DNA of 44,363 nucleotides from Streptomyces alboflavus (GTDB lineage Bacteria; Actinomycetota; Actinomycetes; Streptomycetales; Streptomycetaceae), in NCBI RefSeq assembly GCF_000716675.1, contig NZ_JNXT01000072.1:1-44363 (forward strand), in the 5' to 3' direction. Below the pieces are notes generated by a model, which saw only the letters and a program-made list of their open reading frames with translations, searched no databases and had not been told where the DNA came from. Of this stretch, positions 1 through 44,363 are shown piece after piece. Both the position numbers and the translations under genes were made by a program. Position 1 is the stretch's first letter, and each line of letters starts with the position of its first letter.

Positions 1-2
1 GG

Positions 3-80
3 GCGGGGGGTGTGGGGGACGCGGCGGGGGTGGTCGGCGCGGTCGGCGTGCGCCTCGGCTGGGTTGCGGGCATGGCGTGA
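3..80 (+). CDS. C-terminal fragment of an unidentified protein
   Basis: A frame open from the window edge runs 25 codons to TGA at 78-80. The residues are Gly/Ala/Val-rich and end in a hydrophobic stretch (VGVRLGWVAGMA), as in the last membrane helix of a transporter or other membrane protein. There is too little sequence to name a family. All three forward frames are open for some distance in this GC-rich stretch, so the reading frame itself is not certain. Confidence 0.3.
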   Translation, partial: AGGVGDAAGVVGAVGVRLGWVAGMA

Positions 81-94
81 GCCTATCCGAGAAT

Positions 95-141
95 CGTTGG
101 ACTTCCCCATGAGTTTGTGATTACCGTTGGCGCTCCCAACG
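95..141. promoter_or_regulatory. CGTTGG half-site cluster, candidate operator
   Basis: CGTTGG occurs at 95-100 and 125-130 and its complement CCAACG at 136-141. The last two form a perfect 6-bp inverted repeat with a 5-nt spacer. The outer copies share the longer form ATCGTTGG/CCAACGAT. The cluster lies 48-94 bp upstream of the oxidoreductase start at 189, where a repressor or activator would act. The regulator is unknown. Confidence 0.35.
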
Positions 142-188
142 ATCCCCGGCGCTTCCCAGGGATCTCCGACCAGCGCGTGGAGGTACGG

Positions 189-1112
189 ATGCGTCGCGTC
201 CGGTACGAGCGGCAAGGCGGCCCCGAGGCCCTGTTCACCGAGGAGGCGCCGGTCCCCGAGCCCGGCCCCGGCGAGCTCCTCGTCAAGGTCGAGGCCGTCG
301 GCGTGACCCTGCCCGTCGTCCGCAAGGTGCGCGAGTCCGCCGAGCCCGTCCCCCTCGGCGGCGAGGTCGCGGGCGAGGTGGTCCGCACGGGCGACGGCGC
401 GACCGGCTTCGCGCACGGCGACCGGGTCACGGGCCTGGTCTTCGGCCACGGCTACGCGGACTACGCCCTGCTGCACACCGCGATGGCCTCCCCCGTGCCC
501 GACGGCGCGAGCGCGGTCGACGCCGTGGCCCTGGTCCGCAGCGGACTCGTCGCCCGCGGCGCGCTGGAGGCCGCCCGCCCCGCCGCGGGCGAGACCGCGC
601 TGATCACGGCGGCGGCGAGCGGCGTCGGCCACCTGGCGGTGCGGCTGGCGAAGCTGCGCGGCGCCGCGCGCGTCGTCGGCGCCGTCTCGGACCCCGCGAA
701 GGCCGACTTCGTGCGCGGCCTCGGCGCCGACGAGGTCGTCCGCTACGACGCCCCGGACTGGGGCGAGCCCGCCGACTACTGCCTGGACGGCGTGGGCGGG
801 GAGCTGCTCGGCCCGGCCGTGGCCGCGCTCGCGCCGCACGGCAGGCTGGTGGCGTACAGCTCGGGCGGTGGCACCCTGTCGGCCTACGATCTCCTCGTCG
901 GAGCCAAGTCGGTGACGGGCTTTCAGATGGGCCTGATCGCGCGCGGGCGGCCGGAGCTGTACGAGGAGTGGCGCCTGGACCTGTGGCGGCTCTTCCACTC
1001 GGGTGAGCTGCGGCCCGCCGTGCACGCCCGGTTCGACCTGACGGACGCGGCCGCGGCACACGCGGCAATCGAGTCGCGCGTCAACACCGGAAAAGTCGTA
1101 CTTACCCCGTAA
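189..1112 (+). CDS. Zinc-type alcohol dehydrogenase / NADPH:quinone oxidoreductase family protein
   Basis: This is a 307-residue MDR-superfamily protein. It has the N-terminal GroES-like fold (residues about 1-115, with PVPEPGPGELLVKVEAVGV) and a Rossmann domain whose nucleotide loop appears as TAAASGVGHLAVRLAK. Its length is normal for the quinone oxidoreductase branch, which reduces quinones or enones with NADPH in the cytosol. Structural-zinc cysteines are absent, as expected for that branch. The ATG at 189 is chosen because GGAGG lies at 179-183 and the protein then begins with the typical MRRVRYERQGGPEAL. It stands alone, with an inverted repeat upstream and the sialidase 146 bp downstream. 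The substrate cannot be told from sequence. Confidence 0.85.
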   Translation: MRRVRYERQGGPEALFTEEAPVPEPGPGELLVKVEAVGVTLPVVRKVRESAEPVPLGGEVAGEVVRTGDGATGFAHGDRVTGLVFGHGYADYALLHTAMASPVPDGASAVDAVALVRSGLVARGALEAARPAAGETALITAAASGVGHLAVRLAKLRGAARVVGAVSDPAKADFVRGLGADEVVRYDAPDWGEPADYCLDGVGGELLGPAVAALAPHGRLVAYSSGGGTLSAYDLLVGAKSVTGFQMGLIARGRPELYEEWRLDLWRLFHSGELRPAVHARFDLTDAAAAHAAIESRVNTGKVVLTP

Positions 1113-1128
1113 TCTTGCGACATCCGCG

Positions 1129-1145
1129 CCCGGCGCCCCGCCGGG
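1129..1145 (+). terminator. Short stem-loop after the oxidoreductase
   Basis: A 6-bp perfect stem (CCCGGC/GCCGGG) with a 5-nt loop lies 16 nt after the stop codon. There is no T-tract. It could be a weak terminator but is short for this GC content. Confidence 0.35.
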
Positions 1146-1258
1146 ATTCCGTTACGCGCACGCTTCTTGTGTTGCTCCAAGGCCCCCAAGTAGCTTCAGT
1201 GACGCGCACGTTGGACGTGGGATGTCCGAATGTCCGGTCGACATGAAGGGCCCGCACC

Positions 1259-3211
1259 ATGCCGTCGAGACTCCGTGTACGCCTCAGACCTTCCTGGTCC
1301 CCCCGGTTGCCCCAGCTCCTGTTGTCCCCCAGGCGGCGTACCGTCGCCGCGCTGACCGCCACCGCGCTCGCCGCCCTCGCGCTGCCGCCCGCGCTCGGCG
1401 GCGCGGCCAGTGCGGCGGGTGCGACGAAGGCTCCGTTCGAGCAGCAGATCCTGTTCAAGGCTTCCCAGGATCCCGGTTACTCGTGCTTCCGGATACCAGC
1501 GATCGTGAAGACGACGAAGGGAACGCTGCTCGCCTTCGCCGAGGGACGCGTCAACGACTGCAGCGACGCCGGTGACATCGACCTGGTCCTCAAGCGCAGC
1601 CACGACGGCGGCCGGACCTGGGGACCGATGCGGGTCATCAACGAGGGCGGCGGGGACACGCACGGCAACCCCGCGCCCGTCGTCGACCGCGAGACGGGCC
1701 GTATCGTGCTCGCCGAGACGTACAACCCGGGCCGCACGGACGGCAAGAACTGCGAGGTGCCGTGCGAGCGCACGCCCCATCTGCAGTACAGCGACGACGA
1801 CGGCGAGACCTGGTCGAAGCCGCGCGACCTGAGCGACGAGATCCTGCCCGAATCCTGGAACTCCTGGTACGCCACCGGTCCCGTGCACGGCATCCAGCTC
1901 AGCCGCGGCCGGCACAAGGGCCGCCTGGTCCTGACCGTCAACGCCGAGTCGTGGAACGGCAGCCGCGTCACCGAGAACCACGCCTCGCTGGTCGTCAGCG
2001 ACGACGGCGGCGACAGCTGGCGGATCGGCGCGACGGACTCGTACCCGATCTCCGCGAGCGACGGAACCTTCCGGCAGAAGCCGTCGGAGATGACCCTCGC
2101 GGAGCGCGCGGACGGCACGATCTACGTGTCCGGGCGCGAGCAGGACGGCACCGACCTCGGGCACCGCGACCACGTCGTCAGCCGCGACGGCGGCGAGAGC
2201 TTCTCCGGCTCCTTCGAGGCGAGCCCCGACCTGTACACCCCGCAGGTGCAGGGCTCCACGCTGCGGTTCGGCGGCCGGCTCCTTCTCGCCGCCCCCGGCG
2301 ACCCGGACCGGCGCCGCACCATGACGATCCGCTCCTCCTACGACGGCGGCCGCACCTGGGACAGCTTCGACCGCTCCACCGTCGTCACCACCGACTGGTC
2401 CGGCTACTCGGACATGGTGGCCGTCGACGACGAGCGGGTGGGCCTGATGTACGAGGGCGGCGCGGTCGACGCCCGCGACGAGATCCGCTTCGTCCGCTTC
2501 ACCGAGGAGTGGCTGAAGCCGCGCCGCGGCCCCGATCCGCGCACCAGCGACTGGGCGCCGGGCGCGCCGGACGCGACCGTGCTCGGCGGCGCCCGTCCCA
2601 CGGAGGGCGTGTTCGGCGGCCAGGCGCTCGCCTTCGACGGCGTCGACGACGCCGTGCGGCTGCCCTACAGCCCCCGGCTCCCGCTGCACAGCCGGGACTT
2701 CACGGCCACGCTGTGGTTCCGCTACTCGGCGACGAGCGGTGAGCAGCCGCTGCTCTGGATGGGCGGGGTCGGCACCGGCCAGCCGCAGGTGTGGCTGCGC
2801 GGGGAGCCCGCGAACAACCGCGTCACGGGCCTCATCACCACCCGCGACGGCGGCAGCCCGCCCCGCTCGGTGTCCCTGAGCACCGAGGGCGCGTACAACG
2901 ACGGCCGGTGGCACCACATCGCGCTGCGCCGCGGGGACGGGGAGCTGTCCCTGTTCCTCGACGGCAACCGGCTCTCCCGGCCCGACGTCCCGGGCAGCGT
3001 CAGCCGCAACTCGCCGTTCGGCGTGCACATCGGCCAGCGCATGGACAGCCGGGCCCACTTCACCGGCGCCATCGACCAAGTGGGCGTGTTCGAGCGGGCG
3101 CTGAGCGACGAGGAGGTGACGCGGCTCGGCTCGGACCGGGCCCCGTCCTCCACTGTGAAGTGGAACACCGTGACCTGGCTGCCCATGGACCGGGTGCGTC
3201 CAGGGAACTAG
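1259..3211 (+). CDS. Secreted exo-alpha-sialidase with C-terminal LamG-like domain
   Basis: This 650-residue protein should remove terminal sialic acid from glycoconjugates outside the cell. A long signal peptide (arginine-rich start, hydrophobic core about 28-48, cut near ASA-AG) precedes a six-bladed sialidase propeller at about 58-420. The FRIP motif (Arg78) and five Asp boxes of the SxDxGxTW type start at residues 114, 178, 247, 308 and 360. Catalytic candidates are all present: the Arg triad (78, 293, about 352), Glu277, Tyr383 in YSDM and Glu399. Residues about 450-640 form a LamG/concanavalin-like jelly roll, probably for carbohydrate binding. The ATG at 1259 follows GAAGGG by about 8 nt. 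The DUF4185-type gene begins 10 nt after the stop, so the two are likely co-transcribed. Confidence 0.93.
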   Translation: MPSRLRVRLRPSWSPRLPQLLLSPRRRTVAALTATALAALALPPALGGAASAAGATKAPFEQQILFKASQDPGYSCFRIPAIVKTTKGTLLAFAEGRVNDCSDAGDIDLVLKRSHDGGRTWGPMRVINEGGGDTHGNPAPVVDRETGRIVLAETYNPGRTDGKNCEVPCERTPHLQYSDDDGETWSKPRDLSDEILPESWNSWYATGPVHGIQLSRGRHKGRLVLTVNAESWNGSRVTENHASLVVSDDGGDSWRIGATDSYPISASDGTFRQKPSEMTLAERADGTIYVSGREQDGTDLGHRDHVVSRDGGESFSGSFEASPDLYTPQVQGSTLRFGGRLLLAAPGDPDRRRTMTIRSSYDGGRTWDSFDRSTVVTTDWSGYSDMVAVDDERVGLMYEGGAVDARDEIRFVRFTEEWLKPRRGPDPRTSDWAPGAPDATVLGGARPTEGVFGGQALAFDGVDDAVRLPYSPRLPLHSRDFTATLWFRYSATSGEQPLLWMGGVGTGQPQVWLRGEPANNRVTGLITTRDGGSPPRSVSLSTEGAYNDGRWHHIALRRGDGELSLFLDGNRLSRPDVPGSVSRNSPFGVHIGQRMDSRAHFTGAIDQVGVFERALSDEEVTRLGSDRAPSSTVKWNTVTWLPMDRVRPGN

Positions 3212-3221
3212 CGTCCCCGGG

Positions 3222-4562
3222 GTGTCCGCAGCCACAGAGCCGTACGCGGCGCCGCCCACCACGGGCGGGCCGCCGCCGGGCCGGGGCGCGCGCAGGACCT
3301 GGATCGTCCTGCTGCTCGCCCTGGCCTGCGCCGCCGTGCTCCTGACCGCCCTCCCGGACGGCAAGGACGACCGGGAGGGCGGTCCGGCGTGCGCGGCCAC
3401 CACCGTCGCCTCGGCCGCGCCCGAGCGGACCCTCACCCGCGCGTTCGCCTCGTACGGCGACGACGGCGCCCGCACCGACGACTGGACGGGCGGCGACGGC
3501 ACGCACTCGGTGAAGCTGCCGGACGGTCGGGTGCTCTGGCTGTTCTCCGACACCTTCCTCGGGCAGGTGCACGCGCCGCCGAACCCGCAGGGGCAGCCGC
3601 ACGTGTGGCGCGACACGAGCGCCCCGATGGTGCGCAACTCCGGTGTGGTGACGGACCGTTCGGGCGCCCTGGAGCGCACGCTCGGCACCCCGATGTTCGC
3701 CGATCCGGCGCCGGGGCAGTGGCGTTGGCCGGTCGCCGCGAAGGTCGAGCCGCGCTCACCGGGTGCCGACGAGGACGTCCTGCGGGTGCTCCTGTGGACC
3801 CGCGCGACGGGCACGGGCCCGTGGATCTACGGGGTGCCCGCCGCCACGGAGGTCGCCACGCTGTCCCTGCCGGACCTGCGGGTCGAGAACATCACGCAGA
3901 TCTCCGACCAGCGGGGCGTCGCCGACCCCGAGAAGCGGGTCCTCTACGGCACGACGACCGTCGACGACGGCGAGTGGACGTATGTCTTCGGCGGCACCGA
4001 CGCACAGGCAGCCGCCCGCCCCACCTCGCACGCCTACGTCGCCCGCGTCCCCCGCGGCGGCCTCGCCGACCCCACGGCCTGGGAGTACTGGGACGGCCGG
4101 GACTGGACCCGCACGGGCAAGCCTCGCCCGGTACTCGGCAACGGCGACCACAAGGGCGTGGGCAGCGCCTTCACCGTGGTCCGCACCCGGGGGACGTACG
4201 TCCTGCTCACCATGGCCGCGGGCACCGAGGGCCTCAGGCACGTCACGTCGTACTGGTCGTGCTCCCCCGCCGGACCCTGGCACGGACCCGCCAAGGCGTT
4301 CGCGCCGCCGCTGCCGAAGGACAGCGCGGGCGCCGGGGGCAGCGGAAGCGGCGCGGGCGCCCCTGACACGGCGGGCGCGGCGGCCGCCGCGCCCTACAAC
4401 CCACAGGCCCACCCGGCCGTCAGCGGCGACGGGCGGCTCGTGCTGAGCTACGACGTCAACTGGCTGGACCCGGCCGCGGCGAACGCGCAGGCGCACATCA
4501 ACCGGAACGTGGAGCTGTACCGGCCGCGGTTCGTGACGCTGCGCTTCCAGCGCGAGAGCTGA
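3222..4562 (+). CDS. DUF4185-type beta-propeller protein, membrane-anchored or secreted
   Basis: This 446-residue protein has a Pro/Gly-rich cytoplasmic start and one hydrophobic segment (about 26-44) that would anchor or export it. A propeller-like body carries the WLFSDTFLGQV motif seen in DUF4185 proteins, which resemble five-bladed glycoside-hydrolase propellers. A Gly/Ser/Ala-rich insert at about 365-390 precedes the last blade. No catalytic residues are assigned with confidence. The GTG start lies 10 nt after the sialidase stop, and the ribosome site is weak, so translation may be coupled. The context suggests a partner in glycan recognition or cleavage, but that is inference. The last 65 bp overlap the end of the convergent carrier gene. 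Confidence 0.8.
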   Translation: MSAATEPYAAPPTTGGPPPGRGARRTWIVLLLALACAAVLLTALPDGKDDREGGPACAATTVASAAPERTLTRAFASYGDDGARTDDWTGGDGTHSVKLPDGRVLWLFSDTFLGQVHAPPNPQGQPHVWRDTSAPMVRNSGVVTDRSGALERTLGTPMFADPAPGQWRWPVAAKVEPRSPGADEDVLRVLLWTRATGTGPWIYGVPAATEVATLSLPDLRVENITQISDQRGVADPEKRVLYGTTTVDDGEWTYVFGGTDAQAAARPTSHAYVARVPRGGLADPTAWEYWDGRDWTRTGKPRPVLGNGDHKGVGSAFTVVRTRGTYVLLTMAAGTEGLRHVTSYWSCSPAGPWHGPAKAFAPPLPKDSAGAGGSGSGAGAPDTAGAAAAAPYNPQAHPAVSGDGRLVLSYDVNWLDPAAANAQAHINRNVELYRPRFVTLRFQRES

Positions 4563-5571
4563 CACCTTCGGTCCCGGGGTCCACCGCGCGCGCCTCGGCC
4601 GCCTCCGGGTCCCGCGAGCGGCGCTTGGCGATCACCGCGCAGACCATGAGCTGCATCTGGTGGAACAGCATCAGCGGCAGGACCGCGAGCGAGGCCTCGG
4701 CGCCGAACAGGACGCTCGCCATGGGCAGCCCGGCGGCCAGGGACTTCTTCGACCCGGCGAACTGGATCGCGACCCGGTCGGCCCGCCCGAACCCGAGCTT
4801 CTTCGCGCCGTACCAGGTCAGCGAGAGCATCACGGCGAGCAGCACCGCCTCGACGCCGAGCAGCGCGCCGAGCCGGGCCGGGGTGACCTGGTTCCAGACG
4901 CCCGCCACCATGCCCTGGCTGAACGCGGTGTAGACGACGAGCAGGATCGAGCCCCGGTCGACGAGGCCGAGCACCCTCTTGTTGCGGCTGAGGAAGCCGC
5001 CGACCCAACGCCGCAGGAACTGTCCCGCGAGGAACGGCACGAGCAGTTGCAGCACGATCTTCAGGAGCGAGTCCGCGGAGAACCCGCCCGCGCTGTGCCC
5101 GAGCAGGAAGGCCGCGAGCAGCGGGGTGAGCACGATGCCCGCGAGCGAGGAGAACGAGCCCGCGCAGATCGCCGCGGGGACGTTGCCGCGCGCCATCGAC
5201 GTGAAGGCGATGGACGACTGGATCGTCGAGGGCACGAGCGTCAGGAACAGCAGGCCGCTGTAGAGCGCGGGCGTCAGGACGTACGGCACGAGCCCCTTGG
5301 CGGCGAGTCCGAGCAGCGGGAAGACCGCGAAGGTGCAGAGCAGCACAGTGAGGTGGAGCCGCCAGTGGCGCAGTCCGTCCATCGCCTCACGGGTGGACAG
5401 ACGGGCGCCGTACAGGAAAAACAGCAGCGCTACGGCCGCCGTGGAGGCGCCGGACGCCACGTCGGCGGGCGTGCCGCGGGCGGGCAGGAGCGCCGCGAGT
5501 CCCACGGTGCCGAGCAGAGCCGCGATGTACGGGTCGATCGGCATCCAGGACGGCCAGGACGGGCGTTTCAC
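4498..5571 (-). CDS. Bile acid:sodium symporter family (SBF-like) carrier
   Basis: This roughly 357-residue integral membrane protein has about ten hydrophobic helices and the conserved stretches LVPSTIQSSIAFTSMARGN and FAGSKKSLAAGLPMA of the BASS/SBF-like family. Such carriers take up organic anions with Na+; the substrate is not predictable. The GTG start at 5571 is preferred because GGAG precedes it by 4 nt and the product starts with VKRPSWPSW; ATG 5544 is an alternative. It diverges from the LysR gene at 5688, which is its most likely regulator. The tail after the last helix (about 40 residues, Ala/Arg/Gly-rich) is poorly constrained and runs 65 bp into the convergent DUF4185 gene. Confidence 0.88.
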   Translation of the reverse strand: MKRPSWPSWMPIDPYIAALLGTVGLAALLPARGTPADVASGASTAAVALLFFLYGARLSTREAMDGLRHWRLHLTVLLCTFAVFPLLGLAAKGLVPYVLTPALYSGLLFLTLVPSTIQSSIAFTSMARGNVPAAICAGSFSSLAGIVLTPLLAAFLLGHSAGGFSADSLLKIVLQLLVPFLAGQFLRRWVGGFLSRNKRVLGLVDRGSILLVVYTAFSQGMVAGVWNQVTPARLGALLGVEAVLLAVMLSLTWYGAKKLGFGRADRVAIQFAGSKKSLAAGLPMASVLFGAEASLAVLPLMLFHQMQLMVCAVIAKRRSRDPEAAEARAVDPGTEGVSSRAGSAASRTAAGTAPRSG

Positions 5572-5662
5572 AGTGCTCCATGGTGCAGAGGCGGTACGTG
5601 CCCTCTCCATGCTCCCCTGTTCGGCCGCGATCGGGAATCCCGTACACCGCTCTGACTGTCAT

Positions 5663-5681
5663 CACGTTCCGCGATAACGTG
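5663..5681. promoter_or_regulatory. Inverted repeat in the LysR/carrier divergent promoter
   Basis: CACGTT and AACGTG form a perfect 6-bp inverted repeat around a 7-nt spacer, centred at 5672, in the 116-bp gap between the divergent carrier and LysR genes. The dyad ends 6 bp before the LysR start codon, as expected for autoregulation. It resembles but does not exactly fit the T-N11-A LysR box. Confidence 0.5.
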
Positions 5682-5687
5682 GGGAGC

Positions 5688-6581
5688 GTGTACGACCCCG
5701 CTCAGCTCCGTACGTTCCTCGCGGTGGCCCAGACCTTGAGCTTCACGCAGGCCGCGCGCCGCCTCGGCCTGCGCCAGTCGACGGTGAGCCAGCACGTGCG
5801 GCGCCTGGAGGAGGCGACCGGGCGGGCGCTGTTCACGCGCGACACCCACAGCGTGGAGCTGACGGAGGCCGGTGAGGCGATGCTCGGCTTCGCCCGCCGC
5901 ATCCTGGAGGTGCACGAGCAGGCCGCCGCGTACTTCACCGGGGCGCGCCCCGGCGGGCGGCTGCGCTTCGGTGCGTCGGAGGACTTCGTCCTGACCCGGC
6001 TCACCGACATCCTGGAGTCCTTCCGGCGCGGCCACCCGGAGGTCGACCTGGAGCTGACCGTCGAGCTGTCCGGCACGCTGCACGAGCGCCTCGACGCGGG
6101 CAAGCTCGACCTGGTCCTCGCCAAGCGCAGGCCCGAGGACCCGCGCGGCGAACTGGTCTGGCACGACGACCTGGTGTGGATCGGCGCGCCCCGCCTCCGC
6201 CTCGACCCGGACCTGCCGGTGCCCCTCATCGTGTACCCGCCGCCGGGCATCACCCGCGCCCTCGCCATGGAGGCCCTGGAGCAGAGCGGCCGCCCCTGGC
6301 GCGTGGCCTGCACCAGCGGCAGCCTCAACGGCCTGGTGGCCGCGGCCCGCGCGGGCCTCGGCGTGATGGCGCACTCGCGCGGCCTGATCCCCCCGGGCCT
6401 GGCCAGACTCCCGGACCGGGCGGGCCTGCCGGAGCTGGGTTCGGTGGACTTCGTGCTGCGGCACGGGGAGCGCGGGGCCGCGCGCGGTGACCGGCGCGGG
6501 CAGGGCGCCGCCAGCGCGGCGGGCGCGCTGGCGGCGGCGATTCTGGCCGGTGGGGACCGGCTGCAGCGCGGACCGGGGTGA
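5688..6581 (+). CDS. LysR-family transcriptional regulator
   Basis: This 297-residue protein has the classic LysR layout. The winged HTH spans about 5-63 (AQLRTFLAVAQTLSFTQAA, then RQSTVSQHVRRLEEATG), followed by a linker helix and a LysR substrate-binding domain (about 90-285). GTG 5688 is chosen from where homology normally begins (VYDPAQLRTFL). The purine run GGGGAG is unusually close to it, and GTG 5679 is possible. The divergent neighbour is the SBF-like carrier, so its inducer may be the carried anion; this is the usual LysR arrangement but is inferred here. The C-terminal tail is Ala/Gly-rich. Confidence 0.9.
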   Translation: MYDPAQLRTFLAVAQTLSFTQAARRLGLRQSTVSQHVRRLEEATGRALFTRDTHSVELTEAGEAMLGFARRILEVHEQAAAYFTGARPGGRLRFGASEDFVLTRLTDILESFRRGHPEVDLELTVELSGTLHERLDAGKLDLVLAKRRPEDPRGELVWHDDLVWIGAPRLRLDPDLPVPLIVYPPPGITRALAMEALEQSGRPWRVACTSGSLNGLVAAARAGLGVMAHSRGLIPPGLARLPDRAGLPELGSVDFVLRHGERGAARGDRRGQGAASAAGALAAAILAGGDRLQRGPG

Positions 6582-6603
6582 GCGGCTGCGGGCGGCTGCG
6601 GGT

Positions 6604-6650
6604 GCGTCGTGGCCGGTCGCGCGGTTCCCCGCGCCTCTACGGGGCACCCC
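6604..6650. repeat. Streptomyces-type dispersed intergenic palindromic repeat
   Basis: The 87-bp gap between the convergent LysR and Lrp stops contains a run reading roughly TGCGTCGTGGCCGGTCGCG, then CGGTTCCCCGCGCC, then CTACGGGGC. From memory this matches a family of short repeats found many times between Streptomyces genes. It can fold (CCCCG at 6627-6631 with CGGGG at 6640-6644) and probably serves as a bidirectional terminator. The GGCTGCGGG direct repeat just before it usually accompanies the element. Confidence 0.65.
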
Positions 6651-6668
6651 CGGACCGTATGCGTCGAG

Positions 6669-7652
6669 TCAACGCCCCGGGCGGTACGTCAACTGCTTGA
6701 CCCGGCGCAGGAACGGCGCCGTCTCCACGTGCTGGACCCCGTCCAACTGCCCCAGCCTGCCGCTGATGTAGCCGTAGAGCCCGGCCGTGTCGCGGGCGAC
6801 CGCCGTCGCGACGAGATTCGAGGGCCCCGCCGTCGCCGAGGCGAAGGCGATCTCGAAGTGACCGGCGAGCGCCTCCCCCACGGAGTGCAGTGCGCCCGGC
6901 GCGGCGGTGATCCACAGGATCGCGGCCGTGTGGAAGCCGAGCATCTCCGGGCTGTACTCGATGTCGACGAAGACACCTCCCGAGTCCAGGAGCGCCGCGA
7001 GCCGCCGCTTCACGACGGACTCGGACAGGCCGGTGGCGCGCCGGAGTTGGGGATAGGTGGCGCGCCCGTCCGCTTCGAGGGCCTTCACCAGGGCCTCGTC
7101 CTCGGGCGCGATCCGGGCCGGACCCCCACCGGCCCGCGGGTGGTCCGGGGTGAGCGCGGCGCGCTGCTCGTCGGTGAGCGGCGCGAGCTTGCCGAGCCAG
7201 CCGCGCGGGCCCCCGAAGAAGCTGTGCAGGAGCTGGTGCGCGCGGATCTCGACGATGCTCGGGGTGCGCGGCAGCTTGCCGAGCAGCAGGTCCTCGCGGT
7301 CGCCGGGGGTACGCGGCCGGGTCAGGCAGACCACCTCGGTGCCGCCGGAGGTGAGGCCCACCCAGAAGGTGTCGGGGCGCCGGGCCAGCGCGCCCGCGAT
7401 GGTGGTGGCGCCGTCGGGGGCGCAGCGCAGCCGCAGGATCCAGTGGTCGCGGCCCAGGCGTTCGGCGTTGCGCATGCCGACCACGCGCAGGCCGCCGTCG
7501 GCGGTGAGCCGTCGGTAGCGGCGGGCGACGGTCTGGTCGGAGACGCCGAGGACCTTCGCGATCTTGCTGAAGGACGCCCGGCCGTCGGTCTCCAGGGCCT
7601 GGAGCAGCTTCATGTCCAGCTCGTCCGCGCCGTCCGGGGTGTGGCTTTCCAT
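6669..7652 (-). CDS. Lrp/AsnC-family regulator with two HTH units
   Basis: At 327 residues this is twice the usual Lrp length. An AsnC-type HTH at about 10-55 (LDMKLLQALETDGRASFSKI) is followed by a ligand-sensing region, then a second HTH at about 185-230 (LVKALEADGRATYPQLRRA) and a second RAM-like sensing domain. Tandem Lrp proteins are common in actinobacteria. The ATG at 7652 opens with MESHTPDGADELD. It diverges from the MFS exporter, with 124 bp between the starts. That gap holds a direct repeat GATCGT (7708-7713 and 7726-7731) around a TCCG/CGGA dyad, a weak operator candidate. Control of the exporter is likely but not shown. Confidence 0.9.
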   Translation of the reverse strand: MESHTPDGADELDMKLLQALETDGRASFSKIAKVLGVSDQTVARRYRRLTADGGLRVVGMRNAERLGRDHWILRLRCAPDGATTIAGALARRPDTFWVGLTSGGTEVVCLTRPRTPGDREDLLLGKLPRTPSIVEIRAHQLLHSFFGGPRGWLGKLAPLTDEQRAALTPDHPRAGGGPARIAPEDEALVKALEADGRATYPQLRRATGLSESVVKRRLAALLDSGGVFVDIEYSPEMLGFHTAAILWITAAPGALHSVGEALAGHFEIAFASATAGPSNLVATAVARDTAGLYGYISGRLGQLDGVQHVETAPFLRRVKQLTYRPGR

Positions 7653-7776
7653 CGGCTGGGGCCTCCCTGATGTCGGATTCGGACGCCATCCGGCCGACGG
7701 CCACCGCGATCGTCCGGCTCTGACGGATCGTACGACGTCGAACGAAGCACCTCACAACATCGCTGGGAGAACGAAG

Positions 7777-9309
7777 ATGCGCACATGGGGGCCGCTGACC
7801 GCGGTGTGCCTGGGCACATTCATGCTGTTGCTGGACGTGACGATCGTGGTGGTGGCGCTGCCCGACATGGCGCGGGCGCTGGACGCGTCGCTGAGCGATC
7901 TGCAGTGGGTGATCGACGGCTACGCGCTCGCCCTCGCCGCGCTGCTGCTCGGGGTCGGCGCCGCCGCCGACGTCCTGGGGCGGCGGCGGATACAGGTCGC
8001 GGGCACCGTCGTGTTCGCGCTCGCGTCGCTGGGCTGCGGGCTCGCGTCGAACGCGGAGATCCTGGTGGCGGCCCGCGCGGTGCAGGGGCTCGGCGCGGCG
8101 GCGATGTTCGCGACGACGCTGCCGCTGCTCGGGGCCGCCTACCAGGGCAAGCGGCGCTCGGTGGCGCTCGGCGTGTGGGGCGCGGTCAGCGGGGGTGCCG
8201 CCGCGCTCGGGCCGATCGTCGGCGGGCTGCTCACGGAGGGGCCCGGCTGGCGGTGGATCTTCTTCGTGAACCTGCCGGTGAGCGTGGCCGCGGTGTGGCT
8301 GACCCTGCGCTGGGTGCCCGAGCCGGCGCAGGGGGGACAGGCAGGACAGGCGGGGCAGGCGACGGGGGCCGCGGCGCGGCGCGTGGACTGGGCGGGCACG
8401 GTCACCTTCGCGCTGTTCGCGGGGGCGCTGACGTACGGGGCGGTGCGGGCGTCGGCCGAGGGCTGGACGTCGGCGCGCACCGGCGTGACCTTCGCCGTCG
8501 CGGCGCTCGCGCTGATCGCGTTCGTGGCCGTCGAACGCCGCGTCACGCACCCGCTGATCGACCTGCGGCTGCTGCGCAAGCCCGCGTTCACCGGCGTCCT
8601 GATCGGGGCGGTCGGCTACAACGCGGCCGCGTTCGGTGTCATCCCCTACCTGTCGATCTGGCTGCAGACGGTGCTCGGCATGAGCCCGGTGCGCGGCAGC
8701 CTCGTCCTGCTCCCGCTCGCGGCGACGTCGTTCGTGGTGGCCGCGATCGGCGGCCGGCTGCTGCACGGAGCGCCCGCGCGGTACGTCATCGGCGTCGGGC
8801 TGCTCCTGATCGGCGCGGGCGGCCTGGCGATGGCGGTGCTCGACGCCCGTTCGTCGTGGAGCGCCCTGGTGCCGGGGCTGACGCTGGCGGGCATCGGGAC
8901 GGGCCTGGTCGCGCCGGGGCTCGCGGGGGCGGCGCTCGCCTCGGTGCCGCCGAAGGACGCGGGCATGGCGGGCGGTGCGGTCAACACGTTCCGGCAGCTC
9001 GGGTACGCCCTCGGCGTCGCGGTGTTCGGCACGGTCCTCACCTCCCGGATGCAGGACTCGATCGGGCAGGACGCGGCGCACACGGCCGCCGGGGGCGGGG
9101 CGTCCGCGCTCGCCGGGCAGGTGTCCGCGCACGACGTGCGGGAGGCCTTCGCCGCCGGGCTCAACGGGGCGTCCCTGACGGCCGGTGCGGTGGGGGTCGT
9201 GGCGGGTCTCGCGGTGCTCCTGATGGTCCGGACCAAACCCGGGTCCGGTGCAGGTCAGGCCCCGTCGACGACCCCGGAGCCGGCGCCCGTGAAGCAGCTT
9301 CAGGGGTAA
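7777..9309 (+). CDS. MFS transporter, DHA2 (EmrB/QacA-type, 14-helix) exporter
   Basis: This 510-residue membrane protein begins MRTWGPLTAVCLGTFMLLLDVTIV, which fits helix 1 of DHA2 drug:H+ antiporters with the LDxTIVNVALP-like motif (here LDVTIVVVALPDM). Motif A is present in cytoplasmic loop 2-3 (GAAADVLGRRR), and GPIVGGLL matches motif C. The number of hydrophobic stretches fits 14 helices. ATG 7777 follows GGGAGAACGAAG. The family exports hydrophobic toxic compounds by proton antiport. The divergent double Lrp regulator is its likely controller. The C-terminal tail is Pro/Gly-rich and short. The substrate is unknown. Confidence 0.92.
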   Translation: MRTWGPLTAVCLGTFMLLLDVTIVVVALPDMARALDASLSDLQWVIDGYALALAALLLGVGAAADVLGRRRIQVAGTVVFALASLGCGLASNAEILVAARAVQGLGAAAMFATTLPLLGAAYQGKRRSVALGVWGAVSGGAAALGPIVGGLLTEGPGWRWIFFVNLPVSVAAVWLTLRWVPEPAQGGQAGQAGQATGAAARRVDWAGTVTFALFAGALTYGAVRASAEGWTSARTGVTFAVAALALIAFVAVERRVTHPLIDLRLLRKPAFTGVLIGAVGYNAAAFGVIPYLSIWLQTVLGMSPVRGSLVLLPLAATSFVVAAIGGRLLHGAPARYVIGVGLLLIGAGGLAMAVLDARSSWSALVPGLTLAGIGTGLVAPGLAGAALASVPPKDAGMAGGAVNTFRQLGYALGVAVFGTVLTSRMQDSIGQDAAHTAAGGGASALAGQVSAHDVREAFAAGLNGASLTAGAVGVVAGLAVLLMVRTKPGSGAGQAPSTTPEPAPVKQLQG

Positions 9310-9323
9310 TCGCCCGGTACAGA

Positions 9324-9347
9324 TTCGGTGGAGATTACGCCACCGAA
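9324..9347. promoter_or_regulatory. Perfect 8-bp inverted repeat after the MFS gene
   Basis: TTCGGTGG and CCACCGAA are separated by 8 nt (AGATTACG). The dyad lies 14 nt beyond the exporter stop and directly abuts a second dyad. It could be the exporter's terminator or part of a compound operator for the ligase downstream. The absence of a T-tract leaves both open. Confidence 0.45.
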
Positions 9348-9370
9348 ACTTACTCAGCCGTAAGTAATCT
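9348..9370 (+). promoter_or_regulatory. Operator-like dyad overlapping a -10 element, acyl-CoA ligase promoter
   Basis: ACTTAC and GTAAGT form a perfect inverted repeat (9348-9365) with a 6-nt spacer. This is an AT-rich island in GC-rich surroundings. Its right arm overlaps TAATCT (9365-9370), a good -10 hexamer, so a protein bound here would block the promoter. The leader to the TTG start would be about 135 nt. Fatty-acid genes are often controlled by TetR- or FadR-type repressors at such dyads; the regulator here is not known. Confidence 0.5.
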
Positions 9371-9513
9371 GTCCCGCCCTTACCCTTGTGGCCGCATTTC
9401 ACCGGCTGACCTGTGACGATCGTGCGCCTATGGGTGCTTCCCACCCCCCTCCCGCAAGGGATCGGGGTGGGGTACCGTCACCGGCGCTGTGCGGAGCGCC
9501 ACAAGGAGCACCA

Positions 9514-11337
9514 TTGCGCGAGTTCACGAACCCTCCCATGGCGTCGGCGCCACGGGTGGGCGGTCTTGCCGACGCCGTGTTCGACCATGCCCTTGAGGAT
9601 CCGGTCCGCGTCGTCCTCGGCCGCAAGCTCGACGGGGTGTGGCAGGACGTGACGTCCGCGGAGTTCCGGGACGAGGTCCTCGCGCTCGCCAAGGGGCTGC
9701 TCGCGCAGGGCGTGCGGTTCGGCGACCGGGTCGCCATCATGTGCCGCACCCGCTACGAGTGGACGCTGTTCGACTTCGCCCTGTGGACCGTGGGCGCGCA
9801 GGTCGTGCCCGTGTATCCGACGTCGTCGGCCGAGCAGGTCTTCTGGATGCTGCACGACGCGCAGGTGTCGGCGGCGATGGTCGAGCACGAGGACCACGCC
9901 ATGACCATCGGCTCGGTCGTCGACCGGCTGCCCCAGCTGCGCCGGCTGTGGCAGCTCGACGGCGACGCGGTACGGGAACTCTCCGAGGCCGGGCGGGACC
10001 TGGACGACGAGGTGGTGCACCGCCACCGCCGCGCGGTCACACCGGACTCCGTGGCCACCGTGATCTACACCTCCGGCACCACGGGCCGCCCCAAGGGCTG
10101 CGTCCTGACCCACGCGAACTTCATGTTCGAGGTGGACACGCTCGTCGAACGCTGGGAGCCGGTGTTCCGCGGCAGGCGCGGCGACGAGCCGTCCACCTTG
10201 CTGTTCCTGCCGCTCGCGCACGTCTTCGGCCGCATGGTGCAGGTCGCAGCGGTGCGCGCCCGCGTCAAGTTCGGCCACCAGCCGAGCCTGAACGCCGCCG
10301 CCCTGATCCCCGACTTCGCCGCGTTCCGGCCGACGTTCATCCTGGCCGTGCCGTACATCTTCGAGAAGGTCTTCAACGCCGCGCGCCGCAAGGCCGACCG
10401 GGAGGGCAAGGCGGGAGCGTTCGACAAGGCGGTGGAGGCGGCGGTGCGGTACGCCGACGCGACGGAGGCCAAGGCCTTCGGCACCGGGCCCGGCCCCTCG
10501 ACGGCGCTCCGCATGCAGCACCAGGTCTTCGACAAGCTCGTCTACGCCAAGGTCCGTGACGCCATGGGCGGCCGGGTGCGGCACGCGATGTCCGGCGGCT
10601 CCGCGATGGACCGGCGTCTCGGCCTGTTCTTCGCGGGCGCGGGCGTGCAGGTCTTCGAGGGGTACGGCCTCACCGAGTCGACGGCCGCCGCGACCGCCAA
10701 CCCGCCCGAGCGCACCCGCTACGGCACGGTCGGCCAGGCCATCCCCGGCACCACCGTGCACATCGCCGAGGACGGCGAGGTGTGGCTGCGCGGCGGCCAT
10801 GTCTTCCAGGGCTACCTCAACGACCCCAAAGCCACCGACGCGACCCTGCACGACGGCTGGCTCGCCACCGGCGACCTGGGATCCCTAGACGACGACGGCT
10901 ACCTCACCATCACCGGCCGCAAGAAGGAGATCCTGGTGACCTCCGGCGGCAAGAGCGTGTCGCCCGCGCAGCTGGAGGAACGCGTCCGCGACCACCCCCT
11001 GGTCGCCCAGTGCATCGTCGTCGGCAACGACCGCCCCTACATCGCCGCCCTCGTCACCCTCGACGCGGAAGCCGTCGAGCACTGGCTCTCCATGCGCAAC
11101 AAACCCCCGATGCCCCCCGGTGACCTGGTCCGCGACCCCGACCTGGAGACCGAGGTGCGGCGCGCCGTGGTGGCCGCCAACACCCTGGTCTCCCAGGCCG
11201 AGTCGATCCGCACCTTCCGGATCCTCGCCCACCAGTTCACCGAGGAGCACGGCCTGCTGACGCCCTCGCTGAAGCTCAAGCGCAAGGCCATCGAGCAAGT
11301 ATACGCGGACGAGGTCGAGGCGCTCTACCACACCTGA
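9514..11337 (+). CDS. Long-chain fatty acid--CoA ligase (FadD-like, AMP-forming)
   Basis: This 607-residue ANL-superfamily enzyme activates fatty acids to acyl-AMP and then acyl-CoA. The phosphate loop YTSGTTGRPKG is at 185-195. YGLTES (adenine and acid pocket), the hinge region TGDLG and GRKKEILVTSGGKSVSP (catalytic lysine region) follow in order. The TTG start is chosen because AAGGAG (9503-9508) lies 5 nt upstream and the product then begins (M/L)REFTNPP, the form I recall for Streptomyces relatives; ATG 9538 would lack a good ribosome site. The upstream dyad suggests repression by a lipid-responsive regulator. The gene is a single unit, convergent with the GH28-like gene. Confidence 0.93.
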   Translation: MREFTNPPMASAPRVGGLADAVFDHALEDPVRVVLGRKLDGVWQDVTSAEFRDEVLALAKGLLAQGVRFGDRVAIMCRTRYEWTLFDFALWTVGAQVVPVYPTSSAEQVFWMLHDAQVSAAMVEHEDHAMTIGSVVDRLPQLRRLWQLDGDAVRELSEAGRDLDDEVVHRHRRAVTPDSVATVIYTSGTTGRPKGCVLTHANFMFEVDTLVERWEPVFRGRRGDEPSTLLFLPLAHVFGRMVQVAAVRARVKFGHQPSLNAAALIPDFAAFRPTFILAVPYIFEKVFNAARRKADREGKAGAFDKAVEAAVRYADATEAKAFGTGPGPSTALRMQHQVFDKLVYAKVRDAMGGRVRHAMSGGSAMDRRLGLFFAGAGVQVFEGYGLTESTAAATANPPERTRYGTVGQAIPGTTVHIAEDGEVWLRGGHVFQGYLNDPKATDATLHDGWLATGDLGSLDDDGYLTITGRKKEILVTSGGKSVSPAQLEERVRDHPLVAQCIVVGNDRPYIAALVTLDAEAVEHWLSMRNKPPMPPGDLVRDPDLETEVRRAVVAANTLVSQAESIRTFRILAHQFTEEHGLLTPSLKLKRKAIEQVYADEVEALYHT

Positions 11338-11352
11338 CCCGTGCCGCACGGG
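11338..11352. terminator. Small dyad between convergent genes
   Basis: CCCGTGC-C-GCACGGG is a 15-bp near-perfect palindrome inside the 25-bp gap between the ligase stop and the GH28-like gene stop. It may be a weak bidirectional terminator. No T-tract is present. Confidence 0.35.
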
Positions 11353-11362
11353 GCGCGGGACG

Positions 11363-12949
11363 TCAGCCGCAGTCCTCGCTCGACCCGCTCTGGCTGATCC
11401 GCAGGGCGCCGCCGCCGGTGTCGGCGCTGTCGCGGACGCAGTAGCCCTGGGTCCGCTGGAAGACGAGGTCGGCGGGGCTCGACGAGCCGCGCTGTGCGGT
11501 GAAGGCGGTGAAGCGGATGCCTGTGCTCTCGTTGGCGATGACGGCGGGCCGTCCGTCGTTCGACGCGAAGCGGACCTCGCTGTCGACGAACGTGACGCGG
11601 TCGGCGCGGCGGATGTACCAGCCGTAGGCGGGCCGGGTGCCGATGCTCTTCGGGTTGTAGTCGGTGGACTTGTTGCTGGGGACGCCGGTGGACATGGTGC
11701 CGTTGCCGCCGGGCACGGTGAGGTCGACGTCGGTGAAGGTGACGTCCTTGATGCGGCTCTGCCCGGACTCGCCCCACAGGGTCGGCGAGAAGGACGGGCT
11801 CGCGCCGGTCGCCTTGATGTCGGTGTACGTGACGTCGCTGATCGAGCCGACGCCCGGGTTGTTGCCGCAGCGTCTGCGGTCGCCGATCTTCTGCATGATC
11901 GGTGAGCGCACGCCGGTCATGGTGATGTCCTTGTAGTGGACGTCGGAGATCTTCGAGCCGTCCATGGACACCATGCCGAGTCCGGACTTCTCCGAGCCCT
12001 CGATCCTGATCCGCTCGAAGCGGTAGTCGGTGAAATCTCCGCAGGTCTCCGAGCCGAACATGAGGGCGTTGCAGCACCCGGCGGAGAGGGAGGAGTCGCT
12101 CACGCGCACCCGGCCGTTGGACAGCTTCGCGCCGAGGGCGTAGTCGCTCTTGAAGGCGAGCGCGTCGTCGTTGGCGTCCAGGTGGGCGTTGGTGATGGTC
12201 ACGTCGGTGGTGTTGATGACGTTCCAGCCGTCGCGGTCCATCGCGGTGTCGATGGTGAGCCGGTCGGAGACCACGTCGTCGCAGCCGTTGACGAGCGCCG
12301 CGAAGTGGCCGCCCTCGCGCAGCGTGAGGCCGTCGCCGAGGCGCAGGCCCTTGCACCGCGTCAGCGAGATGATCTTGTCGGCCTCGCCGGACTTCGGGTC
12401 GCCGGTGATCAGGGCTCCGTCGCCGTCGATGACGCCCTCGCCGACGAACGCAATGTTGCTGAGCCGGTCGCCGTGGATCATGGCGTTGTGGAAGTGGCTG
12501 TGGCCGTAGTCCTGGTAGTCGTCCCACTCGTTGGGCTCGGGCGGGTCGTAGTCGTCGGCGCCGTTGCCGGAGAGCGTGGCGCCCTTGTCGATCTGGAGGG
12601 TCACCTCGCTCTTCATGTGCAGGGTGTTCTTGGACTCGTACGTCGCCCTGCCGTCCCCGGGCAGGCGCACGGTGCCGCCGCCCGCGGCGGCGGCCGCGTC
12701 CACGGCCTTCTGCAGGGCGGGGGTGTCGTTGCTCGATCCGTCGCCCTTGGCACCGTAGTCACGGACGTTGAACTCGGCTGCGGGCGACGGCTGTTGCGGT
12801 ACGGACGACCGGACCGTGCCGGTCGCTCCGTCGTGGAACCGCGTGGCCCCGGCGGGCTGCCCGTCGAAGACCGCGAGCACCGCGAGCGCGGCGAGGCCCG
12901 CCGCCAGGGCTCCGGTGCGTGTGCGTGATCTGCTCGTCGATCTGCTCAT
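11363..12949 (-). CDS. Secreted right-handed beta-helix protein, GH28 polygalacturonase-like
   Basis: This 528-residue protein has a signal peptide (hydrophobic core about 13-27, cut near AGA-TR). The parallel beta-helix opens with NVRDYGAKGDGSSNDTPALQ at 61-80, the standard entry of pectate-lyase-fold and GH28 proteins. Asn260-Asp-Asp in LDANDDALAFKS resembles the catalytic D-D strip of polygalacturonases, with MDRDGWN about 20 residues earlier. The canonical GHG and RIK motifs are not evident, so the substrate may differ from plain polygalacturonan. ATG 12949 follows GAGGGG. It is the last gene of the minus-strand PQQ/uronate run, 153 bp after the dehydrogenase stop. A CCACCG/CGGTGG stem (13054-13075) in that gap may attenuate transcription or mark a separate promoter region. 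Confidence 0.82.
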   Translation of the reverse strand: MSRSTSRSRTRTGALAAGLAALAVLAVFDGQPAGATRFHDGATGTVRSSVPQQPSPAAEFNVRDYGAKGDGSSNDTPALQKAVDAAAAAGGGTVRLPGDGRATYESKNTLHMKSEVTLQIDKGATLSGNGADDYDPPEPNEWDDYQDYGHSHFHNAMIHGDRLSNIAFVGEGVIDGDGALITGDPKSGEADKIISLTRCKGLRLGDGLTLREGGHFAALVNGCDDVVSDRLTIDTAMDRDGWNVINTTDVTITNAHLDANDDALAFKSDYALGAKLSNGRVRVSDSSLSAGCCNALMFGSETCGDFTDYRFERIRIEGSEKSGLGMVSMDGSKISDVHYKDITMTGVRSPIMQKIGDRRRCGNNPGVGSISDVTYTDIKATGASPSFSPTLWGESGQSRIKDVTFTDVDLTVPGGNGTMSTGVPSNKSTDYNPKSIGTRPAYGWYIRRADRVTFVDSEVRFASNDGRPAVIANESTGIRFTAFTAQRGSSSPADLVFQRTQGYCVRDSADTGGGALRISQSGSSEDCG

Positions 12950-13102
12950 GTCCCGTCCCCTCGCTGTGCGTCGGCGGCCCGCGCCCGTGCGGCGCCGGGC
13001 CGTTCTCGCCCCGGCCGGGCCGACGGTGACCGCCCGCCCCCCACGGCGCGCGGCCACCGCCCGCCCGGCCGGTGGTCGTGCGGCTGGCCGGGGTCGCTCC
13101 GG

Positions 13103-14221
13103 CTAGCCGATGGTCACGCGGAAGATCTTGTCCGCGCCGTCCGGCTGCCCGCCGTTGCCGTCCGCGTTGGTCGTGGACAGCCACAGCGCCTTCGCGCCCG
13201 GCACGGTGGTCACCGAGCGCAGGCGGCCGTACTGGCCGACGTAGAAGGCCTTGGCCGTGCCGACGTTCTCGTTGTCGGCGTTGATCGGGATGCGCCACAT
13301 GCGCTGGCCCTTGAGGGCCGCCATGTAGACCGCGCCGTCGACGATCGCCACCCCGCTCGGGGATGCCTCGGCGACCCCCCACGTCTTCTTCGGGTTGGTC
13401 ATCCCGGAGACGTTGCAGTTGCCCTCGCAGGTGGGCCAGCCGTAGTTCTTGCCGGGCTTGATGAGGTTCAGCTCGTCCCTGGTGGCGTCGCCCAGCTCGG
13501 CCTCCCACAGGCGGCCCTGCGGGTCGAAGGCGATGCCTTGCGGGTTGCGGTGGCCGAGGCTGTAGACGTAGTTGTCGAAGGGGTTGCCGGGGGCGGGCTT
13601 GCCGTGCCGGGTCATCCGCAGGATCTTGCCGTTCAGCGAGTTCTTGTCCTGCGCGAGCGGCTTGGACTGGGCGTCGCCGGTGGTGGCGTACAGATAGCCG
13701 TCGGGGCCGAAGGCGAGGCGGCCGCCGTTGTGGTACCTGGCCTTCTTGATGCCCTTGAGCAGCACGGTGTAGCCGCTGAGGGTGGAGCCGTCGTACGTCA
13801 TGCGCGCGACGCGGTTGCCCTCGGACGAGGTGTGCATGAAGTACACGTAGTGGTTCGTCGCCCACTGGGGGTCCACGGCGACGCCCATGAGGCCGCCCTC
13901 GCCGCCCGTCGTCTGGGACTCGGGCACCGTGCCGACCTGCTTCTTCGTCGCGCCGTCGGCCGAGATCGACCAGACCCGGAAGTCGTCGCGCTCGGTGACG
14001 AGCGCGGACTTGCCGTCGGGGAGCCAGGACGTGCCCCAGGGTATGGTCCAGCCGCTGGAGACGGTCTTGATGTCGGTGGGCTCGCCCGCGGGCGCGGCCG
14101 GGGCGGCCGACACCGACGGGACGTACACCACGAGTCCCGCCGCCAGTGCGGCCGTCGCGGCGAGCGCCGTCTTCCGGACGAGACGGCGCCTGCTCCTGAT
14201 ACTGCTCCTGCTGTCGTGCAC
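13103..14221 (-). CDS. Secreted PQQ-dependent sugar dehydrogenase (glucose/sorbosone dehydrogenase fold)
   Basis: This 372-residue six-bladed propeller belongs to the GSDH family. It oxidises a sugar (often aldose C1) and passes electrons to an external acceptor. PQQ-site signatures are visible: HNGGRLAFGPDGYLY with His164 and RNPQG at 225-229, matching the cofactor-binding His and Arg-Asn-x-Gln of soluble glucose dehydrogenase. The leader (RRRLVRK plus hydrophobic segment) could use Tat export. GTG 14221 is preferred because GGAGG lies 5 nt upstream; ATG 14233 would place that site inside the coding sequence. It is 47 nt after the polysaccharide lyase and downstream of pqqA-E on the same strand, so its cofactor is supplied by the same run. 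The AA12 pyranose dehydrogenases are known relatives. The substrate is not predictable. Confidence 0.9.
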   Translation of the reverse strand: MHDSRSSIRSRRRLVRKTALAATAALAAGLVVYVPSVSAAPAAPAGEPTDIKTVSSGWTIPWGTSWLPDGKSALVTERDDFRVWSISADGATKKQVGTVPESQTTGGEGGLMGVAVDPQWATNHYVYFMHTSSEGNRVARMTYDGSTLSGYTVLLKGIKKARYHNGGRLAFGPDGYLYATTGDAQSKPLAQDKNSLNGKILRMTRHGKPAPGNPFDNYVYSLGHRNPQGIAFDPQGRLWEAELGDATRDELNLIKPGKNYGWPTCEGNCNVSGMTNPKKTWGVAEASPSGVAIVDGAVYMAALKGQRMWRIPINADNENVGTAKAFYVGQYGRLRSVTTVPGAKALWLSTTNADGNGGQPDGADKIFRVTIG

Positions 14222-14268
14222 GGGAACCTCCATGTGGGGATGTGGGCGTGGGGGTAAGAGCGTGGCGG

Positions 14269-15078
14269 TCAGGCTTGAGCCGACGAGACGAGTTGGTAGC
14301 CGCGCATGCCCGTCAGGAGCATGTACGTGTTCTGCAGCGAGCCCGAACTGTCGCCGAGGGAGCGGTAGATGCCCCACTTGGGCCGCACCCGGTCGGCGAG
14401 GTAGGTGTCGACGCCGGACCTCGACTTGTCGACGACGGTCGTGCCGCCGCTCTTGAGGATCCAGCGCACGGACCCCGACGAGCCGTCACCGATCTTGATC
14501 TGGAAGTCGACGTCGGTCCACTTGTCGTGCAGCGGCGCCAGGTCGGTGCGGCCGACGAGGATGTCCTGCTCGAAGATCTTCAGCTCGATGGTCTGCTTGC
14601 CGTCGACCCGGCGCAGCGACTGCACGACGATCGGCGCGCTGCCCGCGCCGGGCTGCTTCATCTGCATGATGTGCGTGAAGCTCGTCGTCGCCTTCAGCGT
14701 GCCGGGTAGGAACATGCGGTACGTGACCCGCCAGGTCTGGCCCTTCTGCCACTTCAGGAACGAGTCGCCGTTGCGCAGCCCCGTGACCTCGTGGCGCTGG
14801 CGGTCGGTGCTGGTGTCGCGGTCGACGGTGTGCATCTGGAAGCGGAAGTTGTCGCCCTCGGCGAAGATGTGCGGCTTCGCGGCGGGGTGGGAGTTCGCGC
14901 GGTCGTCCTCCAGGGTCTCGAAGGCGCGCAGGCCGACGTCGCGGGCGGACGGCGACCAGCGCAGCTGCCAGTCCGCGGCGGGCGCGGCGGCGGCCGGCGT
15001 GAGTCCCGCCGCGGCGGCGGCCGCGCCCGCGCCGGTGCCGATCGCCGCGGCAAGCAGGGCTCTGCGGGAGGGGGTCAT
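14269..15078 (-). CDS. Secreted polysaccharide lyase-like protein (jelly-roll, Polysacc_lyase type)
   Basis: This 269-residue protein has a Tat-like leader (MTPSRRALLAAAIG) followed by an Ala-rich signal. The mature part looks like the beta-jelly-roll lyases grouped with heparin lyase I and glucuronan lyases: VTYRMFLPGTLKATTSFTHI in the middle and RPKWGIYRS near the end, a recurrent motif of that group. Such enzymes cleave uronate-containing polymers by beta-elimination, leaving a 4,5-unsaturated uronate. ATG 15078 is 7 nt after the GH105-like stop, with GAGG overlapping that stop. The neighbour upstream would remove exactly the unsaturated residue a lyase makes, which supports the call. A role as a plain glucan-binding protein is the alternative. 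Confidence 0.7.
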   Translation of the reverse strand: MTPSRRALLAAAIGTGAGAAAAAAGLTPAAAAPAADWQLRWSPSARDVGLRAFETLEDDRANSHPAAKPHIFAEGDNFRFQMHTVDRDTSTDRQRHEVTGLRNGDSFLKWQKGQTWRVTYRMFLPGTLKATTSFTHIMQMKQPGAGSAPIVVQSLRRVDGKQTIELKIFEQDILVGRTDLAPLHDKWTDVDFQIKIGDGSSGSVRWILKSGGTTVVDKSRSGVDTYLADRVRPKWGIYRSLGDSSGSLQNTYMLLTGMRGYQLVSSAQA

Positions 15079-15085
15079 GAGGGGC

Positions 15086-16375
15086 TCACCTCTTCTTCCT
15101 GAGTTGCTCGTTCATGATCAGAAAGGCCCCGAGACCGTGGAAGTCGTTGGTCTGCCGGGGCCGGGCGATGTAGAAGGCGTAGTCGCCGACGTTGGTGCCG
15201 ATGGAGATGTCCGTGAGGTCGGTCAGACCGTCGGAGCCGAGCGAGATCTTCTTCAGGACGCCCGCGTGGCCGCGGCGCGCGACGCTCTCGTACGACGGCG
15301 ACACGTAGCCCTTCTCGGCGGCGCGCGACAGGGCGAAGGTGAACATGCTGGAGCACGACGTCTCGGTCCAGTTGCCGCTCTCCGTCCCCTTGTTGACGAC
15401 CTGGAACCAGCGGCCGGTCGCCGGGTCCTGGGCCCGCGCGATCCCCGCCGCCAACTTCCGTACGTGGCCCAGCAGTTCAGGTCGCCCGGGGTCGCTGCGC
15501 GGGGTGGCGTCCAGGACGTTCACCGCGGCCATGGAGTACCAGCCGATCGCCCGGCACCACTGCTCCGGCGCCCGCCCGGTGTCCTTGTCGGCCCAGGTCG
15601 CGGTGCGCGACTCGTCGTAGGCGTGCTGGAACAGGCCGTTGTCCGCCTGGAGGTGGCGCGCGTACACGTTCAGCTGCTCGACGGCCTCGCGGTCGGTGTA
15701 CGTCTCGTCGTCGAACTCCTCGCCGTACTCCACCAGGAACGGCGTGACCATGTAGACGCCGTCCGACCAGAGTTGGTGCGCGCGACTCGCGGTGTCGGCG
15801 TGCCAGAAGCCGCCGTCCTCGGTGCGCGGGTAGGTCTTCAGGCGGTCGCGGATCTTGCGGGCGGCGACGCGGTAGCGGTCGTCGCCGGTCTCGCGGTGCA
15901 GGATCACCAGGAGCCGCCCGGCCTGGATGCTGTCGAGGTTGTTGAACTTCTGCCCGATGTTCCCCTCGCTGTCGACGAAGCGGTCGACGTAGCTCTTGAT
16001 GTACGTCAAGTGGCGCTCGTCGTGGGTGCGTCGGTACGTCTGGTACTGGCCGAAGAGGTAGAGGCCGACGGGGTAGGACCAGCCGCCGATGGTGGCGGGC
16101 GTGAACCGGGTCGTCGTCGACTCGACCATCGCGACGGACCAGTCCGTGCCCTGGGGACCAGCGGTGGACGCCCGGTCGGCGGCGGGCGTGCCGTCGGCCG
16201 ACGCGGGGGCCGTCTGCGCGGTCAGGGCGGCGCACCCGGCGAGCAGCGCGGCGAGGACGGCCCGGGCCGTCCTGCGGTGCGGCCTCGCGGGTGGTGTGCC
16301 GGGGCCGGGCGGAGCGGACGCGGCGGGCTCCGGTCGGGCCGGTATCGGTGAGGTGGGTGAGCCGGGGCGGCGCAT
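15086..16375 (-). CDS. GH105/GH88-like unsaturated uronyl (rhamnogalacturonyl) hydrolase, exported
   Basis: This 429-residue (alpha/alpha)6-barrel enzyme carries the family hallmark LWSDGVYMVTPFLVEY, with Asp205 as the likely catalytic acid. LDSIQAGRLL (Asp148) matches the second conserved Asp of YteR-type enzymes, and FWHADT lies before the motif. It hydrates and releases 4,5-unsaturated uronate from lyase products. Unusually for GH105, which is mostly cytoplasmic, it has a Pro-rich start, RRT and a hydrophobic leader. LAGC at 45-48 could be a lipobox, or cleavage could follow ASA at 58-60. Its ATG overlaps the pqqE stop by one base (TGATG), so it is translationally coupled to PQQ synthesis. 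Confidence 0.88.
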   Translation of the reverse strand: MRRPGSPTSPIPARPEPAASAPPGPGTPPARPHRRTARAVLAALLAGCAALTAQTAPASADGTPAADRASTAGPQGTDWSVAMVESTTTRFTPATIGGWSYPVGLYLFGQYQTYRRTHDERHLTYIKSYVDRFVDSEGNIGQKFNNLDSIQAGRLLVILHRETGDDRYRVAARKIRDRLKTYPRTEDGGFWHADTASRAHQLWSDGVYMVTPFLVEYGEEFDDETYTDREAVEQLNVYARHLQADNGLFQHAYDESRTATWADKDTGRAPEQWCRAIGWYSMAAVNVLDATPRSDPGRPELLGHVRKLAAGIARAQDPATGRWFQVVNKGTESGNWTETSCSSMFTFALSRAAEKGYVSPSYESVARRGHAGVLKKISLGSDGLTDLTDISIGTNVGDYAFYIARPRQTNDFHGLGAFLIMNEQLRKKR

Positions 16376-17469
16376 CAGGTTCCTCCCTCGCGGTAGGCGT
16401 AGCCGGGGTGGTCCGGTGCGGGCCCGCGCGCCGCGTCGACCAGGGCGCGCACCACGCCGTGGTCGGGTGAGCGGTGGCAGGCGGGGTCGGTGCGGGCGGC
16501 GTCGCCGGTCAGGGCGTGGGCCTGGCAGCGGCAGCCGCCGAAGTCGACGGTGCGCAGCTCGCAGGAGCGGCAGGGCTCACGCATCCAGTCCTCGCCGCGA
16601 TAGCGGGTGAACGCGGGCGAGGACCGCCAGATCCAGTCCAGCGTCCGATCCCGTACGTTCGGGGCGTCCGCGCCGAGCAGGTCCGCCGCGGCCGGGCAGG
16701 GCAGCACCGTGCCGTCCGGCGCGACGGTCAGGGACACCGCGCCCCAGCCGCCCATGCACGGCTTCGCGGTGGCGTCCACGTAGTCGGGCGCGACCCACAC
16801 CAGCTCCATCCGGTTGCCGAGCCGGACCCGCCAGCGCTCCAGGGTCACCCGGGCGCGGGCCACCTGCTCCGGATCCGGAAGGAGCGCATCGCGGTTTCGC
16901 AGCGCCCAGCCGTAGAACTGGGTGTTCGCCAGCTCGATCCGGTCGGCGCCCCAGGCCAGGCCCAGCTCCACGAGGGCGTCCAGCGCGTCGAGGTTGGCGC
17001 GGTGCAGGACGGCGTTCAGGCCGAGCGGAAGGCCGGCCTCGCGGACGAGGCGGGCGGCGCGCTCCTTGGCGTTGGTGGCGCGGGCCCCGGCGATGAGGTC
17101 GGCGCGGGCGGGGTCGGCGTGCTGCACGGACAGCTGGACGCTGCGCAGGCCCGCGTCGACGAGCCCGGCGAGGCGCGCCTCGTGCAGGCCGACCCCGCTG
17201 GTCACGAGCTGGGTGTGGATGCCCGCCGCGTCCGCCGCTGCCACGATGTCGCGCAGATCGCGGCGCAGCAGCGGCTCGCCGCCCGACAGGTGTGTCTGGA
17301 CGACGCCCAGGTCAGCGGCCTGCCGCAGCACGTCGGCCCACTCGCCGCCGGACAGTTCAGCTGACCGACTGTTCAGTTTGACCGGGTTGGAGCAATACGC
17401 GCAGCGGAGCGGGCAGCCGTGGGTCAGCTCGGCGAGGAGGGCCCAGGGCGGTTCGGGCGCGGGGCTCAT
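16375..17469 (-). CDS. pqqE: PQQ biosynthesis radical SAM protein PqqE
   Basis: This 364-residue radical SAM enzyme forms the first C-C bond, between the Glu and Tyr side chains of PqqA bound to PqqD. The cluster motif CxxxCxxC is at Cys19, 23 and 26 (THGCPLRCAYCSNP). The SPASM region carries CMGGWG, LPCPAA and a C-terminal CRSCELRTVDFGGCRC cluster for the auxiliary iron-sulphur centres. LSGGEPLLR is the usual SAM-binding GGE motif. ATG 17469 overlaps the pqqD stop by 4 nt (ATGA). The length is normal for the family. Confidence 0.96.
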   Translation of the reverse strand: MSPAPEPPWALLAELTHGCPLRCAYCSNPVKLNSRSAELSGGEWADVLRQAADLGVVQTHLSGGEPLLRRDLRDIVAAADAAGIHTQLVTSGVGLHEARLAGLVDAGLRSVQLSVQHADPARADLIAGARATNAKERAARLVREAGLPLGLNAVLHRANLDALDALVELGLAWGADRIELANTQFYGWALRNRDALLPDPEQVARARVTLERWRVRLGNRMELVWVAPDYVDATAKPCMGGWGAVSLTVAPDGTVLPCPAAADLLGADAPNVRDRTLDWIWRSSPAFTRYRGEDWMREPCRSCELRTVDFGGCRCQAHALTGDAARTDPACHRSPDHGVVRALVDAARGPAPDHPGYAYREGGT

Positions 17470-17951
17470 CGCAACCACCTCTGCGCACGCAACCGGCCGA
17501 GGAACACCGGGACCTCGGCGCCGACCGGCGCGCCCGGGTGGCGCCGCTCGAGCTCCGCGACGATCCCGGCCACGTCCCGCTCCCCGTCGCACAGCGCCAC
17601 GATGCTCGCGGCCGCGCCCCGCAGCACCACGACGCGCTCGGGCAGCAGGAGCAGGTCGGCGCCGCGCACCCGGTCGCGGCGCAGGACGACGGAGCGGGCG
17701 AGGACGGGCCGCCAGTCTGGGGGCACGGGCTCGGTCGCGACGCCGCCGGGGCCGTGGGCGACGGTCGGACCGCCCGCGCCCGAGCTGCCCGCATCCGAGC
17801 CGTGGTTGCCCGAGCCACCGGCACCCGAGCCACCGGCACCCGAGCTACCCGCACCCGGGCCGTCGGCGCCCCAGCCGTCAACGCCAGGCCCGTCACCCTC
17901 GCCCAGGCCGTCGGCGACCCACGCATCACCGTCCACGGAGACCTCACGCAT
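17466..17951 (-). CDS. pqqD: PQQ biosynthesis peptide chaperone PqqD with repetitive N-terminal extension
   Basis: The last roughly 90 residues (from about VPPDWRPVLARSVVLRRD) form the wHTH-like PqqD domain that binds PqqA and hands it to PqqE. The usual ALLLLPERVVVL and CDGERDVAGIVAELERR patterns are present. The other 70 or so residues are a Gly/Ser/Ala-rich linker built from 5-residue repeats, making 161 residues rather than the usual 90-100. ATG 17951 is supported because it overlaps the pqqC stop by 8 nt. A GTG inside the frame just before PPDW could give a short form, so internal initiation is possible. Confidence 0.9.
   Translation of the reverse strand: MREVSVDGDAWVADGLGEGDGPGVDGWGADGPGAGSSGAGGSGAGGSGNHGSDAGSSGAGGPTVAHGPGGVATEPVPPDWRPVLARSVVLRRDRVRGADLLLLPERVVVLRGAAASIVALCDGERDVAGIVAELERRHPGAPVGAEVPVFLGRLRAQRWLR
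17779..17898. repeat. 15-bp tandem repeat encoding the PqqD linker
   Basis: Eight units of 15 bp (plus-strand form CCCGAGCCACCGGCA) run head to tail. The units at 17809-17823 and 17824-17838 are identical and the others diverge. On the minus strand each unit codes for five Gly/Ser/Ala-rich residues. Because the unit is a multiple of three, copy number can change without breaking pqqD. Confidence 0.85.
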
Positions 17952-18747
17952 CCCCGCCCCCCTCCTCCACACCCGCACCCGCACCCTCACCGAAAGCCCC
18001 GCAGGACGACCCCGCAGGCGCCCCGCCAGACACCGCGTCGAGCAGCGACCACAGCACATCGCACTTGAAGGCGAGCGCCGCCACGGCCCGCTCCTGCTCC
18101 TCGCGGGTGCGGGCCCAGGCGCGCACCAGGCCGAGGGCCTCCTGTCCGTCCCTGCCGCCCTGGCCGACCCGGCCCCGGAAGTAGGTGAGGCCCTCGGTGT
18201 CGATCCACGGGTAGTGGCGCTCGAACGCGGCGATGCGGGTGCGCATGAGGTCGGGCGCGGACAGCTCGGTGAGCGAGGCGGCGACGGCGTCGAGTGCGGG
18301 CCGCAGCCGGCAGAAGTTGACGTATCCGTCGACGGCGAGGCGCACCCCGGGCAGCACCCGGGAGGTGTCCCACAGCTCCGCGCGAGGGATCCCCGCGGCC
18401 TCGCCGAGCCGCAGCCACCGCTCGATGCCGCCCTCGCCGGGGCGCTCCCCGTCGTGGTCCCTGATCCGCCGCGACCAGCCGCGGCGCAGCGCGGGGTCGT
18501 CGAACTTGGCGAGGATCAGGGCGTCCTTGACGGGGATGTGCCGCTGGTAGTGGAAGCGGTTGGCGATCCAGCGGCGCAACTCGGCCCGGGTCAGGGTGCC
18601 TTCGTGCATGCGGACGTTGAAGGGGTGGCGGTCGTGGTAGCGGGCGGCGGAGACGGCGCGCAGCCGCTCGGTGAGTTCGTCGGGGGTCCAGGGCGCCCGT
18701 TCGGCCCCCGTCCCGGACTCCGCGTCGGTCTTGACGGTCGTGGTCAC
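17944..18747 (-). CDS. pqqC: Pyrroloquinoline-quinone synthase PqqC
   Basis: This 267-residue protein has the heme-oxygenase/TenA-like helical fold and catalyses the final cofactor-free ring closure and eight-electron oxidation to PQQ. Family stretches are clear: LRAVSAARYHDRHPFNVRMH near the start, LTRAELRRWIANRFHYQRHI, and the conserved RDHDGE and HYPWI segments. The GTG start at 18747 overlaps the pqqB stop as GTGA. The C-terminal 25 residues are a Gly/Ala-rich tail not usual for PqqC. The downstream end overlaps the pqqD start. Confidence 0.96.
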   Translation of the reverse strand: MTTTVKTDAESGTGAERAPWTPDELTERLRAVSAARYHDRHPFNVRMHEGTLTRAELRRWIANRFHYQRHIPVKDALILAKFDDPALRRGWSRRIRDHDGERPGEGGIERWLRLGEAAGIPRAELWDTSRVLPGVRLAVDGYVNFCRLRPALDAVAASLTELSAPDLMRTRIAAFERHYPWIDTEGLTYFRGRVGQGGRDGQEALGLVRAWARTREEQERAVAALAFKCDVLWSLLDAVSGGAPAGSSCGAFGEGAGAGVEEGGGDA

Positions 18748-19655
18748 AGCTCGATCACCATCCGGTCCTGCGCGACTTCGAGCCCCCAGTCGGCGAGTTG
18801 CTTGTGCTGTTCGGCGCTCGGGTCGCCGAGCGGGTTGGTGTTGTTGAGGTGCGTGTACAGGCACCGTCCGGGCAGCCCGGCGAGCCGGTGGGCGGTGCCG
18901 CCGGGTCCGGCGACGGGCAGATGGCCCATGCCGGTGGCCGTGCGGTCGCTGAATCCGGCCCGTCGGGGTTCCTCCTCGTCCCAGAAGGTGCCGTCGACGA
19001 GGACGACGTCCGCCTCACGGGCGGCCTCCTCGAAGGCGTCGGTCCAGGCGGCGAGCGCCGGGGCGTACAGGACGGTGCGGCCCGTCCCGGTGTCGTGCAG
19101 GCGCAGGGCGACGGACCAGGCGGCGTCGTCCGGGCCGAGGCCCTCGGCGTAGCGCGGCCGCTTGGCCGAAACCCGCACCGCGGCGACCCGCACTGCTGAC
19201 TGGTCGTTCAGTTGCCGCCCCGCCCCCGTGAGCTCGTGCCAGCGCGTCGAGGCGTACGGGCCGAGCACGGCGCCGAGTCCGAGGCGGTCCCGGACGGCGC
19301 CGAGCACGGGCGCGGTGGCGAGCACCTCGACGCCGTCGCGGGCCTCCCGCAGCCGGGCGATGCCGAGGGTGTGGTCGAGTTCGGCGTCGGTGAGGACGAC
19401 GCCGGCGAGCGGGGAGAGCCGGGTGTCGGCGTCCTGGCCCGCCTCGGGGAGCAGGCCGGGGCAGGCCTCGATCTGCTCGCCGATATCGGGGGTGGCGTTG
19501 ATGACGTACCAGCGGCCGGGGCTCGCGCGCAGGGCGAGCGAGGCGTGCAGGCGGCGGCGTTCCGGGTGGGCGCGTGCCCCGGCACAGCCGGGGCACGCGC
19601 AGTTCCACTGGGGGAGTCCGCCGCCCGCCGCGGTGCCGAGCACCTGGAGCAGCAT
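18744..19655 (-). CDS. pqqB: PQQ biosynthesis protein PqqB (metallo-beta-lactamase fold)
   Basis: This 303-residue protein is the usual PqqB length. It opens MLLQVLGTAAGGGLPQWNCACPGC, with the conserved Cys19, Cys21 and Cys24 (a structural metal site) and the AGGGLPQWNC signature. TDAELDHTLG carries the metallo-beta-lactamase-like Asp/His motif. PqqB is an iron-dependent hydroxylase acting on the Tyr-derived ring of the Glu-Tyr intermediate. ATG 19655 lies 9 nt after the pqqA stop with no clear ribosome site, so it is probably translated by coupling from pqqA. Confidence 0.95.
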   Translation of the reverse strand: MLLQVLGTAAGGGLPQWNCACPGCAGARAHPERRRLHASLALRASPGRWYVINATPDIGEQIEACPGLLPEAGQDADTRLSPLAGVVLTDAELDHTLGIARLREARDGVEVLATAPVLGAVRDRLGLGAVLGPYASTRWHELTGAGRQLNDQSAVRVAAVRVSAKRPRYAEGLGPDDAAWSVALRLHDTGTGRTVLYAPALAAWTDAFEEAAREADVVLVDGTFWDEEEPRRAGFSDRTATGMGHLPVAGPGGTAHRLAGLPGRCLYTHLNNTNPLGDPSAEQHKQLADWGLEVAQDRMVIEL

Positions 19656-19664
19656 CGGGCGGGT

Positions 19665-19802
19665 CTACCGGTCGGCGAGGCGGTACGCCGTGACCTCGAG
19701 CGAGGTCTCCACGACCGTGTACTCGGGGGTCTGCCAGCCGGTGGGCCCGGTCTCGGGAGAGCCCGAGGTGACCTCCGACGTCTCCATCTCGTGAGTGTTC
19801 AT
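19665..19802 (-). CDS. pqqA: PQQ precursor peptide PqqA
   Basis: This 45-codon frame is immediately upstream of pqqB. Its C-terminal half reads WQTPEYTVVETSLEVTAYRL and ends ADR. It contains the invariant E-V-T-x-Y (Glu36 and Tyr40), the two residues joined to make PQQ. A Trp followed by T-P or K-P about a dozen residues before the Glu is also typical. The N-terminal 22 residues (rich in Glu, Thr and Ser) make it longer than classical 23-30 residue PqqA. ATG 19802 has a distant purine-rich site (GGAAGGGTAGG), and ATG 19787 would give 40 residues. No PqqF-like protease gene is in the window, so processing must use another protease. Confidence 0.9.
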   Translation of the reverse strand: MNTHEMETSEVTSGSPETGPTGWQTPEYTVVETSLEVTAYRLADR

Positions 19803-19819
19803 GTGCGTGTGCCTACCCT

Positions 19820-19842
19820 TCCTGAAAAGTGGGGGTTCAGGA
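19820..19842. promoter_or_regulatory. pqqA: Inverted repeat in the pqqA leader
   Basis: TCCTGAA and TTCAGGA (7-bp arms, 9-nt spacer) lie 18-40 nt upstream of pqqA. On the minus strand the downstream arm overlaps the AGGA of the purine-rich site before pqqA. The dyad could be a repressor operator or an mRNA hairpin that hides the ribosome site. Confidence 0.45.
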
Positions 19843-19854
19843 GTCGCTGGGACG

Positions 19855-19869
19855 ACATGCCACGCATGT
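19855..19869. promoter_or_regulatory. ACATGC-CAC-GCATGT palindrome upstream of pqqA
   Basis: A perfect 6-bp inverted repeat with a 3-nt spacer lies 53 nt upstream of pqqA in the pqq/aldo-keto reductase divergent gap. Its compactness suggests a dimeric DNA-binding protein. No regulator gene is adjacent. Confidence 0.4.
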
Positions 19870-19909
19870 GCCTAGGGTGTTCACATGGATGGCCTGCGTT
19901 CAGCGACGT

Positions 19910-19922
19910 GCAACAGAGTTGC
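19910..19922. promoter_or_regulatory. GCAAC-AGA-GTTGC palindrome upstream of pqqA
   Basis: A perfect 5-bp inverted repeat lies 108 nt upstream of pqqA. On the minus strand a TTGACC (about 19943-19938) lies 17 nt before AACTCT, which is inside this dyad. A promoter with an operator over its -10 is possible, but the -10 match is poor. Confidence 0.35.
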
Positions 19923-20015
19923 GTCATGGCGGGACGCGGTCAATGGTTCGGACCGATAAGGTCGGAGCTATATCTAGCCATTCTCAGGGCGCCGGACAGC
20001 GGGAACGCCACGCCA

Positions 20016-20041
20016 GGAATGCGGTCCGGGTCCTGATCGTT
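20016..20041 (+). promoter_or_regulatory. Sigma-R-type promoter for the aldo/keto reductase
   Basis: GGAAT (20016-20020) and GTT (20039-20041) are separated by exactly 18 nt. This is the published consensus GGAAT-N18-GTT of the thiol-oxidative-stress factor sigma-R of Streptomyces. Transcription would start near 20048, giving a leader of about 38 nt before the GTG at 20086. The spacing and position fit, but the motif is short and transcription is not shown. Confidence 0.65.
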
Positions 20042-20085
20042 GACCATGGATGTACCACCCGACGACGTATAAGGATCGAGAGCTC

Positions 20086-20910
20086 GTGAGCAAGGTCCCC
20101 CCGATCATCCTGAACAACGGCATCGAGATGCCGCAGCTGGGCTTCGGTGTCTGGCAGGTGCCGGACGACGAGGCGGAGCGGGCCGTGGCGACGGCCCTGG
20201 AGTCCGGGTACCGCAGCATCGACACGGCGGCCGTCTACGAGAACGAAGTGGGCACCGGAAAGGGCATCGCCGCCTCCGGAATCGACCGCGACAAGCTCTT
20301 CGTCACGACGAAGCTCTGGAACGACAGCCAGGGGTACGACTCGACGCTGCGCGCGTTCGACGCCTCCCTGGAGAAGCTGGGCCTGGACTACGTCGATCTG
20401 TATCTGATCCACTGGCCGATGCCGTCCGCGGACACCTACATCGACACGTACAAGGCCTTCGAGAAGATCCTCGCCGACGGCCGCGCCAAGTCCATCGGCG
20501 TCTCCAACTTCCTTCCGGAGCACCTGGACCGCCTCATCGACGCCACGTCGGTGATCCCCGTCGTGAACCAGATCGAGCTGCACCCGCACCTCCAGCAGCG
20601 CGCATCCCGCGCGTACCACGGCGAGCAGGGCATCGCCACGGAGGCCTGGTCACCGCTCGGCCAGGGCAAGGGCCTCCTGGAGGTCCCGGCGATCATCGCC
20701 ATCGCCCAGAAGCACGGGCGCACGCCGGCGCAGATCGTGCTCCGCTGGCACATCCAGCTCGGGAATGTGGTCATCCCCAAGTCGGTGACCCCCTCCCGCA
20801 TCAAGGAGAACATCGACGTGTTCGGCTTCGAGCTCGACCCGGAGGACATGGCGGCGATCAGCGCCCTGAACGAGGACCGGCGGCTCGGCCCCGACCCGGC
20901 GGAGATGTAG
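20086..20910 (+). CDS. Aldo/keto reductase (2,5-diketo-gluconate reductase-like)
   Basis: This 274-residue single-domain TIM barrel uses NADPH to reduce aldehydes or ketones. The catalytic tetrad is Asp46, Tyr51, Lys76 and His109 (DTAAVYENE, TTKLWND, YLIHWP). IPKSVTPSRIKEN is the 2'-phosphate-binding loop of NADPH-dependent members. The GTG start at 20086 gives the usual SKVPPIILNNG opening and has GAGAG nearby. The upstream sigma-R-type promoter suggests induction by disulphide or electrophile stress, fitting detoxification of reactive carbonyls. It diverges from pqqA, but no functional tie to PQQ is needed. Confidence 0.93.
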   Translation: MSKVPPIILNNGIEMPQLGFGVWQVPDDEAERAVATALESGYRSIDTAAVYENEVGTGKGIAASGIDRDKLFVTTKLWNDSQGYDSTLRAFDASLEKLGLDYVDLYLIHWPMPSADTYIDTYKAFEKILADGRAKSIGVSNFLPEHLDRLIDATSVIPVVNQIELHPHLQQRASRAYHGEQGIATEAWSPLGQGKGLLEVPAIIAIAQKHGRTPAQIVLRWHIQLGNVVIPKSVTPSRIKENIDVFGFELDPEDMAAISALNEDRRLGPDPAEM

Positions 20911-20942
20911 TCCTGGTCGTCCTCACGGACAGGTGAGCCCAG

Positions 20943-20986
20943 TGGACCATCTGCGCCGGCCGTTCAGCGGCGGCGCAGGTGGTCCA
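20943..20986. terminator. Bidirectional terminator hairpin
   Basis: A 16-bp stem (20943-20958 with 20971-20986) contains a single T-G wobble and a 12-nt loop that can pair further. It lies between the convergent stops of the aldo/keto reductase (20910) and the WD40 protein (21038), so it can end both transcripts. Confidence 0.8.
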
Positions 20987-21037
20987 GCTCTTCCCGGACC
21001 CTCGACGCCTGTCCCGTTCCCTTCCTCCCACCACCCC

Positions 21038-24000
21038 TCAACACGTCCGCCGATACTCCAGCGTGGGCAAATACGTCCGCCATTCGTCGCGGTCGAGACC
21101 GCCTCCGGCACGTTCGCAGGCCCGGTCGGCGGCGCGTTCCGGGGAGAGGGGGAGGGCGCGGACGGGGGTGCGGGGGGTGGTGACGCGCAGTTCGTCGCGG
21201 GTGAAGCCGAGGGCGAGGACGGGTCCTTCGGCGCCGGGGTAGGTGGCTCCGGAGAGGCGGGGGGTGTCGGTCTCCCAGAGGCGTACGGTGCCGTCTTCGC
21301 GCCCCACGGCCAGGTGCCGGCCGTCGGGCGAGAAGGCGAGGACCGGGGTGGCGCCGGTGCCCGGGCCGGCGGCGGACTCCGCGAGGACACCGAGCCTGCG
21401 GGTGCCGGACGCGTTCCACAGGGTGAGCCTGCCGTTGCCCCCGGCCACGGCGAGATGGCGGCCGTCGGGGCTGAAGGCCACGGCCGTGATCGAGATCTCG
21501 CCGCGCAGGACCCGGGTCGACGCCCCGGATCCGATGGCGATGCGTTCCCCGTTCCGGGCCAGGACGGTGCGGCCGTTCGGGGACAGGGCGCTCGGTTCGT
21601 CGCCCGCCCGCCGGTGCAGTTGCCGGGTCTGGATGCGCTCGCCGACGCTCCACGCGTCGACGTAATGGCGGTCGTTGTCGCGGTGTCCGGCCGGTGTCCC
21701 TGAGGTGACGACCGGTCCGCCGCCGTCGGGCACCAGCAGGCTCGCCACGTAGGAGGGGATGACGGCGCGTGCCGTCTCCCGGCGCCGGTCGACGCTCCAT
21801 CGCCGCAGCTCGGTACCGCCGTCCGACTCGGCTGTGTACGCGAGGGTCCCGCCGTCCCGGGAGAAGGCGAAGAGCCCTGGTCGGCACTGCGCGCACGTGC
21901 GTCCGGAAAGGGACGACGTGACGGCGCCGTCCCGGGCGTCGCGCAGTTGGAACACCGTTGTCCCGCCCCGGCGCTGGGCGGCCGCGAGGCTTCGGCCGTC
22001 CTGGCTGAACGCGGCCCGCTCCAGCGGTTCGCGCAGCCGGTCGCCGCGCAGCGCGTCGCGCACGTCGAGGCTGCGCACCACTCCCCCGACCAGGTACCGG
22101 ACCACGCCGTCCTTCATGTCGAGCCGGGCATCGACCGCGTCGCCCTCGACGGCGTACCGCATCAGCGGAGTGCCGGGCCGCGACGTGCGCCAGAGCGCGA
22201 TCACACCGTCGCCGGTGGTCACCGCCGTGGCGCCGTCCGCGCTGAAGTCGGCCTCCCATTCGCCGTGTCCGGGCAGGTCCAACCGGGGGCGCTCCCGGGC
22301 GGGCGACAACTCCCAGGTGCGGATGCCGTCCGGGGTGTCGAAGGCGAGAGCCCGGCTGTCCGGCGTGACGGTCCACTTGCCGGCGCGGCAGGCCTGCCGC
22401 CGCACCTGCCGCGGCCACGTCACCCGGTGGCCGCGGCCGTCGGCGAGGGTGCGCACCTCCAGGGCCTCGCCGCCCGGCAGGCAGGTGAGGAGGGACCGGC
22501 CGTCGGGGGTCAGTGCCGGTAGCAGGCCGCGGTCGCTGACGGCGGCCTCGGGCCGGGCCAGGAGCCGGTGCCGCGGCACGTCCCAGACCTGGACCAGGGC
22601 CCGGTCCCGCGCTCGCAGCCTGATGACGAAGGTCCGCCCGTCCGGGCCGAGTTCGCCCTCCACATCGCCCCGGTCCCGCGGCCCGAAGGGCCTGCCGACG
22701 GCGCGGTCGCGCCGGATGTCCCACGCGAGATAGCCGCGCCCGCTGTGGAACACGGCCAGGTTTCCGTCGTCGCTGACGTCCACCAGATCCCCGAGCTTCC
22801 CGGACTCGTAGGTGGCGACGCGCCGGTCGCTCCGTGTGTCCCACACCGACACCCGCTCCTGGTCGACGGCGACGACGACCCGGCCGTCACCGCTCAGGAC
22901 CGTCGGGGTGTTCAAGGAACGCCCGACGGTGGCACCCGACGCGGCGCCCCGCTCCCGCTGCACGCCCGCCGTCCGCACCGCCTCCCGCGTCTCCGGCAGG
23001 TCCGCGATCCGCCACGCCGCCACGCTCAGCCTCATCGCGGCCCTCGGGTCCGAGATCCGCAGCGTCTGCGCGATGTCCGCGACACGCCGGGCCTGCGCCT
23101 CCGCGTCCCGCCGCGCGCTGTCGCGGTTCTGCTGCCACGCGGCGACCCCCGCGACGGCCGCGAGGCACAGCAGCACGGCGAGCGCCGAGAGCAGCACGCG
23201 GGTGCGGCGCGCCGCACGTGCCTTCGTCCGTACGCCGTGCTCGTGGGCGTCGATCGCGGCGGCGAGGAACTCCCGCTCCAGGCCGGTGAGTTCACGGTCG
23301 TCGGCGAAGGCCTCGCGGGCGGCCGTGAGCCTGGTCCCCCGGTACAGCGCACCGGGATCCCGTTCCAGCTCCACCCACGCGAGCGCCGCCTCGGTCAGCG
23401 CCCGGTGCACCCGAAGGCGCTCCCGCCCCACCTCCACCCATCCGAACAGCCGCGGCCACGCGCTGATCAGCGCCTCGTGGGCGAGGTCGACCCGGGAGCC
23501 GTCGACGGTCAGCAGCCGGGCGGCGACGAGGCGTTCGAGCACGTCGCCGCAGTCAGCGGGCAGCTCCGCGCGGTCGACCGTGCGCCGGGTGTCCTGCGTG
23601 CCGTCGCCCGGCGCGACCATCCGCAGGAGCAGCGCCCGCGCCGTCGCGGCCTCGGCGGCGCCGAAACGCCCGAAGACGTCCTCGGCGGTGTGCGCGATGG
23701 CGCCGCGGACACCGCCGATCGCCTCGTACGCCGACAACGTGAGCGTCTTGCCGCTGCGCCGCCGCCAGACCTCGCGCAGCGCGTGCGCCATGAGCGGCAG
23801 GCCACCCGGCTCGTCGCCGACGTCGGCGACCATGCGCGCGGTCAACGCCCGCTCCACGACGAGGCGTTCGGCGAGAGCGGGCCGGACGATGGCCTCGCGC
23901 AGGCGTTGCGGCGGCATGGGGCCGACGAGGAGCGTGGCGTCGCGCAGGACGTCGGCGAGGGCGCCGTGCTCGGCGCACCGGCCGTAGAAGTCGGCGCGGA

Positions 24001-24757
24001 CGGCGAGGACGACGCGCAGCCGGCTGCCCGGGTCGCGGGCGGCGAGCAACTGGCCGAGGAACCGGTCGCGTTCGGCCCGGTCGTGGCAGAGCGAGAAGAC
24101 CTCCTCGAACTGGTCGACGACGAGGAGGGTGTCGCCCACGCCGACGGCGGGCTCGAAGAGGGCACGGTGGGTGTGGGCGGGCCGCTCGCCAGGGGTGAGG
24201 ACGCGGATCGCGGCGAGCGGCAGCGGGGGTGAGGGCGGGGCGGACTCAGGGCTCTCGTCCGGCGCCCTCGCAGGCTCCCGCAGCGCCGGAATCAGCCCCG
24301 CCCGCAGCAGCGACGACTTGCCGCTGCCGGACGCGCCGACGACCGCCGTGACGCGGTGGCGCCCGGCGAGGTCGAGGAGTTCGCCGACGAGGTCGTCGCG
24401 GCCGTGGAAGCGGGACCGGTCGTCGGGGCCGAAGCGGGCGAGGCCGGGGTAGGGGGACTCGCCGTCCTCCGGGTCGGGTTCGGCGTCGGCGGCCAGCGCC
24501 TCGTACCACCGCCGCTCCCACTTCTCCTTCTCCTCCGCGTCGCCGCCGCACGCCTCCACGTAGGCGAGCAGCACCGGCAGGGACGGAAGCCGGTCGCCCG
24601 AGGCGGCGGCCGACAGGGTGGGCGCGGAGTACGGGACGCGCTCGGCGAGGGCGCGGTAGGTGGGGCGGCCCGCCTCCGCGCGGAGCTCGCGCAGCTCGTG
24701 CGCGAACCGTTGGACGGGGCCCGCCGCGGGCTCCAGCGGCTTCTCACGACGCCCCAT
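21038..24757 (-). CDS. HTH-nSTAND ATPase-WD40 repeat protein
   Basis: This 1239-residue modular protein has an XRE-like HTH at about 12-62 (FAHELRELRAEAGRPTYRALAER), then YPGLARFGPDD and an nSTAND NTPase. The Walker A is GASGSGKSS (141-149) and the Walker B is LLVVDQFEEVFSL (211-223). A helical arm follows with one transmembrane segment at about 521-541. From about 560 to the end are WD40-like blades (repeated SPDGRHLAVAxGNGxxxLW). The predicted layout places the HTH and ATPase inside and the propeller across the membrane. STAND proteins act as signal-gated switches that oligomerise on ligand binding. ATG 24757 follows GAAGGGGG. The family is abundant in streptomycetes with mostly unknown ligands; a defence or developmental role is speculative. 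Confidence 0.9.
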   Translation of the reverse strand: MGRREKPLEPAAGPVQRFAHELRELRAEAGRPTYRALAERVPYSAPTLSAAASGDRLPSLPVLLAYVEACGGDAEEKEKWERRWYEALAADAEPDPEDGESPYPGLARFGPDDRSRFHGRDDLVGELLDLAGRHRVTAVVGASGSGKSSLLRAGLIPALREPARAPDESPESAPPSPPLPLAAIRVLTPGERPAHTHRALFEPAVGVGDTLLVVDQFEEVFSLCHDRAERDRFLGQLLAARDPGSRLRVVLAVRADFYGRCAEHGALADVLRDATLLVGPMPPQRLREAIVRPALAERLVVERALTARMVADVGDEPGGLPLMAHALREVWRRRSGKTLTLSAYEAIGGVRGAIAHTAEDVFGRFGAAEAATARALLLRMVAPGDGTQDTRRTVDRAELPADCGDVLERLVAARLLTVDGSRVDLAHEALISAWPRLFGWVEVGRERLRVHRALTEAALAWVELERDPGALYRGTRLTAAREAFADDRELTGLEREFLAAAIDAHEHGVRTKARAARRTRVLLSALAVLLCLAAVAGVAAWQQNRDSARRDAEAQARRVADIAQTLRISDPRAAMRLSVAAWRIADLPETREAVRTAGVQRERGAASGATVGRSLNTPTVLSGDGRVVVAVDQERVSVWDTRSDRRVATYESGKLGDLVDVSDDGNLAVFHSGRGYLAWDIRRDRAVGRPFGPRDRGDVEGELGPDGRTFVIRLRARDRALVQVWDVPRHRLLARPEAAVSDRGLLPALTPDGRSLLTCLPGGEALEVRTLADGRGHRVTWPRQVRRQACRAGKWTVTPDSRALAFDTPDGIRTWELSPARERPRLDLPGHGEWEADFSADGATAVTTGDGVIALWRTSRPGTPLMRYAVEGDAVDARLDMKDGVVRYLVGGVVRSLDVRDALRGDRLREPLERAAFSQDGRSLAAAQRRGGTTVFQLRDARDGAVTSSLSGRTCAQCRPGLFAFSRDGGTLAYTAESDGGTELRRWSVDRRRETARAVIPSYVASLLVPDGGGPVVTSGTPAGHRDNDRHYVDAWSVGERIQTRQLHRRAGDEPSALSPNGRTVLARNGERIAIGSGASTRVLRGEISITAVAFSPDGRHLAVAGGNGRLTLWNASGTRRLGVLAESAAGPGTGATPVLAFSPDGRHLAVGREDGTVRLWETDTPRLSGATYPGAEGPVLALGFTRDELRVTTPRTPVRALPLSPERAADRACERAGGGLDRDEWRTYLPTLEYRRTC

Positions 24758-24820
24758 CGGGCCCCCTTCGCCTCCCCGTGGCACCGGCCCCCCACCGGCC
24801 GCACGCCCGTCACGCTAGCA

Positions 24821-24856
24821 ATTGATGGGCGGCCCGGAACAGGGCTGACCATCAAT
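24821..24856. promoter_or_regulatory. Widely spaced inverted repeat between STAND and glycosyltransferase genes
   Basis: ATTGATGG and CCATCAAT are perfect 8-bp arms with a 20-nt spacer, in an AT-richer patch of the 131-bp divergent gap. The half-sites are 28 bp centre to centre, near 2.7 helical turns. On the minus strand TAGCGT overlaps the patch and may be the STAND gene -10. This is an operator candidate, possibly for the HTH of the STAND protein itself. Confidence 0.4.
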
Positions 24857-24888
24857 CGGCAGGCGGCTGAACTCGGGCTTTCCACCCG

Positions 24889-26433
24889 TTGGTTCAGGTC
24901 CGGGAGCCCACCATCACCGCCGTCACCGCCGTCACCGCCACCGCCGCCGTCGAGACCACGCACCGCCGCCCACCGCCCCGCCTGCCCCCTGGACGACCAC
25001 GGTCCGCGCGCCGATGGACCGTGGTCCTGCCGGGCGCCCTGCTGTCCCTCGCCCTGGGACTGTGGGGCGTCCGGCGCGGAGGATCACTGTGGCGCGACGA
25101 GGCGGTGACGTACGACATGGCGCACCGCGGACTCGGCTCCCTGTGGGGGACGCTGGGGACGGCCGACGCGGTGCACGGGCTGTACTACATGGCGATGAAG
25201 GCGCTGTTCGCCCTCTGCTCGGCCTTCGGCGACCCCGACCCGCTGCTTGTGCTGCGGCTGCCGTCGGTCCTGGCGATGGCAGCGGCGGCGGCCGGGGTCG
25301 CCCTCGTCGGGCACCGGCTCGGGGGGCCGCGTGCCGGGCTGCTGGCCGGGGTCGCCCTCGCCCTGTTGCCGTCGGCGCAGCGCTACGCGCAGGAGGGGCG
25401 TTCGTACGCGCTGGTGTGTGCGCTCGTCGTCTGGGCGACGTACGCGTGGGTGCGGGCGGCCGGTTCGGGGCGGCGCGGGCCGTGGGTCGCCTACACGGCG
25501 CTGATGCTGACGGCATGTCTGCTGCACGAGTTCGCGATCCTGGCGCTGCCCGCGCACGGCCTGGCCGTGGCCCGGACGGCCCGGCGCCCGTGGATCCTGG
25601 CCGCTTCGGTCGTGGTCGCGGGAACCGCCCCGCTGGCCTTCGTGAGCCAGGGGCAGTCGGCGCAGGTGAGTTGGCTGGAGGGTTCCTCGCTCACGGCGGG
25701 CGGCGCGGGTCTGATCGCTCTCGGGATCGTCTGCGCGGGGGCTCTGGCCCGCGTGCGCCCGCCCGCGGGGGACGGCACAGATGTCCGTTTGCTCACCGTC
25801 TCCGTCGGGCTGCTCGTCCTGCCCACCCTGCTCCTGCTCCTCGCCTCCGTGGTCAAGCCGCTCTACGTGGACCGCTACGTGCTGTACGGCAACGCCGGGC
25901 TCGCGCTGCTCGTGGGGGCCGCGCTGGACCGGGCCGCGCGCGGCACCCGCCCCCGTGTCGTCGCCGTCGCCGTGACGGCCGCCGCCGTGGTGCTCGCGCT
26001 GCTGCCCGCGTCGGCCGCCCTGCGGACACCGCAGAGCCGCATCGACGACGCGGCGGCCATCGCACGGGCGGTGCGCGAGGCCGGGGCGTCCGGCGACGGC
26101 CTGCTGTACGCACCGCTGCGGCGCAGGGCCTGGACGCTGCCGTACGCCGGGGCCACCGCCGGCCTGGGCGACCTGGCTCTCGCGCGCGGCCCGGCGGCGT
26201 CGCGCACGCTCTACGGCACCGAGGTGTCCGTCGGCGTCCTGCGCGCGCGGATGCTGGAACGGACCCGCATCGTGGTGGCGGGCGACCCGAATGATCCTCC
26301 CGAAGGGTCGGCGGACGCCACCGGGCACGAAGCGGTGAAGCGGGAGGTCCTGGACGCCGCCTTCGAGGTCTGCCGCACCTGGCACCCCCGAGGCGCCCGG
26401 GTGACCCTCTACGCCCGCCCCGGCCACTGCTGA
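24889..26433 (+). CDS. GT-C (GT39/ArnT-like) integral membrane glycosyltransferase
   Basis: This protein of about 514 residues has some ten hydrophobic helices. WRDEAVTYDMAHR at about 68-80 is the first periplasmic-loop Asp-Glu motif of GT-C enzymes that use polyprenyl-phosphate sugars. GRSYALVCALVVWATYAWVRA and PLYVDRYVLY are further family stretches, followed by a soluble C-terminal domain. It should transfer a sugar outside the membrane to a lipid, glycan or protein. The start is uncertain: TTG 24889 is the only start codon in the open stretch before the first helix and lacks a ribosome site, while GTG 25021 would remove the Pro/Arg-rich leader. It diverges from the STAND gene. Confidence 0.82.
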   Translation: MVQVREPTITAVTAVTATAAVETTHRRPPPRLPPGRPRSARRWTVVLPGALLSLALGLWGVRRGGSLWRDEAVTYDMAHRGLGSLWGTLGTADAVHGLYYMAMKALFALCSAFGDPDPLLVLRLPSVLAMAAAAAGVALVGHRLGGPRAGLLAGVALALLPSAQRYAQEGRSYALVCALVVWATYAWVRAAGSGRRGPWVAYTALMLTACLLHEFAILALPAHGLAVARTARRPWILAASVVVAGTAPLAFVSQGQSAQVSWLEGSSLTAGGAGLIALGIVCAGALARVRPPAGDGTDVRLLTVSVGLLVLPTLLLLLASVVKPLYVDRYVLYGNAGLALLVGAALDRAARGTRPRVVAVAVTAAAVVLALLPASAALRTPQSRIDDAAAIARAVREAGASGDGLLYAPLRRRAWTLPYAGATAGLGDLALARGPAASRTLYGTEVSVGVLRARMLERTRIVVAGDPNDPPEGSADATGHEAVKREVLDAAFEVCRTWHPRGARVTLYARPGHC

Positions 26434-26469
26434 GACCCGGCCACCCGGACATCACCCCTCACTACACCC

Positions 26470-26514
26470 ACTCCGCCCACTCCGCCCACTCCCCCCACTC
26501 CCCCCACTCCCCCT
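26470..26514 (+). repeat. Five tandem 9-bp repeats
   Basis: ACTCCGCCC twice, ACTCCCCCC twice and ACTCCCCCT once run head to tail between the glycosyltransferase stop and the VOC gene. The strand bias (almost no G on the plus strand) is marked. They end 14 bp before the -10 element of the VOC gene. Confidence 0.85.
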
Positions 26515-26527
26515 ATTCAACTTTGAC

Positions 26528-26533
26528 TAGACT
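26528..26533 (+). promoter_or_regulatory. -10 element of a leaderless VOC transcript
   Basis: TAGACT lies exactly 7 nt before the A of ATG 26541 and no ribosome site is present, so transcription probably starts at the start codon. Leaderless genes are frequent in actinobacteria. No convincing -35 is seen because the 9-bp repeats occupy that position. Confidence 0.5.
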
Positions 26534-26540
26534 GGCCCGC

Positions 26541-27242
26541 ATGGCTGAGAAAACCATCCCCCTGCTGCCCTGCGTCACCGTCCAGCCGATCGTCGACTTC
26601 TACACCGCCCTGGGGTTCGAGACGACCTACCTCCAGAAGAGCCCGTACGCGTACGCCGTCGTCGAACGCGGCACCGTGGAGCTGCAGTTCTTCGGCATGA
26701 AGCAGTACGACCCGGCCGAGTCGATCTCCGGCTGCTACATCCTCACGGACGACGTGGACTCCCTGCACACCGCGTTCCGCGCGGGGCTCAAGGCCGCGTA
26801 CGGGAAGATCCCGAGCCGGGGCCTTCCGCGCATCGGGCCGCTCAAGGACATGTCGTACGGAGTGCGGCAGTTCCTGATGACCGACCCGGCGGGGAACAGC
26901 ATCCGCGTCGGCCAGCAGATCAGCGAGGACCAGGCGCACCGGCCCGCGCCGAAGGAGACCTTCGCGCGGGCCCTGCACCTCGCGGACCTCTTCGTCGACT
27001 CCAAGGAGGATCTCGCGGGCGCCGCCAAGGTCATCGACCGCGCCCTCGCCCTGACCGACGAACGGCCCACGCCCACGCAGCACCTGCGGCTCCTGGTGCT
27101 GCGCGGGGACATCGCCCAGCGGCTCGGCGAGGACGCGCTCGCGGGGCAGCTCCTGGAGCGGGCCGCCGGGGTCGAGCTGACGGCGGCGGAGCGGTCGGAG
27201 GTGCGGGACGCGTTGGTGCGGTTGGAGGAGTTGCGGGGGTGA
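26541..27242 (+). CDS. VOC (glyoxalase/bleomycin-resistance) family protein
   Basis: This 233-residue protein has a VOC domain at about 5-130: LLPCVTVQPIVDFYTALGFE starts the first beta-alpha-beta-beta-beta unit and FLMTDPAGNSIRVGQ closes the second. This fold binds metals or small ligands and is often mislabelled as bleomycin resistance. The C-terminal 100 residues are helical and TPR-like (DLAGAAKVIDRALALTDE), an extension beyond the usual 120-150 residues. The start is ATG 26541, consistent with a leaderless promoter. Neighbours do not indicate the ligand. Confidence 0.85.
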   Translation: MAEKTIPLLPCVTVQPIVDFYTALGFETTYLQKSPYAYAVVERGTVELQFFGMKQYDPAESISGCYILTDDVDSLHTAFRAGLKAAYGKIPSRGLPRIGPLKDMSYGVRQFLMTDPAGNSIRVGQQISEDQAHRPAPKETFARALHLADLFVDSKEDLAGAAKVIDRALALTDERPTPTQHLRLLVLRGDIAQRLGEDALAGQLLERAAGVELTAAERSEVRDALVRLEELRG

Positions 27243-27258
27243 CCCCCGGAGGGTGAGG

Positions 27259-27289
27259 GGGCGAGGGGTGCCTCCGGTACCCCTCGCCC
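27259..27289. terminator. Bidirectional terminator between convergent genes
   Basis: GGGCGAGGGGT pairs perfectly with ACCCCTCGCCC around a 9-nt loop. A further outer pairing, GGGTGA (27251-27256) with TCACCC (27299-27304), extends it. It lies between the VOC stop and the methyltransferase stop. Confidence 0.8.
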
Positions 27290-27318
27290 GCCCCAGGGTC
27301 ACCCGCCCCCGGAGGGCC

Positions 27319-28422
27319 TCACACCTCCCGGACCGCCACGTGCACCGTGTGCGCCGTCAGCAGGAACAGGTCGGCGCGGCGGTGCAGGCTCTCGGGGTCC
27401 GCCGGGTCGAGGAGGCGGTCGAGGGTGGCGCGGTCGTCGGCGTCGAGGATCGGGTTCTCGGCGTCGGCGGCGAAGTCGCGGTAGCGGCCGAACGTGGTGA
27501 TGACGTGGTCCCGGGCCGCGTCCGGCAGCGGCGCGGGCAGGTCGACGAGGAAGCTGCGCGTCGCCACATGGCGCAGGCCGGCCGCCGTCAGCAGCGCGGC
27601 CCAGTCCTCCGTCGCCTCCTTCGCGCCCGGCAGGTCGGCCCGCATCCGCGCGAACCACTCCTCGTTGGCCGCGTCCAGGCGGGCCTGGAGGCCGGGGCGG
27701 CCGATGCCGAAGTCGCGCGGGAGGCTGCGCGGCGCGAGGCCCCCTTCGAGGATCGCGAGCGTGCCGCCCGGCGCGAGCCGGTCCGCGAGCGCCGTCAGAG
27801 CGGCCACCTGGTCGCCCACGTGGTGCACGGAACGGGCCGCCCAGATGAGGTCGGCGGGCGGCAACTCGCCCAGGCCGCCCGGGAGTTCCGCGCGGTGCGT
27901 GCGCACCCGGTCCGCGAGGCCGAGCCGCGCCGCGCGCTCCACCGTGCGCGCGAGCAGGGCCTCCTCGGGGTCCGCCGCGATGACCTGCGCCGCCGGGAAC
28001 ACCTCGGCGAACAGGCAGGTGACGACGCCCGGGCCGCTGCCCGCGTCGACGATCAGGGACGGGTCGCCGACGGCCGGACCCCCGTCGGCCGAACCCTCGT
28101 CGGCGGAGGCCGCGTCGGCAGGACCTCCGTCGGCAGCGGGGCGGCCGCCCTCGCGTCCCGCGCGCAGGTCGCGCAGCCAGGCCGCAACCTCACGGTAGAC
28201 GGGGGCCGTGACCTCCGCGTTCTGCTCGAGCACGGGCGCCATGACGGCCCAGTCGATGTCGGTGTGCCCGTGGCTGTGCCCATGACCATGGCCATGCCCG
28301 CCCCCGTGGCCATGCCCCTCGCCGTGCCCGTGACCGCCACCGTGGCCGCCACCGCGTTCGACCCCGCGCCCCTGCTCCGCGTCCGCCCCGTGCGCCGCAC
28401 CCTCGTGCTCCGCCACCGTCAT
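27319..28422 (-). CDS. Class I SAM-dependent methyltransferase with histidine-rich N-terminus
   Basis: This 367-residue protein has a Rossmann methyltransferase core with LIVDAGSGPGVVTC as SAM motif I and AADPEEALL after it. Residues 27-53 are a Gly/His run (HGHGEGHGHG-type) with about a dozen histidines, a likely metal-binding or metal-storage segment. Between it and motif I is an Asp/Ala/Gly low-complexity insert. ATG 28422 follows GGAGAGG by about 5 nt; GTG 28470 is an upstream alternative. A 15-bp palindrome lies 91 bp upstream. The target of methylation is unknown. The histidine run suggests a nickel, zinc or copper link, which is inference only. Confidence 0.82.
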   Translation of the reverse strand: MTVAEHEGAAHGADAEQGRGVERGGGHGGGHGHGEGHGHGGGHGHGHGHSHGHTDIDWAVMAPVLEQNAEVTAPVYREVAAWLRDLRAGREGGRPAADGGPADAASADEGSADGGPAVGDPSLIVDAGSGPGVVTCLFAEVFPAAQVIAADPEEALLARTVERAARLGLADRVRTHRAELPGGLGELPPADLIWAARSVHHVGDQVAALTALADRLAPGGTLAILEGGLAPRSLPRDFGIGRPGLQARLDAANEEWFARMRADLPGAKEATEDWAALLTAAGLRHVATRSFLVDLPAPLPDAARDHVITTFGRYRDFAADAENPILDADDRATLDRLLDPADPESLHRRADLFLLTAHTVHVAVREV

Positions 28423-28512
28423 CGCCGCCTCTCCTGCGCTCTCGCCGCTACCGCACCCGTTCGTGGTCACGTCGCCAGCCTGCGCCCTCCCCTCCGGATA
28501 CGGCCAGCCGTG

Positions 28513-28527
28513 TTGCCGTTCCGGCAA
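28513..28527. promoter_or_regulatory. TTGCCG-TTC-CGGCAA palindrome upstream of the His-rich methyltransferase
   Basis: A perfect 6-bp inverted repeat with a 3-nt spacer lies 91 bp before the methyltransferase start. Its outer TTGC/GCAA resembles half-sites of metal-responsive regulators such as Nur (TTGCAA), but the spacing differs. It could also be a weak terminator of the methyltransferase gene upstream. Confidence 0.4.
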
Positions 28528-28615
28528 AGAGGGGCCTGGGTGGCGGCCCGACCCCGGGGGGCCTGTGCCGCCGACCGCGGAGCGAAGGTGCGCGGGCGTT
28601 GTCGGCGCCCGCCCC

Positions 28616-29359
28616 TCAGCTCAGCGGCTTGCGGAACGCCTGGAGTGCGAACTCCGGGTCGGGGCGCCGGACTTCCTGGTCCGGGAGCTCCGCGAGGCGG
28701 CGCGCGAAGCGGTCCGCCAGGGCGCTGTCCGGCGGGACACTCGTGAACCAGCCCCGGCGCAGGTCCTCGACCGTGCTGCGGGGGCTGCGGCCCTGGCCGT
28801 GGCCCCGGAAGCGGGCCCCGCCCGCCCGGGTGAGGCCGTACGCGGCCGCGTACTGCCCGACGCGGGCGGCCCCGTCCACCGGCGACCGGACCGGGCGGCC
28901 CGCGAGCGCCGCGTCGATGTCGCTGCCCACGTTGTGCGAGGCGGCCTTGTCCACGGTGGTGACGAGGACCCCGCCGGGCCGGAGCACCCGCGCGCACTCC
29001 CCGACGACGGCCGCCGCCTCGTCCGGGTCGGACAGCAGGTGCAGCAGCCACACCGCGGTCGCCGCGTCGAACGCGCCGTCGCGGAACGGCAGCCGGCGGC
29101 TGTCCCCGAGCACGACGGCGCCGGGAACCCGGTCGGCCGCCATCCGGGCCATGCCGTACGCCGCGTCCACGCCCACCACCCGCAGCCCCGGCTCCGCCGC
29201 GAGGCGCCGCGTCACCAGGCCCGTGCCACAGGCCACGTCGAGCAGCGTGCCCGTCCCCGGCGGCAGCAGCGAGAGCACCGCGTCGGCGGCGGCCACGGCC
29301 CGTGGCTCACCCCCGCGCGACGCGTCGTACCGCACCGCCTCCTTGCCGTAGTCGAGCAT
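28616..29359 (-). CDS. Class I SAM-dependent methyltransferase (UbiE/type 11-like)
   Basis: This 247-residue protein has all core motifs in order: TLLDVACGTGLVTRRL (motif I), VVGVDAAYGMARMAADR (post I), FDAATAVWLLHLLSD (motif II) and VLRPGGVLVTTVDKA (motif III). It resembles small-molecule C- or O-methyltransferases. The ATG at 29359 overlaps the stop of a small upstream frame (TGATG), which supports this start. The gene lies downstream of pterin carbinolamine dehydratase on the same strand. The substrate is unknown. Confidence 0.87.
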   Translation of the reverse strand: MLDYGKEAVRYDASRGGEPRAVAAADAVLSLLPPGTGTLLDVACGTGLVTRRLAAEPGLRVVGVDAAYGMARMAADRVPGAVVLGDSRRLPFRDGAFDAATAVWLLHLLSDPDEAAAVVGECARVLRPGGVLVTTVDKAASHNVGSDIDAALAGRPVRSPVDGAARVGQYAAAYGLTRAGGARFRGHGQGRSPRSTVEDLRRGWFTSVPPDSALADRFARRLAELPDQEVRRPDPEFALQAFRKPLS

Positions 29360-29592
29360 CAGGCACCCGCTCCGCACCTCGCGCGGCCCCTGCCGGGCCC
29401 CGGGCCCGGCGGACGGCTTCCCGCCGGCCGCGAACCGGGTGGGCGCCGCATGGCCGTGACGGCCCCGGGCGCCACGGTCCGGGCCGTCCCGGGCGCCACG
29501 GCCCAGGCCGCCCCCGGCCCCACGGCCCCGACCGACCCGGCAGCCCGCGCCGTCCCGCCCCGCCCCGTCGCGTCCCGCACCGTTCCGCTCAT
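29359..29592 (-). CDS. Possible small coupled ORF, low complexity, 77 residues
   Basis: This frame starts with ATG inside the stop of the dehydratase gene (ATGA overlap) and ends with TGA sharing a base with the ATG of the methyltransferase (TGATG). The product is Gly/Ala/Pro/Arg-rich with no recognisable domain. It contains an 8-residue repeat from 24-bp DNA repeats. Perfect overlaps at both ends are what translational coupling produces. However, the same frame is open far upstream because of base composition, so chance is a real alternative. Confidence 0.3.
   Translation of the reverse strand: MSGTVRDATGRGGTARAAGSVGAVGPGAAWAVAPGTARTVAPGAVTAMRRPPGSRPAGSRPPGPGPGRGRARCGAGA
29465..29536. repeat. 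Three tandem 24-bp repeats
   Basis: Units at 29465-29488, 29489-29512 and 29513-29536 share the core CCGGGCGCCACGG. The first two differ at three or four positions and the third is more diverged. They lie in the gap between the dehydratase and methyltransferase genes. Confidence 0.7.
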
Positions 29593-29927
29593 TCCGCTCC
29601 GTGGCCCGTCGCCAGCGCCTCGACCCTGCGGGCCAGTTCGAAGTCGAGGTCGGTGAGGGCGCCGCCCGCGCTGTGGGTGTTCACGGCGAGGTTCACGGTG
29701 TTGTAGCCGAGGGTCAGCTCGGCGTGGTGGCCGAGCTCCTCCTGGACCTGGGAGACGTGCACGACGAACGCGGTCGCCGCGAAGTGCGAGGGGAGGCCGT
29801 AGGCGCGGGTGAGCTTCACCTCGGCGGCGGAGTCGCCGGCCGCGGTGGGGGCCGACGTGAGCGACCAGCCGGGAAGCTCCGCGAGCCGGTCCTCGATCTC
29901 CTTCTGCGACAGCGGTTCGAGAGCCAT
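29589..29927 (-). CDS. 4a-hydroxytetrahydrobiopterin dehydratase (pterin carbinolamine dehydratase)
   Basis: This 112-residue protein is the usual PCD length. It dehydrates 4a-hydroxytetrahydropterin so that the pterin cofactor can be recycled after aromatic amino-acid hydroxylation. The signature [E/Q]xxHHAELxxxYNxVxxxxxTH is seen as ELGHHAELTLGYNTVNLAVN followed by TH. GWSLT and FxFxx-type segments precede it. ATG 29927 follows AAGGAG by 7 nt. No aromatic hydroxylase lies nearby. Confidence 0.93.
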   Translation of the reverse strand: MALEPLSQKEIEDRLAELPGWSLTSAPTAAGDSAAEVKLTRAYGLPSHFAATAFVVHVSQVQEELGHHAELTLGYNTVNLAVNTHSAGGALTDLDFELARRVEALATGHGAE

Positions 29928-30030
29928 GGCCGCGCTCCTTCCTGCGTTTGTGCGGGTGTGGACCCTGTCGTGCCAGCGTGCCACAGGACCTGCCGCGCGG
30001 AGCGCCGACGGCGCGCCTCTTCGGACCGCC

Positions 30031-30098
30031 GCCGCGCACATCCGGCCGCGCCGACACCGCCCCCGCCGCGCACATCCGGCCGCGACGACACCACCCCC
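30031..30098. repeat. 34-bp tandem duplication
   Basis: The units at 30031-30064 and 30065-30098 share 32 of 34 bases (both begin GCCGCGCACATCCGGCCGCG). They lie upstream of the dehydratase gene and downstream of the ADP-ribosylglycohydrolase gene. The two changes are at unit positions 21 and 29. A recent slippage duplication is likely. Confidence 0.85.
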
Positions 30099-30116
30099 GC
30101 CCCGCCCGGCGGCCCC

Positions 30117-31229
30117 TCACCGCCGGGCGCACTCCCCCGCCAGGTCGTCCGCCACCGCCGCGATCACCGCGCGTCCCTCGGTCAACCGCACCCACTCCTC
30201 CGGCAGTTCGTGGTCGCCGCGCAGCGCCCCGAGAAGGTTGCCGCAGACGGATCCGGTGGAGTCGCTGTCGCCCGAGTGGTTCACGGCGAGGAGCAGCGCG
30301 TCCTCGACGCCGGGGCAGGCGAGGGCGGCGTACACGCCGATGGCCAGGGCCTCCTCGGCGACCCAGCCCTCGCCCAGGGACGCGACGCGCTCCGCGCTCG
30401 GCTCGCCCGCGGCGGCCAGGTCGACGGCGGCGGTCAGGGCCGTGGACGTCTCCTCGTGCCCGGGGTAGCGGGCGAGCAGCCGCAGGGTGCGCAGGACGGC
30501 GCCCTCCAGGGAGTCGCCCTCGACGAGGCGCGCGACGATCGCGGCGAGCGCGCCCGCCGCGTAGTAGCCCGTCGGGTGGCCGTGGGTGATCTGGGCGCAG
30601 CGCGCGGCGAGTTCGAAGGCGCGGTCGGCGGGTGCGCGGGTGAGGCCGAAGGGCGCCGAGCGCATCACGGTGCCGCACCCCTTGGACTCGGGGTTGACGC
30701 GGCCGTGCGGGCCGAGCTCCAGGGCGGGGTCGGGCGCGTACCCCTGCGCCACTCCGCTCAGGCAGGCGTTGCCGGGGGCCCGCTGGGCGTACAGCCAGGC
30801 CTGGGAGCTGAGGTCGGCGGGGTGCGGGGGTTCCTGCGGGGTGTCCGAAGGGGCGGCGCCCGGCTTCGGCCGGGGCTCCGGGCCCGGCTTGTGCTGGGTG
30901 TCCAGCCAGCGCAGATACGCCTGCTGCACCAGCCTCGGCGCCGCGCCCCCGATGCCCTTGCGGCGCTCGCGGGCGTGCGCGGTCCGCAGGGCCTCGGCGG
31001 TGAACAGCGTCATCTGGGTGTCGTCGCTGATCCGGCTGACACCCGCCGCGTCGACCACCGGTGCCCGCAGTCCGCGCGGGCCGTGCGCGGCGCGGATGGC
31101 GTCGAGGGAGCTGAACTCGACCGTGTACCCGAGCGCGTCACCGACCGCGCCGCCGAGCAGACAGCCCCGCACCCGGGCCCGGTACGCGGCGGTCGCCTCC
31201 CACGACAGCGGGTCCCACGGATTCGTCAT
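30117..31229 (-). CDS. ADP-ribosylglycohydrolase family protein (DraG-like)
   Basis: This 370-residue all-helical enzyme should hydrolyse ADP-ribose from a protein, nucleic acid or metabolite. Metal-binding motifs are intact: CLLGGAVGDALG near the start, ISDDTQMTLFTAEAL (SDDTxM) and HSGDSDSTGSVCGNLLGA (the C-terminal GDxDxxG site for two Mg2+). A Pro-rich insert (about residues 110-135) is extra. ATG 31229 follows GGAGGAG. It diverges from an XRE regulator with only 28 bp between the start codons, so the two are probably regulated together. The ADP-ribosyl target and the partner transferase are not in view. Confidence 0.92.
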   Translation of the reverse strand: MTNPWDPLSWEATAAYRARVRGCLLGGAVGDALGYTVEFSSLDAIRAAHGPRGLRAPVVDAAGVSRISDDTQMTLFTAEALRTAHARERRKGIGGAAPRLVQQAYLRWLDTQHKPGPEPRPKPGAAPSDTPQEPPHPADLSSQAWLYAQRAPGNACLSGVAQGYAPDPALELGPHGRVNPESKGCGTVMRSAPFGLTRAPADRAFELAARCAQITHGHPTGYYAAGALAAIVARLVEGDSLEGAVLRTLRLLARYPGHEETSTALTAAVDLAAAGEPSAERVASLGEGWVAEEALAIGVYAALACPGVEDALLLAVNHSGDSDSTGSVCGNLLGALRGDHELPEEWVRLTEGRAVIAAVADDLAGECARR

Positions 31230-31244
31230 GCGCTCCTCCTCGAT

Positions 31245-31250
31245 TACCGT
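31245..31250 (+). promoter_or_regulatory. -10 element of a leaderless XRE transcript
   Basis: TACCGT lies 7 nt before the ATG at 31258 and there is no ribosome site. The spacing fits a leaderless start. The -35 region would fall inside the divergent gene's first codons. Confidence 0.4.
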
Positions 31251-31257
31251 CTTTGCC

Positions 31258-32145
31258 ATGCCAACTGTCGCGCCTCGCCCCCGGAACAGTGAAGTCGGCC
31301 CCCAGAACGCCCGGCCCGCCCGCGCCAAGGGCCCACGCTCCGCCGCGCCGTCCGGTGCGGCCGAGCCGTCCGAGGTGGGCGCGCTGCTGCGCGCCTGGCG
31401 CGAGGAGCGGCGCGTCAGCCAGCTGGATCTGGCCCTGCGCGCGGACTCCTCCGCGCGCCACATCAGCTTCGTGGAGACGGGCCGCGCCAAGCCCAGCGAG
31501 GACTTCGTCCTGAAGCTCGCCGAGCACCTGGACGTGCCCGTGCGCGAACGCAACGCGCTGCTGCTCGCCGCCGGGTACGCGCCCCGCTTCAAGCAGACGC
31601 CCCTGGACGACCCGTCGATGGCCACGCTGCGCGCCGGTCTCGAACAGCTCCTTCAGGGCTACGAGCCGTATCCGGCGCTGGTCGTCGACGCCACGTACCA
31701 GGTGGTCGCCGCGAACAGCGGCATCGCGATGCTCCTCGACAGCATCCCCGAGGATCTGCTCGAAGAGCCTCCGAACGCGATGCGGCTCGTCCTGCACCCG
31801 CGCGGCCTCGCCCCGCGGATCCGCAATCTGCGGGAGTGGCGCGAGCACCTGCTGCACCAGATGGGGCGGCAGATCGCCCTGCACCGGTCGGCGGAGCTGA
31901 AGGCGCTGTACGACGAGGTGGCGGCGTACCCCGTGGCCGATCCCGGCGAGGACGCGGCCGCCGACGGGCAGGTGGCGCCCTTCGCGCTGCCGCTCAGGAT
32001 CGAGCACGAGGGCCGGACGCTGTCCTTCGTGTCGTCGATCTCCACGTTCAACACGCCGATGGACGTGACCGTCGCCGAGCTGGCCATCGAGACCCTGCTC
32101 CCGGCCGACCCGGCGACGGTCAAGTACCTCCAGTCGAAGGCGTAG
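31258..32145 (+). CDS. XRE-family regulator with MmyB-like ligand domain
   Basis: This 295-residue protein has a basic, Pro/Ala-rich leader (1-38) before the HTH at about 40-95 (LLRAWREERRVSQLDLALRA, then ARHISFVETGRAKPS). The remainder is the PAS-like MmyB/MLTR ligand-binding domain (YEPYPALVVDATYQVVAANS; LHPRGLAPRIRNLREWREHL; LSFVSSISTFNTPMDVTVAE). The family often controls an adjacent, divergently oriented enzyme, here the ADP-ribosylglycohydrolase. The start is ATG 31258, probably leaderless. The ligand is unknown, perhaps a fatty acid or small organic compound as reported for the fold. Confidence 0.92.
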   Translation: MPTVAPRPRNSEVGPQNARPARAKGPRSAAPSGAAEPSEVGALLRAWREERRVSQLDLALRADSSARHISFVETGRAKPSEDFVLKLAEHLDVPVRERNALLLAAGYAPRFKQTPLDDPSMATLRAGLEQLLQGYEPYPALVVDATYQVVAANSGIAMLLDSIPEDLLEEPPNAMRLVLHPRGLAPRIRNLREWREHLLHQMGRQIALHRSAELKALYDEVAAYPVADPGEDAAADGQVAPFALPLRIEHEGRTLSFVSSISTFNTPMDVTVAELAIETLLPADPATVKYLQSKA

Positions 32146-32171
32146 CCCGGGGGCGCCGGGCACCCCCGGGC
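32145..32171. terminator. Bidirectional terminator hairpin
   Basis: GCCCGGGGG and CCCCCGGGC form a perfect 9-bp stem with a 9-nt loop, starting at the last base of the XRE stop and facing the convergent dnaK stop at 32199. Confidence 0.75.
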
Positions 32172-32198
32172 ATCCCGGCCGCCCGGTGCCGGTCGCCG

Positions 32199-34232
<2,034 letters not shown>

Positions 34233-34281
34233 GTCCAACAACCCCTTCCGACGCGGCGCTACTTCACCCTCCAGCACAAAA

Positions 34282-34302
34282 CTTGAGCGGGCCATTGTCA
34301 AT
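34282..34302 (-). promoter_or_regulatory. HAIR-like operator with -35 TTGACA, dnaK promoter
   Basis: CTTGAGC-N7-TGTCAAT matches the HspR box CTTGAGT-N7-ACTCAAG at 6 of 7 and 4 of 7 positions. On the minus strand the weak arm contains TTGACA (34301-34296), a perfect -35, and TGTGCT 17 nt further on is a weak -10. A repressor here would overlap the promoter. The second half-site is degenerate, so HspR control is only plausible. Confidence 0.5.
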
Positions 34303-34363
34303 GCCGCGTACGGGGGCGGGGTGTGCGGGTGGGCCGCTGCGCGCGGCGCCGGGGGCCGGACAG

Positions 34364-34403
34364 GGCGAAGCCGCCGACCGATGGTCCGGTCGGCGGCTTC
34401 GCC
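34364..34403 (-). terminator. Strong terminator hairpin after osmC
   Basis: A 17-bp perfect stem (34364-34380 with 34387-34403) with a 6-nt loop ends 15 nt past the osmC stop. No T-tract follows, which is common in streptomycetes. It also insulates the dnaK promoter. Confidence 0.88.
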
Positions 34404-34418
34404 GCGGTGGTGCGGGGC

Positions 34419-34844
34419 TCAGGCCAGCTTGGCGTCGAGCGTGATCGTCGTACCCGTGAGCGCCGCGCTGACCGGGCAGTTCTTCTTGGCGTCCTCGGCC
34501 GCCGCGACGAACGCGGCCTCGTCGAGCCCGGGCACCTCGCCCTCGACGGTGAGGTGGATGCCGGTGATGCCGGTGCCCGGCTGGAAGGTCACGTCGGCGG
34601 ACGTGACGAGCTTGGTGGGCGGGGTGCCCGCGCCGGTGAGGCCGTGGGAGAGAGCCATGGAGAAGCAGCTCGAGTGCGCGGCGGCGATGAGCTCCTCGGG
34701 GCTGGTCTTGCCGTTCGCCTGCTCGGCGCGGGACGGCCAGGAGACGGCCTGCTGCCCGATGCCCGAGGAGTCGAAGGTCACGGTGCCGGAGCCCTCGGTC
34801 AGGCTGCCTTCCCAGACCGTGTGTGCGGAGCGCGTGGTAGCCAC
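34419..34844 (-). CDS. osmC: OsmC-family peroxiredoxin
   Basis: This 141-residue thiol peroxidase reduces organic hydroperoxides. The two catalytic cysteines are Cys60 (AAAHSSCFSMAL) and Cys123 (DAKKNCPVSAAL), the OsmC/Ohr arrangement; TSPEELIAAAHSSC is the OsmC signature. The length is standard. The GTG at 34844 has a distant GAAGGG site. A strong terminator follows. It may be stress-induced, but I see no clear sigma-B or sigma-R promoter in the 232-bp gap shared with the subtilase. Confidence 0.94.
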   Translation of the reverse strand: MATTRSAHTVWEGSLTEGSGTVTFDSSGIGQQAVSWPSRAEQANGKTSPEELIAAAHSSCFSMALSHGLTGAGTPPTKLVTSADVTFQPGTGITGIHLTVEGEVPGLDEAAFVAAAEDAKKNCPVSAALTGTTITLDAKLA

Positions 34845-35076
34845 GATGCCAAATCCCTTCGGTGAAGTTCCTTGGGGTCCATCCGATCACACTCCGGGGC
34901 CCGTCCGCGCGTCGGGCGGCCGCGCGCGGCCGAAGGGGGGAGGGGCCGGTCCGGGGCCGCCCCGGTCGCCCCGGCCGCGCCATGCAACGCGATGGCCTCA
35001 ACCGTGCGTCTGAAGAGGTGAGTTGGGGCGCACGACCGAGCGCCTCGGCCAGGACGCGACGATCGCGAGGGACACG

Positions 35077-38000
35077 TTGCACCATCACACCGAGGGAACG
35101 ACGGCAACACGAGGGGCGGGCGGGACGCCCCGGCGGCGAAGAGCGTACGCGGCGGCCGTCGCCGCGGCGGCGGCCGTGGCGCTGGCGGCGGGCCTGACCG
35201 GCCCGGCGACGGCGGACGCGGGCCCCGCGCCGGACGGCCGGGTCACCGGCACGGCCGCCACCGACCGGGGCCAGGGCCCGACCGCCGTGCAGCCGGGCCC
35301 GGGGCACCGCCTCACCCTGGTCACCGGCGACCGCGTCACCGTGGACGCCGCGGGGCGGCTCACCGGCTTCCGGCCCGCGAAGGGGCGCGAGCACATCCCC
35401 GTGCGCACCCGCGCCTTCGCCGGGCACACCCTGGTCCTGCCGTACGACGCGCAGCGGCTCATCACCGCGGGCAAGGTCGACCAGCGCCTGTTCGACGTCA
35501 CGGAGCTGAGCCGGAAGGTGAACCGCGAGGCCCAGCGGAACGGCCTGAAGCTCATCGTCGGCTATCGGGGCACCGCGGCCCGCGACGCCCGCGCCGGGGT
35601 GCGCGCGGCCGGTGACACCACGGTCCGCCGCTCCTTCACCTCGCTGAACGCGGACGCCGTGACGACGCCGGAGCGGGACGCGGCGGCGCTGTGGACGGCG
35701 CTCACCGACGAGCGGGGCGGAGCGGCCTCCGGGGTCGACCGGCTGTGGCTGGACGGCACCCGCCGGGTGAGCCTGGACAAGTCCGTGCGGCAGATCGGCG
35801 CCCCGAAGGCGTGGGAGGCCGGGTACGACGGCAAGGGTGTGAAGATCGCCGTCCTGGACACGGGCGTCGACGCCACCCACCCCGACCTGAAGGAACAGGT
35901 CGTCGGGGCCAAGAACTTCACGCCGTCGCCGGACAGCAAGGACCGGTACGGGCACGGCACGCACGTCGCGTCGGTCGCGGCGGGCACGGGCGCCAAGAAC
36001 GCCGCGTACAAGGGCGTGGCGCCCGGCGCCAAGATCCTCAACGGCAAGGTGCTCGGGGACGACGGCAGGGGCAGCGACTCCGAGATCATCGCGGGCATCG
36101 ACTGGGCCGTCGCGCAGGGCGCCGACGTGGTGAACATGAGCCTCGGCGGGGGCGACACGCCCGGCGTCGACCCGATGGAGGCCGCGATCAACAAGGTCTC
36201 CGCCGAGAAGGGCGTCCTGTTCGCCGTCGCGGCGGGCAACGCCGGCGATCCGGGGTCCGTCAACTCTCCGGGCAGCGCGGAGGCGGCGCTGACCGTGGGC
36301 GCGGTCGACGACAACGACAAGCTCGCGGACTTCTCCAGCCAGGGCCCGCGCGTCGGCGACGGCGCGATCAAGCCCGACGTGACCGCGCCCGGCGTCGACA
36401 TCACGGCGGCCGCCGCGCCCGGCAGCGAGATCGAGAAGGAGGTCGGCCAGAAGCCCGAGGGCTATCTGACGATCTCCGGTACGTCGATGGCGACCCCGCA
36501 CGCCGCGGGCGCCGCCGCCCTCCTCAAGCAGCAGCACCCCGTCCCCGCGGGCGGGACGGCCGCCGTCGACCTGACCACCGACACGCGCCTCGGCGGGACG
36601 GTCGACGGCGCCTACTCCGCGTACGTGGTGGCGAGCGGCGGCGGCCAGAGCGTCCGCACGGCCGCCGCGGTGCAGCGCGAGGTCGAGTCGTACGACGTGA
36701 CGCTGAAGTCGATCGGCCGTGACGGGCGGCCCGCGCGGCACCACGAGACGATGCTGGCGGCGATCACCGGCGCCGACACCGGCACGAACCTCTTCCCGTA
36801 CGACCCGTCCGGGACGGTCAAGGTCCGTGTGGCCAAGGGGAGTTACCTTCTGGACTCCGCGGTCTACGTCGATCCGCAGAACGGGGACAAGGGCGTCGAC
36901 TGGCTGGTCCAGCCCAAGCTGACCGTCGACAAGACGACGACGGTCACGCTCGACGCCCGCAAGGCCAAGGCGGTCGACATCACCGTCCCGGACCGGAGCG
37001 CGAAGCTCGCCTTCATGGACGCGCGCTACATGTACGAGGGCTACGAGATGGGCGCCCTGCGCGTCAGCGCCTTCCAGAGCATGCGCACCGCGCACCTCGG
37101 CCCGGCGGTGCCCAGTGGCCTCGCGCAGCAGTGGCTCGGCACCTGGCAGAAGGGCGCCGACACCGCGTACGAGACGCTCCTCGGCGGCAAGGTGACCAAG
37201 CTCGCCACCGGCTACGTCAAGCACCTCAAGCCCGCCGACTTCGCGACCGTGAAGGTGCGGATGGGGGCGTCGTCGGCGAACAAGACGGGCGGCCTGAGCG
37301 CGGCGGGATATCTCCCGGAGGCGGGCGGCATCTCCATGATCCCGCCGGTGCAGAAGCTGCCGCGCACCAAGACGCTGCACCTGTCGGCGCTCGGCAAGGT
37401 GACCTGGGACCTCGGCTTCGAGCAGTACGGCGGCGTGGACGAGGAGGGCAACCCGCTCATCGAGAGCTACTACCGGTTCCCGGAGCCGCGCGCCTTCACG
37501 GCGGGGCGCAGCTATCAGGAGTCGTTCGGCGTCGGCGTGTTCGGCCCGCGCGTCGGCTCGGGCGCGGGGGTGTTCCGCGACGGCTCGAAGCTGTACGGCG
37601 ACCTGCCGCTGTTCGCCGACGGGAAGGGCAACGTCGGCTGGACCGATCTGACGTCGGCGAAGACGGAGCTGTACCGCGACGGCACGAGGATCGGCGCCAA
37701 CGAGGACCCGCTCTCGGGCGAGGACGGGGCCTTCGAGGTTCCGGACACGGACGCCGAATACCGGCTGACCACTTCCGTGAAGCGCTCGGCGTCCCTCTCG
37801 GCGGCGTCCACCCGCGTCGACGCCTCCTGGACGTTCCGCTCCCGGCGGGGCGGCCCGAGGGAACTCCCGGTGTCCACCGCCCGGTTCGCGCCCGTGCTCG
37901 ACCTGACCAGCCGGGCACCCGCGGGCGAGAAGCAGCGGATGCCGGTGACCGTGCAGGGCGCGGCGGCCGGGGCGAACCTGAAGTCGCTGCACGTCTACGC

Positions 38001-38166
38001 CAGTTACGACAGCGGCAGGACCTGGAAGGAGCTGAAGGTCACCGACGGCCGCGTCACCGTGAAGAACCCCGCCGCGGGCAAGGCCGTCTCCTTCCGCGCC
38101 AAGATCGCCGACAGGAAGGGCAACAAGTCGACCTTGTCGGTCCACCACGCGTACTACGGCAAGTAG
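35077..38166 (+). CDS. Secreted S8 (subtilisin-like) serine peptidase, apparently with an internal deletion
   Basis: This 1029-residue protein has a signal peptide (basic RRRR then an Ala-rich core about 22-46), a propeptide and a peptidase domain from about 240. Asp261 (AVLDTGVDATHPDL), His293 (YGHGTHVAS) and Ser470 (SGTSMATPHAAG) form the triad, with the oxyanion Asn in AAGNAG. After ALLKQQHP (to residue 488) the sequence jumps to VPAGGTAAVDLT. In relatives I remember, the last peptidase helices and the start of an Fn3-like domain come between, roughly 100-120 residues. The frame is intact. TTG 35077 is chosen because GAGGG lies 5 nt upstream and gives a clean leader; TTG 35023 is possible. 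The C-terminal 500 residues are beta-rich domains. Confidence 0.9.
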   Translation: MHHHTEGTTATRGAGGTPRRRRAYAAAVAAAAAVALAAGLTGPATADAGPAPDGRVTGTAATDRGQGPTAVQPGPGHRLTLVTGDRVTVDAAGRLTGFRPAKGREHIPVRTRAFAGHTLVLPYDAQRLITAGKVDQRLFDVTELSRKVNREAQRNGLKLIVGYRGTAARDARAGVRAAGDTTVRRSFTSLNADAVTTPERDAAALWTALTDERGGAASGVDRLWLDGTRRVSLDKSVRQIGAPKAWEAGYDGKGVKIAVLDTGVDATHPDLKEQVVGAKNFTPSPDSKDRYGHGTHVASVAAGTGAKNAAYKGVAPGAKILNGKVLGDDGRGSDSEIIAGIDWAVAQGADVVNMSLGGGDTPGVDPMEAAINKVSAEKGVLFAVAAGNAGDPGSVNSPGSAEAALTVGAVDDNDKLADFSSQGPRVGDGAIKPDVTAPGVDITAAAAPGSEIEKEVGQKPEGYLTISGTSMATPHAAGAAALLKQQHPVPAGGTAAVDLTTDTRLGGTVDGAYSAYVVASGGGQSVRTAAAVQREVESYDVTLKSIGRDGRPARHHETMLAAITGADTGTNLFPYDPSGTVKVRVAKGSYLLDSAVYVDPQNGDKGVDWLVQPKLTVDKTTTVTLDARKAKAVDITVPDRSAKLAFMDARYMYEGYEMGALRVSAFQSMRTAHLGPAVPSGLAQQWLGTWQKGADTAYETLLGGKVTKLATGYVKHLKPADFATVKVRMGASSANKTGGLSAAGYLPEAGGISMIPPVQKLPRTKTLHLSALGKVTWDLGFEQYGGVDEEGNPLIESYYRFPEPRAFTAGRSYQESFGVGVFGPRVGSGAGVFRDGSKLYGDLPLFADGKGNVGWTDLTSAKTELYRDGTRIGANEDPLSGEDGAFEVPDTDAEYRLTTSVKRSASLSAASTRVDASWTFRSRRGGPRELPVSTARFAPVLDLTSRAPAGEKQRMPVTVQGAAAGANLKSLHVYASYDSGRTWKELKVTDGRVTVKNPAAGKAVSFRAKIADRKGNKSTLSVHHAYYGK

Positions 38167-38282
38167 CACCAAGGGTGTTCGAGAGGGCCGCGCTGGTGCG
38201 CGGGGTGCGGTACGAACAGTGAGGCACCGTCGCGCGTTCCGTGCCGGGCGCCGACCCCCCTCGGACACCCGGCGCTGTACCA

Positions 38283-38315
38283 CCCCACGCGCCCCCGCCA
38301 CCGGGGCGCGTGGGG
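38283..38315 (+). terminator. Terminator hairpin after the subtilase gene
   Basis: A 13-bp perfect stem (CCCCACGCGCCCC with its complement) and 7-nt loop lie 117 nt past the subtilase stop. In the rest of the 314-bp gap (38167-38480) I see no gene and no clear promoter consensus for the next gene. Confidence 0.8.
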
Positions 38316-38480
38316 CCCGCGGCATGGGCGGTACGCGGTACCTATGGCCGGAATGGCAACTGGGCAAGGCCCCCGCCCGGTGACACTTTTAGGCCCCCTC
38401 GACCGTGCGGACTCAGCCACGTGACGGCTGCGCGGCGCAGGCGCCGGGGCACATCGGGGAGATCACTCAGGGGGTTAGGC

Positions 38481-40112
38481 ATGCGCATGATCTACACGGA
38501 CCGCGGTCCGTCGCCGCTCGAGCCCGACAAGCCCGGCGCCGCCGGAGACCGGGACTCGACGTTCCACTGGTGGGGCGCGTTCAGCATCGAGAAGTTCGCC
38601 ACCGCGTCGCCGCTGTTCTACACCCACGAGGACGCCACCGGCTGGCTGGCGTACCTCCAGCAGTTCTACGACCGGAACTTCTGGTTCGCCGACGGGGGCG
38701 TGCAGGTCTGGGCGTACGAGGAGACGTACGACAACTGGCAGGACCGCTACGGGATGGACGCGGTGTGCGCCGTGTACCACTCGGGCCACGGCGACATGGA
38801 CGGCAACGGCGTCTTCCACGCGCCCATGGGCGCGGCCTGGGACGGGCGCACCACGGCGACCTCCAACCGGATGGCGCTCGGCAACGAGAAGGTCCGGTAC
38901 ATCTTCTGGTCGACCTGCTTCTCGCTGCGGGTCCTCGCCGGGCACTCCCCGATCCGCACCTGGGCCGGGCCGAACCTCGGCTTCCGGATGCTCTTCGGCT
39001 TCGAGACCACCAGCATCGACCACCCGGACTACGGCCGGAAGTTCTGGGACAAGTGGCGGTCCGGGCAGACGTACTGCGACGCCTGGCTGAACGCGAGCTG
39101 GGACATCCACAAGGGCCAGGCCCCGTCCGTGTGCGCGGTCGGCGCCACCCAGGCCGAGGCCGTGAACCGGCTCAACACGGAGCGGAACTTCTACCGCGAC
39201 GCCGTGCCGGACAACTGGTACGCGTGGCGCTGGTACAACGCCCGCGAGTCGCTCGCCGAGCAGCTCACCGCCGCCCCGGACAACCCGCAGGTGATCCAGC
39301 TCGCGCCGCGCGACCCCAGCTCCGAGCTGGCCGAGGCGGGACGGATCGCGAGCTTCCCGACGGCGGCCCTCGAAGAGGTGCAGGTCGAGCGGCAGGGCGT
39401 GCTCAGCGCCACCTCCGGCGACCGCGTCGCGTCCACGGGCCCGCACGCGGTGCGCTGGGTGCGGCTCGCCGAGCCCAACCACCGCAACACCACGGCGCTG
39501 CCCACCGACCGCGCCGTCGAGCTGGCGCGCGCCTTCGCCGAGCAGCACGCCGACGGCACCGAACTGGTCGTCGACAGCGTGCACGACCTGATGCAGAACT
39601 CCGGCACCAAGGACGGCTCGGAGATCGGTGCGCCGGTGTCGCTGCAGACCCACGTCACGTTCCGGCAGGCCTTCGACGGCGTCCCGGTCATCACTCCGGA
39701 CCGCGGTGTGATCCGGGTCGGCCTCGACAACGACGGCACAGTCGTGCAGGCGCAGCTGTCCACGCGCACGGCCACGGGTACGACGCGCGAGGCCGGCGCC
39801 CTCGTGACGCCTCCCGGGGCCGGGGGCGCCGAGGCACCGGCCGTGCGGGATCCGCAGGAGGCGCTCGCCGCGGCCCAGGAGCGGCTGCTCGCCGAGCTGG
39901 CGGTCCGGGGCACGCCCGAGGACGGCGACTACCCGGCGGCGGTCGGACGCGCACAGCGGCCCGAGATCAGGGACGTGCCCGGCACGCTCCAGGTCGGCTA
40001 CGAGGTCGAGGGCAACGAGGCCTACCTCGCGGCCCGCAAGCTCGTCGAGATCGGTCCGCGGGACAGCGGCTACCGGACGCAGCGCTGGGTGATCGCGCCG
40101 CTGGCGAGGTAG
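38481..40112 (+). CDS. DUF6345-like protein with caspase-type His/Cys signature and a propeptide-like C-terminal region
   Basis: This 543-residue protein has no signal peptide. Residues about 25-235 resemble the uncharacterised DUF6345 group. They contain VYHSGHGDMDG (His100, His103) after a hydrophobic strand and YIFWSTCFSLRV (Cys146) after another. A His-Gly following one strand and a Cys following the next is the catalytic pattern of clan CD peptidases (caspases, gingipains, C13/C25), so a caspase-fold peptidase is possible. The part at about 385-430 (THVTFRQAFDGVPVI, then GVIRVGLDNDGTV) looks like the FTP/PepSY inhibitory propeptide of thermolysin-type proteases. ATG 38481 follows AGGGGG by about 7 nt. 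The peptidase role is inferred from motifs only. Confidence 0.7.
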   Translation: MRMIYTDRGPSPLEPDKPGAAGDRDSTFHWWGAFSIEKFATASPLFYTHEDATGWLAYLQQFYDRNFWFADGGVQVWAYEETYDNWQDRYGMDAVCAVYHSGHGDMDGNGVFHAPMGAAWDGRTTATSNRMALGNEKVRYIFWSTCFSLRVLAGHSPIRTWAGPNLGFRMLFGFETTSIDHPDYGRKFWDKWRSGQTYCDAWLNASWDIHKGQAPSVCAVGATQAEAVNRLNTERNFYRDAVPDNWYAWRWYNARESLAEQLTAAPDNPQVIQLAPRDPSSELAEAGRIASFPTAALEEVQVERQGVLSATSGDRVASTGPHAVRWVRLAEPNHRNTTALPTDRAVELARAFAEQHADGTELVVDSVHDLMQNSGTKDGSEIGAPVSLQTHVTFRQAFDGVPVITPDRGVIRVGLDNDGTVVQAQLSTRTATGTTREAGALVTPPGAGGAEAPAVRDPQEALAAAQERLLAELAVRGTPEDGDYPAAVGRAQRPEIRDVPGTLQVGYEVEGNEAYLAARKLVEIGPRDSGYRTQRWVIAPLAR

Positions 40113-40125
40113 CGGGGAGCGTGCG

Positions 40126-41559
40126 CTAACGGGTGGCGGTCCGCTGCTTGCGGGCCGCCATCCACGCGTACACGAGGACCCCCACGAAGAGGAACAGCAC
40201 GCCCTGGTAGACGGCCGCGTACCCGGCGCCCGCGACCAGCCACATCGAGAAGCCGAACGCGAGCGCGGCGAGGACCGCGTCGCGCACGAGGCGGCCCCGG
40301 TGCACGCGCTCGCCCTGCCCGGAGGCGAGGAAGTAGATCTGCGCGGCGGTGGCGAGGAGGTACGGCACGGTGGCGGTGAACGTGGTGACGAGCACGAGGA
40401 CTTCGAAGACGCCCGCCGAACCGGCCGTGTAGTTGTAGACCGTGAGCAGCGAGGCGAGGACGACGGTGACGAGGACGCCGACGGTCGGCACACCGCGCCG
40501 CTTGCGGGCGAACGCGCTCGGGAAGAGGCCGTCGCGCGCGGCGGCGTACGGCGTCTGGGCGCTCAGGAGCGTCCACCCGTTGAGGGCGCCGACCATCGAC
40601 ACGAGCGCGGCGAGCGCCACGGCCGTGCCGCCCCAGGAGCCGCCGAACATGACGTTCACGGCGTCCGAGAACGGCGCCGTGGACGCCACCAGCTTGTCGT
40701 GCGCGACGGTCCCGAACACGGCGAGGGTGCCGAGGAGGTAGACGAGGGCGGCGCCGAGGGTGCCGAGGACGGTGGCGCGCCCGACGTTGCGCCGGGGGTC
40801 GCGCACCTCACCGGCGCTGACGGCGGCGGACTCCACGCCGAGGTACGAGAAGAGCAGGATCGCGGCGGACGCCGACACCGCGCCGACGGGGCTCTCGTCG
40901 CCCGCCTGGAAAGGCCCGAGGTTCGCGCTGTCGAAGAAGAACAGACCGCCGAAGGCGACGAGCAGCAGCGGCAGGAACTTCAGGACGGTGGCGACCAGTT
41001 GGACGGCGCCGACATAGCGGGTCCCGGCGAAGTTGGCGAGCGCGGGAAACAGTTGCAGCGTCAGCGCGGCGAGGCACGCGGACCACTTGTGGTCCGCGAC
41101 CGGTATCAGCACGTCGAGATAGCCGACGGCGGCGACGGCGAGCGCCGCGTTCGACACCCACGTCGTGATCCAGTACGACCAGGCGGCGAGGAACCCCGCG
41201 AAGTCGCCGAACGCGGCACGCGCGTACACATACGGCCCGCCGGTGCGCGGGTCACGGCTCGCGAGCCGCCCGAAGACCAGCGCCAGACAGATCGCGCCCG
41301 CCGTGAGGACGGCGAACGCGACGAGGCTGATGGTGCCGAACGGCGCGACGGAGGCGGGCAGCAGGAAGATGCCGCCGCCGATGATGTTCCCCATGACGAG
41401 GCAGGTGGCGACGGGAAGCCCGAAGCGGCGGGCGTGCCTGTCACTGCCGTGGGTGTCGCCGCCGCGCGGGGACGGCGCCCCGTCCTGGCCCTGCGCGGCC
41501 GGAAGTTCCCCCAGGTCAGGGGCCGGAGCCGACGAGGAAACGGTTCCGGTGTCGTGCAT
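40126..41559 (-). CDS. APC-family amino acid permease / antiporter (AdiC/ArcD-like)
   Basis: This roughly 477-residue protein has about 12 hydrophobic helices after a hydrophilic 45-residue leader. VMGNIIGGGIFLLPASVAP is the helix-1 unwound substrate motif (GxG-G-I-F) of APC transporters; YVYARAAFGDFAGFLAAWSYW and FSYLGVESAAVSAGEVRDPRRNVGRAT fit the basic amino-acid/polyamine antiporter branch. ATG 41559 is probable, though the ribosome site (GAGAGG) is about 12 nt away. It is convergent with the caspase-like gene, 13 bp apart, and 84 bp downstream of the phosphatase-family gene on the same strand. The substrate is likely a cationic or small amino acid or amine. Confidence 0.9.
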   Translation of the reverse strand: MHDTGTVSSSAPAPDLGELPAAQGQDGAPSPRGGDTHGSDRHARRFGLPVATCLVMGNIIGGGIFLLPASVAPFGTISLVAFAVLTAGAICLALVFGRLASRDPRTGGPYVYARAAFGDFAGFLAAWSYWITTWVSNAALAVAAVGYLDVLIPVADHKWSACLAALTLQLFPALANFAGTRYVGAVQLVATVLKFLPLLLVAFGGLFFFDSANLGPFQAGDESPVGAVSASAAILLFSYLGVESAAVSAGEVRDPRRNVGRATVLGTLGAALVYLLGTLAVFGTVAHDKLVASTAPFSDAVNVMFGGSWGGTAVALAALVSMVGALNGWTLLSAQTPYAAARDGLFPSAFARKRRGVPTVGVLVTVVLASLLTVYNYTAGSAGVFEVLVLVTTFTATVPYLLATAAQIYFLASGQGERVHRGRLVRDAVLAALAFGFSMWLVAGAGYAAVYQGVLFLFVGVLVYAWMAARKQRTATR

Positions 41560-41643
41560 GGGGTGGTGCGCCTCTCGTTGTGCCGTGCGCCCGGGATCGC
41601 CGGGGGCCCGCCCATGGTCGGGCACGGCACACGCTCCGCAAAA

Positions 41644-43998
<2,355 letters not shown>

Positions 43999-44112
43999 CG
44001 CGTCTGCCCACCCTCACGTGCGTTGACCTTGCCCCCAGCGTGTCACAGGCCGTGGGCCTCGACCGGACTCACCGCCCGCGCCCCGACGCGCCCGCCCGCG
44101 CCCCGGGCGGCC

Positions 44113-44290
44113 GCACTCCCCCCGTGCCGCCCCGCGCCTCCCCACATCCCGGGCATCCGCACTCCCGAGCCGCCGCCCTACATCCCAGGTGTCCGGACGC
44201 CCCTGTGCCGACCCACACCTCCCCACACCCTGGCGGCCGGACTCCCGCATGGCACCCACGCCTCCCCGCACCCCCGACGGCCGGACTCCC
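44113..44290. repeat. Degenerate tandem repeat of about 45 bp
   Basis: The motif (G/C)(C/G)ACTCCC recurs near 44113, 44159, 44239 and 44284, with a variant GGACGCCC at 44195, at spacings of about 46, 36, 44 and 45 bp. The flanking CCTCCCCACA(T/C)CC also recurs. The last two units are closest. The gap 43999-44363 at the window edge otherwise holds no gene I can support: frames on both strands are open but are low-complexity Gly/Arg/Pro. It probably includes the promoter of the phosphatase-family gene. Confidence 0.55.
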
Positions 44291-44363
44291 CCGTGGTGAC
44301 CGCCACCCCCGAGTCCACTCCCGGCGGCAGCCCTCCCCGCCGCTGCGCGGCGTCTCCCCCACC

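Follow-up and report, generated by a model that had tools for sequence, protein, structure and literature searches.

PQQ biosynthesis genes contiguous with genes for predicted polysaccharide breakdown and a putative PQQ sugar dehydrogenase in Streptomyces

Results

Gene organization of the locus

The stretch of Streptomyces alboflavus DNA analyzed here (44,363 nucleotides; hereafter the window) contains a run of nine minus-strand genes, all inside positions 11363-19802, which were delineated by reading of open reading frames combined with profile searches (Table 1). The gene order is pqqA-B-C-D-E, a GH105 gene, a PF14099 jelly-roll lyase-like gene, a gene for a sugar dehydrogenase of the GSDH family and a GH28-like gene; this order, together with the junctions described in the first-pass annotation of the window, was confirmed by direct reading of the sequence. 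The pqqA stop codon is separated from the pqqB start by 9 nt, pqqB and pqqC share the GTGA at 18744-18747, and pqqD and pqqE share the ATGA at 17466-17469, each a 4-nt overlap. With ATG 17951 as the pqqD start, pqqC and pqqD overlap by 8 nt (17944-17951); this start is uncertain because the PqqD domain covers only about the last 80 residues of the resulting 161-aa protein, the N-terminal extension being of low complexity with a repeat at 17770-17877. The pqqE stop and the GH105 start have one base in common within TGATG (16373-16377, minus strand), and the spacings that follow are 7 nt from GH105 to the lyase, 35 nt from the lyase to the GSDH and, given a GH28 start at ATG 12949, 153 nt from the GSDH to the GH28 gene.

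Table 1. Genes of the Streptomyces alboflavus locus and the conserved edges of its site
Feature	Positions	Strand	Basis
AMP-binding gene, similar to acyl-CoA synthetases; marks the conserved downstream boundary of the site, outside the system	9538..11337	+	PF00501
GH28-like beta-helix protein, rhamnogalacturonidase-like	11363..12949	-	PF00295, 74.5 bits; NF049898, 283 bits
GSDH-family putative PQQ sugar dehydrogenase, signal-like N-terminus	13103..14233	-	PF07995, 241.5 bits (cut-off 25)
Jelly-roll polysaccharide lyase-like protein, twin-arginine-like signal	14269..15078	-	PF14099, 30.6 bits (cut-off 29.9)
GH105 unsaturated uronyl hydrolase, judged by eye as secreted or lipoprotein-like	15086..16375	-	PF07470, 288 bits
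pqqE, radical SAM/SPASM	16375..17469	-	TIGR02109, 474 bits (cut-off 381)
pqqD	17466..17951	-	TIGR03859, 58.6 bits (cut-off 46)
pqqC	17944..18747	-	TIGR02111, 279 bits (cut-off 240)
pqqB	18744..19655	-	TIGR02108, 329 bits (cut-off 245)
pqqA, 45-aa precursor peptide, C-terminus TSLEVTAYRLADR	19665..19802	-	sequence
AKR, aldo/keto reductase; conserved upstream edge of site, outside the system	20086..20910	+	PF00248

In a consensus scan of 11300-20120, of a kind that covers Streptomyces promoters poorly, promoter-like sites were absent and the five terminator-like sites all lay on the plus strand. A promoter or terminator dividing pqqE from GH105, the two together being named in the first-pass annotation as evidence that would speak against its reading, was rejected, given that the two genes share a base and that the scan gave no minus-strand signals. 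Within the nine-gene run, no transporter (including SusCD and ABC types), regulator, PQQ exporter or electron acceptor was recognized, in agreement with the earlier statement that no sugar transporter or regulator is linked. The GH88/GH105 family has a single match in the 9.72 Mb genome, namely the copy in the window; the odds of its falling in a randomly placed 20-kb stretch are about 0.2%, so the linkage exceeds chance.

Enzymes encoded in the run

PqqB, PqqC, PqqD and PqqE each exceed the curated NCBIfam cut-offs, which identifies the set as a PQQ biosynthesis operon. PqqA contains EVTAY, and an E-V-T-x-Y peptide is present in 28 of the 29 pqq-bearing copies of the site in the genomes compared; the Glu and Tyr of Glu-x-x-x-Tyr are presumably the cross-linked residue pair. 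In 16 of these 29 copies the operon lacks pqqB; loss of the gene from the genomes concerned was rejected, since all 16 carry pqqB elsewhere above the cut-off.

The closest PDB match of the GH105 protein is YteR (1nc5, E 2e-76). Asp205 of the window protein aligns with an Asp of 1nc5, a position at which 2gh4 has Asn; we take the aligned Asp to be catalytic in YteR, and with the family profile this residue places the protein in the YteR type. The lyase-like protein exceeds the PF14099 cut-off by 0.7 bits and had no sequence match in the PDB better than E 0.5 and none in NCBIfam. Its structure model (mean pLDDT 75.8) matches PL7 8bzk and PL20 2zzj (Foldseek E 7e-8, TM 0.5-0.6, 13-17% identity), so that, judging from the model, it has a uronate-lyase fold and is considered a putative lyase. 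Relatives of this protein are annotated as Tat pathway signal or heparin lyase I family proteins, and the organisms named among the best 120 matches are almost only Streptomyces. The GH28-like protein matches the GH28 profile itself and falls below the equivalog cut-off for BT4146-type rhamnogalacturonidases (NF049898; 283 vs 500 bits). A GH29 remnant was rejected because the respective match (11348-11512) overlies the end of the GH28 gene; the window's own locus is free of GH29, GH27 and CBM.

The dehydrogenase and its predicted PQQ ligands

The GSDH protein scores well below TIGR03606, the non-repeat PQQ subfamily (140.7 vs 434.55 bits). In the alignment it keeps the PQQ-ligand residues as His168, Arg229, Asn230, Lys308, Arg337 and Arg339, the sGDH counterparts of which are His144, Arg228, Asn229, Lys377, Arg406 and Arg408. 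The His, Arg, Asn, Arg and Arg are invariant in all 39 GSDH stretches of at least 60% identity from pqqC-anchored loci, a set in which some species occur more than once; they are likewise conserved in all 13 stretches from lyase-anchored loci, 11 of which come from genomes without PqqC. At the position of the PQQ-binding Lys of the Acinetobacter sGDH, 31 of the 39 stretches have Arg and the window protein has Lys; in a comparison of residues, the close PDB relative 3das aligns with the same ligand residues, with Arg replacing Lys.

GSDH-family proteins (E 1e-80 or better) are encoded in 368 of 392 Streptomyces genomes, most of which lack pqqC, so family membership and the ligand motif do not prove PQQ use. 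In the same genome set, pqqC accompanies the island-type GSDH (at least 64% identity) in 48 of 71 genomes, compared with 40 of the 321 others (Fisher p 2e-20, kinship ignored). Many dehydrogenases of relatives carry CBM6/35 and FN3 domains; a domain scan of P0275 revealed GH27-CBM-FN3-FN3-GSDH in one polypeptide, and the listed domains of P0278 likewise join GH27 to CBM-FN3-GSDH. No cytochrome domain was detected on the three GSDH proteins scanned.

Linkage across genomes

PqqC was found above the cut-off in 88 of the 392 Streptomyces genomes. Among 101 neighborhoods extending about 9.5 kb on each side of pqqC, GH105 is present in 29 and absent from 72, the lyase is present in 23 and a GSDH-family gene in 59. 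Comparison of pqq neighborhoods, along the lines suggested in the first-pass annotation, showed that the linkage recurs in Streptomyces relatives and also in Amycolatopsis, where GH28 and GH105 adjoin pqqC and pqqE (L081); a linkage unique to one genome, or lacking conservation in relatives, was accordingly rejected. At 23 loci including the window, pqqE and GH105 overlap by 4 nt in 18 and by 1 nt in the window, with +1 nt in two and more than 100 nt in two, as determined by a script that picks the start codon closest to the stop and is thus biased toward short distances. Gene calls and clusters of the relatives derive from a crude script, with approximate start codons, and some loci among L003-L082 come from the same species as other loci in the set.

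The arrangement varies: in L007, L008, L011, L195-L197 and L213, GH105 (plus strand), GSDH and lyase (both minus strand) lie upstream of pqqB, and in L019 the order is GSDH (minus strand), pqq, GH105. GH105 and the lyase of the L007/L213 type show about 53% and 43% identity, respectively, and may have been recruited independently or rearranged. In the PqqC tree (FastTree), counting supported branches only, there are no fewer than 8 changes in GH105 linkage.

The AKR/AMP-binding site with and without pqq

A full-length AKR orthologue was identified in 64 of the 141 stretches examined. At this one conserved site, relatives carry a larger island of pqq, GH105, lyase, GH28, GH29-like, GH27 and CBM-FN3-GSDH genes; the earlier parts list holds for the nine genes of the window and is incomplete for the system, to which relatives add GH29-like, GH27, GH8 and carbohydrate-binding domains. 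GSDH is present in 27 of the 29 pqq-bearing copies (all except L144 and L182), at 14 of these 27 placed from search coordinates, with the gene beyond or across the end of the stretch compared. The corresponding value for pqq-less copies is 10 of 35, which holds for lyase-bearing sites only because the pqq-less stretches were taken as the best-scoring lyase places outside the loci already in the set (n=40). All ten pqq-less, GSDH-keeping copies belong to genomes without a PqqC match, and eight of them also have GH105, lyase, GH29-like and GH27 genes. Full-length GH105 is missing from 7 of the 29 pqq-bearing copies, and in 19 pqq-less copies the lyase remains while GH105, GH28, GH29, GH27 and GSDH are all absent.

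A kinship-aware test gave no more than a suggestive association of pqq with GSDH (7 independent pairs; on average 4.5 agree and 0.1 disagree; median p 0.06); for pqq and GH105 the median p is 0.125, and the GSDH-GH105 association is firmer than that of either with pqq. Fragments of pqq genes show repeated pqq loss. Given these fragments, and given that the dehydrogenase persists with its PQQ-ligand residues in the ten copies that lack pqq, the earlier notion of a self-contained pathway with its own cofactor supply was too strong.

Discussion

Polymer cleavage, sugar oxidation and PQQ supply from one transcription unit are probably the best explanation of the locus. The pathway idea of the first-pass annotation survives in this form, supported by the linkage and its recurrence, the pqqE/GH105 overlap, the GH105 Asp, the predicted lyase fold and the GSDH ligands, once self-containment is given up. 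Alternatively, the pqq operon and the polysaccharide island could be historical neighbors that share a permissive insertion site, with accidental co-transcription and PQQ made for unrelated enzymes. The frequent separation of the parts, whether pqq-less copies with GSDH, pqq-bearing ones without full-length GH105 or copies reduced to the lyase, would fit this view, as would the pqqC neighborhoods that lack GH105 and the firmer GSDH-GH105 tie; however, the prevalence of the 4-nt overlap, the recurrence of these families next to pqq in different orders and in a second genus, and GSDH in nearly all pqq-bearing copies make it unlikely.

We are more doubtful still that the GSDH protein is an apo beta-propeller (sugar-binding or lactonase-like) with only an indirect pqq link. 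Family members in genomes without pqqC, retention of the ligand motif at pqq-less loci and the common Lys-to-Arg replacement point in that direction, but five ligands show no variation within the island-type group, which tracks pqqC strongly, and pqq-less bacteria relying on outside PQQ are known (PMC6881789). It is very improbable that the dehydrogenase, as in the fungal AA12 case, feeds electrons to LPMOs or redox mediators outside the cell rather than acting in catabolism: although the fungal CcPDH with its CBM1 drives LPMOs (PMC5960967), relatives have the CBM-FN3 fusion and the genome carries three LPMO_10 genes, none of the three is on the window's contig, no LPMO domain was found among the island proteins scanned, and the GSDH proteins scanned lack a cytochrome domain.

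Under the preferred reading, that of a joint unit for cleavage, oxidation and cofactor supply, pqqA-E, GH105, the lyase and the GSDH gene would be transcribed together, possibly with GH28, and the cell would make PQQ for the secreted dehydrogenase. An extracellular lyase would cleave a uronate-bearing heteropolysaccharide, GH105 would take off the unsaturated uronate ends, and GH28, with GH29-like and GH27 enzymes in relatives, would trim other sugars. The Ca/PQQ dehydrogenase would convert the freed sugars at C1 to lactones and pass the electrons to some acceptor, and in relatives CBM6/35 and FN3 would anchor it to the polymer. After pqq loss, the enzyme probably relies on PQQ present in the environment, which is also the case in E. 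coli. Tentatively, we envisage an oxidative polysaccharide locus in which PQQ is made in the transcription unit of a polymer-bound, secreted quinoprotein that oxidizes sugars released by lyase and glycosidases, in some species as one GH27-CBM-FN3-GSDH polypeptide; PQQ would be exported and shareable, so that lineages could repeatedly lose pqq, use the PQQ of neighbors and keep the enzyme.

PQQ enzymes have been studied mainly in the Gram-negative periplasm. The locus makes the role of GSDH proteins in Gram-positives testable, since it supplies a client enzyme, a class of substrates and, in a site that occurs both with and without pqq, an experiment set up by nature. If the proposed reading is correct, PQQ-dependent oxidation forms an integral part of how soil actinomycetes degrade polysaccharides, and the cofactor may be shared between strains.

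Comparison with known systems

In Proteobacteria, pqqABCDE operons often adjoin quinoprotein dehydrogenases. The Streptomyces locus resembles them in the full PqqA-E set, the usual order and the client-type dehydrogenase close by, but differs in the gapless continuation into glycosidase and lyase genes, the Gram-positive host and the frequent absence of pqqB from the operon. With the rhamnogalacturonan utilization clusters of the B. subtilis YteR type and the Bacteroides PULs, it shares the combination of GH105, GH28 and lyase; unlike these, it has a PF14099/jelly-roll lyase and a putative quinoprotein with cofactor genes, and no SusCD, ABC transporter or regulator. The lyase is similar in fold to PL20 glucuronan lyase and PL7 alginate lyase, at the low identity given above for the best matches, and resembles, by description only, the jelly-roll protein Cip1, whose nearest folds are PL7/PL20-type lyases and whose homologues are reported in Streptomyces (PMC3764139). 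CcPDH, a fungal AA12 PQQ pyranose dehydrogenase, is likewise a secreted (here predicted) PQQ sugar dehydrogenase with a carbohydrate-binding module and a link to polysaccharide enzymes (PMC5960967, PMC6881789); its PQQ ligands are partly different (PMC6881789), the three Streptomyces proteins scanned have no AA8 cytochrome domain, and CBM6/35-FN3 replaces CBM1. Furthermore, the PQQ genes here lie within the run, and the phrase "PQQ biosynthesis" is absent from PMC5960967. Among the papers listed in a literature search, none describes this pqq-polysaccharide arrangement, consistent with the earlier remark that none was known. Cofactor genes beside a client enzyme are of a known kind, and their merger with a polysaccharide cluster would be new.

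Gene run and its edges

The nine minus-strand genes of the run, pqqA, pqqB, pqqC, pqqD, pqqE, GH105, a PF14099 lyase-like gene (hereafter lyase), a GSDH-family dehydrogenase gene (GSDH) and a GH28-like gene, are present as described in the first-pass annotation, and so are the overlaps between them, that of pqqC and pqqD hinging on the uncertain pqqD start: with ATG 17951 as the start, the N-terminus is extended by a low-complexity stretch rich in Gly/Ser/Pro, which a 15-base tandem repeat encodes; otherwise the start lies further in. The nSTAND1 NTPase gene beyond the AKR gene is found near the same site in some relatives too. Among the matches listed, the best relative of the window's lyase is that of S. 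flavofungini (95% identical), pointing to a Streptomyces-type genome.

Features at and around the nine-gene run in the window
Feature	Coordinates	Strand	Remark
BNR-repeat (sialidase-like) protein with laminin-G domain	1505-3211		
AMP-binding gene	9538-11337	+	one edge of the run
pqqD	17466-17951 (extension 17726-17951)	-	start uncertain
15-base tandem repeat	17770-17877		within the extension that pqqD has if it starts at ATG 17951
Aldo/keto reductase (AKR)	20086-20910	+	other edge of the run
nSTAND1 NTPase with WD40 repeats (PF20703)	21038-24784		beyond the AKR gene

Encoded proteins

PqqB, PqqC, PqqD and PqqE pass the curated cut-offs of the respective NCBIfam profiles. The closest match of the GH105 protein is YteR, and it keeps the Asp that is the catalytic residue of that enzyme. 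The GSDH protein matches PF07995 strongly and misses the cut-off of the TIGR03606 subfamily. The lyase-like protein passes PF14099 only narrowly; the structure predicted for it with eight sequences as input has a mean pLDDT of 75.8 and finds its matches among alginate lyases of PL7 and glucuronan lyases of PL20. The GH28-like protein resembles rhamnogalacturonidases with a score under the cut-off. Inspected by eye, GH105, lyase, GSDH and GH28 all begin with a stretch that resembles a secretion signal, and many lyase relatives among the matches listed are named for a "Tat pathway signal".

Linkage of pqq genes to GH105 and GSDH

PqqC was detected over the profile cut-off in 88 of the 392 Streptomyces genomes, at 102 places. 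Neighborhoods of 100 places (up to ~9.5 kb on each side, some ending at contig ends; G326:C1:9476099 was not in the set) were compared together with the window. Within these 101 neighborhoods, GH105 is found in 29, the lyase in 23 and a GSDH-family gene in 59, with GSDH and GH105 together in 25. At the 23 loci, including the window, where the pqqE/GH105 junction was measurable, the two genes overlap by 4 nt in 18 and by 1 nt in the window, and are separated by 1 nt in two and by >100 nt in two. GH88/GH105 genes are scarce, with a single match in the window's genome and a gene in 22 of 30 chosen genomes, most of which were picked for the island (a larger gene set at this site in relatives) or a pqq locus.

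The pqq-GH105-lyase-GSDH run recurs in S. aureoverticillatus (locus L003), S. lasiicapitis (L004, ending with GH28 like the window's run) and S. aurantiacus (L010), and the same families occur in other orders at L007, L008, L011, L019, L021, L193, L195-L197, L213 and Amycolatopsis L081. On the PqqC tree (FastTree, 149 PqqC proteins), linkage to GH105 changes 11 times, at least 8 of them on supported branches. In a second group of Streptomyces pqq loci (L120-L138), a PQQ alcohol-dehydrogenase-type propeller gene adjoins in 18 of the 19, and GSDH is absent from all 19 stretches.

The site with and without pqq

A lyase match is present in 83 of the 392 genomes, including 43 that have no over-cut-off PqqC. 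The set was extended by the 40 lyase places that scored best among those outside it, leaving out 19 weaker ones. A full-length AKR orthologue marks the edge of the site, the interval between the AKR and AMP-binding genes, in 64 of 141 stretches, 29 with pqqC and pqqE and 35 without. GSDH is present in 27/29 pqq-bearing versus 10/35 pqq-less copies, and GH105 in 22/29 versus 9/35. Nineteen pqq-less copies (within L230-L267) carry the lyase without GH105, GH28, GH29, GH27 or GSDH; among them, L266 still carries GH8 together with a CBM piece. At L230, L233, L237 and L238, ~5 kb of other sequence separates the lyase from the AMP-binding gene. The gene fragments at several copies are marks of loss: a 65-aa piece of pqqE (L251), pieces of pqqC (74 aa), GH105 (36 aa) and GSDH (25 aa) at L268, pqqC truncated to 93 aa and followed by pqqD and pqqE (L236), and GH105 pieces (L262, L265).

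Presence of pqq changes 12 times on the best AKR tree and at least 7 times if only supported branches are counted. Kinship-aware pairs gave 4.5 agreeing and 0.1 disagreeing for pqq versus GSDH (n=7, median p 0.06), 3.9 and 0 for pqq versus GH105 (n=7, median p 0.125), and 7.9 and 0 for GSDH versus GH105 (n=10, median p 0.008); thus, the association of GSDH with the glycosidases is firmer than that of pqq with either.

As a separate observation, pqqB is absent from 16 of the 29 pqq-bearing copies (L161, L174, L181, L183, L184, L191, L199, L202, L206, L207, L209-L211, L214, L217, L218), a single change on the AKR tree; all 16 genomes encode an over-cut-off pqqB elsewhere, several far from any of the PqqC places listed.

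The island in relatives

In many relatives, GH105 is followed by one reading frame combining GH28, GH29-like and F5/8C domains. By domain scan, this frame is 1087 aa at L178, which also has GH8, and a 1078-aa frame at L012 clusters with it; L207:1213-5709 is a single 1498-aa frame with GH28, GH29-like, F5/8C and GH27 domains. Next in the island at L012 comes a CBM6/35-FN3-FN3-GSDH protein (domain scan), parts of which were found by tblastn in several other islands. GH27 and CBM-FN3-GSDH domains are joined in 2 of the 120 proteins listed, the domain order being confirmed for one (P0275), and of all the observations this fusion hints most strongly at glycosidase-freed sugars as substrates of the dehydrogenase. 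L178:16228-17235 encodes a 335-aa island protein; related proteins occur in several islands, and neither Pfam nor NCBIfam gave a match for it at E 0.001.

Cofactor residues of GSDH

Six residues of Acinetobacter sGDH bind PQQ or take part in the reaction, as described in part in PMC6881789. The window GSDH retains the corresponding His, Arg, Asn, Lys, Arg and Arg. Among GSDH stretches of sufficient length for this comparison, His, Arg, Asn, Arg and Arg are invariant in 39/39 of at least 60% identity from pqqC-anchored loci and in 13/13 from lyase-anchored loci, 11 of the latter in genomes without PqqC and two (L236, L255) in genomes with PqqC elsewhere. At the position of Lys377, 31 of the 39 have Arg; the window has Lys. 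Among distant GSDH (50-59% identity), His is replaced by Leu in 3/25 and the first C-terminal Arg by Ala in 2/25. Given that GSDH-family proteins occur in 368/392 genomes, the PQQ-ligand motif alone is no proof of PQQ use.

Proposed pathway and comparison with known systems

Because they overlap, the genes of the run may share regulation. GSDH, the commonest pqq companion in this locus group, would be the enzyme served by PQQ from the run. Given the signal-like N-termini of lyase, GH105 and GH28, a uronate polymer outside the cell is the probable source of sugars, and the GH27 and CBM fusion in relatives suggests that the dehydrogenase would oxidize the freed sugars close to the polymer. The window's genome (G000) also encodes three LPMO_10 proteins, on contigs C1, C5 and C3 and none on the window's contig; these are possible electron acceptors of the dehydrogenase. 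The first-pass annotation had proposed a polymer-cutting and sugar-oxidizing pathway with its own cofactor supply. This interpretation is supported in part: the recurrent linkage, overlapping by 4 nt in most of the junctions measured, favors the joint pathway, whereas GSDH retained in pqq-less copies speaks against a dedicated supply.

Among the literature matches listed, which cover few subscription-journal papers, no account was found in which GH105 or lyase genes adjoin those for PQQ synthesis. Both elements have precedents, cofactor genes adjoining a client enzyme as well as polysaccharide clusters; what is new is that they merge into a single overlapping run.
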